The notes under the pieces: generated by a model
What the model was told of the DNA's origin: nothing
Seen by the model: the letters and a program-made list of their open reading frames with translations, nothing else
Databases searched by the model: none
IMG/VR virus record: IMGVR_UViG_3300020204_000253
Location: 1-29,988 of that record
Origin: a virus
Length of the DNA: 29,988 bases
Reading direction: 5' to 3' (one strand)
Made by a program: the position numbers and the translations under genes
Shown: piece after piece, positions 1 to 29,988 of the stretch
Layout: each line of letters opens with the position of its first letter
Position numbering within the stretch: position 1 is the first letter of the stretch

Positions 1-501
1 TCCTACACCAGTGGCTCCAGTAAACCCAGTAGATCCATCGAATCCAGTAGACCCAGTAAATCCAGTGGCTCCTACACCAGTGGCTCCAGTAAACCCAGTA
101 GATCCATCGAATCCAGTAGACCCAGTAAACCCAGTGGCTCCAAATAAGCCAGTAGCTCCTACACCAGTTGCTCCAGTAAACCCAGTTGCTCCAGTAAACC
201 CAGTTGCTCCAAATAAGCCAGTAGCTCCTACACCAGTTGCTCCTACACCAGTAGCTCCAGCAAATCCAGTAGCTCCAGTAAATCCAGTAAACCCAGTGGC
301 CCCTACACCAGTTGCTCCTACACCAGTTGCTCCAATAAATCCAGTGGATCCAGTAAACCCAGTGGCCCCTACACCAGTTGCTCCTACACCTGTTGCTCCA
401 GCAAAACCAGTCGACCCTTGTTTACCTGAAACTGTAGAAGTAAGGTCTGAAACTTTTACGACTGGTTTTTGTGTATTTACTGTTACTTTGATGTCTGACA
501 T
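1..501 (-). CDS. Collagen-like Gly-X-Y repeat protein, virion-associated (3' part beyond window)
   Basis: The minus strand is open from an ATG at 501 to the window edge (167 codons, no stop), so the C-terminus is missing. About 28 ordinary N-terminal residues ([15 protein letters not shown]...) are followed by uninterrupted Gly-X-Y triplets built from GATG, GSTG, GFTG, GVG and GFDG units. A Shine-Dalgarno-like AAAGGG lies about 6 nt before the ATG. Collagen-like triplets are known in phage fibres and head decorations, where they form trimeric triple helices. The gene is the last visible member of the late neck/tail block, so a fibre or appendage role is inferred. The plus-strand Pro-Val-Asn reading frame here is only its complement. 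Confidence 0.8.
2..139 (-). repeat. Tandem 69-nt direct repeat inside the collagen-like gene
   Basis: Positions 2-70 and 71-139 are two copies of a 69-nt unit (23 codons) that differ at one base. Shorter 9-18-nt sub-repeats (CCAGTGGCTCC, CCAGTTGCTCC and similar) continue to about 415. The repeat length keeps the triplet frame, so copy number could change without breaking the protein. Confidence 0.9.
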
Positions 502-526
502 TTAACGCCCTTTGTTAGATTTCCTT

Positions 527-958
527 TTAGCGCAGCCTTAAAAAGCTGGTTGCACCGACATTAAAATTCATTCCATCATAACCAGTTGCCCCTGCGATTA
601 TTCCAGTCGCTCCTTCATATATAGCAGCAGAAGGGTTTACTATAACAATTCCTTCTAGAACTCTTTTTAGAATATTATTTTCAGAATCGAAAATTTGAAC
701 ATCATAAAAGTATCTACCAGGTTTAATGTTAGAAGTATATTGATATGTTTGCTGCAATCTAATATTCCCGTTGGCGGCAGGGGCAACAATTGAACAAGTT
801 ATATCGTATATTTCACTTTGACTGTAAAGAGAACTCCGCATCTTAGCTGAAGCTGTGTATTCAGTGAGGTCGATTGGATTGTTCGATGCGTCGTTTAATG
901 TGATTGTTACATCAAAGTTTGCACCCTTTTCGATTGTTAGATTAGTAATCCCAGCCAT
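527..958 (-). CDS. Small virion-like beta-rich protein, unknown exact role
   Basis: A 143-aa product starting MAGITNLTIEKGANFDVTITL. The pattern (short N-terminus, alternating beta strands, NPIDLTEYTASAKMRSS) resembles small immunoglobulin-like tail or baseplate proteins common in large phages; this is similarity of pattern, not a proven family. The C-terminal half contains two GATG tetrapeptides (EGATGIIAGATGYDG) and a third partial one, like several other virion genes in this window. It lies between gp15 and the collagen-like gene on the same strand, with gaps of 9 and 25 nt, so it is probably co-transcribed with them as a late gene. Confidence 0.65.
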   Translation of the reverse strand: MAGITNLTIEKGANFDVTITLNDASNNPIDLTEYTASAKMRSSLYSQSEIYDITCSIVAPAANGNIRLQQTYQYTSNIKPGRYFYDVQIFDSENNILKRVLEGIVIVNPSAAIYEGATGIIAGATGYDGMNFNVGATSFLRLR

Positions 959-967
959 ATAGCTTAT

Positions 968-1984
968 TTAGTTTCCTTCCGTTATAGTCGTGATAATATC
1001 ATACTGTTCGTTTTTATTAGCAGTAAGAGGATCGACTACTATATTAACTGTAGCTAGTACCTGTTCGTTATTAAAGTTAATAAAGTTAACATCAATATCC
1101 TTAATAACACCAGCGGAATCTTTAACAGGAGGATAGACCCAACCAGCAGCTGTAAAATTTAAAGTCCACGTAATAATTCTATCGTCTGCTACGTCCCCTT
1201 GATATTGATCCTCAGACGTGATAGAAGTCAAAGAAATCGGAACGTCCCTCTTTACTCCGTGGGCTGGGATATCGTTCATAGTAACTGTATAGAACGGGGT
1301 AAAGTAAGGTACGATTTGTTCGATAATCTGAAGACCGTCGTCAATATACTTAACAAAGGCATAAAGAGTAAAGTCAAAATTATAAGGAATAGGGTTATAT
1401 TGATAAGAAAACGGAGACTTAAGCGTTACGGTTCCTGTACCAACAGAAGCAAGAGTAATTTTTGAACCTTCATTAGCAGCAGCTGCAGTAGCTGCTACAG
1501 AAATAGTATTGTTGTCTACTTTAATTGCGTAATAACTTACTCCACTAGTTAAACCTCCGATAACAGTTCCGCTAGGAACATAAACAAACGATCTACCAGT
1601 TGATAACCCATGATTATTGATAGTTATAGTGCTGTTCGTGGTGTTAACAGCTGCAGGCAAAAACGTGATATTAGGAAGAGCTGGATAAACTACTTTATTC
1701 AGTGTGTTTGTTTTTCTTGTAGGATCATAAGAAATACCTGTTAATTCAAAGGCCAACCTTGGAACAACGACTTTGATATCTGTACTGTTATTTTGTATCT
1801 GAGAATTTCTCTGCTGCAACATAATAACAGTTTTGTCACCAGGAGCATATGACAAAGGAACCTTGATAAGGCTTTGCTGTTTACCTGTATTGTCGTATCT
1901 CTGGACATAGATCTCGTTAAACAACGCTCCGAAAGAAGCTGTTAGATTACGAATAGAAGAAAAGTAAAACGGTCTTTTGTTCAT
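968..1984 (-). CDS. 15: gp15-like proximal tail sheath stabiliser / tail completion protein, with inserted domain
   Basis: A 338-aa protein. The ATG at 1984 overlaps the gp14 stop (TAATG), which is preferred over an in-frame start at 2017. Residues 11-100 (IRNLTASFGALFNEI, IKVPLSYAP, PRLAFELTGISYDPTRKTNTLNK) and from 195 on (YNPIPYNFDFTLYAFVKYIDDGLQIIEQIVPYF...WTLNFTAAGWVYPPV) match T4 gp15 in order and wording. Gp15 caps the sheath at the head-proximal end and joins tail to neck. Between them, about residues 103-190 form an extra beta module (INNHGLSTG, IGGLTSG, YYAIKVDNNTI) absent from T4 gp15, which is 272 aa long. Gene order gp13-gp14-gp15 supports the call. Confidence 0.9.
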   Translation of the reverse strand: MNKRPFYFSSIRNLTASFGALFNEIYVQRYDNTGKQQSLIKVPLSYAPGDKTVIMLQQRNSQIQNNSTDIKVVVPRLAFELTGISYDPTRKTNTLNKVVYPALPNITFLPAAVNTTNSTITINNHGLSTGRSFVYVPSGTVIGGLTSGVSYYAIKVDNNTISVAATAAAANEGSKITLASVGTGTVTLKSPFSYQYNPIPYNFDFTLYAFVKYIDDGLQIIEQIVPYFTPFYTVTMNDIPAHGVKRDVPISLTSITSEDQYQGDVADDRIITWTLNFTAAGWVYPPVKDSAGVIKDIDVNFINFNNEQVLATVNIVVDPLTANKNEQYDIITTITEGN

Positions 1985-2619
1985 TATAATTTCCCGAATG
2001 GATTGTTTTCCGACCAATCCTCGTTTGCATTAGCTATTTCTTCAATAGGTTTGTTCTTAGTAAAAGGATCACCTATTCCTGTTGCGCCGTTGTTGTAATA
2101 TTCTTGCTTCACTGAATTAACATCTAACTGACCAACATCAAGATCTTCATTTGAATATTTAAAGGCTTCACAAGCAAGTACAAAGTACTGACGAGAACCT
2201 AGAGGATAGAGAGGATTTTTGTCTTCTATAAACTTAATTTCGAATAGTGAGTTAGAAGTTGGATAATAGATCAGGTCTCCTTCGGTTGGCGCGGTCTTGC
2301 CGATATACTGTTGAAACTTTTCTCTTGAACAAATCAAACGTAGCTGGTAATTTAATTGAAAACCGAAGTTTGTTATCTGCGGCCCGATACCGAAAAACGC
2401 ATCATAGTTCTCGATCAACATTTCAATTTTGTAGTTCTTTGTAAACGAAGAGAGAGTGTCCTCTTGAAACAAATCATCTAGCTTAACTAAATTACGAGGA
2501 ATGTAAACAAAGTCTGCGCCTGCCATCTGAATCGCTTCATTGGCGATACTCTGGAGTAGATTCTGTTCCGAAGAAGAACCGATACCTCTGCCTGATTGAA
2601 AGTATTTGTTAGTTGGCAT
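1984..2619 (-). CDS. 14: gp14-like neck protein
   Basis: A 211-aa protein (MPTNKYFQSGRGIGSSSEQNLLQSI...). T4 gp14 is 256 aa and forms the neck gateway with gp13, to which gp15 and the tail bind. The N-terminal segment through DFVYIPRNLVKLDDLFQEDTLSSFTKNYKIEMLIENYDAFFG is the typical conserved part of the family. The C-terminus has NNGATGIGDPF, a GATG motif shared with other virion genes here. It starts 3 nt after gp13 ends and overlaps the gp15 start by one base, so the three are translationally linked in one late operon. Confidence 0.9.
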   Translation of the reverse strand: MPTNKYFQSGRGIGSSSEQNLLQSIANEAIQMAGADFVYIPRNLVKLDDLFQEDTLSSFTKNYKIEMLIENYDAFFGIGPQITNFGFQLNYQLRLICSREKFQQYIGKTAPTEGDLIYYPTSNSLFEIKFIEDKNPLYPLGSRQYFVLACEAFKYSNEDLDVGQLDVNSVKQEYYNNGATGIGDPFTKNKPIEEIANANEDWSENNPFGKL

Positions 2620-2622
2620 ATT

Positions 2623-3381
2623 TTAACCCAAGATAAAATCGCTTGGAAGCTGTAGATCATTGTACAGTTGCTGTTCCAACTGTTCGATTTCAGTTTCGGC
2701 TTCAGAATAAATCTGTTCTCCGTTTAGAGTAATCCCGCCTGGAAGATTTACGTTACCAAACTTTTTAAGGTTACCGCCCCATTGTTTTTTAATAAGAGCA
2801 GTTGAATAACCTTTAAGAAACGAATCGTCCCACATCTCAGGGTACAACTCAGGTTCTAATCTAACATATACCTTAAACATTAGAGCAACAGATTTCTTCT
2901 TGATTATATCAAGTGATTCTGTAAAGTAGATTCTGTTTGTTTTACGATTAAAGTGAAACGACTTTACAGGAGACATCTGTTGTTGAATAGTTTCGGTATA
3001 GCCACGGAGAGCATTATAATATTGAAGATTACCAGTAGCTATACCTGGAGTTACATAGAAATCATTTAAGAAAAATTGATACTGTGCAGAGAAAAGATCG
3101 GTACCAGAAAGAAAGGCTGACGCAACGAAAGGATAGACCTTAACAACAGAGAAAATCATATCTGGTAATTGAATATATCCGTTTGCTACATCGGAATCCT
3201 GTAATTGCACGAAAAGATAACGTTCTTCTGTACCATCAAAATGATAGTCGTAAAACTTGTCTAGAGCGTCATCGATACGCTCCATGACTTGTTCCCTGTC
3301 AACGTTTATTTCGATAACTGGATGCCCAAGCCTTCTCAGGCAATATTCAGCTAACTCTTCTTTTGATCTTGGTCTAGCCAT
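2623..3381 (-). CDS. 13: gp13-like neck protein
   Basis: A 252-aa product. The N-terminus MARPRSKEELAEYCLRRLG followed by PVIEINVD and ALDKFYDYHFDG is the hallmark of T4-type gp13 (309 aa in T4), the neck protein that binds the portal vertex after packaging. The start is fixed by a GAGGA ribosome binding site about 6 nt upstream, and a perfect late promoter lies just before that. It is first in the order 13-14-15-(527-958)-collagen-like gene. Confidence 0.9.
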   Translation of the reverse strand: MARPRSKEELAEYCLRRLGHPVIEINVDREQVMERIDDALDKFYDYHFDGTEERYLFVQLQDSDVANGYIQLPDMIFSVVKVYPFVASAFLSGTDLFSAQYQFFLNDFYVTPGIATGNLQYYNALRGYTETIQQQMSPVKSFHFNRKTNRIYFTESLDIIKKKSVALMFKVYVRLEPELYPEMWDDSFLKGYSTALIKKQWGGNLKKFGNVNLPGGITLNGEQIYSEAETEIEQLEQQLYNDLQLPSDFILG

Positions 3382-3397
3382 TAGTATTCCTCTAAAC

Positions 3398-3405
3398 TAT
3401 TTATA
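3398..3405 (-). promoter_or_regulatory. T4-type late promoter upstream of gp13
   Basis: The minus strand reads TATAAATAGTTT, matching the T4 late consensus recognised by the phage gp55 sigma factor. With the usual spacing, transcription would start near 3392, leaving an 11-nt leader that carries GAGGA before the gp13 ATG at 3381. Confidence 0.85.
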
Positions 3406-3428
3406 AAGAATAAATGGCTAGATCGCCA

Positions 3429-3791
3429 TTACCCTAAATCTACAAACGGTTCTAATTGTGCTGCTTGAGTTGGTGTTAGAGTCAGAGTTTGTAGTTCTTG
3501 TAGAGTTAACTTCTTAAATACAAAATCTATAGATTCTGACAACAGAGGTTCGAGTTCTTCCTTAAACTTTTCTAGGTTTTCTTCTTTAACCTTGGAGATG
3601 CTCTTCTCTTTGTTTTCCTCGCCATACTTTACAACAAGATTATTTCTTTTTTGTTCAAATTTGTTTAACTCTTCGCCAGCTACTCGTAGAAACTTAGCTA
3701 GTCGAAAAGCCACTAAACTCGGAAGTTTTTCCTTAGAAAGAACAACAAAGATTTCTTCTGCAGCCTTTAATTGACCAATAGTAAATGTCAT
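3429..3791 (-). CDS. Hypothetical helical protein of the late block
   Basis: A 120-aa, strongly helical, charged protein (MTFTIGQLKAAEEIFVVLSKEKLPSLVAFRLAKFLRVAGEELNKFEQKRNNLVVKYGEE...). Residues about 45-90 look like a coiled coil, and the C-terminus is TLTPTQAAQLEPFVDLG. Similar short helical proteins occur near tail genes of other phages (the DUF1617-type pattern), but I cannot assign the family. It has AAGGA before the ATG and a late promoter about 70 nt upstream, so it is probably expressed late and may be structural or an assembly factor. Confidence 0.65.
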   Translation of the reverse strand: MTFTIGQLKAAEEIFVVLSKEKLPSLVAFRLAKFLRVAGEELNKFEQKRNNLVVKYGEENKEKSISKVKEENLEKFKEELEPLLSESIDFVFKKLTLQELQTLTLTPTQAAQLEPFVDLG

Positions 3792-3859
3792 AATAATTTA
3801 TTCCTTTTCGTAATTACGAGATATAATATATATTATGAGGGGTGGAAACCACTCGAAAC

Positions 3860-3867
3860 TATTTATA
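3860..3867 (-). promoter_or_regulatory. T4-type late promoter upstream of the 120-aa gene
   Basis: The minus strand reads TATAAATAGTTTC, identical through TATAAATAGTTT to the gp13 late promoter. It reads leftward into the gene starting at 3791 with a leader of about 63 nt. It lies only a few bases upstream of the divergent hydrolase start, so it overlaps that gene's untranslated region. Confidence 0.8.
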
Positions 3868-3876
3868 GGAGCCGAA

Positions 3877-4314
3877 ATGAGAACAATCAAAATCTTGTTG
3901 ATGATTTTGTTATCCCCTTGTATCGGGATCGCAAGATCAAATAAACAAGATCTAACATGTTTGACACAGGCAGTCTATTTTGAAGCAAGAGGAGAATCTT
4001 ATGAAGGTAGATTGGCTGTAGCAAATGTTGTTATGAATCGTTACAATACAGGACGCTATAAATCTGTGTGCGATGTAACTGCTGAAAAAAGTCAATTTTC
4101 TTGGTGGAATAACAGAAGAAGAAAGATTTCAGAGAAGGCTAAATGGGAGGAAGCTTTTTTAATTTCCGAGTCCGTGTATTATGGTCTAACAAAGGACAAT
4201 ACAAACGGAGCAACATTTTTTCACGAAAAAAAGATTAGACCAAGATGGAGTAAGAAACTAACAAGAGTAGGAGTTATCGGAAGTCATGTATTTTACAGTT
4301 TAGCAAAGTTATAA
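3877..4314 (+). CDS. Exported SleB/CwlJ-type cell wall hydrolase (probable endolysin)
   Basis: A 145-aa protein. Residues 1-20 (MRTIKILLMILLSPCIGIAR) form a signal peptide or signal anchor. Then comes the Hydrolase_2 (SleB/CwlJ) core: CLTQAVYFEARGES (residues 28-41, catalytic Glu candidate E36), LAVANVVMNR, QFSWW, NGATFFHEKKIRPRW and IGSHVFY. These enzymes cleave peptidoglycan, and the export signal suggests a secreted lysis enzyme that would not need a classical holin for release. The start at 3877 has AGGAG 5 nt upstream and puts the signal peptide at the N-terminus. An upstream in-frame ATG at 3835 would bury it. A TATAAT at 3822-3827 may be its -10 box, but no good -35 is seen. Confidence 0.85.
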   Translation: MRTIKILLMILLSPCIGIARSNKQDLTCLTQAVYFEARGESYEGRLAVANVVMNRYNTGRYKSVCDVTAEKSQFSWWNNRRRKISEKAKWEEAFLISESVYYGLTKDNTNGATFFHEKKIRPRWSKKLTRVGVIGSHVFYSLAKL

Positions 4315-4361
4315 CTAAACTAATATAACTTTTTTTGCGACATACTTATTGTAACGTGTAA

Positions 4362-4413
4362 AAGGTCCGAAGTAAAGAAATAAATTATAAAAATATTTCT
4401 TTGCTTTGGACTT
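4362..4413 (+). promoter_or_regulatory. 20-bp stem-loop between hydrolase and primase genes
   Basis: Positions 4362-4382 pair with 4394-4413 over 20 bp with one bulged G (4365) and an 11-nt AT-rich loop. Two pairs are G-U wobbles valid in the plus-strand RNA. No U-tract follows, so it is not a classical intrinsic terminator. Its 3' arm contains the -35 box of the primase promoter. Confidence 0.75.
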
Positions 4414-4429
4414 ACTTTGGAGGTATACT
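4401..4429 (+). promoter_or_regulatory. Sigma70-like promoter for the primase operon
   Basis: TTGCTT (4401-4406), 17-nt spacer ending in GGAGG, TATACT (4424-4429). The expected start of transcription (about 4436) coincides with the GTG start codon of the primase, so the message may be leaderless. Box quality is good, but transcription is not shown. Confidence 0.65.
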
Positions 4430-4435
4430 ATAAAA

Positions 4436-5431
4436 GTGAGCCTTTATATCGATGTCAAGTATTTAAATCTGTCGTCTTCTAATCTATCCCTTTTTAAGAA
4501 AAAAGGAGAAGCTCTTTGGAACTTCAGGTGTCCCTTTTGCGGCGATTCTGAAAAAAAGAAATCAAAGGCAAGAGGTTACATTTACAAGAAGGCAAACGAC
4601 TTATATTACAGGTGTCATAACTGTGGCTATGGAACAACGTTTTCTAAGTTCCTTGAAAAAATTGACCCAGTACTTAAAAGGGAATATGTAAAAGAACGAT
4701 TCTTAAACGGAGAAACTGGAAAGCACAACTACAAGAAACCAGTTCTGTTCGCTCCCCCGAAGTTCCAGAACAAAGTAAAGATCAACCTGCAATCTATAGA
4801 AGACTTACAAGAAGATCACTGGGCAAGGAAGTACGTTCGTGACAGGTATATTCCTGATAGTCATTATCGCAACCTGTACTTTGCCCCAGACTTCAAGAAG
4901 TTTGTAGAAGAAATGGGTTCACCAAAGTTTGCAGACCTTAAAGAAGATGATCCGAGATTAGTGATTCCTTTCTACGACGAAGAAGGAAATTTATTCGCCT
5001 TTCAAGGAAGAGCTCTTAAGGACTCAAAGGTTCGCTATATCTCTATCAAGCTAAATACTGATGCGCCGTTAATTTATGGTTTAGATCGTGTGAACAAGGA
5101 TGCTCCTGTCTACGTTGTTGAAGGTCCGCTGGATTCCCTATTTTTAAAGAACTCCATTGCTGCTGCTGGATCTGACCTTTCAAGAGTACTCTCGACTATC
5201 CCTAATCCAATCTTTGTCTTTGATAACGAACCAAGAAACAAAGAGATCTGCAAAACGATGGCAAAGCTGTTGTCGTCTGGTAAGAAGTTCGTTATTTGGC
5301 CTAATAGTTTGCTAGAAAAAGACATCAACGACATGGCTCTTTCTGGTCGTAATTATGAAAAGGTGATTCAAGAAAACACCTTTGAAGGTATTGAAGCTTG
5401 TGCAAAATTTGCTTTTTGGAGAAAAGTATGA
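4436..5431 (+). CDS. 61: T4 gp61-type DNA primase
   Basis: A 331-aa protein from a GTG at 4436 (T4 gp61 is 342 aa). An N-terminal zinc ribbon has CPFCGD (residues 32-37) and CHNCG (60-64). The Toprim domain has VYVVEGPLDS (E229 and D233 as metal-ligand acidic residues), FVFDNE and KDINDMAL. Gp61 makes RNA primers for lagging-strand synthesis with the gp41 helicase, which is not in this window. Start choice is uncertain: GGAGG is 12 nt upstream, long for a ribosome binding site, while the promoter would begin transcription at the GTG. The gene overlaps the next small gene by ATGA. Confidence 0.9.
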   Translation: MSLYIDVKYLNLSSSNLSLFKKKGEALWNFRCPFCGDSEKKKSKARGYIYKKANDLYYRCHNCGYGTTFSKFLEKIDPVLKREYVKERFLNGETGKHNYKKPVLFAPPKFQNKVKINLQSIEDLQEDHWARKYVRDRYIPDSHYRNLYFAPDFKKFVEEMGSPKFADLKEDDPRLVIPFYDEEGNLFAFQGRALKDSKVRYISIKLNTDAPLIYGLDRVNKDAPVYVVEGPLDSLFLKNSIAAAGSDLSRVLSTIPNPIFVFDNEPRNKEICKTMAKLLSSGKKFVIWPNSLLEKDINDMALSGRNYEKVIQENTFEGIEACAKFAFWRKV

Positions 5432-5538
5432 TTGGTCAGATTTTTAATGACGTTTATATCTTGATTAAATTTTTTCTGATTGTGGTTGCTATCTTGGTTG
5501 TGTTAGGAGCAGCGTTTATTCAATTGTTTGGACTATAA
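5428..5538 (+). CDS. 36-aa single-pass membrane protein
   Basis: ATG at 5428 overlaps the primase stop (ATGA). The product MIGQIFNDVYILIKFF continues into a hydrophobic stretch (about residues 14-33) and ends QLFGL. It is essentially one transmembrane helix with a short polar N-terminus. No function is recognisable. Tight coupling to the primase gene and the conserved-looking overlap support a real gene. Confidence 0.55.
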   Translation: MIGQIFNDVYILIKFFLIVVAILVVLGAAFIQLFGL

Positions 5539-5565
5539 AATATTTTGTAAAAAGAAGGATTAAAT

Positions 5566-5925
5566 ATGTATACATATAGAGCTACTGTGCTGAGAGTCAT
5601 AGACGGAGACACGATTGAATGTGAAATTGATCTAGGGTTTCATATCCAGCTCACACGCCGTGTTCGCCTAGCAAAGATCAATGCACCTGAGATGAATTCA
5701 AAAGACACACAAGAACGTATTGCTGCGTTTCAGGCTACCGATTTCTTGAGGAAAAATATTGAAGGTAAAGTTATTGCTATCAAAACTGAGTTAGATAAAT
5801 CGGATAAGTACGGTAGAATTCTCGGCTACATCTTTGGAGACAAAGATGAACAACTTTTTCCGTGGGTTAGTTCGTTTAACGCCAGAATGATCAAGGAAGG
5901 ATACGCTGTAGAATACAAAAGATAA
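5566..5925 (+). CDS. Staphylococcal nuclease-like (SNase/thermonuclease) protein
   Basis: A 119-aa minimal SNase domain (OB-fold). It has VIDGDTIECEID (residues 11-22, Ca-binding aspartates), RVRLAKINAPE with R34 and E42 matching catalytic Arg35/Glu43 of staphylococcal nuclease, and DKYGRILGYIF with R84 matching Arg87. All catalytic positions are present, so an active nuclease is likely. There is no signal peptide, so it acts inside the cell, perhaps in host DNA breakdown or repair. It has AAGAAGGA about 7 nt before the ATG. The next gene, thyX, starts 1 nt after the stop. Confidence 0.88.
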   Translation: MYTYRATVLRVIDGDTIECEIDLGFHIQLTRRVRLAKINAPEMNSKDTQERIAAFQATDFLRKNIEGKVIAIKTELDKSDKYGRILGYIFGDKDEQLFPWVSSFNARMIKEGYAVEYKR

Positions 5926-5926
5926 T

Positions 5927-6655
5927 ATGGCATCGTATAAAAAGTATGAAGACATTTTGAAGATCGAACTGGTGTCGCATAGCACTTCACCAGCTCCAGA
6001 GAAGTATGGTAAGGATTTAAAAGAACTAATTACCTTCTGTGCACGAGTCTCAAATCCTTCTAACCAGTCAAATATGGATACGGCTGACAAGCTAATTAAG
6101 TATCTTCTTAAGCACAAACACTTCTCGCCTTTTGAAATGGTAAATGTCTGCCTAGAGATTACTTCTACCAGAGACATCATTCGACAGATTCTTCGTCATC
6201 GTTCTTTTACATTTCAAGAATTTTCACAACGATATGCTGATCCAGTGCAGGAGCTAGACTTCTGTATTCGAGAGTGTCGGTTCCAAGATACAAAGAATCG
6301 GCAGAACTCTATCTCTATAAATGCCGCGCTACAAAATGATCAAGATTATTTTGAGCGTAATCGCATCAGTTCAATCTTCTATAATTTACAACATGAACAT
6401 ATTCAAAAATGCAAAGAAGATTATTCGTTTCTAGTGTCACATGGTGTGGCCAAAGAACAAGCCAGAGCTATTCTTCCTGAAGGCAACACAATCTCTCGTT
6501 GCTACATGAGCGGAACTCTCAGGTCTTGGCTTCACTATATAGAAGTTAGAGAGAAAAACGGTACACAAAAAGAACATATGATGATTGCTCGTGAATGCGC
6601 AAAGGTTATCTCAAAGTTATTCCCACCGATCATCGATTTACAGGAGAACATTTAA
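5927..6655 (+). CDS. thyX: Flavin-dependent thymidylate synthase ThyX
   Basis: A 242-aa protein with the ThyX signature RHRSFTFQEFSQR at residues 90-102 (RHRx7S) and the usual FSPFEMVNVCLEI and LPEGNTISRCYMSGTLRSWLHYI segments. ThyX makes dTMP from dUMP using FAD, NADPH and methylene-tetrahydrofolate and is unrelated to T4 Td (ThyA type). It is translated directly after the SNase gene (1-nt gap), and its stop overlaps the nrdJ start (TAATG), so dTMP synthesis and ribonucleotide reduction are coupled in one operon. Confidence 0.95.
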   Translation: MASYKKYEDILKIELVSHSTSPAPEKYGKDLKELITFCARVSNPSNQSNMDTADKLIKYLLKHKHFSPFEMVNVCLEITSTRDIIRQILRHRSFTFQEFSQRYADPVQELDFCIRECRFQDTKNRQNSISINAALQNDQDYFERNRISSIFYNLQHEHIQKCKEDYSFLVSHGVAKEQARAILPEGNTISRCYMSGTLRSWLHYIEVREKNGTQKEHMMIARECAKVISKLFPPIIDLQENI

Positions 6656-8004
6656 TGTCATTAGAGAATTACACTTCAGAGATCTTATCTTCGGACTTCC
6701 TTCAGAAGTATGTTGGGAAGCAGCCCGATTGGGGGTTTAGTAATCTCGGGTACATCGTCTACAAGAGAACCTATTCAAGAAAGATTGATGAGAACACCAC
6801 TGAAGAATGGTGGCAGACTGTTGCACGTTGCGTAAACGGTGCACAAAAACTAGGAGCCAAATATACTCCTGATGAGGCTCAACGGTTATATGATCTCGTG
6901 TTCAACCTGAAGTGTAACTTCGCTGGCCGTATGTTGTGGCAGCTTGGTACATCGACTGTTGATAGGTTTGGTGCCAACTCACTTCTTAACTGTTGGTATA
7001 CAGCTATTCGTAAGCCCGAAGACTTCTGTTTTATTTTTGAGAACCTCATGCTTGGGGGAGGCGTCGGCTTCTCAGTAAAACGCGAAGACGTTCACGAACT
7101 ACCAAAGGTGAAGAAGGGTGTTGTAATTGCTCATAAGCTTACTAAAGACGCAGACTATATCGTTCCCGATTCGCGCGAAGGTTGGGTGATGCTGCTTAAA
7201 AACATCCTCAATTCATATTTTGTGACAGGTAAGTCGTTTAGTTATTCAACTATTCTTGTTCGTGGCGCAGGTGAGACTATTGCTGGATTCGGCGGCACTG
7301 CTTCTGGTCCGCGTATTCTTATTGAAGGAGTGGAAAAGATCAGCAAGGTTATCCTCAATCGCGAAGGAAAGAAGCTGCGTTCTATTGATGTTCTAGACAT
7401 CGCTAACATTATTGGTTCTGTTGTGGTTGCTGGGAACGTTCGTCGCTCTGCTGAAATCGCTGTTGGTGATCCAGACGACTTTCATTTTCTACGTGCAAAG
7501 CGTTGGGATCTCGGGAACATTCCTAACTGGCGAGCCATGTCGAACAATACAATCTCGGCTGATTCTTATGAGCAAATTAGCAATACAGTATGGGATGGGT
7601 TTGAAGGCAACGGCGAACCTTATGGTCTCTTCAATCTCCCGCTAGCTAAAAAGTATGGTCGCCTTGGCGATGAACGTAAAGACGACTGCGAAGGTGTTAA
7701 TCCTTGCTTGACTGGAGATACTTTGATTACCACGGATCAAGGAGATAAGCTTCTGAAAGATATTATCTTTAATATTGAAGATACTAAGGTATTGACAATG
7801 AACACCGATACCAAAGAACTTAGTTATGAACGTCTGGTTTACCGTGGGTTGACTCAAGAGTTTGCTAATGTTATCTCTGTCAAATGCAAGGATGGTACGG
7901 TGTTGAAGTTGACTCCAAACCATCATGTCTTTGTAAAAGACAAAGGTTGGATTCCTGCTTCAGATCTAAAGAGTGGGGATAAGGTTTTCAAGGTCAAGAA
8001 ATAG
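6655..8004 (+). CDS. nrdJ: NrdJ N-extein fused to split-intein N-half
   Basis: A 449-aa product starting MSLENYTSEILSS. AGGAG lies 8 nt upstream of the ATG at 6655, and TAATG overlaps thyX. Residues 1-350 are the N-terminal half of a class II (adenosylcobalamin-dependent) ribonucleotide reductase: EEWWQTVARCVNGAQ, FAGRMLWQLGTSTVDRFGANSLLNCW, LMLGGGVGFSVKREDV, IVPDSREGW, IIGSVVVAGNVRRSAEIA, GNGEPYGLFNLP, ending CEGVNP. At C351 (codon 7705-7707) an intein begins: block A CLTGDTLITT and block B LTPNHHVFV, ending with a stop after 99 intein residues. The reductase is therefore incomplete alone. The remaining 295 residues are in the gene at 8759-9772, joined by protein trans-splicing to about 645 aa. 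Confidence 0.93.
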   Translation: MSLENYTSEILSSDFLQKYVGKQPDWGFSNLGYIVYKRTYSRKIDENTTEEWWQTVARCVNGAQKLGAKYTPDEAQRLYDLVFNLKCNFAGRMLWQLGTSTVDRFGANSLLNCWYTAIRKPEDFCFIFENLMLGGGVGFSVKREDVHELPKVKKGVVIAHKLTKDADYIVPDSREGWVMLLKNILNSYFVTGKSFSYSTILVRGAGETIAGFGGTASGPRILIEGVEKISKVILNREGKKLRSIDVLDIANIIGSVVVAGNVRRSAEIAVGDPDDFHFLRAKRWDLGNIPNWRAMSNNTISADSYEQISNTVWDGFEGNGEPYGLFNLPLAKKYGRLGDERKDDCEGVNPCLTGDTLITTDQGDKLLKDIIFNIEDTKVLTMNTDTKELSYERLVYRGLTQEFANVISVKCKDGTVLKLTPNHHVFVKDKGWIPASDLKSGDKVFKVKK

Positions 8005-8009
8005 TTTTT

Positions 8010-8017
8010 TATAAATA
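8010..8017 (+). promoter_or_regulatory. T4-type late promoter of the intein-associated endonuclease gene
   Basis: Perfect TATAAATA, 6 nt after the stop of the intein N-half gene. With T4 late spacing, transcription would begin near 8023-8024, inside the 5' arm of the hairpin at 8015-8044, so late transcripts cannot form that hairpin. Confidence 0.8.
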
Positions 8018-8044
8018 TACTTAGGGATTGGAGCCTAAGTATAT
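8015..8044 (+). promoter_or_regulatory. Start-codon-sequestering hairpin upstream of the endonuclease gene
   Basis: A perfect 11-bp inverted repeat: ATATACTTAGG (8015-8025) pairs with CCTAAGTATAT (8034-8044), with an 8-nt loop GATTGGAG. The loop carries the GGAG ribosome binding site, and the 3' arm includes the first two bases of the ATG at 8043. In read-through nrdJ transcripts this should block endonuclease translation. Confidence 0.85.
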
Positions 8045-8786
8045 GTTGACCATAGAGAACCTAGATGTAGAAAAGTTTGGTAAGATAAAGGAATGGGTTG
8101 ATGTTTTGTACTCGCATAGTCCATCAAGATGCACTATGCCAAAGTCTAAAAGACAAGAGTGGGCAGAAGCCCATCCTTTATCTTCTGATCTAGTAGAATA
8201 TATGTCCATGATATATTCCTCTGGATATGGCCTAAAGGTAATATCTAGACAGTTGGGAGTTTGTTATTCTCAGTTACGTGGTCTGTTTCAGGATCATTGG
8301 AGAATAGAAATAAACAAAGGAAATAATATTGTTTATGATAAGACCAAGCAGTTCAGATCAAAGAAGGCCAAAGAAGATCCAAACAATCCATTTAGAGACT
8401 GGACGAGTAAACAAAGTAGAGTTAAGACTAATCATGGGGTTCAGGGTTATTATATAAACAAGAAAAATCAAAAACTTTGGCTCAGATCAACTTACGAATA
8501 TATCTATTGTAAATGGTTAGACGAACATGATATTGATTATAGGTACGAGGAAAAAATTTTCCAACTAACAAACGGAGAAAAATATAAACCAGATTTTTTC
8601 ATCGGAGATTCTACTATTATTGAGATAAAAGGAAACTTTTATACAAATCGAAGATATAAAGCGGACATGCTAAAAGAGAAACATCCAGAGTTGAAAATCG
8701 TAGTTATAGATGACATCGCACAATATACAAAAAAAGGATATACACAGGAGATAAAAGAATGGAAGAAAACCAGATTATTGAATTAG
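8043..8786 (+). CDS. Free-standing PD-(D/E)xK-type homing endonuclease between intein halves
   Basis: A 247-aa protein from ATG 8043; a TTG at 8028 lies within the hairpin loop and is less likely. Segment GYGLKVISRQLGVCYSQLRGL (about residues 70-90) looks like a helix-turn-helix. The C-terminal domain has LRSTYEYIYCKWLDEHDIDYRYEEKIF, YKPDFF and IIEIKGNF, giving the PD...ExK nuclease pattern with an upstream conserved Glu. This type, including Vsr-like (EDxHD) enzymes, is known beside fractured phage genes with split inteins; I cannot separate the subfamilies by eye. It presumably cuts intein-less nrdJ to spread the cassette. The gene is visibly more AT-rich than the flanking extein DNA. Its 3' end overlaps the next gene by 28 nt. 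Confidence 0.85.
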   Translation: MLTIENLDVEKFGKIKEWVDVLYSHSPSRCTMPKSKRQEWAEAHPLSSDLVEYMSMIYSSGYGLKVISRQLGVCYSQLRGLFQDHWRIEINKGNNIVYDKTKQFRSKKAKEDPNNPFRDWTSKQSRVKTNHGVQGYYINKKNQKLWLRSTYEYIYCKWLDEHDIDYRYEEKIFQLTNGEKYKPDFFIGDSTIIEIKGNFYTNRRYKADMLKEKHPELKIVVIDDIAQYTKKGYTQEIKEWKKTRLLN

Positions 8787-9772
8787 AAGTAGAATCTATC
8801 GAAGTTGAAGAAAATCAAGATGTCTACGATTTAACTACAGAACACAATCACAATTTTTTTGCGAACGGAGTTTTGGTACATAATTGTGCCGAGATTACTC
8901 TTTCAGATAAAGAATGTTGCAACCTTTCAGAGATCTACCTTAACAACATTAGCTCGAAGGAAGAGTTGATTGAGTGTGCAACGCTCTTGTACAAGACGCA
9001 GAAAGCTATCTGTGCGATGCCGTTTATTCACCCAGAAACAACTGAGATCGTTCACAAGAACATGCGTATTGGTGTTGGAATTACTGGTATCTGTCAGTCG
9101 AAGTCGAAGCTTGAATGGCTCTCGGATGCTTATAAAGCGTTGCGTAAATTTGATAAAGTATGGTCAAAGGAAAACGGTTGGAACGAATCTATCCGTCTTA
9201 CCACAACAAAGCCTTCAGGTACTCTTTCCCTGTTAGCTGGATCTTCCCCTGGTGTTCATCCTGGATTCAGCCGCCACTTTATTCGTCGCGTTCGTATGTC
9301 TTCTTCTGATACGCTTGTTGCTACTTGCCGTGGACTTGGTTATCACGTCGAGTTTGCTAAAAACTTTGATGGCACAGAAGATCATTCCACCTGCGTTGTT
9401 TCGTTCCCCTGCTCTTTTGGAGAAGATACAATTCTCGCTAAGGACATGTCAGCTGTTGATCAGCTTGAAATGGTTAAGAAGATCCAGACGGTCTGGTCTG
9501 ACAACGCTGTTTCGGTCACTGTTTACTACCGTAAGGAAGAGCTACCCGCGATCAAGGAATGGCTGAAGGAAAACTACGCCAACTCCCTGAAGTCTGTTTC
9601 GTTCTTGCTTCATTCTGAACATGGTTTCGCACAAGCGCCATATGAAGAGATCACTGAAGAAGAATGGAAGAAGATGTCAGCAAAAGTACTTCCTCTCACG
9701 AATGTGATGATTTCCGAAGGCGCTGACCTAGAAGGTCTAGGTTGCGATCAGGGAGTCTGCCCAATCAAGTAA
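8759..9772 (+). CDS. nrdJ: Split-intein C-half fused to NrdJ C-extein
   Basis: A 337-aa product starting MEENQIIELEVESIE. AGGAG lies 8 nt upstream inside the endonuclease gene. Residues 1-42 are the intein C-half with blocks F and G (DVYDLTTEHNHNFFANGVLVHN), ending in the expected His-Asn. Residue 43 is Cys (codon 8885-8887), both the +1 splicing nucleophile and the catalytic radical cysteine in the joined NP-CAEITLSDKECCNLSE. The rest holds the class II reductase C-terminal half: TTTKPSGTLSLLAGSSPGVHPGFS phosphate-binding region and a C-terminal CDQGVC redox pair. Translation of this gene depends on its own start, so reductase activity needs both genes plus trans-splicing. Confidence 0.93.
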   Translation: MEENQIIELEVESIEVEENQDVYDLTTEHNHNFFANGVLVHNCAEITLSDKECCNLSEIYLNNISSKEELIECATLLYKTQKAICAMPFIHPETTEIVHKNMRIGVGITGICQSKSKLEWLSDAYKALRKFDKVWSKENGWNESIRLTTTKPSGTLSLLAGSSPGVHPGFSRHFIRRVRMSSSDTLVATCRGLGYHVEFAKNFDGTEDHSTCVVSFPCSFGEDTILAKDMSAVDQLEMVKKIQTVWSDNAVSVTVYYRKEELPAIKEWLKENYANSLKSVSFLLHSEHGFAQAPYEEITEEEWKKMSAKVLPLTNVMISEGADLEGLGCDQGVCPIK

Positions 9773-9781
9773 CGAATCTGG

Positions 9782-9801
9782 GGGGACTGGAAACAGTCCC
9801 C
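9782..9801 (+). terminator. GNRA-capped hairpin after nrdJ
   Basis: GGGGACTG (9782-9789), tetraloop GAAA, CAGTCCCC (9794-9801): a perfect 8-bp stem 9 nt after the nrdJ stop. The following sequence is only weakly U-rich (TTCTACTGG), so it may be a partial terminator or an mRNA-stabilising hairpin rather than a strong terminator. Confidence 0.65.
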
Positions 9802-9819
9802 TTCTACTGGAGAAATATT

Positions 9820-10098
9820 ATGAACTACTGTACTTGCCCAATTGAAAATCGCCAAGATGTCCCAGATAAAGTGTGTTTGGTTTGCAATAAACCAACTAGC
9901 TCTTACCTAACCGAAGGTCCAAACAAAGATATTACATACTCATGTAGACGTTGTAAATACTTGTACCATACAGTTGACTCTAGTGGATTGTTTACGGTGG
10001 AGAAGTATCGTTGTAGAAAGTTGAACGATAGCACAGTTCCGTACAACTTGGAGACTCCTCAGTATTGTCCGTTCTTCATGAAGATACCTTTGAGGTAG
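9820..10098 (+). CDS. Small cysteine-rich (zinc-ribbon-like) protein, unknown function
   Basis: A 92-aa protein starting MNYCTCPIENRQDVPDKVC, with GGAG 7 nt upstream of the ATG at 9820; an upstream in-frame ATG at 9742 lies inside nrdJ and is not used here. Cysteines at 4, 6, 19, 22, 42, 45, 65 and 83 include CLVC and CRRC pairs, so it probably binds one or two zinc ions. No further family is recognised. It sits first after the nrdJ hairpin, followed by three more small genes in the same direction. Confidence 0.65.
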   Translation: MNYCTCPIENRQDVPDKVCLVCNKPTSSYLTEGPNKDITYSCRRCKYLYHTVDSSGLFTVEKYRCRKLNDSTVPYNLETPQYCPFFMKIPLR

Positions 10099-10103
10099 TA
10101 TTG

Positions 10104-10211
10104 ATGGAAATTATTGCTGGGTTGAGTATTGTTCTTTTAGGACTAAAGTTGTTGATTGATGTGATGAATTATGTGTTAGATAAGGAAGAAGAAGATGTGT
10201 CAAAGAATTAG
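10104..10211 (+). CDS. 35-aa membrane protein
   Basis: ATG at 10104 is 5 nt after the previous stop. The product is MEIIAGLSIVLLGLKLLIDV, then a polar, acidic C-terminus (LDKEEEDVSKN). One transmembrane helix is predicted from the hydrophobic first 20 residues. It overlaps the next small gene by 17 nt in another frame. Function unknown. Confidence 0.5.
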   Translation: MEIIAGLSIVLLGLKLLIDVMNYVLDKEEEDVSKN

Positions 10212-10365
10212 TCGTACTGAGGTTTATGCCATAGCATTCTGCTTGGCAGCTTTGGTTATGCTTAGTGGCAAAGATAAGTTTGGTTTCTGGTTGTTCATGG
10301 TTGCTGCGATAGTTTGTACTGTTGTAGATATCATAGATAGAATTCGATACAACAAGGAAGAATAA
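10195..10365 (+). CDS. 56-aa two-helix membrane protein
   Basis: ATG at 10195 with AAGGA about 9 nt upstream. Product MCQRISRTEVYAIAFCLAAL..., with hydrophobic segments at about residues 10-25 and 30-47, separated by SGKDKF, and a charged tail DRIRYNKEE. The pattern suggests a two-pass inner-membrane protein. It stops 1 nt before the next gene. Small membrane proteins of this kind can act in lysis or superinfection exclusion, but nothing in the sequence decides between them. Confidence 0.55.
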   Translation: MCQRISRTEVYAIAFCLAALVMLSGKDKFGFWLFMVAAIVCTVVDIIDRIRYNKEE

Positions 10366-10366
10366 A

Positions 10367-10555
10367 ATGCCGATCTACGAATATGATTGTACTGAATGTA
10401 ATAAGAGATTTGAGGTTATTCAGAAGATGTCGGATCCAGACCTAACCAAGTGTGAAGGTTGTGAGAATCAAAAATGTTCAATAAAAAAAGTTCCTTCGAC
10501 GTATGGTATGAACTTCGTAGGAACTGGGTTTTATAAGACGGATTATAAAAAGTGA
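10367..10555 (+). CDS. FmdB-type small zinc-ribbon protein
   Basis: A 62-aa protein MPIYEYDCTECNKRFEVIQK... with C8-C11 and C29/C32/C37, the layout of the FmdB putative regulatory family (PIYEYxCxxCxxxFE...). The cellular family is often annotated as a regulator, but its biochemical role is not established. It is the last gene of the operon and ends directly before a strong bidirectional terminator. Confidence 0.8.
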   Translation: MPIYEYDCTECNKRFEVIQKMSDPDLTKCEGCENQKCSIKKVPSTYGMNFVGTGFYKTDYKK

Positions 10556-10560
10556 TGTAA

Positions 10561-10592
10561 AAAAAGGGAGCCAAGCGGCTCCCCTTTTCTTT
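10561..10592. terminator. Bidirectional rho-independent terminator
   Basis: GGGAGCC (10566-10572), loop AAGC, GGCTCCC (10577-10583), flanked by an A-tract on the left and CTTTTCTTT on the right. It gives a U-tract in both directions and separates the plus-strand operon ending at 10555 from the convergent UvsE-type gene ending at 10591. Confidence 0.9.
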
Positions 10593-11478
10593 AGTTGTTT
10601 CGATATTTAAGTAAGGCCAACTCTTTTGCCTTTGCTTCTAGATCAATGTCACACGGTACATGCTCTACGATCTTGTTGTAAATATAATCAGCGTGTGCGC
10701 GAGGATTACCGCTGAACTCTTCGTAGATCTTCTTTGAATCTGAGTAGTGAAACAAAGGAAGCTTGTCGCGCCAAGTCTGTGCTGCGAGTAACGCTGCTTC
10801 TCTTTCTGGGACGCCTTGTGTGTGAAAAGAGTGATGAAAATAATCAAACGTAATCGGCGTTTTAATCTTTTCTGTGATATACTGGTGCAACTGTTGTACT
10901 GAGTAACAAGATCCCTTGTCGTCGTTTTCTACAACAAGTCGCTTCTGAAGATTTGGTGACAGGCGATAAAAGTTGTCGCAGAACTTGGCAGACGCTTCCT
11001 CTGAAAACGAGCAACCAATGTGGATATTCAGTGGATTCCAGTGTGAAGCTTCTAAACCCATGAGATCAAAAAACTCTGAATGTGTTTCTAGGTCTTTGAT
11101 TGCTGCCTTTACAACGTTTTCTTTCGATGACGCCAACTTAACAAAATGACTAGGATGGGCCGAAAGACGTATATTTGAAACTCTTGCCAGTGTTCCACAC
11201 TCAAGAAGAACATCAGAGATACGTTTATAATCTGGAAGGTCGGATAGGGAATATTCACTGGACCAAGGAAAGAGTTCAGAAGTGACGCGAAATACCTTAA
11301 CATTTTTCGCAGCGTTCCATTCTATAATTTTTTTTAAATCAGTAACGTTTGCCAACGCCAGTTGTGATGCATAAGTAATTCCCTTTTCAAGAAACGTGGC
11401 CTTTCGCATTGTGCGACTGGTGACTACGCCAGATTTCTGAAGCGTCAGGTTGATACAACAATATCCAAAGTTTAGCAT
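10591..11478 (-). CDS. uvsE: UV-damage endonuclease, UvsE/UVDE family
   Basis: A 295-aa protein. The ATG at 11478 gives the family N-terminus MLNFGYCCINLTLQ; a longer frame from 11538 overlaps the upstream gene. Conserved UvsE segments: TSRTMRKATF, WNAAKNVKVFRVTSELFPW, RLSAHPSHF, NIHIGCSFS, RLVVENDDKGSCYSV, ITFDYFHHSFH and LFHYSDSK. These supply the His, Glu and Asp metal ligands of its TIM barrel. The enzyme nicks 5' of UV photoproducts to start repair. T4 uses the unrelated DenV glycosylase for this, so it is a functional replacement. The start lies 4 nt after the upstream stop with no clear ribosome binding site, so coupling is likely. Confidence 0.9.
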   Translation of the reverse strand: MLNFGYCCINLTLQKSGVVTSRTMRKATFLEKGITYASQLALANVTDLKKIIEWNAAKNVKVFRVTSELFPWSSEYSLSDLPDYKRISDVLLECGTLARVSNIRLSAHPSHFVKLASSKENVVKAAIKDLETHSEFFDLMGLEASHWNPLNIHIGCSFSEEASAKFCDNFYRLSPNLQKRLVVENDDKGSCYSVQQLHQYITEKIKTPITFDYFHHSFHTQGVPEREAALLAAQTWRDKLPLFHYSDSKKIYEEFSGNPRAHADYIYNKIVEHVPCDIDLEAKAKELALLKYRNN

Positions 11479-11482
11479 TATT

Positions 11483-11851
11483 TTAGTATATACCGTCTTC
11501 TGCGTAATAGTTAAGACATTTCTTTTTGACCTTGGCAAGACAAGCGGGAATCAGCTGAGGAGGAAACATCGATACTCCGACTTCCCATGCCTTCCATTCG
11601 CTGTCTCCGCCGTCGTGAATTCTGTAGTCCATTATGTGACCGAACTCGTGAATGAGTGTTGCCAGAAGTTTATCTGCGTCTTTCTTAGGATCGTCTGCGT
11701 ATAATTCGACCAGGTCCGAGTCCAAATAAGCACACCCATTAAAAGGGAAAGGCGAAAACTTCAACTGCTTCGCCGTTCCCATGTATTCAACATCAATACC
11801 ATATTCGTTGACGTATTGTATGGCATCTAAAAGTTTTTGCCAGTTGCTCAT
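11483..11851 (-). CDS. Small HExxH putative metallopeptidase-like protein
   Basis: A 122-aa protein with LIHEFGHIMDYRI, the zinc-binding HEFGH motif at residues 68-72, after a predicted helix. The third ligand is not obvious. The N-terminal part (LLDAIQYVNEYGIDVEYMGTAK) is of unknown type. A minimal zincin fold is plausible, and proteolytic activity is not certain. It is the first gene of a two-gene leftward unit with uvsE, driven by the promoter at 11865-11893. Confidence 0.65.
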   Translation of the reverse strand: MSNWQKLLDAIQYVNEYGIDVEYMGTAKQLKFSPFPFNGCAYLDSDLVELYADDPKKDADKLLATLIHEFGHIMDYRIHDGGDSEWKAWEVGVSMFPPQLIPACLAKVKKKCLNYYAEDGIY

Positions 11852-11864
11852 TACTTATACAACT

Positions 11865-11893
11865 ATTATAGCACGAAGTCCGAGCAACCACAA
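11865..11893 (-). promoter_or_regulatory. Sigma70-like promoter for the 122-aa gene and uvsE
   Basis: On the minus strand TTGTGG (11893-11888), 17-nt spacer, TATAAT (11870-11865). The ATG is 13 nt after the -10 box, giving a leader of about 6-7 nt. Stem-loop copy 1 lies immediately upstream. Confidence 0.75.
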
Positions 11894-11904
11894 GCACCAA
11901 ATTG

Positions 11905-11948
11905 CCTTTAGAATCAATGGTTTAGCGCAAGTCGTTGATTCTAAAAGG
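11905..11948 (+). repeat. Dispersed stem-loop, copy 1
   Basis: TTTAGAATCAA (11907-11917) pairs perfectly with TTGATTCTAAA (11935-11945), with a 17-nt loop TGGTTTAGCGCAAGTCG. Two more C-G pairs are possible beyond a one-base bulge. It shares arms and loop with copies at 11997-12052 (inverted) and 15344-15397. It lies just upstream of the leftward promoter at 11893-11865. Confidence 0.9.
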
Positions 11949-11996
11949 AATATAGTCCACCTTATTATATGCATGCATACGCGCGAGAGAAAATTT

Positions 11997-12052
11997 TTAT
12001 TCCTTTTATTTTCAATGACTTGCAGCTAAACCATTGATTTTAAAGAGAATAA
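11997..12052 (-). repeat. Dispersed stem-loop, copy 2 (inverted, degenerate stem)
   Basis: The minus strand carries the loop TGGTTTAGCTGCAAGTCA between arms containing TTTAAAATCAA and TTGAAAATAAA. The outer stem is still paired (TTATTC with GAATAA), while three central positions have become A-A or T-T mismatches. It lies directly upstream of the rightward promoter at 12058-12086. Between copies 1 and 2, 11949-11996 shows no gene. Confidence 0.85.
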
Positions 12053-12057
12053 AAAAC

Positions 12058-12086
12058 TTTACAAATTGGATTAACCGTTATACACT
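12058..12086 (+). promoter_or_regulatory. Sigma70-like promoter for the 62-aa gene
   Basis: TTTACA (12058-12063), 17-nt spacer, TACACT (12081-12086). The ATG at 12095 begins 9 nt after the -10 box, so the message would have almost no leader, and no ribosome binding site is seen. Confidence 0.6.
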
Positions 12087-12094
12087 AGTTCTAT

Positions 12095-12283
12095 ATGAAA
12101 GAAACAATCGTTATCGGAACAAGCGTGACCTGGAAACAGTACTGGAACAAGGATAAAACTCAAGCTGTAGTCAGCAACATCTCCTGTCATAACGGCAAGC
12201 GTGTCGCTCGACTTTTGTTTAAGGACAACCCTGAAGTTCCGTTTTATGTTAACGTTTCCGACCTCAAGGCTGTTAAGAACTAA
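12095..12283 (+). CDS. Hypothetical 62-aa protein
   Basis: MKETIVIGTSVTWKQYWNKDKTQAVV... ending VSDLKAVKN. It is a compact, probably beta-rich small protein with no recognised family. It follows stem-loop copy 2 and a promoter, and it precedes a second small gene 11 nt downstream. Both look like early accessory genes typical of hyperplastic regions of T4-type phages. Confidence 0.6.
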   Translation: MKETIVIGTSVTWKQYWNKDKTQAVVSNISCHNGKRVARLLFKDNPEVPFYVNVSDLKAVKN

Positions 12284-12294
12284 GGTAAATCTCA

Positions 12295-12516
12295 ATGAGT
12301 ATCGATGAACTCACTCGCGAGATTGTCGGAGACGGCAGACCTTGCATGCTTAAGGAATTAGATTCTGACGGCAAAACTCGCAAGCTATTTGGTTGGACGA
12401 TCAACGAAAGCTTTTCACTCACCTTCAAGGTAGAAAAACACAACGAAGGAAAAGTTTGCCTCAAAAAAAATTTTTCTTCCATGGAAAAGGCGCTTGCTTT
12501 TTACAACAATCTATAG
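12295..12516 (+). CDS. Hypothetical 73-aa protein
   Basis: MSIDELTREIVGDGRPCMLKELDSDGKTRKLFGWTINESF... ending KALAFYNNL. Small mixed alpha/beta protein with no family recognised. A weak AAGG precedes the ATG. Its 3' end contains the -35 and -10 boxes of the next gene's promoter (12494-12522). Confidence 0.6.
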   Translation: MSIDELTREIVGDGRPCMLKELDSDGKTRKLFGWTINESFSLTFKVEKHNEGKVCLKKNFSSMEKALAFYNNL

Positions 12517-12522
12517 TATAAT
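12494..12522 (+). promoter_or_regulatory. Sigma70-like promoter for the 83-aa gene (leaderless)
   Basis: TTGCTT (12494-12499), exactly 17 nt, perfect TATAAT (12517-12522), then 6 nt (AAATTT) and the ATG at 12529. No ribosome binding site fits in the expected transcript, so initiation should be leaderless. Confidence 0.75.
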
Positions 12523-12528
12523 AAATTT

Positions 12529-12780
12529 ATGACTACACTTGGAATAGAAGTTTTTGAAGGCGTTCTCTATGATTCTTCGCATGGTTCGCCGTTCGACCGT
12601 GGTTCCTCTGATTATTATTATCACCGCAAGCCAGTGCCACACAAGTGGCTAGATTCTGGTGGTTACCAAAGGGTGGAGTTAGCCGACGCGGATGAAATTG
12701 CTGCGTACATGGCTGGGTACAGATCTGCTGTAGAGCAGGGAATACAAAAAGAATATTGTCACTGGAGCGAAAGACTGTAA
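12529..12780 (+). CDS. Conserved phage hypothetical protein, 83 aa
   Basis: MTTLGIEVFEGVLYDSSHGSPFDRGSSDYYYHRKPVPHKW..., then DEIAAYMAGYRSAVEQG. The DSSHGSPFDRGSxDYYY...PHKW arrangement is a pattern I recognise from small hypothetical proteins of many tailed phages; no function is known to me. Its promoter places the ATG at the presumed transcription start. Confidence 0.7.
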   Translation: MTTLGIEVFEGVLYDSSHGSPFDRGSSDYYYHRKPVPHKWLDSGGYQRVELADADEIAAYMAGYRSAVEQGIQKEYCHWSERL

Positions 12781-12787
12781 TTTAAAT

Positions 12788-13867
12788 ATGCGTATAGCAA
12801 ACGAAAAAGAAGCAATGTATGGTAAGGAGCCTTCTGTTGAGAATCTGCTAGACACAAACGCAGCAGGTTGGTCGTCTGAGTTCAGCGACGCTTTAAACTG
12901 GTATAACTATTCTCCGAAGAAAGAAGAGAAGAAGAAGTGGTTCCTGCAGTACCTAGAAACAGTAGGAGGAAACGTGCAGCTTGCCTCTTTGGTTTCTGAG
13001 TCGTCGTTTATAACTGCAGGATCCATTGCTCGGTTGTGGTCGCGTGGAGTACAATCAGAATCATTACGCGAAAAGCTTCAGGCCTTCGAGGAAAAGATTC
13101 TACGAGAGGGAGAAGAACTTTCTAAACACGCAGCTGCGGCTGCAGAGAAACGCAACGCTACTAAAGCAGCAGCAGTGCGCCGTGATATCGCAGAAGCTAT
13201 CGCACATATTGATATGGTGATTGATGGATTCATCGAGACTGGTAAGACTACGTTCGACGCAGCCTCCTGGATTCGTAATAATAAAATTTCAAAGGAAGCA
13301 CAAGAAGCGATTCAGACTCGCTTTAAACGAGTGCTGGATGAGTTGATTGCCTCAGAAACTGATCCAGAATTAAATGAAGGATATTCAACGTTCAATAAGA
13401 AAAAGAAAACTGTTTTCATTGAACTAATGACTGACATTGTTAGCACAAAGATTTGTACTACAAAGTCAGCTGGTGACCGCAAACCTCGAAAGAAGAAAGT
13501 AATTCCTCCCGAAAAGCTTGTAAAGAATTTAAAATACATGAAGTCGTTCAATGAATTGAATTTAGAATCTATTGATCCGACTATCATTATCGGTGCAACT
13601 TCGCTCTGGGTTTATAACACAAAGTATCGCATACTTACTAACTACGTTTCGGATGAAGGTTTGTCTGTTAAAGGTTCTACCTTGCTAAATATCAACGAAG
13701 CTGAGACAAAGTCCAAGAAGTTACGGAAGCCTGAAGTAACTGTTCCAGAAGTACTGAGATCAGGTAAGGTTCCGCTTCGAAAGGTTTTCGATAATCTCAC
13801 AACTGGTTTCTTGAAAGCAAATGGAAGGATCAATAAGGAAACAATTCTCCTGCGAGTGGTAAAGTAA
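12788..13867 (+). CDS. Hypothetical 359-aa phage protein
   Basis: Product MRIANEKEAMYGKEPSVENLL... with DALNWYNY and KKWFLQYLE near residues 34-57, an Ala/Glu-rich helical stretch (about 98-145, possible coiled coil), a lysine-rich linker (RKPRKKK, about 230), and a C-terminal beta-rich part (SLWVYNTKYRILTNYVSDEGLSVKGSTLLN). The layout recalls a recurrent family of unknown phage proteins. The basic linker would fit nucleic-acid binding, which is inference. No clear ribosome binding site. It is followed without a gap by the 75-aa gene (TAA then ATG). Confidence 0.65.
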   Translation: MRIANEKEAMYGKEPSVENLLDTNAAGWSSEFSDALNWYNYSPKKEEKKKWFLQYLETVGGNVQLASLVSESSFITAGSIARLWSRGVQSESLREKLQAFEEKILREGEELSKHAAAAAEKRNATKAAAVRRDIAEAIAHIDMVIDGFIETGKTTFDAASWIRNNKISKEAQEAIQTRFKRVLDELIASETDPELNEGYSTFNKKKKTVFIELMTDIVSTKICTTKSAGDRKPRKKKVIPPEKLVKNLKYMKSFNELNLESIDPTIIIGATSLWVYNTKYRILTNYVSDEGLSVKGSTLLNINEAETKSKKLRKPEVTVPEVLRSGKVPLRKVFDNLTTGFLKANGRINKETILLRVVK

Positions 13868-14095
13868 ATGAGCAACGACACAACGATTAATTTCTTAGTA
13901 GAAAATGGCTGGGAGTTCAATAAGAATACTGGTAAGGCTTGGCACTGGAAGTATTCTGGTGAAAAGGAAATGAGTATTGACGATTCCATGAAAGTACAGG
14001 AACATTTCGATCCTGAATCTGTTAGAGAGCATAAGATGGTGAACAATCTTAACTCCAAATACGCTCATATGTATAATGAGTATTTGGATTCTTAG
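13868..14095 (+). CDS. Hypothetical 75-aa protein
   Basis: MSNDTTINFLVENGWEFNKNTGKAWHWKYSGEKEMSIDD... Its ATG follows the previous stop codon directly, so the two genes are translated together. Aromatic-rich and acidic, no family recognised. It ends 8 nt before the tRNA at 14104. Confidence 0.6.
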   Translation: MSNDTTINFLVENGWEFNKNTGKAWHWKYSGEKEMSIDDSMKVQEHFDPESVREHKMVNNLNSKYAHMYNEYLDS

Positions 14096-14103
14096 AAAAA
14101 TTT

Positions 14104-14198
14104 CCTCCTATAGTTCAATTGGAAGAACAGCTGATTTATATTCAGTATTAGCGGCAGATTACCGTAAGGTTCAGGTTCGAATCCTGATGGGAGGACCA
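14104..14198 (+). tRNA. tRNA with long variable arm, anticodon loop reads UAU (Ile-type)
   Basis: Acceptor CCTCCTA (14104-14110) pairs with TGGGAGG (14188-14194), then A73 and encoded CCA. D-stem GTTC/GAAC. Anticodon stem GCTGA/TCAGT with loop TTTATAT, so positions 34-36 are UAU (would read AUA). T-arm TCAGG/CCTGA with TTCGAAT loop. The variable region is 24 nt (14147-14170) and can form a 6-bp stem with one bulge, as in class II tRNAs (Leu, Ser, Tyr). A UAU anticodon belongs to isoleucine, whose tRNAs normally have a short variable loop, so identity is uncertain. Confidence 0.75.
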
Positions 14199-14216
14199 AG
14201 AAAAAAGTAGTTAAAT

Positions 14217-14240
14217 TTTAGAAAAAAAAGGTATAATAAT
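14217..14240 (+). promoter_or_regulatory. Promoter downstream of the first tRNA
   Basis: TTTTAGAAAA followed by an A-tract, GG and a perfect TATAAT at 14232-14237. The ATG at 14247 is 10 nt after the -10 box. The -35 region is weak. The sequence closely matches the promoter after tRNA-Lys (15760-15788). Confidence 0.6.
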
Positions 14241-14246
14241 ATTCTA

Positions 14247-14861
14247 ATGGTCAATATTGATATTCCTGCATTTAAATGCTTGATTCGTCAGTCGCATTTT
14301 ACAAAGAACGAGGCGCATCGTGATATCTTTCACGAGGCATATGCGTTTGGTGTGCAGTCTATTTCCTCGAAAATATTGACTTTTCATTTAATGACCGACT
14401 ATGGAATGTTACGTAGTCGAGTGCCTTTGAGCGAAATTTATCTAAAGCCACCAACAGAAGATATTCCCTATTACTACAAGCAATTGTGGGATTGTTTTGG
14501 CGAGTATTGTACGATTACGAAATTTGATTTTTTAAAAGAAAAACGTGCCGAGGTGCTACTGCGAGATAAGCGAAAAATTTGGGCAACATATCTTTTCACC
14601 ATCGATTGGTTTAATAATCCATATAGTGAAGAGCCGTCTGATTATAAGTGCGGTCACGTACTAGTCGCCGATGACGGTTATCTATTATGTCAACCAAACA
14701 ATCGCCTGTTTTGGCGAGATAGTAATTGGGTCACAAAACAATTTCCAATCGCGCCTAAAGAAATAAAAGTTGATCAGGAACACCTATCGGTTGAAACAGT
14801 TGCTGATCGATGGGTTACCGAAGATACCGATAGTTTTTATTATGAGGTAACTAAAGCATGA
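14247..14861 (+). CDS. Conserved hypothetical 204-aa protein
   Basis: MVNIDIPAFKCLIRQSHFTKN..., with FHEAYAFGVQSISSKILTFHLMTDYG, a QLWDCFGEYCTITKFDFL segment and a C-terminal block YKCGHVLVADDGYLLCQPNNRLFWRDSNWV. The last part is typical of a conserved phage family without known function, which I recognise only as a recurring pattern. Its stop (TGA 14859-14861) overlaps an ATG at 14858 that probably was the start of the downstream HNH gene. Confidence 0.7.
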   Translation: MVNIDIPAFKCLIRQSHFTKNEAHRDIFHEAYAFGVQSISSKILTFHLMTDYGMLRSRVPLSEIYLKPPTEDIPYYYKQLWDCFGEYCTITKFDFLKEKRAEVLLRDKRKIWATYLFTIDWFNNPYSEEPSDYKCGHVLVADDGYLLCQPNNRLFWRDSNWVTKQFPIAPKEIKVDQEHLSVETVADRWVTEDTDSFYYEVTKA

Positions 14862-14882
14862 GCGTATGAACCAATCCAGACT

Positions 14883-15338
14883 GTGTCGCCGCGCAAGGCT
14901 ATAAAGCTTCTTGTTCGTGGTGTCGCGATTGCTGAGAAGTATTCAGAAGAAGTCTGGCGTGGCGTCACCAGCCAAATCGTGATTCCTTCAGTTGTTCGTC
15001 TGTTGAACTTCTATAAAATTCCGCATAGAATATACAGGCTATCGAAGCGAAATATTTTTGCCAGAGACAACTGGACTTGCCAATATTGTCAAACACAAAC
15101 GTTTGGTAATAGCGGTACAATCGACCACGTCATACCACGTTCGCGTGGAGGAGAATATTCTTGGGACAATTTGGTAACGGCTTGCAAATCCTGTAATTCA
15201 AAAAAGGGAAACAAGACGCCAGCCGAAGCAGGAATGAAATTGTTCAACAAATCACCAAAGTTGAACTACAGAGCAATCCTGCGAAATCTAGGAGCCTCCC
15301 GCGCAGAATGGCGTGAGTACTTGTTCCTTGGAGCCTAA
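14883..15338 (+). CDS. HNH endonuclease (5' end possibly frameshifted)
   Basis: 151 aa from a GTG at 14883. The HNH zinc-finger core has CQYC (C66, C69), IDHVIPRSRGG (D81, H82), DNLVTAC (N96) and CKSCN (C101, C104), a complete HNH motif. The N-terminal SPRKAIKLLVRG is the usual lead-in of this subfamily, whose members normally start with a segment like YEPI-x-x-VS; here that segment (YEPIQTVS) lies in frame upstream of the GTG without a start codon. An ATG at 14858 overlapping the upstream stop would reach it after a +1 shift. Probably a free-standing homing-type nuclease, placed between accessory genes and stem-loop copy 3. Confidence 0.8.
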   Translation: MSPRKAIKLLVRGVAIAEKYSEEVWRGVTSQIVIPSVVRLLNFYKIPHRIYRLSKRNIFARDNWTCQYCQTQTFGNSGTIDHVIPRSRGGEYSWDNLVTACKSCNSKKGNKTPAEAGMKLFNKSPKLNYRAILRNLGASRAEWREYLFLGA

Positions 15339-15343
15339 ATTTT

Positions 15344-15397
15344 TATTTCCTTTAGAATCAATAGTTTAGCTGCAAGTCATTGATTCTAAAGGAAATA
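15344..15397 (+). repeat. Dispersed stem-loop, copy 3 (18-bp perfect stem)
   Basis: TATTTCCTTTAGAATCAA (15344-15361) pairs perfectly with 15380-15397, with loop TAGTTTAGCTGCAAGTCA. It shares the inner arm and loop with copies at 11905-11948 and 11997-12052. It follows the HNH gene and precedes a sigma70-like promoter, so it probably ends the upstream transcription unit. Confidence 0.92.
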
Positions 15398-15426
15398 TAG
15401 TTCTAGCTTTTTTTGCGCCAATGCGC

Positions 15427-15432
15427 TATACT
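15427..15432 (+). promoter_or_regulatory. -10 box of promoter for the 71-aa gene
   Basis: TATACT with the AGTTCTAT tail that also follows the -10 box at 12081-12086. The -35 is poor (TAGCTT at 15404-15409 with 17-nt spacing). The transcript would have a leader of about 30 nt with AAGGAG. Confidence 0.5.
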
Positions 15433-15468
15433 AGTTCTATAAGGTTGATTAAAGGAGAAAAGAAAATT

Positions 15469-15684
15469 ATGGATTTGTTTGTTTTGTTCGGTGTTGTGAC
15501 TGGCTGGTGGCGTGCTGATGTGCTGGGCGTGTACTCCACCCGAGAAGCGGCTGTCGAAGCTGCCGCCTCCTTTGAAGAGACCGAAGGCCACGGTCGATGG
15601 TATGATTCGTTCCAAGTTTGCGTGCATTATCTGGATGAACCTGCTGAACTTGGACAAAACCGCGTAGAAGATTTCGTCCTGTAG
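15469..15684 (+). CDS. Hypothetical 71-aa protein whose 3' end overlaps tRNA-Lys
   Basis: MDLFVLFGVVTGWWRADVLG..., then YSTREAAVEAAASFEETEG and VCVHYLDEPAELG. ATG at 15469 with AAGGAG about 11 nt upstream. The middle resembles short phage proteins that start with a beta strand and a helix, but no family is certain. The last four codons plus TAG (15682-15684) lie inside the tRNA-Lys gene, so the stop codon doubles as tRNA positions 8-10. Confidence 0.7.
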   Translation: MDLFVLFGVVTGWWRADVLGVYSTREAAVEAAASFEETEGHGRWYDSFQVCVHYLDEPAELGQNRVEDFVL

Positions 15685-15750
15685 CTCAGTTGGAAGAGCA
15701 CCGCACTTTTAATGCGAGAGTCGCAGGTTCGAGTCCTGCCAGGATCACCA
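15675..15750 (+). tRNA. tRNA-Lys (UUU)
   Basis: 76 nt including encoded CCA. Acceptor CGTCCTG pairs with CAGGATC except for a C-C clash at 1:72 and a G-U at 2:71. D-stem GCTC/GAGC, anticodon loop CTTTTAA (UUU), T-arm GCAGG-TTCGAGT-CCTGC. The anticodon stem has a C-A at 27:43. The two mismatches suggest a partly decayed or unusual tRNA. The 5' acceptor arm overlaps the upstream coding sequence. Confidence 0.88.
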
Positions 15751-15759
15751 AAAAGATTG

Positions 15760-15788
15760 TTGTGGTTTTAGAAAAGAAAAGGTAGAAT
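15760..15788 (+). promoter_or_regulatory. Sigma70-like promoter after tRNA-Lys (leaderless)
   Basis: TTGTGG (15760-15765), 17-nt spacer, TAGAAT (15783-15788), then 5 nt and ATG at 15794. Very similar to the sequence after the first tRNA. Confidence 0.7.
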
Positions 15789-15793
15789 AAATT

Positions 15794-15967
15794 ATGACTG
15801 GTGATTACTTGTGCCGTTACTACATCAAAGGACGTCTGACAGAAGAGGTTGTATACGCTTCGTCTCCGTTCCAGGCTCAGCGAATTGTTGAAGCGAAGTA
15901 TAAGGGATCCGACTTCCGTTGGTCTGGACCTCCGAACTTGGCTAAGAACTCCATACGCTGGACCTAA
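15794..15967 (+). CDS. Hypothetical 57-aa protein
   Basis: MTGDYLCRYYIKGRLTEEVV... ending NLAKNSIRWT. The ATG lies 6 nt after the -10 box of a good promoter, with no ribosome binding site, so expression should be leaderless. Contains AQRIVEAKYKG, a short helix. No family recognised. It is followed by a probable structured RNA and tRNA-Thr. Confidence 0.6.
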   Translation: MTGDYLCRYYIKGRLTEEVVYASSPFQAQRIVEAKYKGSDFRWSGPPNLAKNSIRWT

Positions 15968-15979
15968 ATATAGTTTGAC

Positions 15980-16116
15980 ATTGACCTCGCGAATAAGCCA
16001 AGTATGGCGATATCGGAAAGTCGATCGATCGACTCTTGGAAGATTCTGTTCTCTCTCTATCTTCCTTGTAAAGCCGCTGCTGTTTGGAAGTTGCGCGATC
16101 CACCGACGAGGTCAAT
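15980..16116 (+). ncRNA. Putative structured RNA between a small gene and tRNA-Thr
   Basis: No convincing gene lies in this stretch. A 10-bp closing stem joins ATTGACCTCG (15980-15989) to CGAGGTCAAT (16107-16116). Inside are GCCA/TGGC with loop AGTA (15997-16008), a perfect 16-nt palindrome (16019-16034, can fold as 6-bp stem with TCGA loop), and GGAAGAT/ATCTTCC (16038-16065) with a pyrimidine loop. T4 tRNA clusters also contain two stable non-tRNA RNAs of unknown function. Whether this one is transcribed and processed is inference. Confidence 0.5.
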
Positions 16117-16124
16117 CCAGAATC

Positions 16125-16200
16125 GCTGGCCTAGCTCAATTGGCAGAGCATCTGATTTGTAATCAGAAGGTTGTCAGTTCGATTCTGACGGTCAGCTCCA
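16125..16200 (+). tRNA. tRNA-Thr (UGU)
   Basis: 76 nt with encoded CCA. Acceptor GCTGGCC pairs with GGTCAGC (one G-U). D-stem GCTC/GAGC. Anticodon stem CTGAT.../...ATCAG region with anticodon TGT. T-arm GTCAG-TTCGATT-CTGAC. The discriminator is U73, unlike E. coli tRNA-Thr, which has A73. It lies 8 nt after the putative structured RNA. Confidence 0.93.
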
Positions 16201-16222
16201 AATACGCGAAAGTTAAATAATT

Positions 16223-17038
16223 ATGATCCTTGTTGACTTAAATCAGGTTGTGCTGTCAAACCTTATGCAGCAAATCAATATTACCAAAAGTGAGAACGTC
16301 GAAGAGAACTTTCTGCGGCACATGGTTCTGAATTCTATTCGTTCCTACAAGACTAAGTTTGGCCACGAGTTTGGTGAGATTGTTTTATGCAACGACACCT
16401 ACAACTACTGGCGCAAAGACTTCTTTCCTTACTACAAGGCAAACCGCAAAAAGGCACAGGAGTCTTCTCTGTACGATTGGAACGTAATCTTCCAGTCGCT
16501 CAACAAGATCAAAGACGAGATCCGCGAAGTCTTCCCCTACAAATTCGTGGCCGTTCCGCGTTGTGAAGCCGACGACGTGATTGCTGTTCTCACTCGCGCC
16601 TATTGTCAATCCGAGAAGATCCTTATCGTTTCAGGTGATCACGATTTCGTTCAGCTGTTCAAGTACCCTAACGTCCAGCAATACTCTCCTGTTCAAAAGA
16701 AGTTTATCACCGAAGAAAACTCTGTAGAATTTCTCAGAGAAAAGATTATCTACGGAGACTCAGGTGACGGCGTTCCTAACATTGCTTCCGAAGACGACAC
16801 CTTTGTCGCTGGTAAACGACAGCGTAGGGTAACAAACAAGATTATCGAAGCGTTGGAAACAAATCCCAACTATCAGCGCAACAAGGTTCTTATTGATTTT
16901 GACTGTATTCCTGATATGGTTTCAGATGCGATTCTAGCAGAGTTTAAGAAGCCGATGACAGGATCAAAGGATAAGGTTTATCCTTACCTGATAAATAATA
17001 AGCTGAAACTGTTACTTACAGCACATGGAGAATTTTAA
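16223..17038 (+). CDS. rnh: RNase H (FEN-1-type 5'-3' exonuclease)
   Basis: A 271-aa protein (T4 Rnh is 305 aa) that removes RNA primers and adjacent DNA from lagging-strand fragments. Metal-binding acidic residues: D5 (LVDLNQ), CEADD at 114-118, SGDHDF at 137-142 and GDSGDGVPN at 178-186; YYKANRKK (70-77) is the conserved basic segment. The C-terminus is shorter than in T4. It overlaps the next gene by TAATG at 17036-17040 and stands two genes before the sliding clamp. Confidence 0.93.
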   Translation: MILVDLNQVVLSNLMQQINITKSENVEENFLRHMVLNSIRSYKTKFGHEFGEIVLCNDTYNYWRKDFFPYYKANRKKAQESSLYDWNVIFQSLNKIKDEIREVFPYKFVAVPRCEADDVIAVLTRAYCQSEKILIVSGDHDFVQLFKYPNVQQYSPVQKKFITEENSVEFLREKIIYGDSGDGVPNIASEDDTFVAGKRQRRVTNKIIEALETNPNYQRNKVLIDFDCIPDMVSDAILAEFKKPMTGSKDKVYPYLINNKLKLLLTAHGEF

Positions 17039-17487
17039 TGGCATACGTGAAACCACCTTCTGAAATTTTTGCGGAAGCGAATCTGATTGACACAGTAAAG
17101 GAACGAGCAGAATTTTTGCGAGCCCATATGCGTCCTTCTATTCGCATTTTATTGGCTTGTGTCTTTAACCCTAAGATTGTCTTCCCCGATTTCTCAGACG
17201 TTAAATGGAAGCGACTCAACAATCAACGTGGTATTACTGACACGAATATCGACAAAGAATGTCGTAGAATCTATGTCCTTTGCGATGAAGTTAACATTCC
17301 GTTCGAACGCAAAAAAGCAAAATTGATTCAGATGCTTGAAGGAATGCATGTTGATGATTCTGAACTATTATTTAACTGGATTCTCAAGAAGAAATTACCA
17401 GCATCAAAGATTACTAGTTCGTTTATCATCAAATCTTTCCCTGAACTTTTTGATTTAAATATTAGTCCAGTAGTTTACGGACGTTAG
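17038..17487 (+). CDS. Hypothetical T4-type phage protein between rnh and clamp
   Basis: A 149-aa helical protein, MAYVKPPSEIFAEANLIDTVKERAEFLRAHMRPSIRILLACVFNPKIVFPDF... ending FDLNISPVVYGR. The start (xIFxxAxxxxTxxERAxxLRxxxxPxxRxLLxxxFxP) resembles a phage family of unknown function (DUF6433-like, a tentative match from memory). It overlaps the rnh stop by one base. Its 3' end contains the -35 of the gene 45 promoter. Confidence 0.65.
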   Translation: MAYVKPPSEIFAEANLIDTVKERAEFLRAHMRPSIRILLACVFNPKIVFPDFSDVKWKRLNNQRGITDTNIDKECRRIYVLCDEVNIPFERKKAKLIQMLEGMHVDDSELLFNWILKKKLPASKITSSFIIKSFPELFDLNISPVVYGR

Positions 17488-17502
17488 AAATTATAGTATA
17501 AT
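17474..17502 (+). promoter_or_regulatory. Sigma70-like promoter for the sliding clamp gene
   Basis: TTTACG (17474-17479), 17-nt spacer, TATAAT (17497-17502). Unlike other promoters here it leaves a leader of about 24 nt with AGAGGT before the ATG at 17533. Confidence 0.7.
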
Positions 17503-17532
17503 AATTATTGAAAGAGGTAATAAACTAAAATT

Positions 17533-18195
17533 ATGTCAAAATTCGATTCTTTTACACTTGATGTACTCTCAAACTTTTCTCAGATCAACAATTCAATTGT
17601 TGTTCGTAAAGGCAACGAAATTCGTACAATGTCAGAAAATAAAACCATGATGGCTGAAGCTATTGTTCCTTTTACGTTTGATCGTGACTTTGGTATCTAT
17701 GATTTACGCAAACTACTAGGATGTGTTTCTATTACCAAAGATCCTGACGTCACTCTGGATGAAAAGCATCTCGAATTGATATCAGGGAATAATAAGATCA
17801 AGTATCTGTACACGGATATTTCTCAACTGCTAACTCCAACCAAACGCATAAACCTTCCTAGCACAGAAGTCACGTTTGAACTTACTTCAACTGTTCTGAC
17901 GGAGGTAATTAAATGTTCTCAGGTTCTTTCTGTTGATGATGTTTGCATCTCTTCCGAGCTCGGCAAAATTATTATCACTGATCTTGACAAGTCTAATCCA
18001 ACCTCTAATTCTGCAATCTTTAATGTTGCTGGTACTTCTAAGGGTGACTTCAAGGCTCTCATGAAGATCGCTAATCTGAAGTTTATTCAAGACGATTATG
18101 AAGTAAAGATTTCTTCAAAGGGTATTTCGACATTCGAGTCAAAGAACCGCCCAGTGAAGTATTACATTGCTATTGAGGCTGATTCAAAGTTCTAA
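17533..18195 (+). CDS. 45: Sliding clamp gp45
   Basis: A 220-aa protein (T4 gp45 is 228 aa). MSKFDSFTLDVLSNFSQINNSIVVRKGNEIRTMSENKTMMAEA and FDRDFGIYDLRKLLGCVSI match the T4 clamp family. The trimeric ring tethers DNA polymerase gp43 and, in T4, also activates late transcription with gp33 and gp55, which fits the late promoters seen here. The clamp loader genes 44 and 62 follow after one intervening unknown gene. Confidence 0.95.
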   Translation: MSKFDSFTLDVLSNFSQINNSIVVRKGNEIRTMSENKTMMAEAIVPFTFDRDFGIYDLRKLLGCVSITKDPDVTLDEKHLELISGNNKIKYLYTDISQLLTPTKRINLPSTEVTFELTSTVLTEVIKCSQVLSVDDVCISSELGKIIITDLDKSNPTSNSAIFNVAGTSKGDFKALMKIANLKFIQDDYEVKISSKGISTFESKNRPVKYYIAIEADSKF

Positions 18196-18198
18196 TAT

Positions 18199-18693
18199 AT
18201 GCCTAACCAAAACTTTTCTCATCTAAAGAATTATAAGATCGAGGAACATAATCCCTTGTACGGGAAATTTCTTTGTGTTCTAAAAGAACTACAAAAGGAA
18301 GACAAGTTGATCTCTTGGCACAAAGATATCGAGGGACGACAATACCCAGTACATATTTGTTATCCAGAAATAGATTTTTCTACTTGGATGCATTTGAGTG
18401 AACCAGAGGTTCTGATGAAGTACACTTATATTCGGTCGCACGAAACAGCCAATTTACAAGACCCTTCTTCTTTCTTCCGAAAGAAGAGAAAAGAGCCTGT
18501 TAGTAAGGCAGAATGGTGTTGTAACTCTGAGTTAAATACTAAAAAAAGAGGTCCTTTTGTTGGAACTTCTATCGAAGATAACACCGAGATTGTTGTTGCT
18601 TCTAGGTCAAAATTTAAGTCACCGAAGAAAAAATTCAACGGTGAAGATATCTTCCCTGCACCTTCTCGTGTAGTCTCTGTTTTACCAATTTAA
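18199..18693 (+). CDS. Hypothetical 164-aa protein between genes 45 and 44
   Basis: MPNQNFSHLKNYKIEEHNPLYGKFLCVLKELQKEDKLISWHKD... with HICYPEIDFSTWMHL and a C-terminal basic, low-complexity tail (RSKFKSPKKKFNGEDIFPAPSR). Starts 3 nt after the gene 45 stop, so it is co-translated with the clamp. Not recognised. It occupies the place between 45 and 44. The basic tail could contact DNA or the clamp, which is inference only. Confidence 0.6.
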   Translation: MPNQNFSHLKNYKIEEHNPLYGKFLCVLKELQKEDKLISWHKDIEGRQYPVHICYPEIDFSTWMHLSEPEVLMKYTYIRSHETANLQDPSSFFRKKRKEPVSKAEWCCNSELNTKKRGPFVGTSIEDNTEIVVASRSKFKSPKKKFNGEDIFPAPSRVVSVLPI

Positions 18694-18722
18694 TTGACTT
18701 AGTTGTTTTGATAAGGTATACT
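18694..18722 (+). promoter_or_regulatory. Strong sigma70-like promoter for gene 44 (leaderless)
   Basis: TTGACT (18694-18699), exactly 17 nt, TATACT (18717-18722), then 5 nt and ATG at 18728. One of the best promoter matches in the window, it starts 1 nt after the stop of the upstream gene. The transcript should begin at or beside the start codon. Confidence 0.8.
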
Positions 18723-18727
18723 ATATT

Positions 18728-19672
18728 ATGAAAGTTAATACATTATGGACGGAAAAGCACAGACCGCAAACGATTGACAATTGTATCTTGCCTGACGATA
18801 TCAAGGCATCGTTTAAGGCGTTTGTTGACAAAAATGATCTGCCGAACATGTTGCTGACAGGTAAGCCTGGGATGGGCAAAACTACAATCGCCAAGGCTGT
18901 GTGTAATCAATTAAATTGTGATGTGATGGTTATAAATGGTTCTGACGAGGGTAGAACCATTGACACTCTGCGAGAGAAATTAAAGTCGTTCGCGTCAACT
19001 GTTTCTCTTTCAGGCGGCTTAAAGGTTATTATTATTGACGAGGCAGACTACATGAATGCCCAGTCGGTACAACCTGCGCTTCGTAATTTCATGGAAGAGT
19101 TTTCTTCTAATTGTAGGTTTATTCTTACCTGCAACTTTAAGATGAAGATTATTGATCCATTGATCTCGCGTTGCACCGTGTTCGAATTCAACATTCCCTC
19201 TTCACAGAAACCCAAACTAGCAGCGCAATTAATGAATCGCATTTCTAATATTCTGCAAGAAGAGGGTGTTGAGTTCGACAAGAAGGTTGTTGCGGAAGTT
19301 ATTATGAAATTCTATCCAGACTTTCGTAAAACTATCTCTGAGTTACAGCGTTATTCAACCCAGCGAGGAAAAATCGACGTTGGTATCCTTGCGGCGATTG
19401 AAGATGTAACAATCAAAGATCTAGTAAACTCGCTAAAGAGCAAAGACTTTGGTGGGATGCGGAAGTGGGTAAATGAGAATCTAGATAATGATCCTACACA
19501 GATTATACGTACTGTGTTTGATTCATTGGAGGATCATCTTGAACCTGCTTCTGTTCCTCAGGCGATTATTATTCTGGCTGATTATGCTCACAAGTCATGT
19601 TTTGTAGCAGACATGGAATTAAACCTTTCAGCGATGTTTATCCTAATCATGGCTGAATGCCAATTTAAATAA
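18728..19672 (+). CDS. 44: Clamp loader large subunit gp44
   Basis: A 314-aa AAA+ ATPase (T4 gp44 is 319 aa). WTEKHRPQTIDNCILP at the N-terminus, Walker A GKPGMGKT (45-52), Walker B IIIDEAD (101-107), SRC motif with arginine finger (147-149). Four gp44 with one gp62 load the gp45 ring onto primer-template ends. No ribosome binding site precedes the ATG, which lies 5 nt after the -10 box. In T4, gene 44 is a target of RegA repression, so an odd initiation region here matters for regulation. Confidence 0.96.
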   Translation: MKVNTLWTEKHRPQTIDNCILPDDIKASFKAFVDKNDLPNMLLTGKPGMGKTTIAKAVCNQLNCDVMVINGSDEGRTIDTLREKLKSFASTVSLSGGLKVIIIDEADYMNAQSVQPALRNFMEEFSSNCRFILTCNFKMKIIDPLISRCTVFEFNIPSSQKPKLAAQLMNRISNILQEEGVEFDKKVVAEVIMKFYPDFRKTISELQRYSTQRGKIDVGILAAIEDVTIKDLVNSLKSKDFGGMRKWVNENLDNDPTQIIRTVFDSLEDHLEPASVPQAIIILADYAHKSCFVADMELNLSAMFILIMAECQFK

Positions 19673-19675
19673 ACC

Positions 19676-20059
19676 ATGCCAGAGCTAAAAGACATTCTTA
19701 AGTCTATCAACATTACAAAGGACGAGGATCTGATTGACGATTACAACAAGTCAGATTACCCTCCCTTTGTTGTGAATAGATGCTTCTCGTATTATCCAGA
19801 CACGATCCTTCACGCAAATGAAATGAATATGCGTTCTGATCTAGATAAGAAACTACAGTATAAATATCTTCTGAACGCAGTTCGGAAGAAGAGTAGATTC
19901 TCTCCGTGGTTGAAATATAAGCTTCCTGAAGAGATCCAGTTGATCAAAGATTATTATGGTCTGTCAACTGCAAAAGCCAAAGAAGCACTTCCCCTGCTTT
20001 CAAAAGATGATTTAAAGAACATCAAACAGATTTTGGATAAAGGTGGAATTAAGAAATGA
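19676..20059 (+). CDS. 62: Clamp loader small subunit gp62
   Basis: A 127-aa protein, shorter than T4 gp62 (187 aa). MPELKDILKSINITKDEDLI, YPPFVVNRCFSYYPDTILHANEMN and LDKKLQYKYLLNAVRKKSRFSPW are the conserved gp62 segments. Starts 3 nt after gene 44 and overlaps regA by ATGA. Gp62 holds the gp44 tetramer and is needed for clamp loading. The C-terminal truncation relative to T4 probably removes the peripheral part only. Confidence 0.9.
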   Translation: MPELKDILKSINITKDEDLIDDYNKSDYPPFVVNRCFSYYPDTILHANEMNMRSDLDKKLQYKYLLNAVRKKSRFSPWLKYKLPEEIQLIKDYYGLSTAKAKEALPLLSKDDLKNIKQILDKGGIKK

Positions 20060-20445
20060 TTGAATCGCTAGTCGAGGTAACTCTAGATTCAAGGGACAAT
20101 TTTCTAAAAATAAAGGAAACCCTGACTAGAATTGGTATCGCCTCTAACAAAGAACGTAAATTATATCAGTCCTGTCATATCTTGCACAAACGTAGCAAGT
20201 ATTACATCGTGCATTTTAAAGAGTTGTTTGCTCTTGACGGACGCAAGTCTACTATGGATGATTCTGATATAGAACGTAGAAATGCTATTGCGATGCTATT
20301 AAACGAATGGGGTCTTTGCAAGATTGTTGATATGGAACAGGTAAAGAACTTCTGTCCCTATAACAAAATCAAGATCTTGTCGTATGGTGAAAAAGACAAG
20401 TGGGAATTGATCTCTAAATATTCTATTGGTAAAAAGAAATTTTAG
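20056..20445 (+). CDS. regA: RegA translational repressor
   Basis: A 129-aa protein that aligns by eye with T4 RegA (122 aa) over nearly the whole length: FLKIKETLTRIGIASNKERKLYQSCHILHKRSKYYIVHFKELF and DGRKSTMDD. RegA binds start regions of many early phage mRNAs, including genes 44, 45 and regA itself, and shuts off their translation. The ATG overlaps the gp62 stop (ATGA). Its targets here cannot be identified from a simple consensus. Confidence 0.96.
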   Translation: MIESLVEVTLDSRDNFLKIKETLTRIGIASNKERKLYQSCHILHKRSKYYIVHFKELFALDGRKSTMDDSDIERRNAIAMLLNEWGLCKIVDMEQVKNFCPYNKIKILSYGEKDKWELISKYSIGKKKF

Positions 20446-20456
20446 GGAGAACGAAT

Positions 20457-20816
20457 GTGACTTATAAGCCAACTGAGCGAAGTGCTAAAACAGCCTACAC
20501 GAAGTTGAATAAAGCCATATTTAATTCCCAACTACCGCCATCTTCTTATATTGATTTTGATATCGGAGAGATTCCGATGAAGTGGTGGGCTTATTGTGAG
20601 TACAAAAAGATAACAGGATTTAAGATAAAGTTACTTCCTGAATACGTCAATCGCGATTTCTTTATTGCAATTCTGGCGCACGAAATGGTCCATGTGTGGG
20701 AACAGTTAACCTATTCCCGAATGACACATGGACCTAATTTCTTTTCGTTTAAAGATGTATTCGAATTGAACGATATCGAGCTAACTCGATGCTACGATCA
20801 CGAAGACTTTGTTTAA
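20457..20816 (+). CDS. SprT-like zinc metalloprotease domain protein
   Basis: A 119-aa protein with AHEMVHVWEQ (HExxH at residues 75-79), followed by HGPNFFSF, the third-ligand region of SprT-like zincins. The start is GTG at 20457; the nearby ATG at 20455 is followed at once by TGA. AGGGAG lies 7 nt upstream of the GTG. Cellular SprT/Spartan proteins cleave DNA-bound proteins, so a role near the replication block would make sense, but it is inferred. It is the last rightward gene, ending 4 nt before the convergent 447-aa gene. Confidence 0.8.
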   Translation: MTYKPTERSAKTAYTKLNKAIFNSQLPPSSYIDFDIGEIPMKWWAYCEYKKITGFKIKLLPEYVNRDFFIAILAHEMVHVWEQLTYSRMTHGPNFFSFKDVFELNDIELTRCYDHEDFV

Positions 20817-20820
20817 AGTC

Positions 20821-22164
20821 TTATGATTTGGTTTTTATGAATCCAAGTTTATTCCCGCCTGAGTAACCAGCCCAACCAAAAACGAACTTAGCGTCCCTGA
20901 ACTTGGCCAAAGAAAACGTTATCGTTTTGGGTTTGATCGAAATATTCACTTGCGAGGCTTCAACTAAATTTGCTATCTTATTTAGTACATCAAGATAGGG
21001 TTTTCGGATATTGAGTTCTCGCCTCAGGGATTCGCCTAGCGGACCAACAATCAGGCGATTTGGTTCTCTACCCGATTCAAACATTTTCTCCGTTGGTCTA
21101 GAATTCGCCTTGGTGTAGAAAGTACTTAGTTGTTTTTTGAGTTGTTGCGCTGTTTTATTTTTAGCCCATTCATCTATTTTCTTGTTTGTGATTTTCGCAA
21201 CAGGCACGTTCATCACCTTAGACAACTCTTTAATCGCATCAGTTTGTAATATACGGTGGCCTTCAATCATCCCGTCTTTCATCGAAAGGGATATGATTTT
21301 TCTCAAAGAAGAAATGATTTCTGATTCTTCGGTTGTGAAGTTTAATTCAATCCCTGTTGCTTTGGTTGGGTTCTTGATAACATCGTCGATGCTATCAAGA
21401 ATATTACCGATGGAAACCTTCGATCCGCCTTCGGATTTAACTGAATATGGTTCCAGAGTTTTCTTACTGACACCATAGAGATCGATGAAAGGTAAGTTTG
21501 AAATATCTGGAAATTTGATTTTTGTCAATCCTGTTTCATTATTCAGTAGCCAAATAGCACTCAAGATCTCACCGAAGTCTTTTGAAATAACGTTCAACTC
21601 ACTCAAGAATTTTTCTGGGACGGTAATATTGAACGAACTTCCCTTACCGTTGACTGTTTTAGCAAGGTATACCAAAAATTTCTTTTCTTCTGGTTTTAGC
21701 TTTTTGTTCGTTTCAAGAAGAGAAATGATACCGTCGCTTGTCAAGGTCTTGTCGGCGAACCCCAAGCTATCTGGGGTCAACTCTTTATTCGCGAATATAA
21801 CGGAAGTTGTCTCTCCTCCTCGAGTTTTACTGCCTTTAAGGAAATAAGAATCTGCAAGAGACTTAGATAACATCACTTGGAACTTATCACCAGATTCGTC
21901 TTGTAGCCCAATCCAAACAGGTTTTTTCGTGGTGCTGACTTTGGTAGGATAGACTTGAGTTATATTTTTATCTTTCTCAGGACCAATGAATAACACCGTG
22001 AACAGAGTTCCTTCTTTGTAGGGTCCGATGACGAAGGGTTTGTTTAGGCGCACAACTGAACCTTCAGGGTAATTATCTGGGTGTGAACCGAGATTCGCCT
22101 CTTCTAGCTCTTCTGCTTCTTGTAAGATTGCTTTAAACTTTTTGAACGACAACATCTTTCCCAT
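20821..22164 (-). CDS. Large hypothetical late protein with possible capsid-targeting N-terminus
   Basis: 447 aa from the ATG at 22164 (MGKMLSFKKFKAILQEAEELEEAN); a longer frame from 22236 would overlap gene 19. The N-terminus looks like the amphipathic capsid-targeting peptide of T4 internal proteins (MKTYQEFIAEA), and LQE-A fits the T4 prohead protease rule (L/I-x-E). The remaining sequence is mixed alpha/beta, with a C-terminal KTITFSLAKFRDAKFVFGWAGYSGG. It could be an internal or ejected head protein. No family assigned. Confidence 0.6.
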   Translation of the reverse strand: MGKMLSFKKFKAILQEAEELEEANLGSHPDNYPEGSVVRLNKPFVIGPYKEGTLFTVLFIGPEKDKNITQVYPTKVSTTKKPVWIGLQDESGDKFQVMLSKSLADSYFLKGSKTRGGETTSVIFANKELTPDSLGFADKTLTSDGIISLLETNKKLKPEEKKFLVYLAKTVNGKGSSFNITVPEKFLSELNVISKDFGEILSAIWLLNNETGLTKIKFPDISNLPFIDLYGVSKKTLEPYSVKSEGGSKVSIGNILDSIDDVIKNPTKATGIELNFTTEESEIISSLRKIISLSMKDGMIEGHRILQTDAIKELSKVMNVPVAKITNKKIDEWAKNKTAQQLKKQLSTFYTKANSRPTEKMFESGREPNRLIVGPLGESLRRELNIRKPYLDVLNKIANLVEASQVNISIKPKTITFSLAKFRDAKFVFGWAGYSGGNKLGFIKTKS

Positions 22165-22192
22165 CTCTGTTTTGGTCCTTTTTAGATTTTTG

Positions 22193-22693
22193 TTATAATG
22201 ACTCGATAGTGAAGTGTGAATAATTAAATGTAACATCAGAAGTCACAACTGTTGCGTCAGTTGCCTGTGCATCATAGGAAAGTGCTCCGAGTGAAGTTGG
22301 CCAACAATCAACGAAAGTAACTTTTACAATAGGGTTGTACTTATTAGATAGAATAGTTAACTGTCCATCTGAATATTGATTCTGATTTTGATTTTTGTAT
22401 AGCTTATATGCTTCAGTATCTGTTGTTCTGCCAAGACCACTCATCCAGTTCAAGAGTTCTTTGTAGTTTGCTAGGTTCTCTTGGACGATGTAGTTTAACG
22501 TTAGAGTCTCGAAGTTAAGCTTGTCACCTGGGATTGGCCTATCACGAAAAGGAGTAGGGTGTACAACTGAGTTCAAAGAAACAGGTGGTAGACTAACCGA
22601 GTAAGAAGTAAAGGTGACGTTCCGGATCTTGTCAAACGTCATCTTAAATAACGGTTGCAACGAACGATCATATGTAGATGGCGTAAAGGACAT
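22193..22693 (-). CDS. 19: Tail tube protein, gp19-like
   Basis: A 166-aa protein (T4 gp19 is 163 aa). MSFTPSTYDRSLQPLFKMTF..., PTPFRDRPIPGDKLNFETLTLNYIVQENLANYKELLNWMSGLG and VKVTFVDCWPTSLGALSYDAQATDATVVTSDVTFNYSHFTIE fit the tube-protein family of T4-type and cyanomyovirus phages, where hexamers stack to form the inner tail tube. The related baseplate tube protein gp54 has the same fold, so a tube-initiator role is not excluded. It lies in the second late block, 28 nt upstream of the 447-aa gene. Confidence 0.75.
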   Translation of the reverse strand: MSFTPSTYDRSLQPLFKMTFDKIRNVTFTSYSVSLPPVSLNSVVHPTPFRDRPIPGDKLNFETLTLNYIVQENLANYKELLNWMSGLGRTTDTEAYKLYKNQNQNQYSDGQLTILSNKYNPIVKVTFVDCWPTSLGALSYDAQATDATVVTSDVTFNYSHFTIESL

Positions 22694-22957
22694 TTAGCTC
22701 TCTCTTATCTTTAACTTTAACTTACTGTTACCCTTCCACAATCGGTGGAAAATCATTGCTGGGATAAAGCAAACATCACCTACTTTTAGTTCATAAGGTA
22801 ACTGGTTGTCGAACTGCAACTTCCAACCTTCGCCTTCTAGAACTTCTACTTCACGGTCTAGTTTGTCTCGGTGCCAATACAACTCAGTCACATCAACGTC
22901 TTCGTTGAACTCGCGTATAAAAAGGGAATCTTCTAGTTTGGTATCCAAAAATGTCAT
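22694..22957 (-). CDS. Small cupin-like protein
   Basis: 87 aa: LYWHRDKLDREVEVLEGEGWKLQF, then YELKVGDVCFIPAMIFHRLWKG. The HxD/E...G...H spacing and small beta-barrel pattern fit a cupin fold. Similar proteins occur next to tail genes in cyanomyoviruses. Role unknown; metal-binding His residues (H24 and the C-terminal FHRL) are present, so an enzymatic or stabilising function is possible. The stop abuts the gene 19 start. Confidence 0.7.
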   Translation of the reverse strand: MTFLDTKLEDSLFIREFNEDVDVTELYWHRDKLDREVEVLEGEGWKLQFDNQLPYELKVGDVCFIPAMIFHRLWKGNSKLKLKIRES

Positions 22958-22973
22958 AGTATGATATTATTTA

Positions 22974-23504
22974 TTACCAGAAAAAATTCCCTCCGCCGCT
23001 TAAACCCAAGCTTTTCGCCCACCATGGCAAACGACACGACCAGTATCCAGGAGTTGTCTTATCCTTTGTTAATTCACATTTGTGTCTAGCAGCAAAAGAC
23101 TTTCTAGCTTCTGGGTCGTTAATTTTAGCTTTTAGTCCTGAGGTATCACCGAACTCAATTTTTATGACATTACCGTTTTTATTTTTTACATAGACATAGA
23201 ACTTTTTGTTGCCGCCACGTTTTGGTTTATTTAACTCAACTTCTTTGCCTTTGTATTCAGCTTCAGCGATAAACGGAAGGTCCAGAGGAACTTCTTTACT
23301 TTTGTAGATACCAAACGTTCCGATATCAGTAGCCAAGATTTCTCTGTCAGTCTCCGATAGATCTAACAATTCCTGTAATTCTCTGGCTTCATTAATAAGA
23401 TCAAAGTAAGACTGAGACCCATATCTGAATACGTTTTCAGACAGAGGAATCTTGTTTTCCAGGTGATAGGAAAGTGAATTGGAATATTCGGAAAATGATT
23501 TCAT
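22974..23504 (-). CDS. Conserved phage protein with C-terminal RKSFxARHxC module
   Basis: 176 aa, MKSFSEYSNSLSYHLENKIPLSENV... The N-terminal peptide again resembles a capsid-targeting sequence (LSE-N as a possible prohead protease site). The C-terminal module IEFGDTSGLKAKINDP-ARKSFAARHKCELTKDK-YWSCRLPWWAKSLGLSGG is a module I recognise in proteins of many tailed phages, often as the end of larger head-associated proteins. Cys and His residues could bind metal. Function unknown, probably head related. Confidence 0.6.
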   Translation of the reverse strand: MKSFSEYSNSLSYHLENKIPLSENVFRYGSQSYFDLINEARELQELLDLSETDREILATDIGTFGIYKSKEVPLDLPFIAEAEYKGKEVELNKPKRGGNKKFYVYVKNKNGNVIKIEFGDTSGLKAKINDPEARKSFAARHKCELTKDKTTPGYWSCRLPWWAKSLGLSGGGNFFW

Positions 23505-23512
23505 AGAGATCC

Positions 23513-23896
23513 TTACTTTTTGTATTCCCAGTTGTTACATACCCTGAATTCAGTAGCAATAAATTTGTGTTTTGAACAATATGCCTTTTTACCAGCTTTA
23601 ACACAGGGACGGCATTTCATTAACATAGAAAAGATACCAGACTTAAGACAGTTGTTAGTATCAGGGGATGTATCAAAATGTTCGCAAGAGGTACATCTTC
23701 TCTTTCTTGCTTCGTCTGTAGTTACTTCCCACCGCGTTGCCTTTTCTTCCCAGAATAGAGAATTTGATGCAGTAACATCTCTAGGCCCAAACGAAATCTG
23801 TGTATTCATCACCGCGCGATTTAGATTTTCAGCATGAACCATTACATTCACTGTTGCAGGAGGGCAACATTTTTTTTCTGACATATTTTCTGACAT
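23513..23896 (-). CDS. Cysteine-rich late protein
   Basis: 127 aa, MSENMSEKKCCPPATVNVMVHAENLNRAVMNTQISFG... The C-terminal half has an ordered Cys/His array (RRCTSCEHFD, NNCLK, KCRPCVKAGKKAYCSKHK, RVCNNWE) that probably binds a metal or an iron-sulfur cluster. The first ATG at 23896 coincides with the expected start of transcription from the late promoter; a second ATG at 23884 is possible. No family recognised. Confidence 0.6.
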   Translation of the reverse strand: MSENMSEKKCCPPATVNVMVHAENLNRAVMNTQISFGPRDVTASNSLFWEEKATRWEVTTDEARKRRCTSCEHFDTSPDTNNCLKSGIFSMLMKCRPCVKAGKKAYCSKHKFIATEFRVCNNWEYKK

Positions 23897-23901
23897 ATAT
23901 C

Positions 23902-23909
23902 TATTTATA
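23902..23909 (-). promoter_or_regulatory. T4-type late promoter abutting the start codon
   Basis: Minus strand TATAAATA, followed by GATAT and the ATG at 23896. The normal late start site falls on the ATG itself, so the late mRNA would be leaderless. The box overlaps the stop codon of the upstream RuvC-like gene. Confidence 0.75.
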
Positions 23910-24441
23910 AATTAGAGACAGCGTATTTACAAAGAAAAAAAGCGTCAACTATATCAGAAATCGGTGAGTCTGTTTTCTTTAACCCGAAAATCCATTTCAG
24001 GTCAACGGTTTCTTGCTCCTTAAAAGATTCGTACATGGCTTCTTTGTTGGCGTTACCTTTACCAGTAGCAAACTTTTTTAGCGTGGCAGGAGAAATCTTT
24101 GAATAATAAATGTTCTTTTTCCAGAGATTGTACTGAAGAACTTGTGTATTTTCGGCGATATGAAACACTTTACCCTTAGCAGCAAAGGCGTAGTCCTCGA
24201 TATAAATCTTTTTCGAGGATTCTATGTTCGGTATAAAGAAAGAAGCGATATTATGATAACGTTCGTTCGTGTCGTGCCACTTAGGATGAGATTGGAAATA
24301 CATGTTAACAGGTAACTGACACTTTAACTTCTTATCAGACATTACATAGAACTGACAATTGTAAAAAGAAAAAGGGTGTGCGTCGTTGTAAACGCACACC
24401 GCAGGTGATGTGAGAGAATAATCAATTCCTGTATAAATCAT
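23905..24441 (-). CDS. RuvC-like Holliday junction resolvase
   Basis: A 178-aa RNase-H-fold nuclease. GIDYSLTSPAVCV supplies D7, KIYIEDYAF supplies E82, and DIVDAFFLCKYA supplies the C-terminal D163/D166. These match the DxS...E...D/DxxD acidic tetrad of RuvC. T4 itself uses the unrelated gp49 (endonuclease VII) to resolve branched DNA before packaging, so this is likely its replacement. Its place in the late block fits that timing. Confidence 0.85.
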   Translation of the reverse strand: MIYTGIDYSLTSPAVCVYNDAHPFSFYNCQFYVMSDKKLKCQLPVNMYFQSHPKWHDTNERYHNIASFFIPNIESSKKIYIEDYAFAAKGKVFHIAENTQVLQYNLWKKNIYYSKISPATLKKFATGKGNANKEAMYESFKEQETVDLKWIFGLKKTDSPISDIVDAFFLCKYAVSNL

Positions 24442-24461
24442 GTAAAAAAAAGATTAAACTT

Positions 24462-24791
24462 CTATAGAGTCCATGGTGCATCTTTTCTGATAAAGGGCGG
24501 ATTTGTTTGAAATTTAATTTGTTCTGCAATAGCATTTTCAAAAGCTGAAATTGCAGTATAACCTATACTTGTCTCAACCCATTTTTCTACTGTTTCTTTT
24601 GTGAGCGACGAATATGGATAAAACTTTGCTGGATCTGGTGCAGGAAGCTGGCAAGAACCTCTTTGATCTCCGAAGACGCCGTTCTTGTCTGTGCCTTTAA
24701 ACTGCCAGTGTACGATGTATAAAACATCAGTCAATCCATTTTCAGATGGCTTAACCATTAAATCGCTAAAATACCATTCGTAAGTTATCAT
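24462..24791 (-). CDS. Conserved hypothetical late protein
   Basis: 109 aa: MITYEWYFSDLMVKPSENGLTDVLYIVHWQFKGTDKNGVFGDQRG..., then LTKETVEKWVETSIG and a C-terminal helix ending APWTL. This beta-strand-then-helix layout is typical of a small protein family of T4-type phages (DUF7936-like, tentative). AAGGA precedes the ATG. Function unknown; it sits next to the adhesin-like gene, so a structural or fibre-assembly role is possible. Confidence 0.65.
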   Translation of the reverse strand: MITYEWYFSDLMVKPSENGLTDVLYIVHWQFKGTDKNGVFGDQRGSCQLPAPDPAKFYPYSSLTKETVEKWVETSIGYTAISAFENAIAEQIKFQTNPPFIRKDAPWTL

Positions 24792-24820
24792 ATATTTCCT
24801 TTTCTTTTTTTATTATCTGT

Positions 24821-25528
24821 TTACCAAGTTAACGTCACTTGTCCTCTAGCTCCAGAGCCTCCCCAGTACGTTTCCTGGTTTGTCGATGCACCTCCTCCAC
24901 CTCCACCACCTGGAATTTGGCCGTTGCCAGCGTAGTTGGCATACGTGATCTGGTCGCACCCACCGTAAGAGTAATTACCACCCGTGCCGCCATTGCCACC
25001 TACGCCGTAACCAGAAACGGTTCCCGCTTTACCTCCAGCACCTCCATTCCACCAATAATAATCGTAATATGCCCACTGTGGTACACCCCACTCGTTAAAC
25101 CCCAAAAAACATGAATCGGTGCCAGAGTTGGAGTCGCCATTTCCACCGTTTGCACCATTTGATACAAGTGAACCTACACCGCCTCCTCCAGTTTGGCCGT
25201 TGCCGCCGCCACCCGAGATTATATTTACGTTATTAAAATAACTCGGAGAACCATTCTTGACCTGCAAATATTGATTTCCACCCGATCCAACAACTACAGT
25301 ATATGTATTACCAGGAACAACAGCTACTGAACCGTATCCAAAACCTCCTCCTCCGCCCCCAGCCATGGGCGGGTAATCATGTATATTCGATCCAGCCGCG
25401 CCGCCTCCCCAACATTGCGCAGTAATTAAAAAAACATCCGGAGGAACAGTAAAAGTAAAAGTCCCGACAGTAGTAAAAGCCTGACTTCCAGATTTATAAT
25501 TTGTACCAATCATTAATCGTTGTGACAT
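24821..25528 (-). CDS. Glycine-rich tail adhesin-like protein
   Basis: A 235-aa protein with an N-terminal beta domain (FTTVGTFTFTVPPDVFLITAQCWGGG) and then long polyglycine segments (AGGGGGGFGYG, SGGGGNGQTGGGGVG, GAGGKAG, GNGGTGG, PGGGGGGGAS), ending GARGQVTLTW. Polyglycine-rich tail-tip adhesins such as gp38 of S16/T2 fold into packed PGII helices with variable receptor-binding loops between them. The aromatic linkers (DYYWWNGG, QETYWGG) could be the receptor-facing loops. Host-range determinant by inference. Confidence 0.75.
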   Translation of the reverse strand: MSQRLMIGTNYKSGSQAFTTVGTFTFTVPPDVFLITAQCWGGGAAGSNIHDYPPMAGGGGGGFGYGSVAVVPGNTYTVVVGSGGNQYLQVKNGSPSYFNNVNIISGGGGNGQTGGGGVGSLVSNGANGGNGDSNSGTDSCFLGFNEWGVPQWAYYDYYWWNGGAGGKAGTVSGYGVGGNGGTGGNYSYGGCDQITYANYAGNGQIPGGGGGGGASTNQETYWGGSGARGQVTLTW

Positions 25529-25534
25529 AGTACT

Positions 25535-25870
25535 TTAACTTAAACCATTTCCGCCAATTACAAAGGTGTTTGATGCGACACACAAAATAGTAGCCAGTCC
25601 TCTTTGTGTCAGAGTTCTATTTCCAGTCGTCCCGCTGCCAGCCAGATACATTACTGTACCAGCAGCTTGATTGATTAGTTGACTTGTAGCCGAGTTGTTA
25701 TAAATAGTAACTGCATTCCCGATACTGAATACACCAGCAGGAACTATTATGCCTCCAGTTGTAATACTAATATGCTTGCCTGTATCAGTGGCTATTAATG
25801 TATATGTTGCCGTTTTTGCGTTTTGTGTGACTACTGCAGGATTACTTATAAAATCTGTTAAATTCGCCAT
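25535..25870 (-). CDS. Short tail-fibre-associated protein
   Basis: 111 aa: MANLTDFISNPAVVTQNAKTATYTLIATDTGKHISITTGG... ending NRTLTQRGLATILCVASNTFVIGGNGLS. This beta-rich unit resembles the C-terminal tip domain found at the end of many phage tail fibres, here as a separate gene. Near-consensus late promoter upstream, AAGGAAAA before the ATG. It lies between the fibre-like gene and the glycine-rich gene, so it may connect or cap the fibre. Confidence 0.7.
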   Translation of the reverse strand: MANLTDFISNPAVVTQNAKTATYTLIATDTGKHISITTGGIIVPAGVFSIGNAVTIYNNSATSQLINQAAGTVMYLAGSGTTGNRTLTQRGLATILCVASNTFVIGGNGLS

Positions 25871-25896
25871 TTTAATTTTCCTTTATTTCCTTAAAC

Positions 25897-25904
25897 TATT
25901 TATG
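25897..25904 (-). promoter_or_regulatory. Near-consensus late promoter overlapping a stop codon
   Basis: Minus strand CATAAATAGTTTAAGG: one mismatch to TATAAATA, but the following GTTT is the same as in the late promoters at 3398 and 3860. The TAA inside it is the stop of the upstream fibre-like gene. Confidence 0.55.
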
Positions 25905-27108
25905 AAAGTACCCAGCCAGTCGCGCCTGTGGTGGCAACATAAGCTAAATTAAATGGAGTACATACGTTTATAGTTAGATTTTCATCGACGTTCATAATAT
26001 ATCTTCCGTTTCTAGCGATTGTATAATTAATTATCGAAGAATTTGCTGGAATAAAACCAATCACGTCCCCGTTTGTGGGTGAAGCTGGAAGAGTAACCGT
26101 TAATCCTGTGGCACCGATAACATAATTTGTTTGGGCAACAGCGGTTGCGCCTGTTGTTATTCCTATAATATTTCTTCTACCAGTTAAAACACCAGTTACA
26201 GCAACAGAAGAAGAAAAAGTGGCTGCTCCAGTGGCACCAAAAGTTCCACCAACAGTTGTGTTACCAGTTACTGCTAGCGTTGAACCAAACGTAACAGCTC
26301 CAGTGGCACCAAAAGTTCCTCCGACTCCTACATTACCTGAAGTAGAAAGGGTTGCTGTAGAAACAGCATTTGATACGGTCAAGGAAAGACCAGAAATTGA
26401 TCCTGAGAAAGTTCCTGTTCCAGCGTTTAGCGTTGTAATAGTTCCAAGCGATGTCAAGGAAGAATTAACAACACCAGAACCTAACGTAGTTGCAGAAAGG
26501 ACTGAAGTTCCACCAATCAGATACGCAACGCTAGTATTCGTATTTCCTGTAACGTCTAGAGTATAAGCTGGTGTAGAGTTACCAATACCAACTCTTCCGT
26601 TTACTTCGTCTACATAGATTGTGTTCGTATTAACCGATAGAGTTGGAACCGAAAGGCGAGTCCCGTTAAATGTAAACCCAGTGGCACCCATAAAGGTTGT
26701 GCCGCCTTGATTAAACTGGACTTGACCAGCAGAACCACCTGGGCTTGCAATATATTGAGGATTAACCTTTTTAAGAGCAGAATCTGTTGCGTCCCAAATC
26801 AAAAGATAATCCGCGTTCGCTTCAACAGATGTAATGGCTGTTCTATTGCTTATTGCAGTTGGTTCAATTTTATACTTAAACTGAGAAGCGCTGGAAAATG
26901 TCGTGTCGATTACGATTTCACCGATAAGAGTTTTGTTCTTCCATCCTGCATCATAAACAAGTAAATCAGAAGAAGTAACAGAAGCCGATGACGTGAACGT
27001 ACCACCAGTTGCTAAAAAGCTTTCTAATGAACCAATCAGTGCATTGATTTTATCCGCCCACTGACCCAGTGAATCCGTGTTTTTTAATCTACTGATTGTT
27101 GATGGCAT
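25900..27108 (-). CDS. Tail fibre-like virion protein with internal repeats
   Basis: A 402-aa beta-rich protein. After an N-terminal domain (MPSTISRLKNTDSLGQWADKINALIGS) come GSAGQVQFNQGG, the fibre motif RVGIGNSTPAYTLDVTGN, and repeats of GGTFGATGAVTFGSTLAVTGNTTV and similar. It ends in a TTGATGWVLS tip. Such shaft repeats are typical of trimeric phage fibres. Short direct DNA repeats accompany the protein repeats near 26220-26340. It lies downstream of the large virion protein and upstream of the tip-like gene. Confidence 0.78.
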   Translation of the reverse strand: MPSTISRLKNTDSLGQWADKINALIGSLESFLATGGTFTSSASVTSSDLLVYDAGWKNKTLIGEIVIDTTFSSASQFKYKIEPTAISNRTAITSVEANADYLLIWDATDSALKKVNPQYIASPGGSAGQVQFNQGGTTFMGATGFTFNGTRLSVPTLSVNTNTIYVDEVNGRVGIGNSTPAYTLDVTGNTNTSVAYLIGGTSVLSATTLGSGVVNSSLTSLGTITTLNAGTGTFSGSISGLSLTVSNAVSTATLSTSGNVGVGGTFGATGAVTFGSTLAVTGNTTVGGTFGATGAATFSSSVAVTGVLTGRRNIIGITTGATAVAQTNYVIGATGLTVTLPASPTNGDVIGFIPANSSIINYTIARNGRYIMNVDENLTINVCTPFNLAYVATTGATGWVLS

Positions 27109-27113
27109 TTAGA

Positions 27114-27356
27114 TTAAATATTTCCTTTTTGCGAGATGGCACTTAAAATAATATCTTTAAGGTCAGAGATCTCTTTGCTTAAGTCGGTCTTTAATTGGTC
27201 GACGTTATCCTTAAGAGTATTTATTTGCGACTGAATCATTTGTTTTTCTTGAACCCTGCGGCGATACTCTTCCCGAGCTGAATTGTCGGTTACGAGTATC
27301 GCTTTAGAATTTATATCGCGAACGGTTTTAGGGTTTTCTGTTTTAATTATTCGCAT
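27114..27356 (-). CDS. Small coiled-coil protein next to the fibre-like gene
   Basis: 80 aa: MRIIKTENPKTVRDINSKAILVTDNSAREEYRRRVQEKQM..., then heptad-like QIQSQINTLKDNVDQLKTDL and ISDLKDIIL. The start pattern (RIIKTxNPxxVRDINSKAIL) recurs in T4-type phages beside tail genes. The second half is a coiled coil. Gaps of 5 nt to both neighbours suggest one operon. Probably a minor structural or assembly protein. Confidence 0.65.
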   Translation of the reverse strand: MRIIKTENPKTVRDINSKAILVTDNSAREEYRRRVQEKQMIQSQINTLKDNVDQLKTDLSKEISDLKDIILSAISQKGNI

Positions 27357-27360
27357 ATAG

Positions 27361-29988
27361 TTACTCTAATACAATTGCTCTAAAATCAGCAATCCTTGGA
27401 ACATGACAAGTATTATCAGAAGTCATGACGATTTTAAACTTGATCTCCACGAAATCTTCATAAGTAGCCTCGCCTGCCTTGTAGATCATCTTTGTTCCTG
27501 CAAAGGTAGTTTTTGTATATTCAGCATCAGTACTTGGTAAAAAGGTGTATTCTATAAATTCAGTTGAACTTGGCGAGAAGTTGCTGGAATCAGGAGTATT
27601 CTGTACCATTGAGATCCAGGACTTTTGCTCAATCGATTCTGAATCCGAAGAAGATTTAATCTTGTAATAAACTCTTATATTAGATCCAGAAGGCCTGTTG
27701 ACGGTTAAAAATACCTTGGCATAAGTAGAATCATTTAGAAGTCTTACGTTTCTTGTGATATACTTAGACCGAGCGTTTCCACCTGAAACTCCAGTTTCAC
27801 CAGTATCGTCATAGTTGATAATGTTTTCAATCTGACAAACTGATTGTCTGCTGGCATTAATTACAGGCGACACATTTTCGTTAGTAACCTTTGCCTCAAT
27901 CTTTGTTAAGAACGATTCAGCAGAAGCGCTGATGTTGTGTTGGTAGTTGTATTCAATGTTCTTGTTGGGAACAATTGTTGAGTAGGTTGGATCAAGCGCA
28001 CCAGTTGCACCCTTTGCGTACAACGTAACGGTAGCACTTGAAAATGGATTAAAGTAACCAGCAGGAACCATAAATACATCGGCCAAACCCACACCTTCTA
28101 ACTTTCTGTTAAAGGTAATTCCAGTTGCTCCAGGGATTGTCTTAATAACATCCTGAGAAAGAACTGCAGTATCTTCAAAGATGTTTGAATCTTCTAATGT
28201 TGAACCGTTGTTAATATAAGTCGGGAGTGATACACTTGAATCCGGGACAATATAGTTCAAGAACACATTGTTTAGATACAGAACACGCGCGCCATTACTA
28301 AATACGTTACTCTTTCCTGGAGTTGATTCTGGTACGATAGGAACCAATCCTGTAGCACCGCCGATTAAAGAATCAGCCTCGTTATAGTAGAGTTTGATCG
28401 TATCAGAGTTCATTCTATGGACATAATAATCACCATATGGAACACCTAAGAAACCAGTTGAACCAGTGTAAGTTACTTTTGAACCATTTTTATATGGATG
28501 AAAATTAATATTGATAGTTCTGTTGGTTGCGTCTACAACTCCTGACCCGCCTGGGTCAAATCCAGTAGAACCATTTGTAGGTTTATTCTTGTCGGTTGGA
28601 ATTGTGATAACATTGTCGCCAGCAGTTGCGTCCCAATCGGTAAATACTGTTGTCATTGTACCTGTAACAAAGCTGCAACGATACAACTTAAACATTAAAT
28701 CCTGGGTTTGTTCTGCAGTCCAGGTGCTTGCGTTCTGAGATTTAAACAGTGAACCAACATAAGGTTGTTCAGAGATAATCTTTGTTGTTTCAACCTGCTG
28801 CTCGCCGATCTGAGCAACCCAAGCTTCATAGTTGTTTGAGTTAGCGATTAGGACGATCGCATATTCACCAGGTCTTAAAAAAACCACGTGCGGAAATGTT
28901 ACGGTTGTTGGTGTTGTTGCATTTTCGGAAGTGTTAACGTTTGCAGCAGGAACTGTAGTAGAAGAAAGAACTGCTGTAGACGAAGGATAACCGTTTACAG
29001 TTTCTCTAATTTGAACAATAAGAGGAATGTTTGAATCCTTTGTTTTAAAGAAAAGATCAACCTTGGAAATAAATAAACCTTCAGGATAGATAACTGGATC
29101 TACGAAAAAGGTTTCGGCCAATGGGTCGACTACGCGTGCAGCAGGCGCGACATTAACGAAATTTTGCCCCGGGGCGCCAGGATTGGGTTGTCCTAAGGAC
29201 AACCCTTGTTGCCCCCAAAATGGCGAGTTAGGATCAGGCAGAGCAACTGGAATGTTTAGAGTTGTAGTAGTTAATTCCAACCCCTCTGCTTTATATCTAG
29301 ATTCAGCAGAAGTTGTTTCCAGTGAACGGTTAGGTGTATCGTTTGCGTTCTTAGCGTCCGACAGCAAAAATATGCGATCGCCTACGAAGAACTGACCGAA
29401 TGGAATATTAAATGTCCCAGAAATTGAACCTACTGAATTTGTTCTGAGCGTTCCACCAATCGTTCCACCAGAAGGCGTCACGAAAACAGAAACTAGTTTA
29501 CCATCAAAAAATGGATAGACTAGAGTGTCTGGCTTCATACCAGTTGCAGAAAACGATATTCTTCTTGGTCTGATAAATTCAGACATGTTAACGTCTCTGA
29601 TTATTTCACCAGAGGAAACAGTTGTTAAGTTAATCGGAGGAGGAATAGGTACTCTGACCTGTTCTATGATTGGGACTTCTACCGTGCGCGCTGGAATAAT
29701 GGTAGGTGGCAACTGTTGTCGTTGAACAGTCTGAGTAGTCCCGTTCGGATCAATCGCTATAATTATAGGCGGATCTCCCGGGCGACCAGACATGGTGATT
29801 CCTACGCTAGAACTACCAGTTGTGTCTGTTATAGCTATGTCTACCCAGCCTCCTGGTACTTCTTGTGACGGAATCTCTTGCGTCTCAAAACCAGTTACCA
29901 CGTCGTCGGTTCCGAACCACATGTTGTTCCATTGGTTAAACATAGTGCCGAATGGAACACCACCAACAGTAACGTTATCTAACAAGCC
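27361..29988 (-). CDS. Large virion structural protein (baseplate/fibre, 5' end beyond window)
   Basis: At least 875 codons are open on the minus strand. An ATG at 29985 is in frame but the frame continues to the window edge, and the segment VGGVPFGTMFNQWNNMWFG looks internal, so the start is probably outside. Recognisable blocks: FIRPRRISFSATGMKPDTLVYPFFDGK, AETFFVDPVIYPEGLFISKVDLFFKTKD, PLIVQIRETVNGYPS, FLRPGEYAIVLIANSNNYEAWVAQIGE and SLFKSQNASTWTAEQTQDLMFKLYR. These match a large structural family widespread in cyanomyovirus-type phages. Its exact place in the tail or baseplate is not known to me. It also carries GATG/GSTG tetrapeptides and a beta module (about 28360-28540) like that inserted in gp15. 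Confidence 0.8.
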   Translation of the reverse strand, partial: GLLDNVTVGGVPFGTMFNQWNNMWFGTDDVVTGFETQEIPSQEVPGGWVDIAITDTTGSSSVGITMSGRPGDPPIIIAIDPNGTTQTVQRQQLPPTIIPARTVEVPIIEQVRVPIPPPINLTTVSSGEIIRDVNMSEFIRPRRISFSATGMKPDTLVYPFFDGKLVSVFVTPSGGTIGGTLRTNSVGSISGTFNIPFGQFFVGDRIFLLSDAKNANDTPNRSLETTSAESRYKAEGLELTTTTLNIPVALPDPNSPFWGQQGLSLGQPNPGAPGQNFVNVAPAARVVDPLAETFFVDPVIYPEGLFISKVDLFFKTKDSNIPLIVQIRETVNGYPSSTAVLSSTTVPAANVNTSENATTPTTVTFPHVVFLRPGEYAIVLIANSNNYEAWVAQIGEQQVETTKIISEQPYVGSLFKSQNASTWTAEQTQDLMFKLYRCSFVTGTMTTVFTDWDATAGDNVITIPTDKNKPTNGSTGFDPGGSGVVDATNRTININFHPYKNGSKVTYTGSTGFLGVPYGDYYVHRMNSDTIKLYYNEADSLIGGATGLVPIVPESTPGKSNVFSNGARVLYLNNVFLNYIVPDSSVSLPTYINNGSTLEDSNIFEDTAVLSQDVIKTIPGATGITFNRKLEGVGLADVFMVPAGYFNPFSSATVTLYAKGATGALDPTYSTIVPNKNIEYNYQHNISASAESFLTKIEAKVTNENVSPVINASRQSVCQIENIINYDDTGETGVSGGNARSKYITRNVRLLNDSTYAKVFLTVNRPSGSNIRVYYKIKSSSDSESIEQKSWISMVQNTPDSSNFSPSSTEFIEYTFLPSTDAEYTKTTFAGTKMIYKAGEATYEDFVEIKFKIVMTSDNTCHVPRIADFRAIVLE

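What the first reader, a model, noticed from the sequence alone, without database searches (positions are those of the whole stretch)
6655..9772. Fractured nrdJ joined only by a split intein, with an endonuclease gene in the gap
Seen: the class II reductase is cut into two genes. The first ends in intein blocks A and B (CLTGDTLITT, TPNHHVFV) and a stop; the second begins with intein blocks F and G ending HN. The free-standing nuclease gene 8043-8786 lies between and overlaps only the second. Known: fractured phage-type genes with split inteins and Vsr-like/PD-(D/E)xK endonucleases have been described from metagenomes (NrdJ-1, gp41-1 type). Inference: a mobile trans-splicing cassette in a T4-type phage, and a possible new fast split-intein pair with 99-aa and 42-aa halves.
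Basis: partly seen in the sequence, partly recalled or inferred. Interest (0 to 1): 0.85.

Follow-up and report, generated by a model that had tools for sequence, protein, structure and literature searches.

The report
Self-joining split reductase with homing nuclease
A virus of bacteria carries its DNA-building-block enzyme gene cut in two by a selfish nuclease gene, with protein-joining tags that should weld the halves back together; this belongs to a known kind, but the nuclease family and the copy of its own predicted target placed beside its start signal look new.

Summary
The class II ribonucleotide reductase gene (nrdJ, 6655-9772) of a T4-type phage contig is cut just before its catalytic cysteine. 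The upstream part ends in a 99-aa split-intein half and the downstream part begins with a 42-aa half. A free-standing nuclease gene (8043-8786) fills the gap. Two other assemblies agree without a gap, and related phages have the uninterrupted gene. It is a distant member of the NrdJ-1 fractured-gene family; the native NrdJ-1 gene holds a homologous nuclease. The nuclease is not Vsr-like: it is T7 endonuclease I-like with an N-terminal extension. All full-length relatives found lie in split-intein gaps at this one RNR site (50 non-redundant), none in 50,697 cultured phage records. Two points go beyond what I could find described. (1) The nuclease leader carries a T4 late promoter, a start-codon hairpin and, family-wide, a reversed copy of the Asn-Pro-Cys target, degenerate at exactly the wobble positions (exact in 22 of 52 leaders, 0.2-0.35 expected), like the I-TevI operator. 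(2) Split and uninterrupted inteins alternate at the site, and one uninterrupted intein keeps the nuclease's tail, so fractures can heal. Splicing, cleavage and homing remain untested.

The parts
6655..7704 (+). nrdJ N-extein (350 aa), class II RNR (RTPR type), ends ...CEGVNP
   Evidence: PHROG 367 E 3.5e-71; RNR_Alpha and RNR-II insertion domain
7705..8004 (+). split-intein N half, 99 aa (Cys1, TPNH block B), plus TAG stop
   Evidence: intein_Nterm 2e-7 over cut-off; family invariants C1, T70, P71, H73
8010..8017 (+). TATAAATA, T4-type late promoter match
   Evidence: within 70 nt before the nuclease ATG in 10 of 30 relatives, 0.17 expected
8018..8029 (-). homing-site-like motif (reverse strand AATCCCTAAGTA), predicted operator over the predicted transcription start (~8023)
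   Evidence: in the window itself E 0.018 for the leader, one mismatch to the family motif AAYCCNTRY
8015..8044 (+). 11-bp RNA hairpin pairing the A and U of the nuclease AUG; Shine-Dalgarno GGAG (8030-8033) in its loop
   Evidence: -17.9 kcal/mol, z -4.15, 0 of 200 shuffles as stable
8043..8786 (+). predicted homing endonuclease, 247 aa: N-terminal extension with helix-turn-helix-like segment, C-terminal T7 endonuclease I-like PD-(D/E)xK domain (E152, D184, E194, K196)
   Evidence: PF05367 4.5e-10; PDB T7 endonuclease I 3.7e-5; four residues invariant in 16 relatives; AF2 pLDDT 86.6
8746..8750 (+). Shine-Dalgarno AGGAG of the C-part, inside the nuclease gene
   Evidence: sequence, 8 nt before the ATG at 8759
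8759..8884 (+). split-intein C half, 42 aa (block F, block G ending HN); its ATG is made by A + TGG of the nuclease's conserved Trp240 codon; overlaps the nuclease gene by 28 nt
   Evidence: intein_Cterm 3.8e-9 over cut-off; same ATG/TGG arrangement in 34 of 50 relatives
8885..9772 (+). nrdJ C-extein (295 aa), starts with the catalytic Cys (C+1) AEI, ends CDQGVC
   Evidence: PHROG 367 E 1.5e-63

Best explanation
This is a fractured nrdJ carrying a mobile split-intein cassette. (1) Two reductase pieces are translated separately. The intein halves associate, splice in trans and join NP to CAEI, restoring the class II reductase. (2) The gap gene is a homing endonuclease with a T7 endonuclease I-type catalytic domain. 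It cuts cassette-free nrdJ genes at the Asn-Pro-Cys catalytic motif, so that recombination copies the whole intein-nuclease unit. (3) Its expression is timed as for phage T4 I-TevI: on read-through nrdJ messages a hairpin hides the nuclease start codon, a late promoter makes a short message without the hairpin's 5' arm, and the nuclease probably represses that promoter by binding a copy of its own target placed over it. (4) The C-part's ribosome site and start codon lie inside the nuclease gene, so simple deletion of the nuclease would also break nrdJ; this favours retention. Shown from sequence: anatomy, family, empty sites, exclusive association, late promoter, hairpin, motif enrichment. Inferred: splicing, cleavage, homing, repression.
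For: Joined N- and C-exteins match uninterrupted relatives end to end (L006: 76% and 71%). By established class II RNR knowledge, all five functional cysteines and the active-site Asn and Glu are present only when the halves are joined, so neither half alone could work. Intein residues C1, TxxH, penultimate H, terminal N and C+1 are present. The nuclease has all four catalytic residues of T7 endonuclease I, invariant in 16 diverse relatives; the fold search agrees. All full-length nuclease relatives with both flanks lie between intein halves at the RNR NP|C or NPC|C/S site; short matches with only the catalytic domain have no intein. The cassette is 26-38% G+C between exteins of 45%. Late promoter in 10 of 30 leaders against 0.17 expected; hairpin z -4.15. 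Homing-site mimic exact in 22 of 52 leaders against 0.16-0.35, found again by unbiased motif search, log-likelihood 160 against 43-55 for shuffles. I-TevI precedent: PMC2988022 sections 10 and 12. No second, separate RNR large-subunit locus in 12 records checked.
Against: No splicing, cleavage or expression data. The window's own motif copy is weaker than most (leader E 0.018). Tree tests of cassette transfer between RNR types are borderline (p 0.046 and 0.043) or not significant (0.18 to 0.26). T7 endonuclease I itself is a Holliday-junction resolvase, so site-specific cutting is inferred. Records checked for a second reductase may be incomplete.
Confidence: 0.85

Rival explanations
1. The nuclease is a stranded Holliday-junction resolvase rather than a homing endonuclease, and the split intein is a fixed oddity without mobility.
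For: Its catalytic domain is of the T7 endonuclease I family, whose known role is junction resolution.
Against: The short catalytic-domain-only relatives (L070-L079) are outside inteins, while every full-length form with the N-terminal extension sits in an RNR split intein. The nuclease is broken in L064 and L068 and gone in L092 while the intein halves stay, as expected of a selfish gene. Its leader copies the RNR target.
Confidence: 0.1
2. nrdJ is a dead or dying gene broken by the insertion, and reductase comes from elsewhere.
For: Not all split RNR genes in the literature were shown to be active; for Campylobacter phage nrdA the authors leave it open (PMC3653736).
Against: Both frames are open with ribosome sites and all catalytic residues. 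The arrangement is kept in 50 divergent loci, and no second, separate reductase locus was found in 12 large records, though some matches contained only one half or were weak.
Confidence: 0.05
3. The two parts work as a non-covalent complex, as in Aeromonas phage Aeh1 NrdA split by mobE, without splicing.
For: Such assembly is known for Aeh1 NrdA-a/NrdA-b (PMC2988022).
Against: Here both parts end in conserved intein halves directly at the catalytic cysteine, and 141 extra residues would sit in the active site. Aeh1 has no intein there (my knowledge of that case, not tested here).
Confidence: 0.03
4. Assembly or sequencing artefact of a single-chain intein with an in-frame endonuclease.
For: The gene order IntN-nuclease-IntC mimics a cis intein.
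Against: Two other assemblies are gapless and identical over all three genes, and the same three-frame layout recurs in 50 non-redundant loci.
Confidence: 0.01

Closest known systems
NrdJ-1 split intein and its native locus (PDB 8ubs; L050)
   Same: Class II RNR, split intein at the catalytic Cys motif, homologous T7 endonuclease I-like gene in the gap, C-half overlapping the nuclease 3' end
   Different: Intein about 31% identical; NrdJ-1 sits at NPC|SEI, this one a codon earlier at NP|CAEI; different RNR subfamily
Fractured genes with split inteins (Dassa et al. 2009, doi 10.1093/nar/gkp095; not held here, known from memory and from citations)
   Same: Enzyme gene broken by a split intein with a free-standing endonuclease gene between
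   Different: The family named there is Vsr-related (from memory of the abstract); here the nuclease is of the T7 endonuclease I type
T7 endonuclease I (PF05367)
   Same: Catalytic domain and all four active-site residues
   Different: About 130-residue N-terminal extension; located in an RNR intein gap; presumed sequence-specific
I-TevI in the T4 td intron
   Same: Late promoter just before the nuclease gene, hairpin that hides the start site on long messages, target-like sequence at the promoter (PMC2988022)
   Different: Intein rather than intron, unrelated nuclease fold, motif in the opposite orientation to the target

Membership tests
Class 1 split intein | Cys1, block B TxxH, block F, penultimate His and terminal Asn, C+1 nucleophile, on two separate chains | tested here: met
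Class 1 split intein | Splices in trans | not testable with these tools
   needs protein expression
Fractured gene arrangement | Conserved enzyme gene broken by split intein with a free-standing nuclease gene between | tested here: met
Fractured gene arrangement | Uninterrupted homologues exist (empty site) | tested here: met
   L006-L008, L010, L012-L016
NrdJ-1 family | Homologous intein and homologous gap nuclease at the RNR NPC motif | tested here: met
NrdJ-1 family | Exactly the same insertion position | tested here: not met
   NP|CAEI here, NPC|SEI in L050
T7 endonuclease I family (PF05367) | Score over the curated cut-off and the four catalytic residues | tested here: met
T7 endonuclease I family (PF05367) | Resolves Holliday junctions | not testable with these tools
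   needs biochemistry
Vsr-like / EDxHD homing endonucleases | Vsr-type active site | tested here: inconclusive
   The fold resembles I-Bth0305I (Z 6.1) and Vsr (Z 5.2), but sequence libraries give only T7 endonuclease I and the motif is PD...ExK
Homing endonuclease | Gene lies at the predicted target and is absent from empty alleles | tested here: met
Homing endonuclease | Site-specific cleavage and gene conversion | not testable with these tools
   needs enzyme and mixed infection
I-TevI-like regulation | Late promoter plus start-site hairpin | tested here: met
   (sequence and prediction only)
I-TevI-like regulation | Operator resembling the homing site at the promoter | tested here: met
   family-wide; the window copy is weak (E 0.018)

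The most novel reading that the evidence does not exclude
A T7 endonuclease I-derived family of homing endonucleases has specialised on the radical-cysteine motif of class II reductases, reading the Asn-Pro-Cys codons with tolerance at the wobble positions. It represses its own late promoter through a reversed copy of that target. It lives in a fracture that can form and heal, with split and single-chain inteins interconverting at one site.
Probability: 0.5. Interest if true: 0.72.

Novelty: new variant of a known kind. Interest (0 to 1): 0.6.

Why it matters
NrdJ-1 is one of the split inteins reported as exceptionally fast (PMC7090010); this places it in a large natural family of 60 related inteins at one site, a ready source of new pairs. 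It predicts the DNA target and the self-control of an uncharacterised nuclease family. It also offers a place to watch genes break and heal: intact nuclease, broken nuclease, nuclease gone but still split, and single-chain intein occur side by side at the same codon.

Tried and rejected
Vsr-like nuclease: not supported by sequence. Relatives in bacterial and archaeal genomes: one scan, none. Relatives in cultured phages: four nuclease queries gave only short endonuclease I genes of cyanophages P60 and Syn5. Formal proof of cassette transfer between RNR types: the three closest reductases (window, L026, L029) are not sisters in the best intein and nuclease trees, but the tests are not significant (p 0.18, 0.26); for the NrdJ_Z group they are borderline (0.046, 0.043). 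A nuclease-tail vestige in single-chain intein L101 looked good by eye but did not score in the right frame and is dropped; only L157 is kept (20.9 bits, and part of that stretch overlaps homologous IntC sequence, with three or four codons, ELK(W), outside it). First translation of the N intein half used an off-by-one start; the correct start is 7705. Paper search found no report of T7 endonuclease I-like homing endonucleases, but Dassa 2009 could not be read, so part of this may already be noted there.

Full report
Observation. The window holds, on the + strand, thyX (5927-6655), then nrdJ in two pieces. The first piece (6655-8004) is a class II reductase N-part of 350 aa followed by a 99-aa intein N half (7705-8001) and TAG. 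The second (8759-9772) is a 42-aa intein C half followed by a 295-aa C-part starting CAEIT. The nuclease gene (8043-8786) lies between them and overlaps the second piece by 28 nt. Profile searches support each part. Two other IMG/VR assemblies match over 7.4 and 12.7 kb at 99.92% without gaps, so a frameshift error is excluded. The contig is a T4-type phage: sliding clamp, both clamp-loader subunits, primase, tail sheath stabilizer and head closure; clamp loader 57% to pelagiphage HTVC008M.

Reductase logic. By established class II RNR knowledge the C+1 residue (8885) is the radical cysteine in NPCAEI, and the remaining reactive cysteines lie partly upstream (LLNCWY) and partly downstream (KECCNL, CDQGVC). 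Neither half can work alone. Phages L006-L008, L010 and L012-L016 carry the same gene uninterrupted at this codon, which gives the empty site. Twelve large records carrying this gene showed no second, separate reductase locus, though they may be incomplete and in some only one half was detected or the match was weak.

Nuclease. Sequence libraries place its C-terminal half in the T7 endonuclease I family and phmmer finds T7 endonuclease I in the PDB. E152, D184, E194 and K196 are invariant in 16 diverse relatives and correspond to the T7 catalytic residues (my knowledge: E20, D55, E65, K67). The predicted model (mean pLDDT 86.6) resembles PD-(D/E)xK nucleases: TnsA Z 7.8, I-Bth0305I Z 6.1, Vsr Z 5.2, T7 endonuclease I by Foldseek. 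It is therefore of the T7 endonuclease I type, not Vsr-like.

Family. Scans with the nuclease and with the intein N half gave a clean picture. Every full-length nuclease relative with both flanks lies between split-intein halves in a ribonucleotide reductase, either at NP|C or one codon later at NPC|C/S. Short matches with only the catalytic domain (L070-L079) have no intein. Inteins of the same scan in other genes (L105, L117, L119, L125) have other gap genes. L050's N half is identical to the NrdJ-1 intein of PDB 8ubs and its gap gene belongs to this family, so the window is a distant NrdJ-1 relative (intein 31%, nuclease 39%). The window's extein is closest to L026 and L029 (56%, 53%), but its intein and nuclease are closest to loci in distant reductases (L028, L027, L020; exteins 22-27%). 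This suggests a mobile unit, though tree tests are only borderline. Base composition changes at the junctions: 45% G+C in the exteins, 26-38% inside.

Overlap. In 34 of 50 relatives, the window included, the start codon of the intein C half is made by A plus the TGG codon of the nuclease's conserved Trp in the EWK motif. The C-part's ribosome site therefore lies in the nuclease gene, which ties the two together.

Control elements. Between the N-half stop and the nuclease start lie TATAAATA (8010-8017), the T4 late promoter consensus, and an 11-bp hairpin (8015-8044) that pairs part of the start codon and carries the Shine-Dalgarno in its loop (z -4.15). TATAAATA lies within 70 nt of the nuclease start in 10 of 30 relatives against 0.17 expected. 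A message started at about 8023 would lack most of the hairpin's 5' arm. This is the layout described for I-TevI, I-TevII, I-TevIII, segB and mobE (PMC2988022 section 12).

Homing-site mimic. The codons for Asn-Pro-Cys give the pattern AAYCCNTGY. Its reverse complement occurs exactly in 22 of 52 leaders, against 0.35 in shuffles and 0.16 from surrounding DNA. With one mismatch allowed it is in 36 against 6.6. A motif search without prior pattern returned the same thing, AAYCCNTRYRNY on the reverse strand, in about 84% of leaders, with log-likelihood 160 against 43-55 for shuffles. The leader motif varies at exactly the three wobble positions of Asn-Pro-Cys although it is not coding. It abuts or overlaps TATAAATA where both are present. 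I-TevI likewise binds a homing-site-like operator over its late promoter (PMC2988022 section 10). The mimic and both junctions of the occupied gene lack the GAR that follows the core in the empty site. I infer that binding needs the core and cutting needs the downstream part, which would spare the cassette and the operator. In the window the copy is 8018-8029, one of the weaker ones (E 0.018 for the leader).

Fracture and healing. Of 60 non-redundant inteins of this family at the site, 50 are split with an intact nuclease, 2 split with a broken one (L064, L068), 1 split with the nuclease gone and a 28-nt gap (L092), and 7 are single-chain mini-inteins of 137-158 aa without nuclease. The single-chain forms are scattered as tips beside split ones (L089 with L093, L082 with L028, L157 with L147 and L152). 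In L157 the alternate frame still reads ILELKWWKQKRLLNLES-stop where its split sisters have the nuclease tail. That argues for healing from the fractured state in this case. It rests on one locus, and part of the stretch is shared with the intein itself.

Verdict. The finding is real and belongs to a known kind, fractured genes with split inteins. What appears new is the T7 endonuclease I-type nuclease family confined to one RNR codon, its target-mimicking leader, and the traces of healing. Dassa et al. 2009 could not be read here, so some of this may have been noted there; from memory its abstract mentions gene control elements brought in with the endonuclease gene.

Noticed in passing
L017:1881-5490 (IMGVR_UViG_3300037042_006844, 303 kb): nrdJ broken into three pieces by two split inteins: the NP|C one with the nuclease, and a second at KPSG with only about 30 nt between its halves.
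   Followed up: partly
L024:5154-6035 and L031:3303-3620: L024 also ends its nrdJ C-part in a second split-intein N half after KPSG, so three-piece reductases recur; L031 shows a similar intein N-half match downstream.
   Followed up: partly
L045:2-1380: The piece upstream of the NP|C intein starts with another split-intein C half, with a gene before it that looks like the Vsr-related type: two fractures with two nuclease families in one gene.
   Followed up: no
L009:2-3172: nrdJ with single-chain inteins at two sites, one at the same NP|C site; both carry insertions that look like LAGLIDADG endonucleases by eye.
   Followed up: no
L092:717-1169: Split intein at the RNR site whose nuclease is gone; only 28 nt separate the two halves, and the halves stay in separate frames.
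   Followed up: partly
window 10591-11538 (-): Gene that looks like a UV-damage endonuclease (UvdE type) by eye; not tested.
   Followed up: no
window 14883-15338 (+): Probable HNH endonuclease beside three tRNA genes (Ile-TAT, Lys-TTT, Thr-TGT), perhaps another mobile nuclease.
   Followed up: no
window 1-501 (-): Collagen-like GATG(F)TGxTG repeat protein cut by the contig end.
   Followed up: no

Follow-up and report, generated by a model that had tools for sequence, protein, structure and literature searches.

An endonuclease gene lying between the two halves of a split intein, within a ribonucleotide reductase gene, raises the question of how its expression is timed relative to that of the reductase around it. 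Our analysis of one such locus suggests that nrdJ very probably carries a late-timing switch for the homing endonuclease between its split-intein halves.

The nrdJ locus and its endonuclease

The window, the whole stretch of 29,988 nucleotides analysed here (IMG/VR record IMGVR_UViG_3300020204_000253), is a genome fragment (30 kb) from an uncultured T4-like phage, with genes for the sliding clamp, clamp loader, RegA, neck, tail-sheath stabiliser and tail tube. Its gp44 is nearest to those of Pelagibacter phage HTVC008M and cyanophages (57%). The window also encodes tRNA-Ile(TAT) at 14104-14198, tRNA-Lys(TTT) at 15675-15750 and tRNA-Thr(TGT) at 16125-16200, and an ORF at 11-505 with tandem Pro-Val-Ala/Asn-Pro repeats, possibly part of a structural protein. 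Two related inverted-repeat elements (11896-12055 and 15335-15406) have common arms around CCTTTAGAATCAA and GCTAAACCATTGATT, and an HNH-like ORF (14883-15338) directly precedes one of them. The nrdJ locus is made up as follows.

6655..8004, + strand: N-terminal part of nrdJ, a class II ribonucleotide reductase (PF17975, PF21995, PF14890; phrog_367)
7699..7704, + strand: N-side half of the homing site, AATCCT (Asn-Pro of NPC), immediately 5' of the intein
Cys codon at 7705 to stop codon at 8002-8004, + strand: intein N-half of the nrdJ-N ORF (PF14890)
8043..8786, + strand: homing endonuclease, 247 aa (PF05367, E = 4.5e-10; PDB profile hits 1m0d and 3cae)
8759..9772, + strand: nrdJ C-terminal ORF, including the intein C-half at 8759-8884 (PF14890, PF02867)
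8885..8890, + strand: C-side half of the homing site, TGTGCC (Cys-Ala of NPC-AE), immediately 3' of the intein

The intein starts with CLTGDT and finishes with VHN/C. PF14890 is matched in both halves, which occupy separate ORFs flanking a free endonuclease ORF matched by PF05367; the arrangement is that of a split-intein fractured gene, and the preliminary description of this locus, which had placed an endonuclease between split-intein halves of nrdJ, was correct in this respect. The near relative L006 (85% identical) has an uninterrupted site, with the reductase parts continuous.

The endonuclease consists of a helical N-terminal part and an Endonuclease-I-type PD-(D/E)XK C-terminal domain (model pLDDT 86). 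Residues E152, D184, E194 and K196 are invariant in an alignment of 17 relatives, and the endonuclease profile matched T7 Endonuclease I in the PDB. The predicted enzyme is thus an Endonuclease-I-type PD-(D/E)XK nuclease. Assignment as a GIY-YIG enzyme (a homologue of I-TevI) was rejected, PF05367 being the sole match and the family scan containing no GIY-YIG domain, as was assignment as an HNH enzyme (a homologue of mobE), the HNH motif being absent in both Pfam and family scans. The new endonuclease family that Dassa and colleagues described for fractured genes is said to be Vsr-like; the window enzyme matches T7 Endonuclease I by sequence. No sequence match of the endonuclease to the Vsr-like I-Bth0305I was found; comparison of the folds gave a probability of 0.99 but an E-value of 0.035, and a fold search returned nothing at E ≤ 0.001. 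Relatives were absent from the cellular genome contigs searched, and annotated phages yielded only distant Endonuclease I matches. The DNA encoding a conserved motif at the endonuclease C-terminus (like KELKEWK; window 8740-8770) doubles as the Shine-Dalgarno sequence and ATG of nrdJ-C. This dual-use stretch, AAGGA...GAATGG, is found at the same place in most cassettes and precedes the intein-C/nrdJ ORF.

A hairpin and a late promoter motif at the endonuclease start

The region between the intein-N stop and the first codons of the endonuclease contains the following elements.

7992..7997, + strand: 5' arm of an outer stem, GGTCAA, within the coding end of intein-N (MFE structure)
8010..8017, + strand: TATAAATA, putative T4-type late promoter with predicted +1 at 8023 (motif match; orientation bias of NATAAATA)
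8015..8025, + strand: predicted hairpin 5' arm ATATACTTAGG
8026-8033, + strand: 8-nt loop GATTGGAG, with a GGAG Shine-Dalgarno sequence at 8030..8033
8034..8044, + strand: predicted hairpin 3' arm CCTAAGTATAT, whose terminal AU is the AU of the AUG
8046..8051, + strand: 3' arm of the outer stem, TTGACC, in endonuclease codons 2-3, pairing with 7992-7997

The preliminary description had reported a perfect 11-bp stem (8015-8025/8034-8044) with GGAG in the loop and AUG in the stem, and TATAAATA at 8010-8017. All 11 pairs are indeed Watson-Crick, GGAG lies in the loop at 8030-8033, and TATAAATA is where it was placed, its last three bases overlapping the 5' arm. The position of the AUG held in part: the A and U (8043-8044) are paired, and the G (8045) is outside the stem. 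A 6-bp outer stem (7992-7997 GGUCAA/8046-8051 UUGACC) had been missed. T4 late-promoter spacing puts the predicted +1 at 8023, in line with the earlier suggestion that late RNA would lose the greater part of the 5' arm: of the 20 pairs that keep the start region closed, 17 involve a 5' base located before this position. The 81-nt fold has a z-score of -2.7, with 3 of 200 shuffles as stable, and the hairpin had no Rfam match at E ≤ 1. Two IMG/VR contigs (L002 and L003) share the identical element within DNA 99.9% identical to the window, and are therefore uninformative for covariation and lend no independent support.

The hairpin lies directly 3' of the nrdJ-N stop and might, instead of locking the start codon, terminate transcription or direct RNA processing at this gene boundary; an RNase E-like site occurs in Aeh1 mobE RNA (PMC2988022). 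We regard this as very improbable: no T tract follows the hairpin, and termination here would leave nrdJ-C untranscribed as well, since no separate promoter was seen for that ORF. Moreover, in the wider family described below the stem brackets the start codon despite a varying distance from the intein-N stop. A scan for sigma-70 promoters and terminators found neither at the hairpin.

Constitutive coupling, in which the hairpin is melted by ribosomes finishing intein-N at 8004 and endonuclease synthesis always accompanies that of nrdJ, appears improbable, if less so than termination or processing. The AUG is only 38 nt 3' of the stop, and a terminating ribosome would be expected to melt the outer stem at 7992-7997; judging from footprint size, however, a ribosome at the stop would extend only to about 8014 and leave the inner arm, which begins at 8015, uncovered. 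Across the family, stop and start may overlap or lie over 100 nt apart. The preferred reading remains a hairpin that would close the endonuclease start in read-through RNA.

The cassette family and the late promoter motif

Selection cannot be demonstrated from a single locus, and diverged cassettes were therefore sought. Profile searches, first with two sequences and then with 17, yielded about 60 loci, of which 32 non-identical cassettes with usable starts were used for counts. All 32 are in ribonucleotide reductase genes, with the reductase cut at an Asn-Pro-Cys site and the intein C-half downstream of the endonuclease wherever this was readable. Several loci depart from the common layout. 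In L034, from a 303-kb phage, a second nrdJ split intein follows VKPSG (4462-4939), its halves without an endonuclease, leaving the reductase in three pieces; in L040 (3452-4657) an extra C-terminal stretch lengthens the endonuclease frame to 401 aa; and in L111 (3974-4594) a frame change or stop interrupts the endonuclease gene between the intein halves, probably marking a decaying copy.

TATAAATA was found at most 60 nt upstream of 12 of the 32 endonuclease starts, compared with 7 of 209 control starts (p = 1e-7). Sixteen cassettes carry TATAAATA or its TAAATA variant, and in 15 of them, L049 being the weak case, most of the pairs holding the start have a partner upstream of the predicted +1; late RNA would therefore lose those pairs. 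A clear promoter or a strong hairpin is missing from L043, L062 and L105, and L034 has a short hairpin around a second ATG without a late promoter.

Totals of TATAAATA in larger contigs were not clearly above a reversed-pattern control, so the orientation of the motif at gene starts was used instead. Upstream of ORFs in the window and five T4-like relatives, NATAAATA occurred 59 times in the forward and 4 times in the reverse orientation (p = 7e-14). It precedes major head, baseplate wedge and tube-cap genes, and within the window, where numbers are small, it lies upstream of 5 of 16 structural genes and 1 of 21 replication genes. This bias supports a role of NATAAATA as a putative promoter in this phage group. 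Among the T4 late-transcription factors, the gp45 clamp gene is present in the window, and gp55 and gp33 were not seen within the 30-kb fragment. The gp55 late sigma was found in a close relative of the window phage, whose gp44 is 71% identical, and both gp55 and gp45 are encoded by the phage of cassette L038.

TATTTATA, the late octamer in reverse complement, takes the place of the promoter motif in one clade. It was present in 8 of 32 cassettes and 2 of 209 controls, and was located in the hairpin loop or before the start in L051, L059, L092, L098, L100, L103 and L047. Phages of the L051 group gave only a weak gp55-like match.

Predicted opening of the start region

In read-through RNA, the calculated cost of opening the endonuclease start of the window was 14.8 kcal/mol, a value reached by 1.4% of the 209 control starts, and it fell to 2.9 kcal/mol when the RNA began at the predicted late start, 8023. 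The identical calculation for T4 I-TevI gave a fall from 14.6 to 4.6 kcal/mol, and this near-equality supports the likeness to I-TevI that the preliminary description had drawn. The other starts in the same gene string were cheap to open, at 2.3 kcal/mol for thyX, 4.1 for nrdJ-N and 2.0 for nrdJ-C, whose RBS and ATG are located within the endonuclease gene.

Closed endonuclease starts were also found across the family. The median opening cost was 11.1 kcal/mol for the 32 cassettes and 4.9 kcal/mol for the 209 other starts at the same loci (p = 3e-12), a comparison in which control starts were first-ATG guesses, some family start codons were uncertain and cassettes were related to one another. 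An automatic start rule changed 8 starts, and p was still 1e-10. In each of the 29 cassettes that could be scored for both, the endonuclease start was at least as closed as the nrdJ-C start, with a near-tie in L062 (medians 10.9 and 2.5 kcal/mol, p = 2e-9).

Probable selection on pairing

Upstream and start segments of the same cassette paired at -17.3 kcal/mol, compared with -11.1 kcal/mol when each was combined with those of other cassettes (0 of 20000 permutations); for control genes, the same arm swap gave -10.9 (own) and -10.0 kcal/mol (swapped; p = 0.2). The search for stem covariation in homologous cassettes that the preliminary description had proposed gave a positive result in the L051 clade, where both partners had changed in 6 of 14 pairs (1 of 500 shuffles); sliding the arms in the alignment abolished this signal. 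In the clade with an NPWN motif, pairing at the proline wobble base was seen in 8 of 10 cases (p = 0.01). This pairing could partly reflect two copies of the homing site, and we therefore gave weight to the L051 clade and the swap test instead. In the protein tree, TATAAATA devices are present on both main branches, with a median end branch of about 0.4 substitutions per site. Taken together, the arm swap, the covariation and the occurrence on both branches argue that the predicted architecture is kept as the stem sequence drifts.

These data also bear on a chance origin of the hairpin and promoter-like octamer in AT-rich phage DNA. TATAAATA is indeed expected about twice per window (1.9 times; it was found 6 times), and the window contains other strong hairpins. 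Perfect stems of at least 11 bp with loops of 3-20 nt, however, numbered 3 in the window with only 0.2 expected from Markov shuffles, and chance would account for neither the geometry conserved throughout the family nor the covariation; we consider it extremely improbable. A design that recurs family-wide in unrelated letters looks selected rather than accidental.

A reversed homing-site core

One further element overlaps the predicted promoter.

8020..8029, − strand: candidate operator AATCCCTAAG across the predicted +1, matching the homing core AATCCTTGTG at 7 of 10 positions, a weak match for this locus alone

Across the family, AAYCCNTR, which corresponds to the Asn-Pro-(Cys) codons of the homing site, was found on the opposite strand upstream of the endonuclease in 24 of 32 cassettes and 1 of 209 controls (p = 3.5e-25); the motif had been spotted by eye before counting, which makes the p-values optimistic. 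The strict, codon-defined form AAYCCNTGY, which follows from the genetic code alone, was present in 15 of 32 cassettes and 0 of 209 controls. In many cassettes the reversed core abuts TATAAATA or sits just behind it. The likeness to each cassette's own homing site extends over only about 10 bp, with flanks at background. A second inverted copy is formed by the codons AAT CCN TGG in cassettes of the NPWN clade.

In T4, I-TevI is autorepressed: the enzyme binds an operator that resembles its homing site and overlies its late promoter (PMC2988022). By analogy, the window endonuclease would repress its own promoter through the reversed homing-site-like sequence. It could be argued from this precedent, from the counts above and from the second copy in the NPWN clade that the inverted repeat is mainly a DNA operator, comprising two inverted homing-site-like copies for autorepression, and that the RNA hairpin is a by-product. 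We find this doubtful, though the most serious of the alternatives considered. The similarity to the homing site covers a short stretch, the longest stems (L051, L047, L108 and L083) lie mostly outside it, and the window itself has only the 7-of-10 match. Stems in the family contain G-U pairs, and closed endonuclease starts alongside open nrdJ-C starts are unneeded for an operator. The operator may instead act alongside the RNA switch, which we continue to prefer.

Model of endonuclease expression

We propose that RNA read through from upstream would fold into the hairpin, with the endonuclease start locked and both nrdJ starts open. Once late transcription begins, the promoter in the 5' arm would start RNA at about 8023. 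This RNA, minus most of the 5' arm, would have a 20-nt leader in which GGAG and AUG are free, and the endonuclease would be made. As a possible third layer, the endonuclease may shut its own promoter via the reversed homing-site-like sequence. The start at 8023, its late timing and the translational repression are what we infer from the sequence elements; nrdJ would then be expressed early and the nuclease late, and the switch would serve to shield nrdJ or to prevent premature cutting.

A broader version of the model, which we put forward tentatively and hold to be slightly more likely to fail than to stand, is a three-layer module (late promoter, start-codon hairpin and reversed homing-core AAY CCN TGY operator) acquired independently of I-TevI, with neither the nuclease nor the mobile element homologous to its counterpart there, and with the arms of one clade formed from two inverted homing-site copies. 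The homing-site mimic is the part most likely to be new. If the operator reading is true, the target specificity of the nuclease and its self-control evolve together. Dassa and colleagues reportedly observed some fractured loci with apparent gene control elements brought in alongside the endonuclease gene.

Few cases are known of the early-off/late-on switch of T4 intron endonucleases. The cassettes described here form a large, diverged set from uncultured phages that keeps the geometry as the letters change, and selection on the switch can therefore be compared across relatives. One control design would join group I introns, free-standing endonucleases and split inteins, and the cassettes would be compact natural late-expression modules, testable in T4-infected E. 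coli.

Comparison with known systems

The putative late-timing module is of an already known kind, here extended to split-intein cassettes. The logic of late promoter and hairpin has been reviewed for I-TevI, I-TevII, I-TevIII, segB and Aeh1 mobE (PMC2988022). An I-TevI-like switch, as the preliminary description had suggested, gains support from the recurrence of its geometry in deeply diverged cassettes with unrelated stems. Whether the device was reused independently or inherited had been left open, and the answer divides: within the endonuclease family, inheritance with sequence turnover is the simplest account, since the device is on both main tree branches, and relative to I-TevI it would not have been inherited with the protein, since I-TevI is a GIY-YIG enzyme and the window enzyme is of the Endonuclease I type.

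The closest parallel is T4 I-TevI of the td intron, where, as predicted for the window, a late promoter overlaps the hairpin and late RNA is without the 5' arm; the host gene of both belongs to nucleotide metabolism. I-TevI also has a homing-site-like sequence over the promoter, for which the window has a candidate counterpart with a shorter operator similarity. They differ in the element, a GIY-YIG enzyme in a group I intron as opposed to an Endonuclease-I-type enzyme between split-intein halves, and in the manner of occlusion: the RBS of I-TevI is described as sequestered (PMC2988022), whereas in the window GGAG is predicted to be unpaired in the loop and occlusion would act via the AUG and its flanks.

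Aeromonas phage Aeh1 mobE resembles the window in that the endonuclease splits a ribonucleotide reductase gene, nrdA, and in having both an RBS hairpin and a late promoter (PMC2988022, citing Gibb and Edgell 2007, 2009); unlike the window enzyme, MobE is an HNH endonuclease, no intein is involved and the NrdA pieces assemble without splicing. T4 gene e and soc follow the same logic, their start sites being masked in early transcripts and released by transcription from late promoters (PMC3014915), although these are phage late genes and not mobile endonucleases. In gene organisation, the locus resembles the 'fractured genes' of phage replication, including those for ribonucleotide reductase, in which a free-standing endonuclease gene lies between split inteins (Dassa et al. 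2009).

Follow-up and report, generated by a model that had tools for sequence, protein, structure and literature searches.

Palindromic pairs of IHF-type half-sites joined to sigma70-type promoters form exchangeable cassettes in a T4-like phage

The three stem-loops dispersed through the DNA of the uncultured T4-like phage studied here (the window, a stretch of 29,988 bases) are palindromes with the published consensus for IHF, WATCAR-N4-TTR, in both arms. Each is joined to a sigma70-type promoter, and computation places the palindromes of the wider family in helical register with the -10 and the breakpoints of insertions and deletions at the repeat. We lean slightly toward the interpretation that each copy would form the regulatory, upstream half of a composite cassette for early genes operated by IHF or a close DNABII relative; the cassette itself comprises the palindrome, the promoter, and a small accessory gene.

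An initial annotation had described these stem-loops and put a promoter beside each. All three are present (Table 1): GTTTAGC-N(0-2)-GCAAGTC, the loop motif, is found 3 times where shuffles predict 0.01, a copy count that applies within the 29,988-base record, itself a genome fragment, and the RNA folding z-scores of the copies are -3.8, -3.9, and -4.7. The promoters were found as well, that of copy 3 with a weak -35. The sequence TAGTTSTATA, which overlaps the -10 and runs past it, is common to all three window promoters; the hairpins end near the -35, and the dyad of copy 1 lies 55 bp from its -10. Viewed from its own promoter, copy 3 has the loop motif in the orientation opposite to that in copies 1 and 2, consistent with an element that is almost a palindrome. 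A known RNA family was rejected as a candidate, the Rfam matches in the window being three tRNAs only, with nothing in six other sources. The window encodes the gp44, gp45, gp62, and RegA families, which places it in the T4 superfamily, and the closest isolated gp44 proteins are those of HTVC008M and the Kyanoviridae (54-57%). HEFGH in the ORF served by copy 1 is what we take to be a zinc-peptidase-like motif. The ORF served by copy 2 has counterparts (homology judged by eye) in the same place in L130 and in L131, where the contig end cuts it.

Table 1. Positions of the cassettes and neighboring genes in the window
Feature	Position	Strand	Remarks
122-aa ORF	11483..11851	-	served by copy 1; carries HEFGH; without family match
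Promoter, copy 1	11865..11893	-	TTGTGG-17-TATAAT, then AGTTGTATA; -35 from 11893, -10 11870-11865
Stem-loop copy 1, palindromic	11901..11956	-	strand is the promoter's
Half-site, copy 1	11912..11924	+	AATCAATGGTTTA (fits WATCARNNNNTTR)
Half-site, copy 1	11928..11940	-	AATCAACGACTTG
Stem-loop copy 2, palindromic	11998..12055	+	inverted; divergent from copy 1
Half-site, copy 2	12010..12022	+	TTTCAATGACTTG; 1 mismatch to IHF consensus
Half-site, copy 2	12027..12039	-	AATCAATGGTTTA
Promoter, copy 2	12058..12086	+	TTTACA-17-TACACT, then AGTTCTATA; -10 12081-12086
62-aa ORF	12095..12283	+	served by copy 2
HNH endonuclease ORF	14883..15338	+	immediately upstream of cassette 3
Stem-loop copy 3, palindromic	15340..15397	+	
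Insertion unit	15344..15765	+	cassette 3, 71-aa ORF, and tRNA-Lys; missing at the junction in L130 and L131
Half-site, copy 3	15356..15368	+	AATCAATAGTTTA
Half-site, copy 3	15373..15385	-	AATCAATGACTTG
Promoter, copy 3	15404..15432	+	weak TAGCTT (15404)-17-TATACT (15427-15432), then AGTTCTATAAGGTTGATT
71-aa cargo ORF	15469..15684	+	Pfam DUF7336 resemblance below cut-off
tRNA-Lys	15675..15750	+	inside insertion unit

Five of the six window arms fit WATCARNNNNTTR exactly, and the sixth has one mismatch; the available excerpt of PMC8942017 prints this consensus, as does that of PMC5896051 without the R at position 6. The agreement extends to eight distinct elements, namely, the three of the window, three from a hairpin scan blind to sequence (two in L130 and one in L131), and two (L172 and L216) with the longest outer stems among the finds of a pattern that specified the stem alone and did not constrain the TTR positions: TCAR-N4-TTR stands in 16/16 of their arms and the full WATCARNNNNTTR in 15/16. 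That pattern, AGAATCARTN(12-18)AYTGATTCT, matched 99 stretches, from which L172, L207, L216, and L236 were kept because of the length of their outer stems and the similarity of their interiors; those dropped include L246, L217, L215, and L166, which have unlike interiors and outer stems at least as long as those of L207 and L236. In a set of 37 distinct elements, gathered by a pattern already requiring TCAR and TTR, the full consensus is present in 51 of 74 arms and in neither arm of four elements. The arms occur in two forms, AATCA and TTTCA.

What had been taken for a conserved loop, recognized by a protein or an RNA, is the inner half of two inverted half-sites, and there is no separate recognition loop. 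Across relatives the loop letters drift while the inverted WATCAR-N4-TTR pair stays, at a fixed helical phase to the -10; this speaks for a DNA-binding protein over recognition by RNA, and an RNA ligand is not favored. At 13 to 16 from the dyad, pairing of the arms is close to the cross-element background, and at distance 7 it falls short of that background (0.32 own versus 0.45 cross), so the inner part is preserved as half-sites and not as a stem. In the outer arms (distances 17 to 30), pairing is 0.74 within an element versus 0.54 across elements, an excess for which two protein sites alone give no need. The arms pair beyond the half-sites, and hairpin formation in transcripts that come in from upstream is a possible second function. 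As a marker, the loop motif alone was rejected, since at least 120 IMG/VR stretches carry it, with flanks nearly all unlike.

The distance from the dyad to the -10 downstream of it is mostly 54-57 or 63-66 bp, two classes that differ by one helical turn. When the better-side promoter was scored for each of the 37 elements, these spacings accounted for 27 of the 33 with a promoter score of at least 8 and for 22 of the 26 scoring at least 9; the naive p value of 1e-18 is too small because the elements are related. DLP_6, an isolated phage of the T4 superfamily, contains the half-site AATCARYNACTTR 29 times (reversed control, 0), mostly as direct pairs 25-26 bp apart. The proximal half-site lies 33, 34, 43, 44, or 54 bp from the -10 in 14 of 15 regions of this phage, with a best period of 10.4 bp (R of 0.97; none of 100,000 random sets did as well), and intrinsic, GC-rich terminators often stand between the half-sites and the -10. 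Register in both the window relatives and DLP_6 argues for a DNA-level, face-of-helix role. For Stenotrophomonas phage DLP6, the available part of PMC5349666 gives 25 PHIRE "phage promoters," 22 of them grouped in twos before gene clusters, and takes the motif itself as the promoter. As far as that part goes, the motif is very probably the same half-site as ours, and it thereby gains an alternative reading as an upstream protein site. The DLP6 sites are direct repeats, whereas those of the window elements form an inverted pair.

In bacterial genomes, the 14-base half-site was counted 42 times versus 2 for its reversed control (21-fold) among 59 genomes from the family of a Pseudomonas, 63 versus 1 (63-fold) among 60 from that of an Acidovorax, and 15 versus 5 (3-fold) among 61 from that of a Bacteroidota genome. 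IHF occurs mainly in Proteobacteria. One search returned 93 stretches against about 2 expected by a naive four-letter estimate. Of 94 copies of CCTTTRAAATCAAYGACTTA in bacterial genomes, 20 have a tRNA 3' end no more than 60 bp away, compared with 0.6% of random positions. We rejected att sites as an explanation of these bacterial copies despite the tRNA proximity, because integrase domains are present in only 3 of 10 scanned ORFs adjoining them (from 17 loci looked at); for the same reason, the proximity supports IHF weakly. Integron attC sites were rejected too, as their core sequences do not appear to fit.

Gene content changes at the cassettes. Among near-identical phages, a 529-bp promoter-gene unit is present in L141, L142, L144, and L137 and absent from L136, L139, and L140, with its breakpoint inside the repeat, within ATATTCTTTCGAAAAAACTT, and L130 and L131 carry different cargo at the same junction. 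Cassette 3 with its cargo (15344-15765) occurs in the window group only and is missing from the closest diverged relatives, L130 and L131. The palindrome is present in five dispersed copies in one 89-kb relative and missing in 9 of the 19 exonuclease relatives searched. Comparison of related phages thus bore out the module swaps with breakpoints in the repeat that the initial annotation had envisaged, and the further copies and the changing gene content agree with its proposal of a PeSL-like promoter and stem-loop cassette at which modules are gained, lost, and swapped. Its accessory module bracketed by copies 2 and 3 needs revision: the two copies do bracket a longer stretch, but much of this is colinear in L130 and L131, and the mobile unit is, judging from the sequence comparison, the cassette plus the cargo after it (15344-15765). 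A homing-endonuclease target, prompted by the HNH ORF beside copy 3, was rejected, as L130 and L131 have this ORF but no cassette beside it.

We infer that host IHF or a close DNABII relative most likely binds and bends the palindrome DNA at the inverted, nearly abutting half-sites, which have the IHF-site sequence AATCAAYNACTTR with A/T-rich arms outside. Binding would activate: the bend would lie on the helix face from which RNA polymerase can be drawn to, or held at, the -10 and -35, fixed turns downstream, and the phage early genes could thereby be switched on shortly after injection. The same ~60-110 bp recur at several junctions within a single genome, so that homologous recombination from copy to copy would remove, add, or exchange intervening genes, and we infer that it caused the insertions and deletions seen. 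More tentatively, an aquatic T4-like branch and DLP_6 may both run early genes on promoters operated by host IHF through paired half-sites phased in whole turns, inverted in the one and direct in the other; the palindrome would then also serve as a recombination joint at which accessory genes come and go already under early control.

It is unlikely that the cassettes are PeSL in the strict sense, in which the stem-loop would terminate transcription of the upstream gene, be fused to the next early promoter, and be bound by no protein. The hairpins are strong (folding z-scores of -3.2 to -8.1 in seven elements), the outer arms pair better with their own partners (0.74 versus 0.54), the elements of copy 3, L131, and L216 directly follow stop codons, several elements have a T-rich stretch past the arm, and DLP_6 has its intrinsic terminators between half-sites and -10, all as such a terminator would have it. 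Termination, however, needs no constant helical spacing to a promoter, and pairing fails where half-sites are kept. Moreover, back-to-back palindromes with outward promoters occur in the window, L143, and L250; between divergent promoters, a terminator would be reached by no transcript of theirs and would have nothing to terminate. A terminator scan of 9700-16300 flagged 0 of the 3 copies, although it caps the loop at 8 and may miss them for that reason.

A shade less probable is an operator of another dimeric DNA-binding protein, of the host or the phage, that would recognize the dyad TCAAYNACTTR-N3-YAAGTNRTTGA and activate or repress early promoters in register. The IHF footprint is about 35 bp, and two dimers hardly fit both half-sites at once, which leaves the strict palindrome unexplained by one asymmetric IHF; a dimeric protein would explain it better and would suit the true dyad symmetry, the tight spacing of the halves, and the fixed register. 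Symmetry is not required, however, since half-sites occur singly or directly repeated in DLP_6, in other phages and plasmids, and beside tRNA genes, and the pattern equals a known asymmetric site. Passive homology, meaning old duplicated promoter regions under gene conversion whose stem-loops function in recombination only, would suit the likeness of copies within one genome and the recombination at them but is very improbable, as half-site pattern and register persist where other letters have diverged, and in DLP_6 too, in direct instead of inverted arrangement.

Beyond the family, the palindrome was found in 0 of 19 named phages, including HTVC008M, Mosig, Melnitz, T4, RB49, KVP40, and nt-1; the first three have Proteobacteria hosts. 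This absence, like that from 9 of the 19 exonuclease relatives, the arms departing from the consensus, and the weak -35 of copy 3, counts against operation by IHF. The half-site was not found in the Sinorhizobium phages phiM12 and phiN3. Short-query BLAST returned half-sites or near-palindromes, mostly intergenic, in Rhodobacter, Vibrio, Erwinia, Pectobacterium, and Stenotrophomonas phages; the RcHartney match has 29 identical bp (E value of 5e-6), the other phage matches listed have E values of 0.03 or worse, and the best plasmid match reached 0.007. Broad presence in isolated phages was rejected, given these weak E values except for RcHartney and the result for the strict palindrome in the 19 named records. 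A text search of the literature, with figures and subscription papers outside its reach, found neither AATCAATGACTTA nor TAAGTCATTGATT, nor IHF together with T4-like and early promoter.

The cassettes bear on simultaneous early-promoter switching in T4-type phages outside enteric hosts and on how accessory genes arrive already expressed. If operation by IHF is correct, a host factor on which such phages depend would be named, and there would be a base-resolution account of where their gene content changes.

The working mode is PeSL-like; anatomy and sequence differ from those of RB49. PeSL (promoter-early stem-loops) are reportedly the subject of papers by Arbiol in 2010 and Comeau in 2014. 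The available text of PMC4503421 describes them in RB49/phi1 and other T4-type phages as dispersed units between accessory genes, with module shuffling, and in that of PMC4177764 the PeSL paper appears solely in the reference list. Like these, the window cassettes are dispersed units between accessory genes, a sigma70-like promoter is joined to a stem-loop in several copies, and the breakpoints of module gain, loss, and exchange fall in the cassette. The RB49 anatomy and sequence were not found in them: the RB49 repeat hairpins near 38182 and 39092 (in the first 50,000 of 164,018 bases) enclose the -10, placed by eye, whereas the dyads here precede it by 54-65 bp, and the palindrome occurs nowhere in RB49, T4, KVP40, or nt-1, in line with the earlier view that the sequence is distinct. 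IHF sites are also known at phage promoters and attachment sites, such as lambda H' and Mu Pe. The likeness lies in WATCAANNNNTTR with an A/T-rich flank and in helix-face-dependent action on a promoter; unlike them, the window has two inverted, near-abutting sites, repeated at several promoters and doubling as recombination repeats. RIB/RIP are repetitive IHF-binding palindromic elements of enterobacteria and are not known to be tied to promoters in fixed register. They and the stem-loop MITEs with IHF sites in the available part of PMC5896051 share with the window repeated extragenic hairpins with IHF-type sites; unlike in MITEs, transposon ends are not seen at the window elements. In a tailed virus, the halovirus HF2, intergenic repeats were tested as promoters, according to the accessible part of PMC8707807; HF2 is an archaeal virus and its repeats have another sequence.

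The window, a separate record of 29,988 bases, derives from a phage of the T4 superfamily, with the gp44, gp45, gp62, and RegA families found in it. Among the matches listed, the isolated phages nearest to its gp44 (54 to 57%) are HTVC008M, Kyanoviridae, Melnitz (Methylophilales phages), and DLP_6 (a Stenotrophomonas phage). On re-examination, the three stem-loops and their adjoining promoters matched the description in the initial annotation. Outside the window, a longer version of the exact stem-loop motif was found in only three near-identical contigs. Exact matches to WATCARNNNNTTR number 11 on both strands of the window (4.6 expected); the three elements supply five of these, each match being an arm, and their remaining arm departs from the motif at one position.

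Features of the window and of contig locus L294
Feature	Coordinates	Remark
Stem-loop of cassette 1 (strand of its promoter)	11901-11956 (-)	
Stem-loop of cassette 2	11998-12055 (+)	
Stem-loop of cassette 3	15340-15397 (+)	
62-aa ORF	12095-12283	
HNH ORF	14883-15338	
Exonuclease gene	16223-17038	query for relatives
tRNA-Ile	14104-14198	accessory region
tRNA-Lys	15675-15750	accessory region; moves together with cassette 3
tRNA-Thr	16125-16200	accessory region
A/T-rich hairpin, 20 bp	4363-4413	unrelated; between two ORFs
Ribonucleotide reductase gene	6595-9772	by eye, apparently split by an intein with an ORF inserted at 8028-8786
L294 direct half-site pairs	16292/16348, 19174/19230, 27022/27078, 30472/30528	record G033

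The downstream exonuclease gene recovered 27 loci, and a sequence-blind hairpin scan of these found recognizable family members: two stem-loops each in L129 and L130 (one pair, shared by both loci) and a single one in L131, all three being 82% relatives by exonuclease protein. A stem-only pattern added L172, L207, L216, and L236, beside ORFs labeled gene 32-like by eye; L207, L216, and L236 hold one and the same element. In these relatives the letters of the outer stem and loop vary, and TCAR-N4-TTR is constant in each arm. Across eight distinct elements, it is present in 16 of 16 arms, the stem-only pattern having demanded TCAR and left TTR free, and the full WATCARNNNNTTR is present in 15. 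The IHF consensus is given as WATCAANNNNTTR in PMC8942017 and PMC5896051.

Is the element read as DNA or as RNA? Arm complementarity at 17 to 30 bp from the dyad is 0.74 within an element versus 0.54 between elements, is hardly higher at 13 to 16 bp (0.57 versus 0.53), and is lower at position 7, an N of the IHF consensus (0.32 versus 0.45); two element lengths were aligned on the dyad for this comparison, the longer ones being off by at most half a base. Back-to-back copies lie between divergent promoters in the window, L143, and L250. From this pairing profile and the back-to-back copies we conclude that the inner part is probably kept as protein half-sites on DNA. Of the earlier proposal of recognition by a protein or RNA, the protein part is favored for the inner element; a hairpin function may be added by the outer arms.

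With a pattern fixing TCAR, TTR, and their mirror, 37 distinct palindromes were gathered from the available loci, and the distance from the dyad to the first base of the -10 was taken for the better promoter of either side (score out of 12). The promoter scores at least 8 in 33 of the 37, and 27 of these 33 lie at 54 to 57 or 63 to 66 bp, almost all at 54 to 55 or 64 to 65 bp; the proportions are 22 of 26 at scores of at least 9 and 13 of 16 at scores of at least 10. The associated P values are naive because the elements share ancestry. Out of register at a score of at least 8 are L136 (35 bp), L252 (34), L254 (62), L289 (39), L268 (78), and L401 (81); L268 and L401 also have an in-register promoter on the opposite side (score 9). 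The distance is 55 bp in the window group, 64 to 65 bp in many elements of the L136-L143 kin, and mostly 54 to 55 bp in the other contigs L261, L265, L275, L288, and L294. L261 and L275 encode tail sheath stabilizer, UvsX, and helicase families, and a major head protein of the gp23 type is encoded in L250. Among the scanned proteins, those of L294 gave no family and those of L288 a single family of unknown function.

The palindrome is present in 27 of 38 records searched (reversed control, 0 of 38), 18 of the 38 having been chosen for the motif, and in 10 of the 19 exonuclease-relative records that the search covered out of the 27 loci. It occurs in none of 19 named phages searched, proteobacterial T4-types among them. 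In those phages, half-site counts resembled the reversed control except in DLP_6 (KU682439.2; L301, L440-L454), with 29 versus 0. Its half-sites, AATCARYNACTTR, are mostly direct pairs 25 to 26 bp apart, and a promoter follows in 14 of the 15 regions holding them, L440 being without a good one. The proximal half-site ends 33, 34, 43, 44, or 54 bp upstream of the -10 (one value of 34 relies on a degenerate second half-site), with a best period of 10.4 bp. Downstream of the half-sites there is often an intrinsic terminator, its tail overlapping the -35 of the following promoter. The DLP6 paper lists 25 PHIRE "promoters," of which 22 stand in twos ahead of clusters of genes (PMC5349666); these are very probably the half-sites found here. 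In L294 the half-sites show a third arrangement, as direct pairs with a spacing of exactly 56 bp.

A single half-site with a CCTTT flank recurs in 93 genome stretches, mostly of Proteobacteria by record title, and 20 of 94 copies adjoin tRNA 3' ends. In Proteobacteria genomes, CCTTTRAAATCAAYGACTTA (L304-L396) often lies 5 to 8 bp past the 3' end of a tRNA gene and is oriented like that gene. The 14-base half-site exceeded the reversed control in two proteobacterial families (42 versus 2 and 63 versus 1) and in a Bacteroidota family (15 versus 5), the three seed genomes having been selected for holding the motif. From these occurrences we favor a host protein as the likely binder, with IHF the candidate because of the consensus. 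The strict dyad symmetry and a TTTCA variant of the arm are not accounted for by the reading as IHF sites; the exact arm is absent in 4 of the 37 elements.

Module exchange at the cassettes, suspected in the initial annotation, is seen in relatives. A 529-bp unit (promoter plus short gene) is present in L141, L142, L144, and L137 and absent from L136, L139, and L140; L138 starts too late for its palindrome to show. L140 and L141 are 99.4% identical across 9150-13000, and the breakpoint falls inside the repeat, within a 20-base stretch common to both cassettes. Short repeats of the type GGTCTCTGGGAACGCT (L141, 8600-9050) form most of the unit, and GGTCT-type arrays lie near the start of L132-L134. 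Cargo also differs: directly after the 62-aa ORF, where no cassette stands in the window, one is found in L130 and L131, with cargo ORFs that differ. Conversely, both lack window positions 15344-15765 (cassette 3, a 71-aa ORF, and tRNA-Lys). In both, the next ORF follows the HNH gene within about 35 bp, preceded by a plain promoter.

Among the papers searched, none was found to treat IHF-type sites, helical phasing, and T4-type early promoters together, and the cassettes may offer a testable link among the three in T4-type phages. The RB49 element differs from the window-type cassettes: anatomy and sequence were both tested, and neither matched. The likeness to promoter-early stem-loop cassettes (PeSLs) lies in function, with gain and loss seen at the cassette; it is a PeSL-like system of new build.
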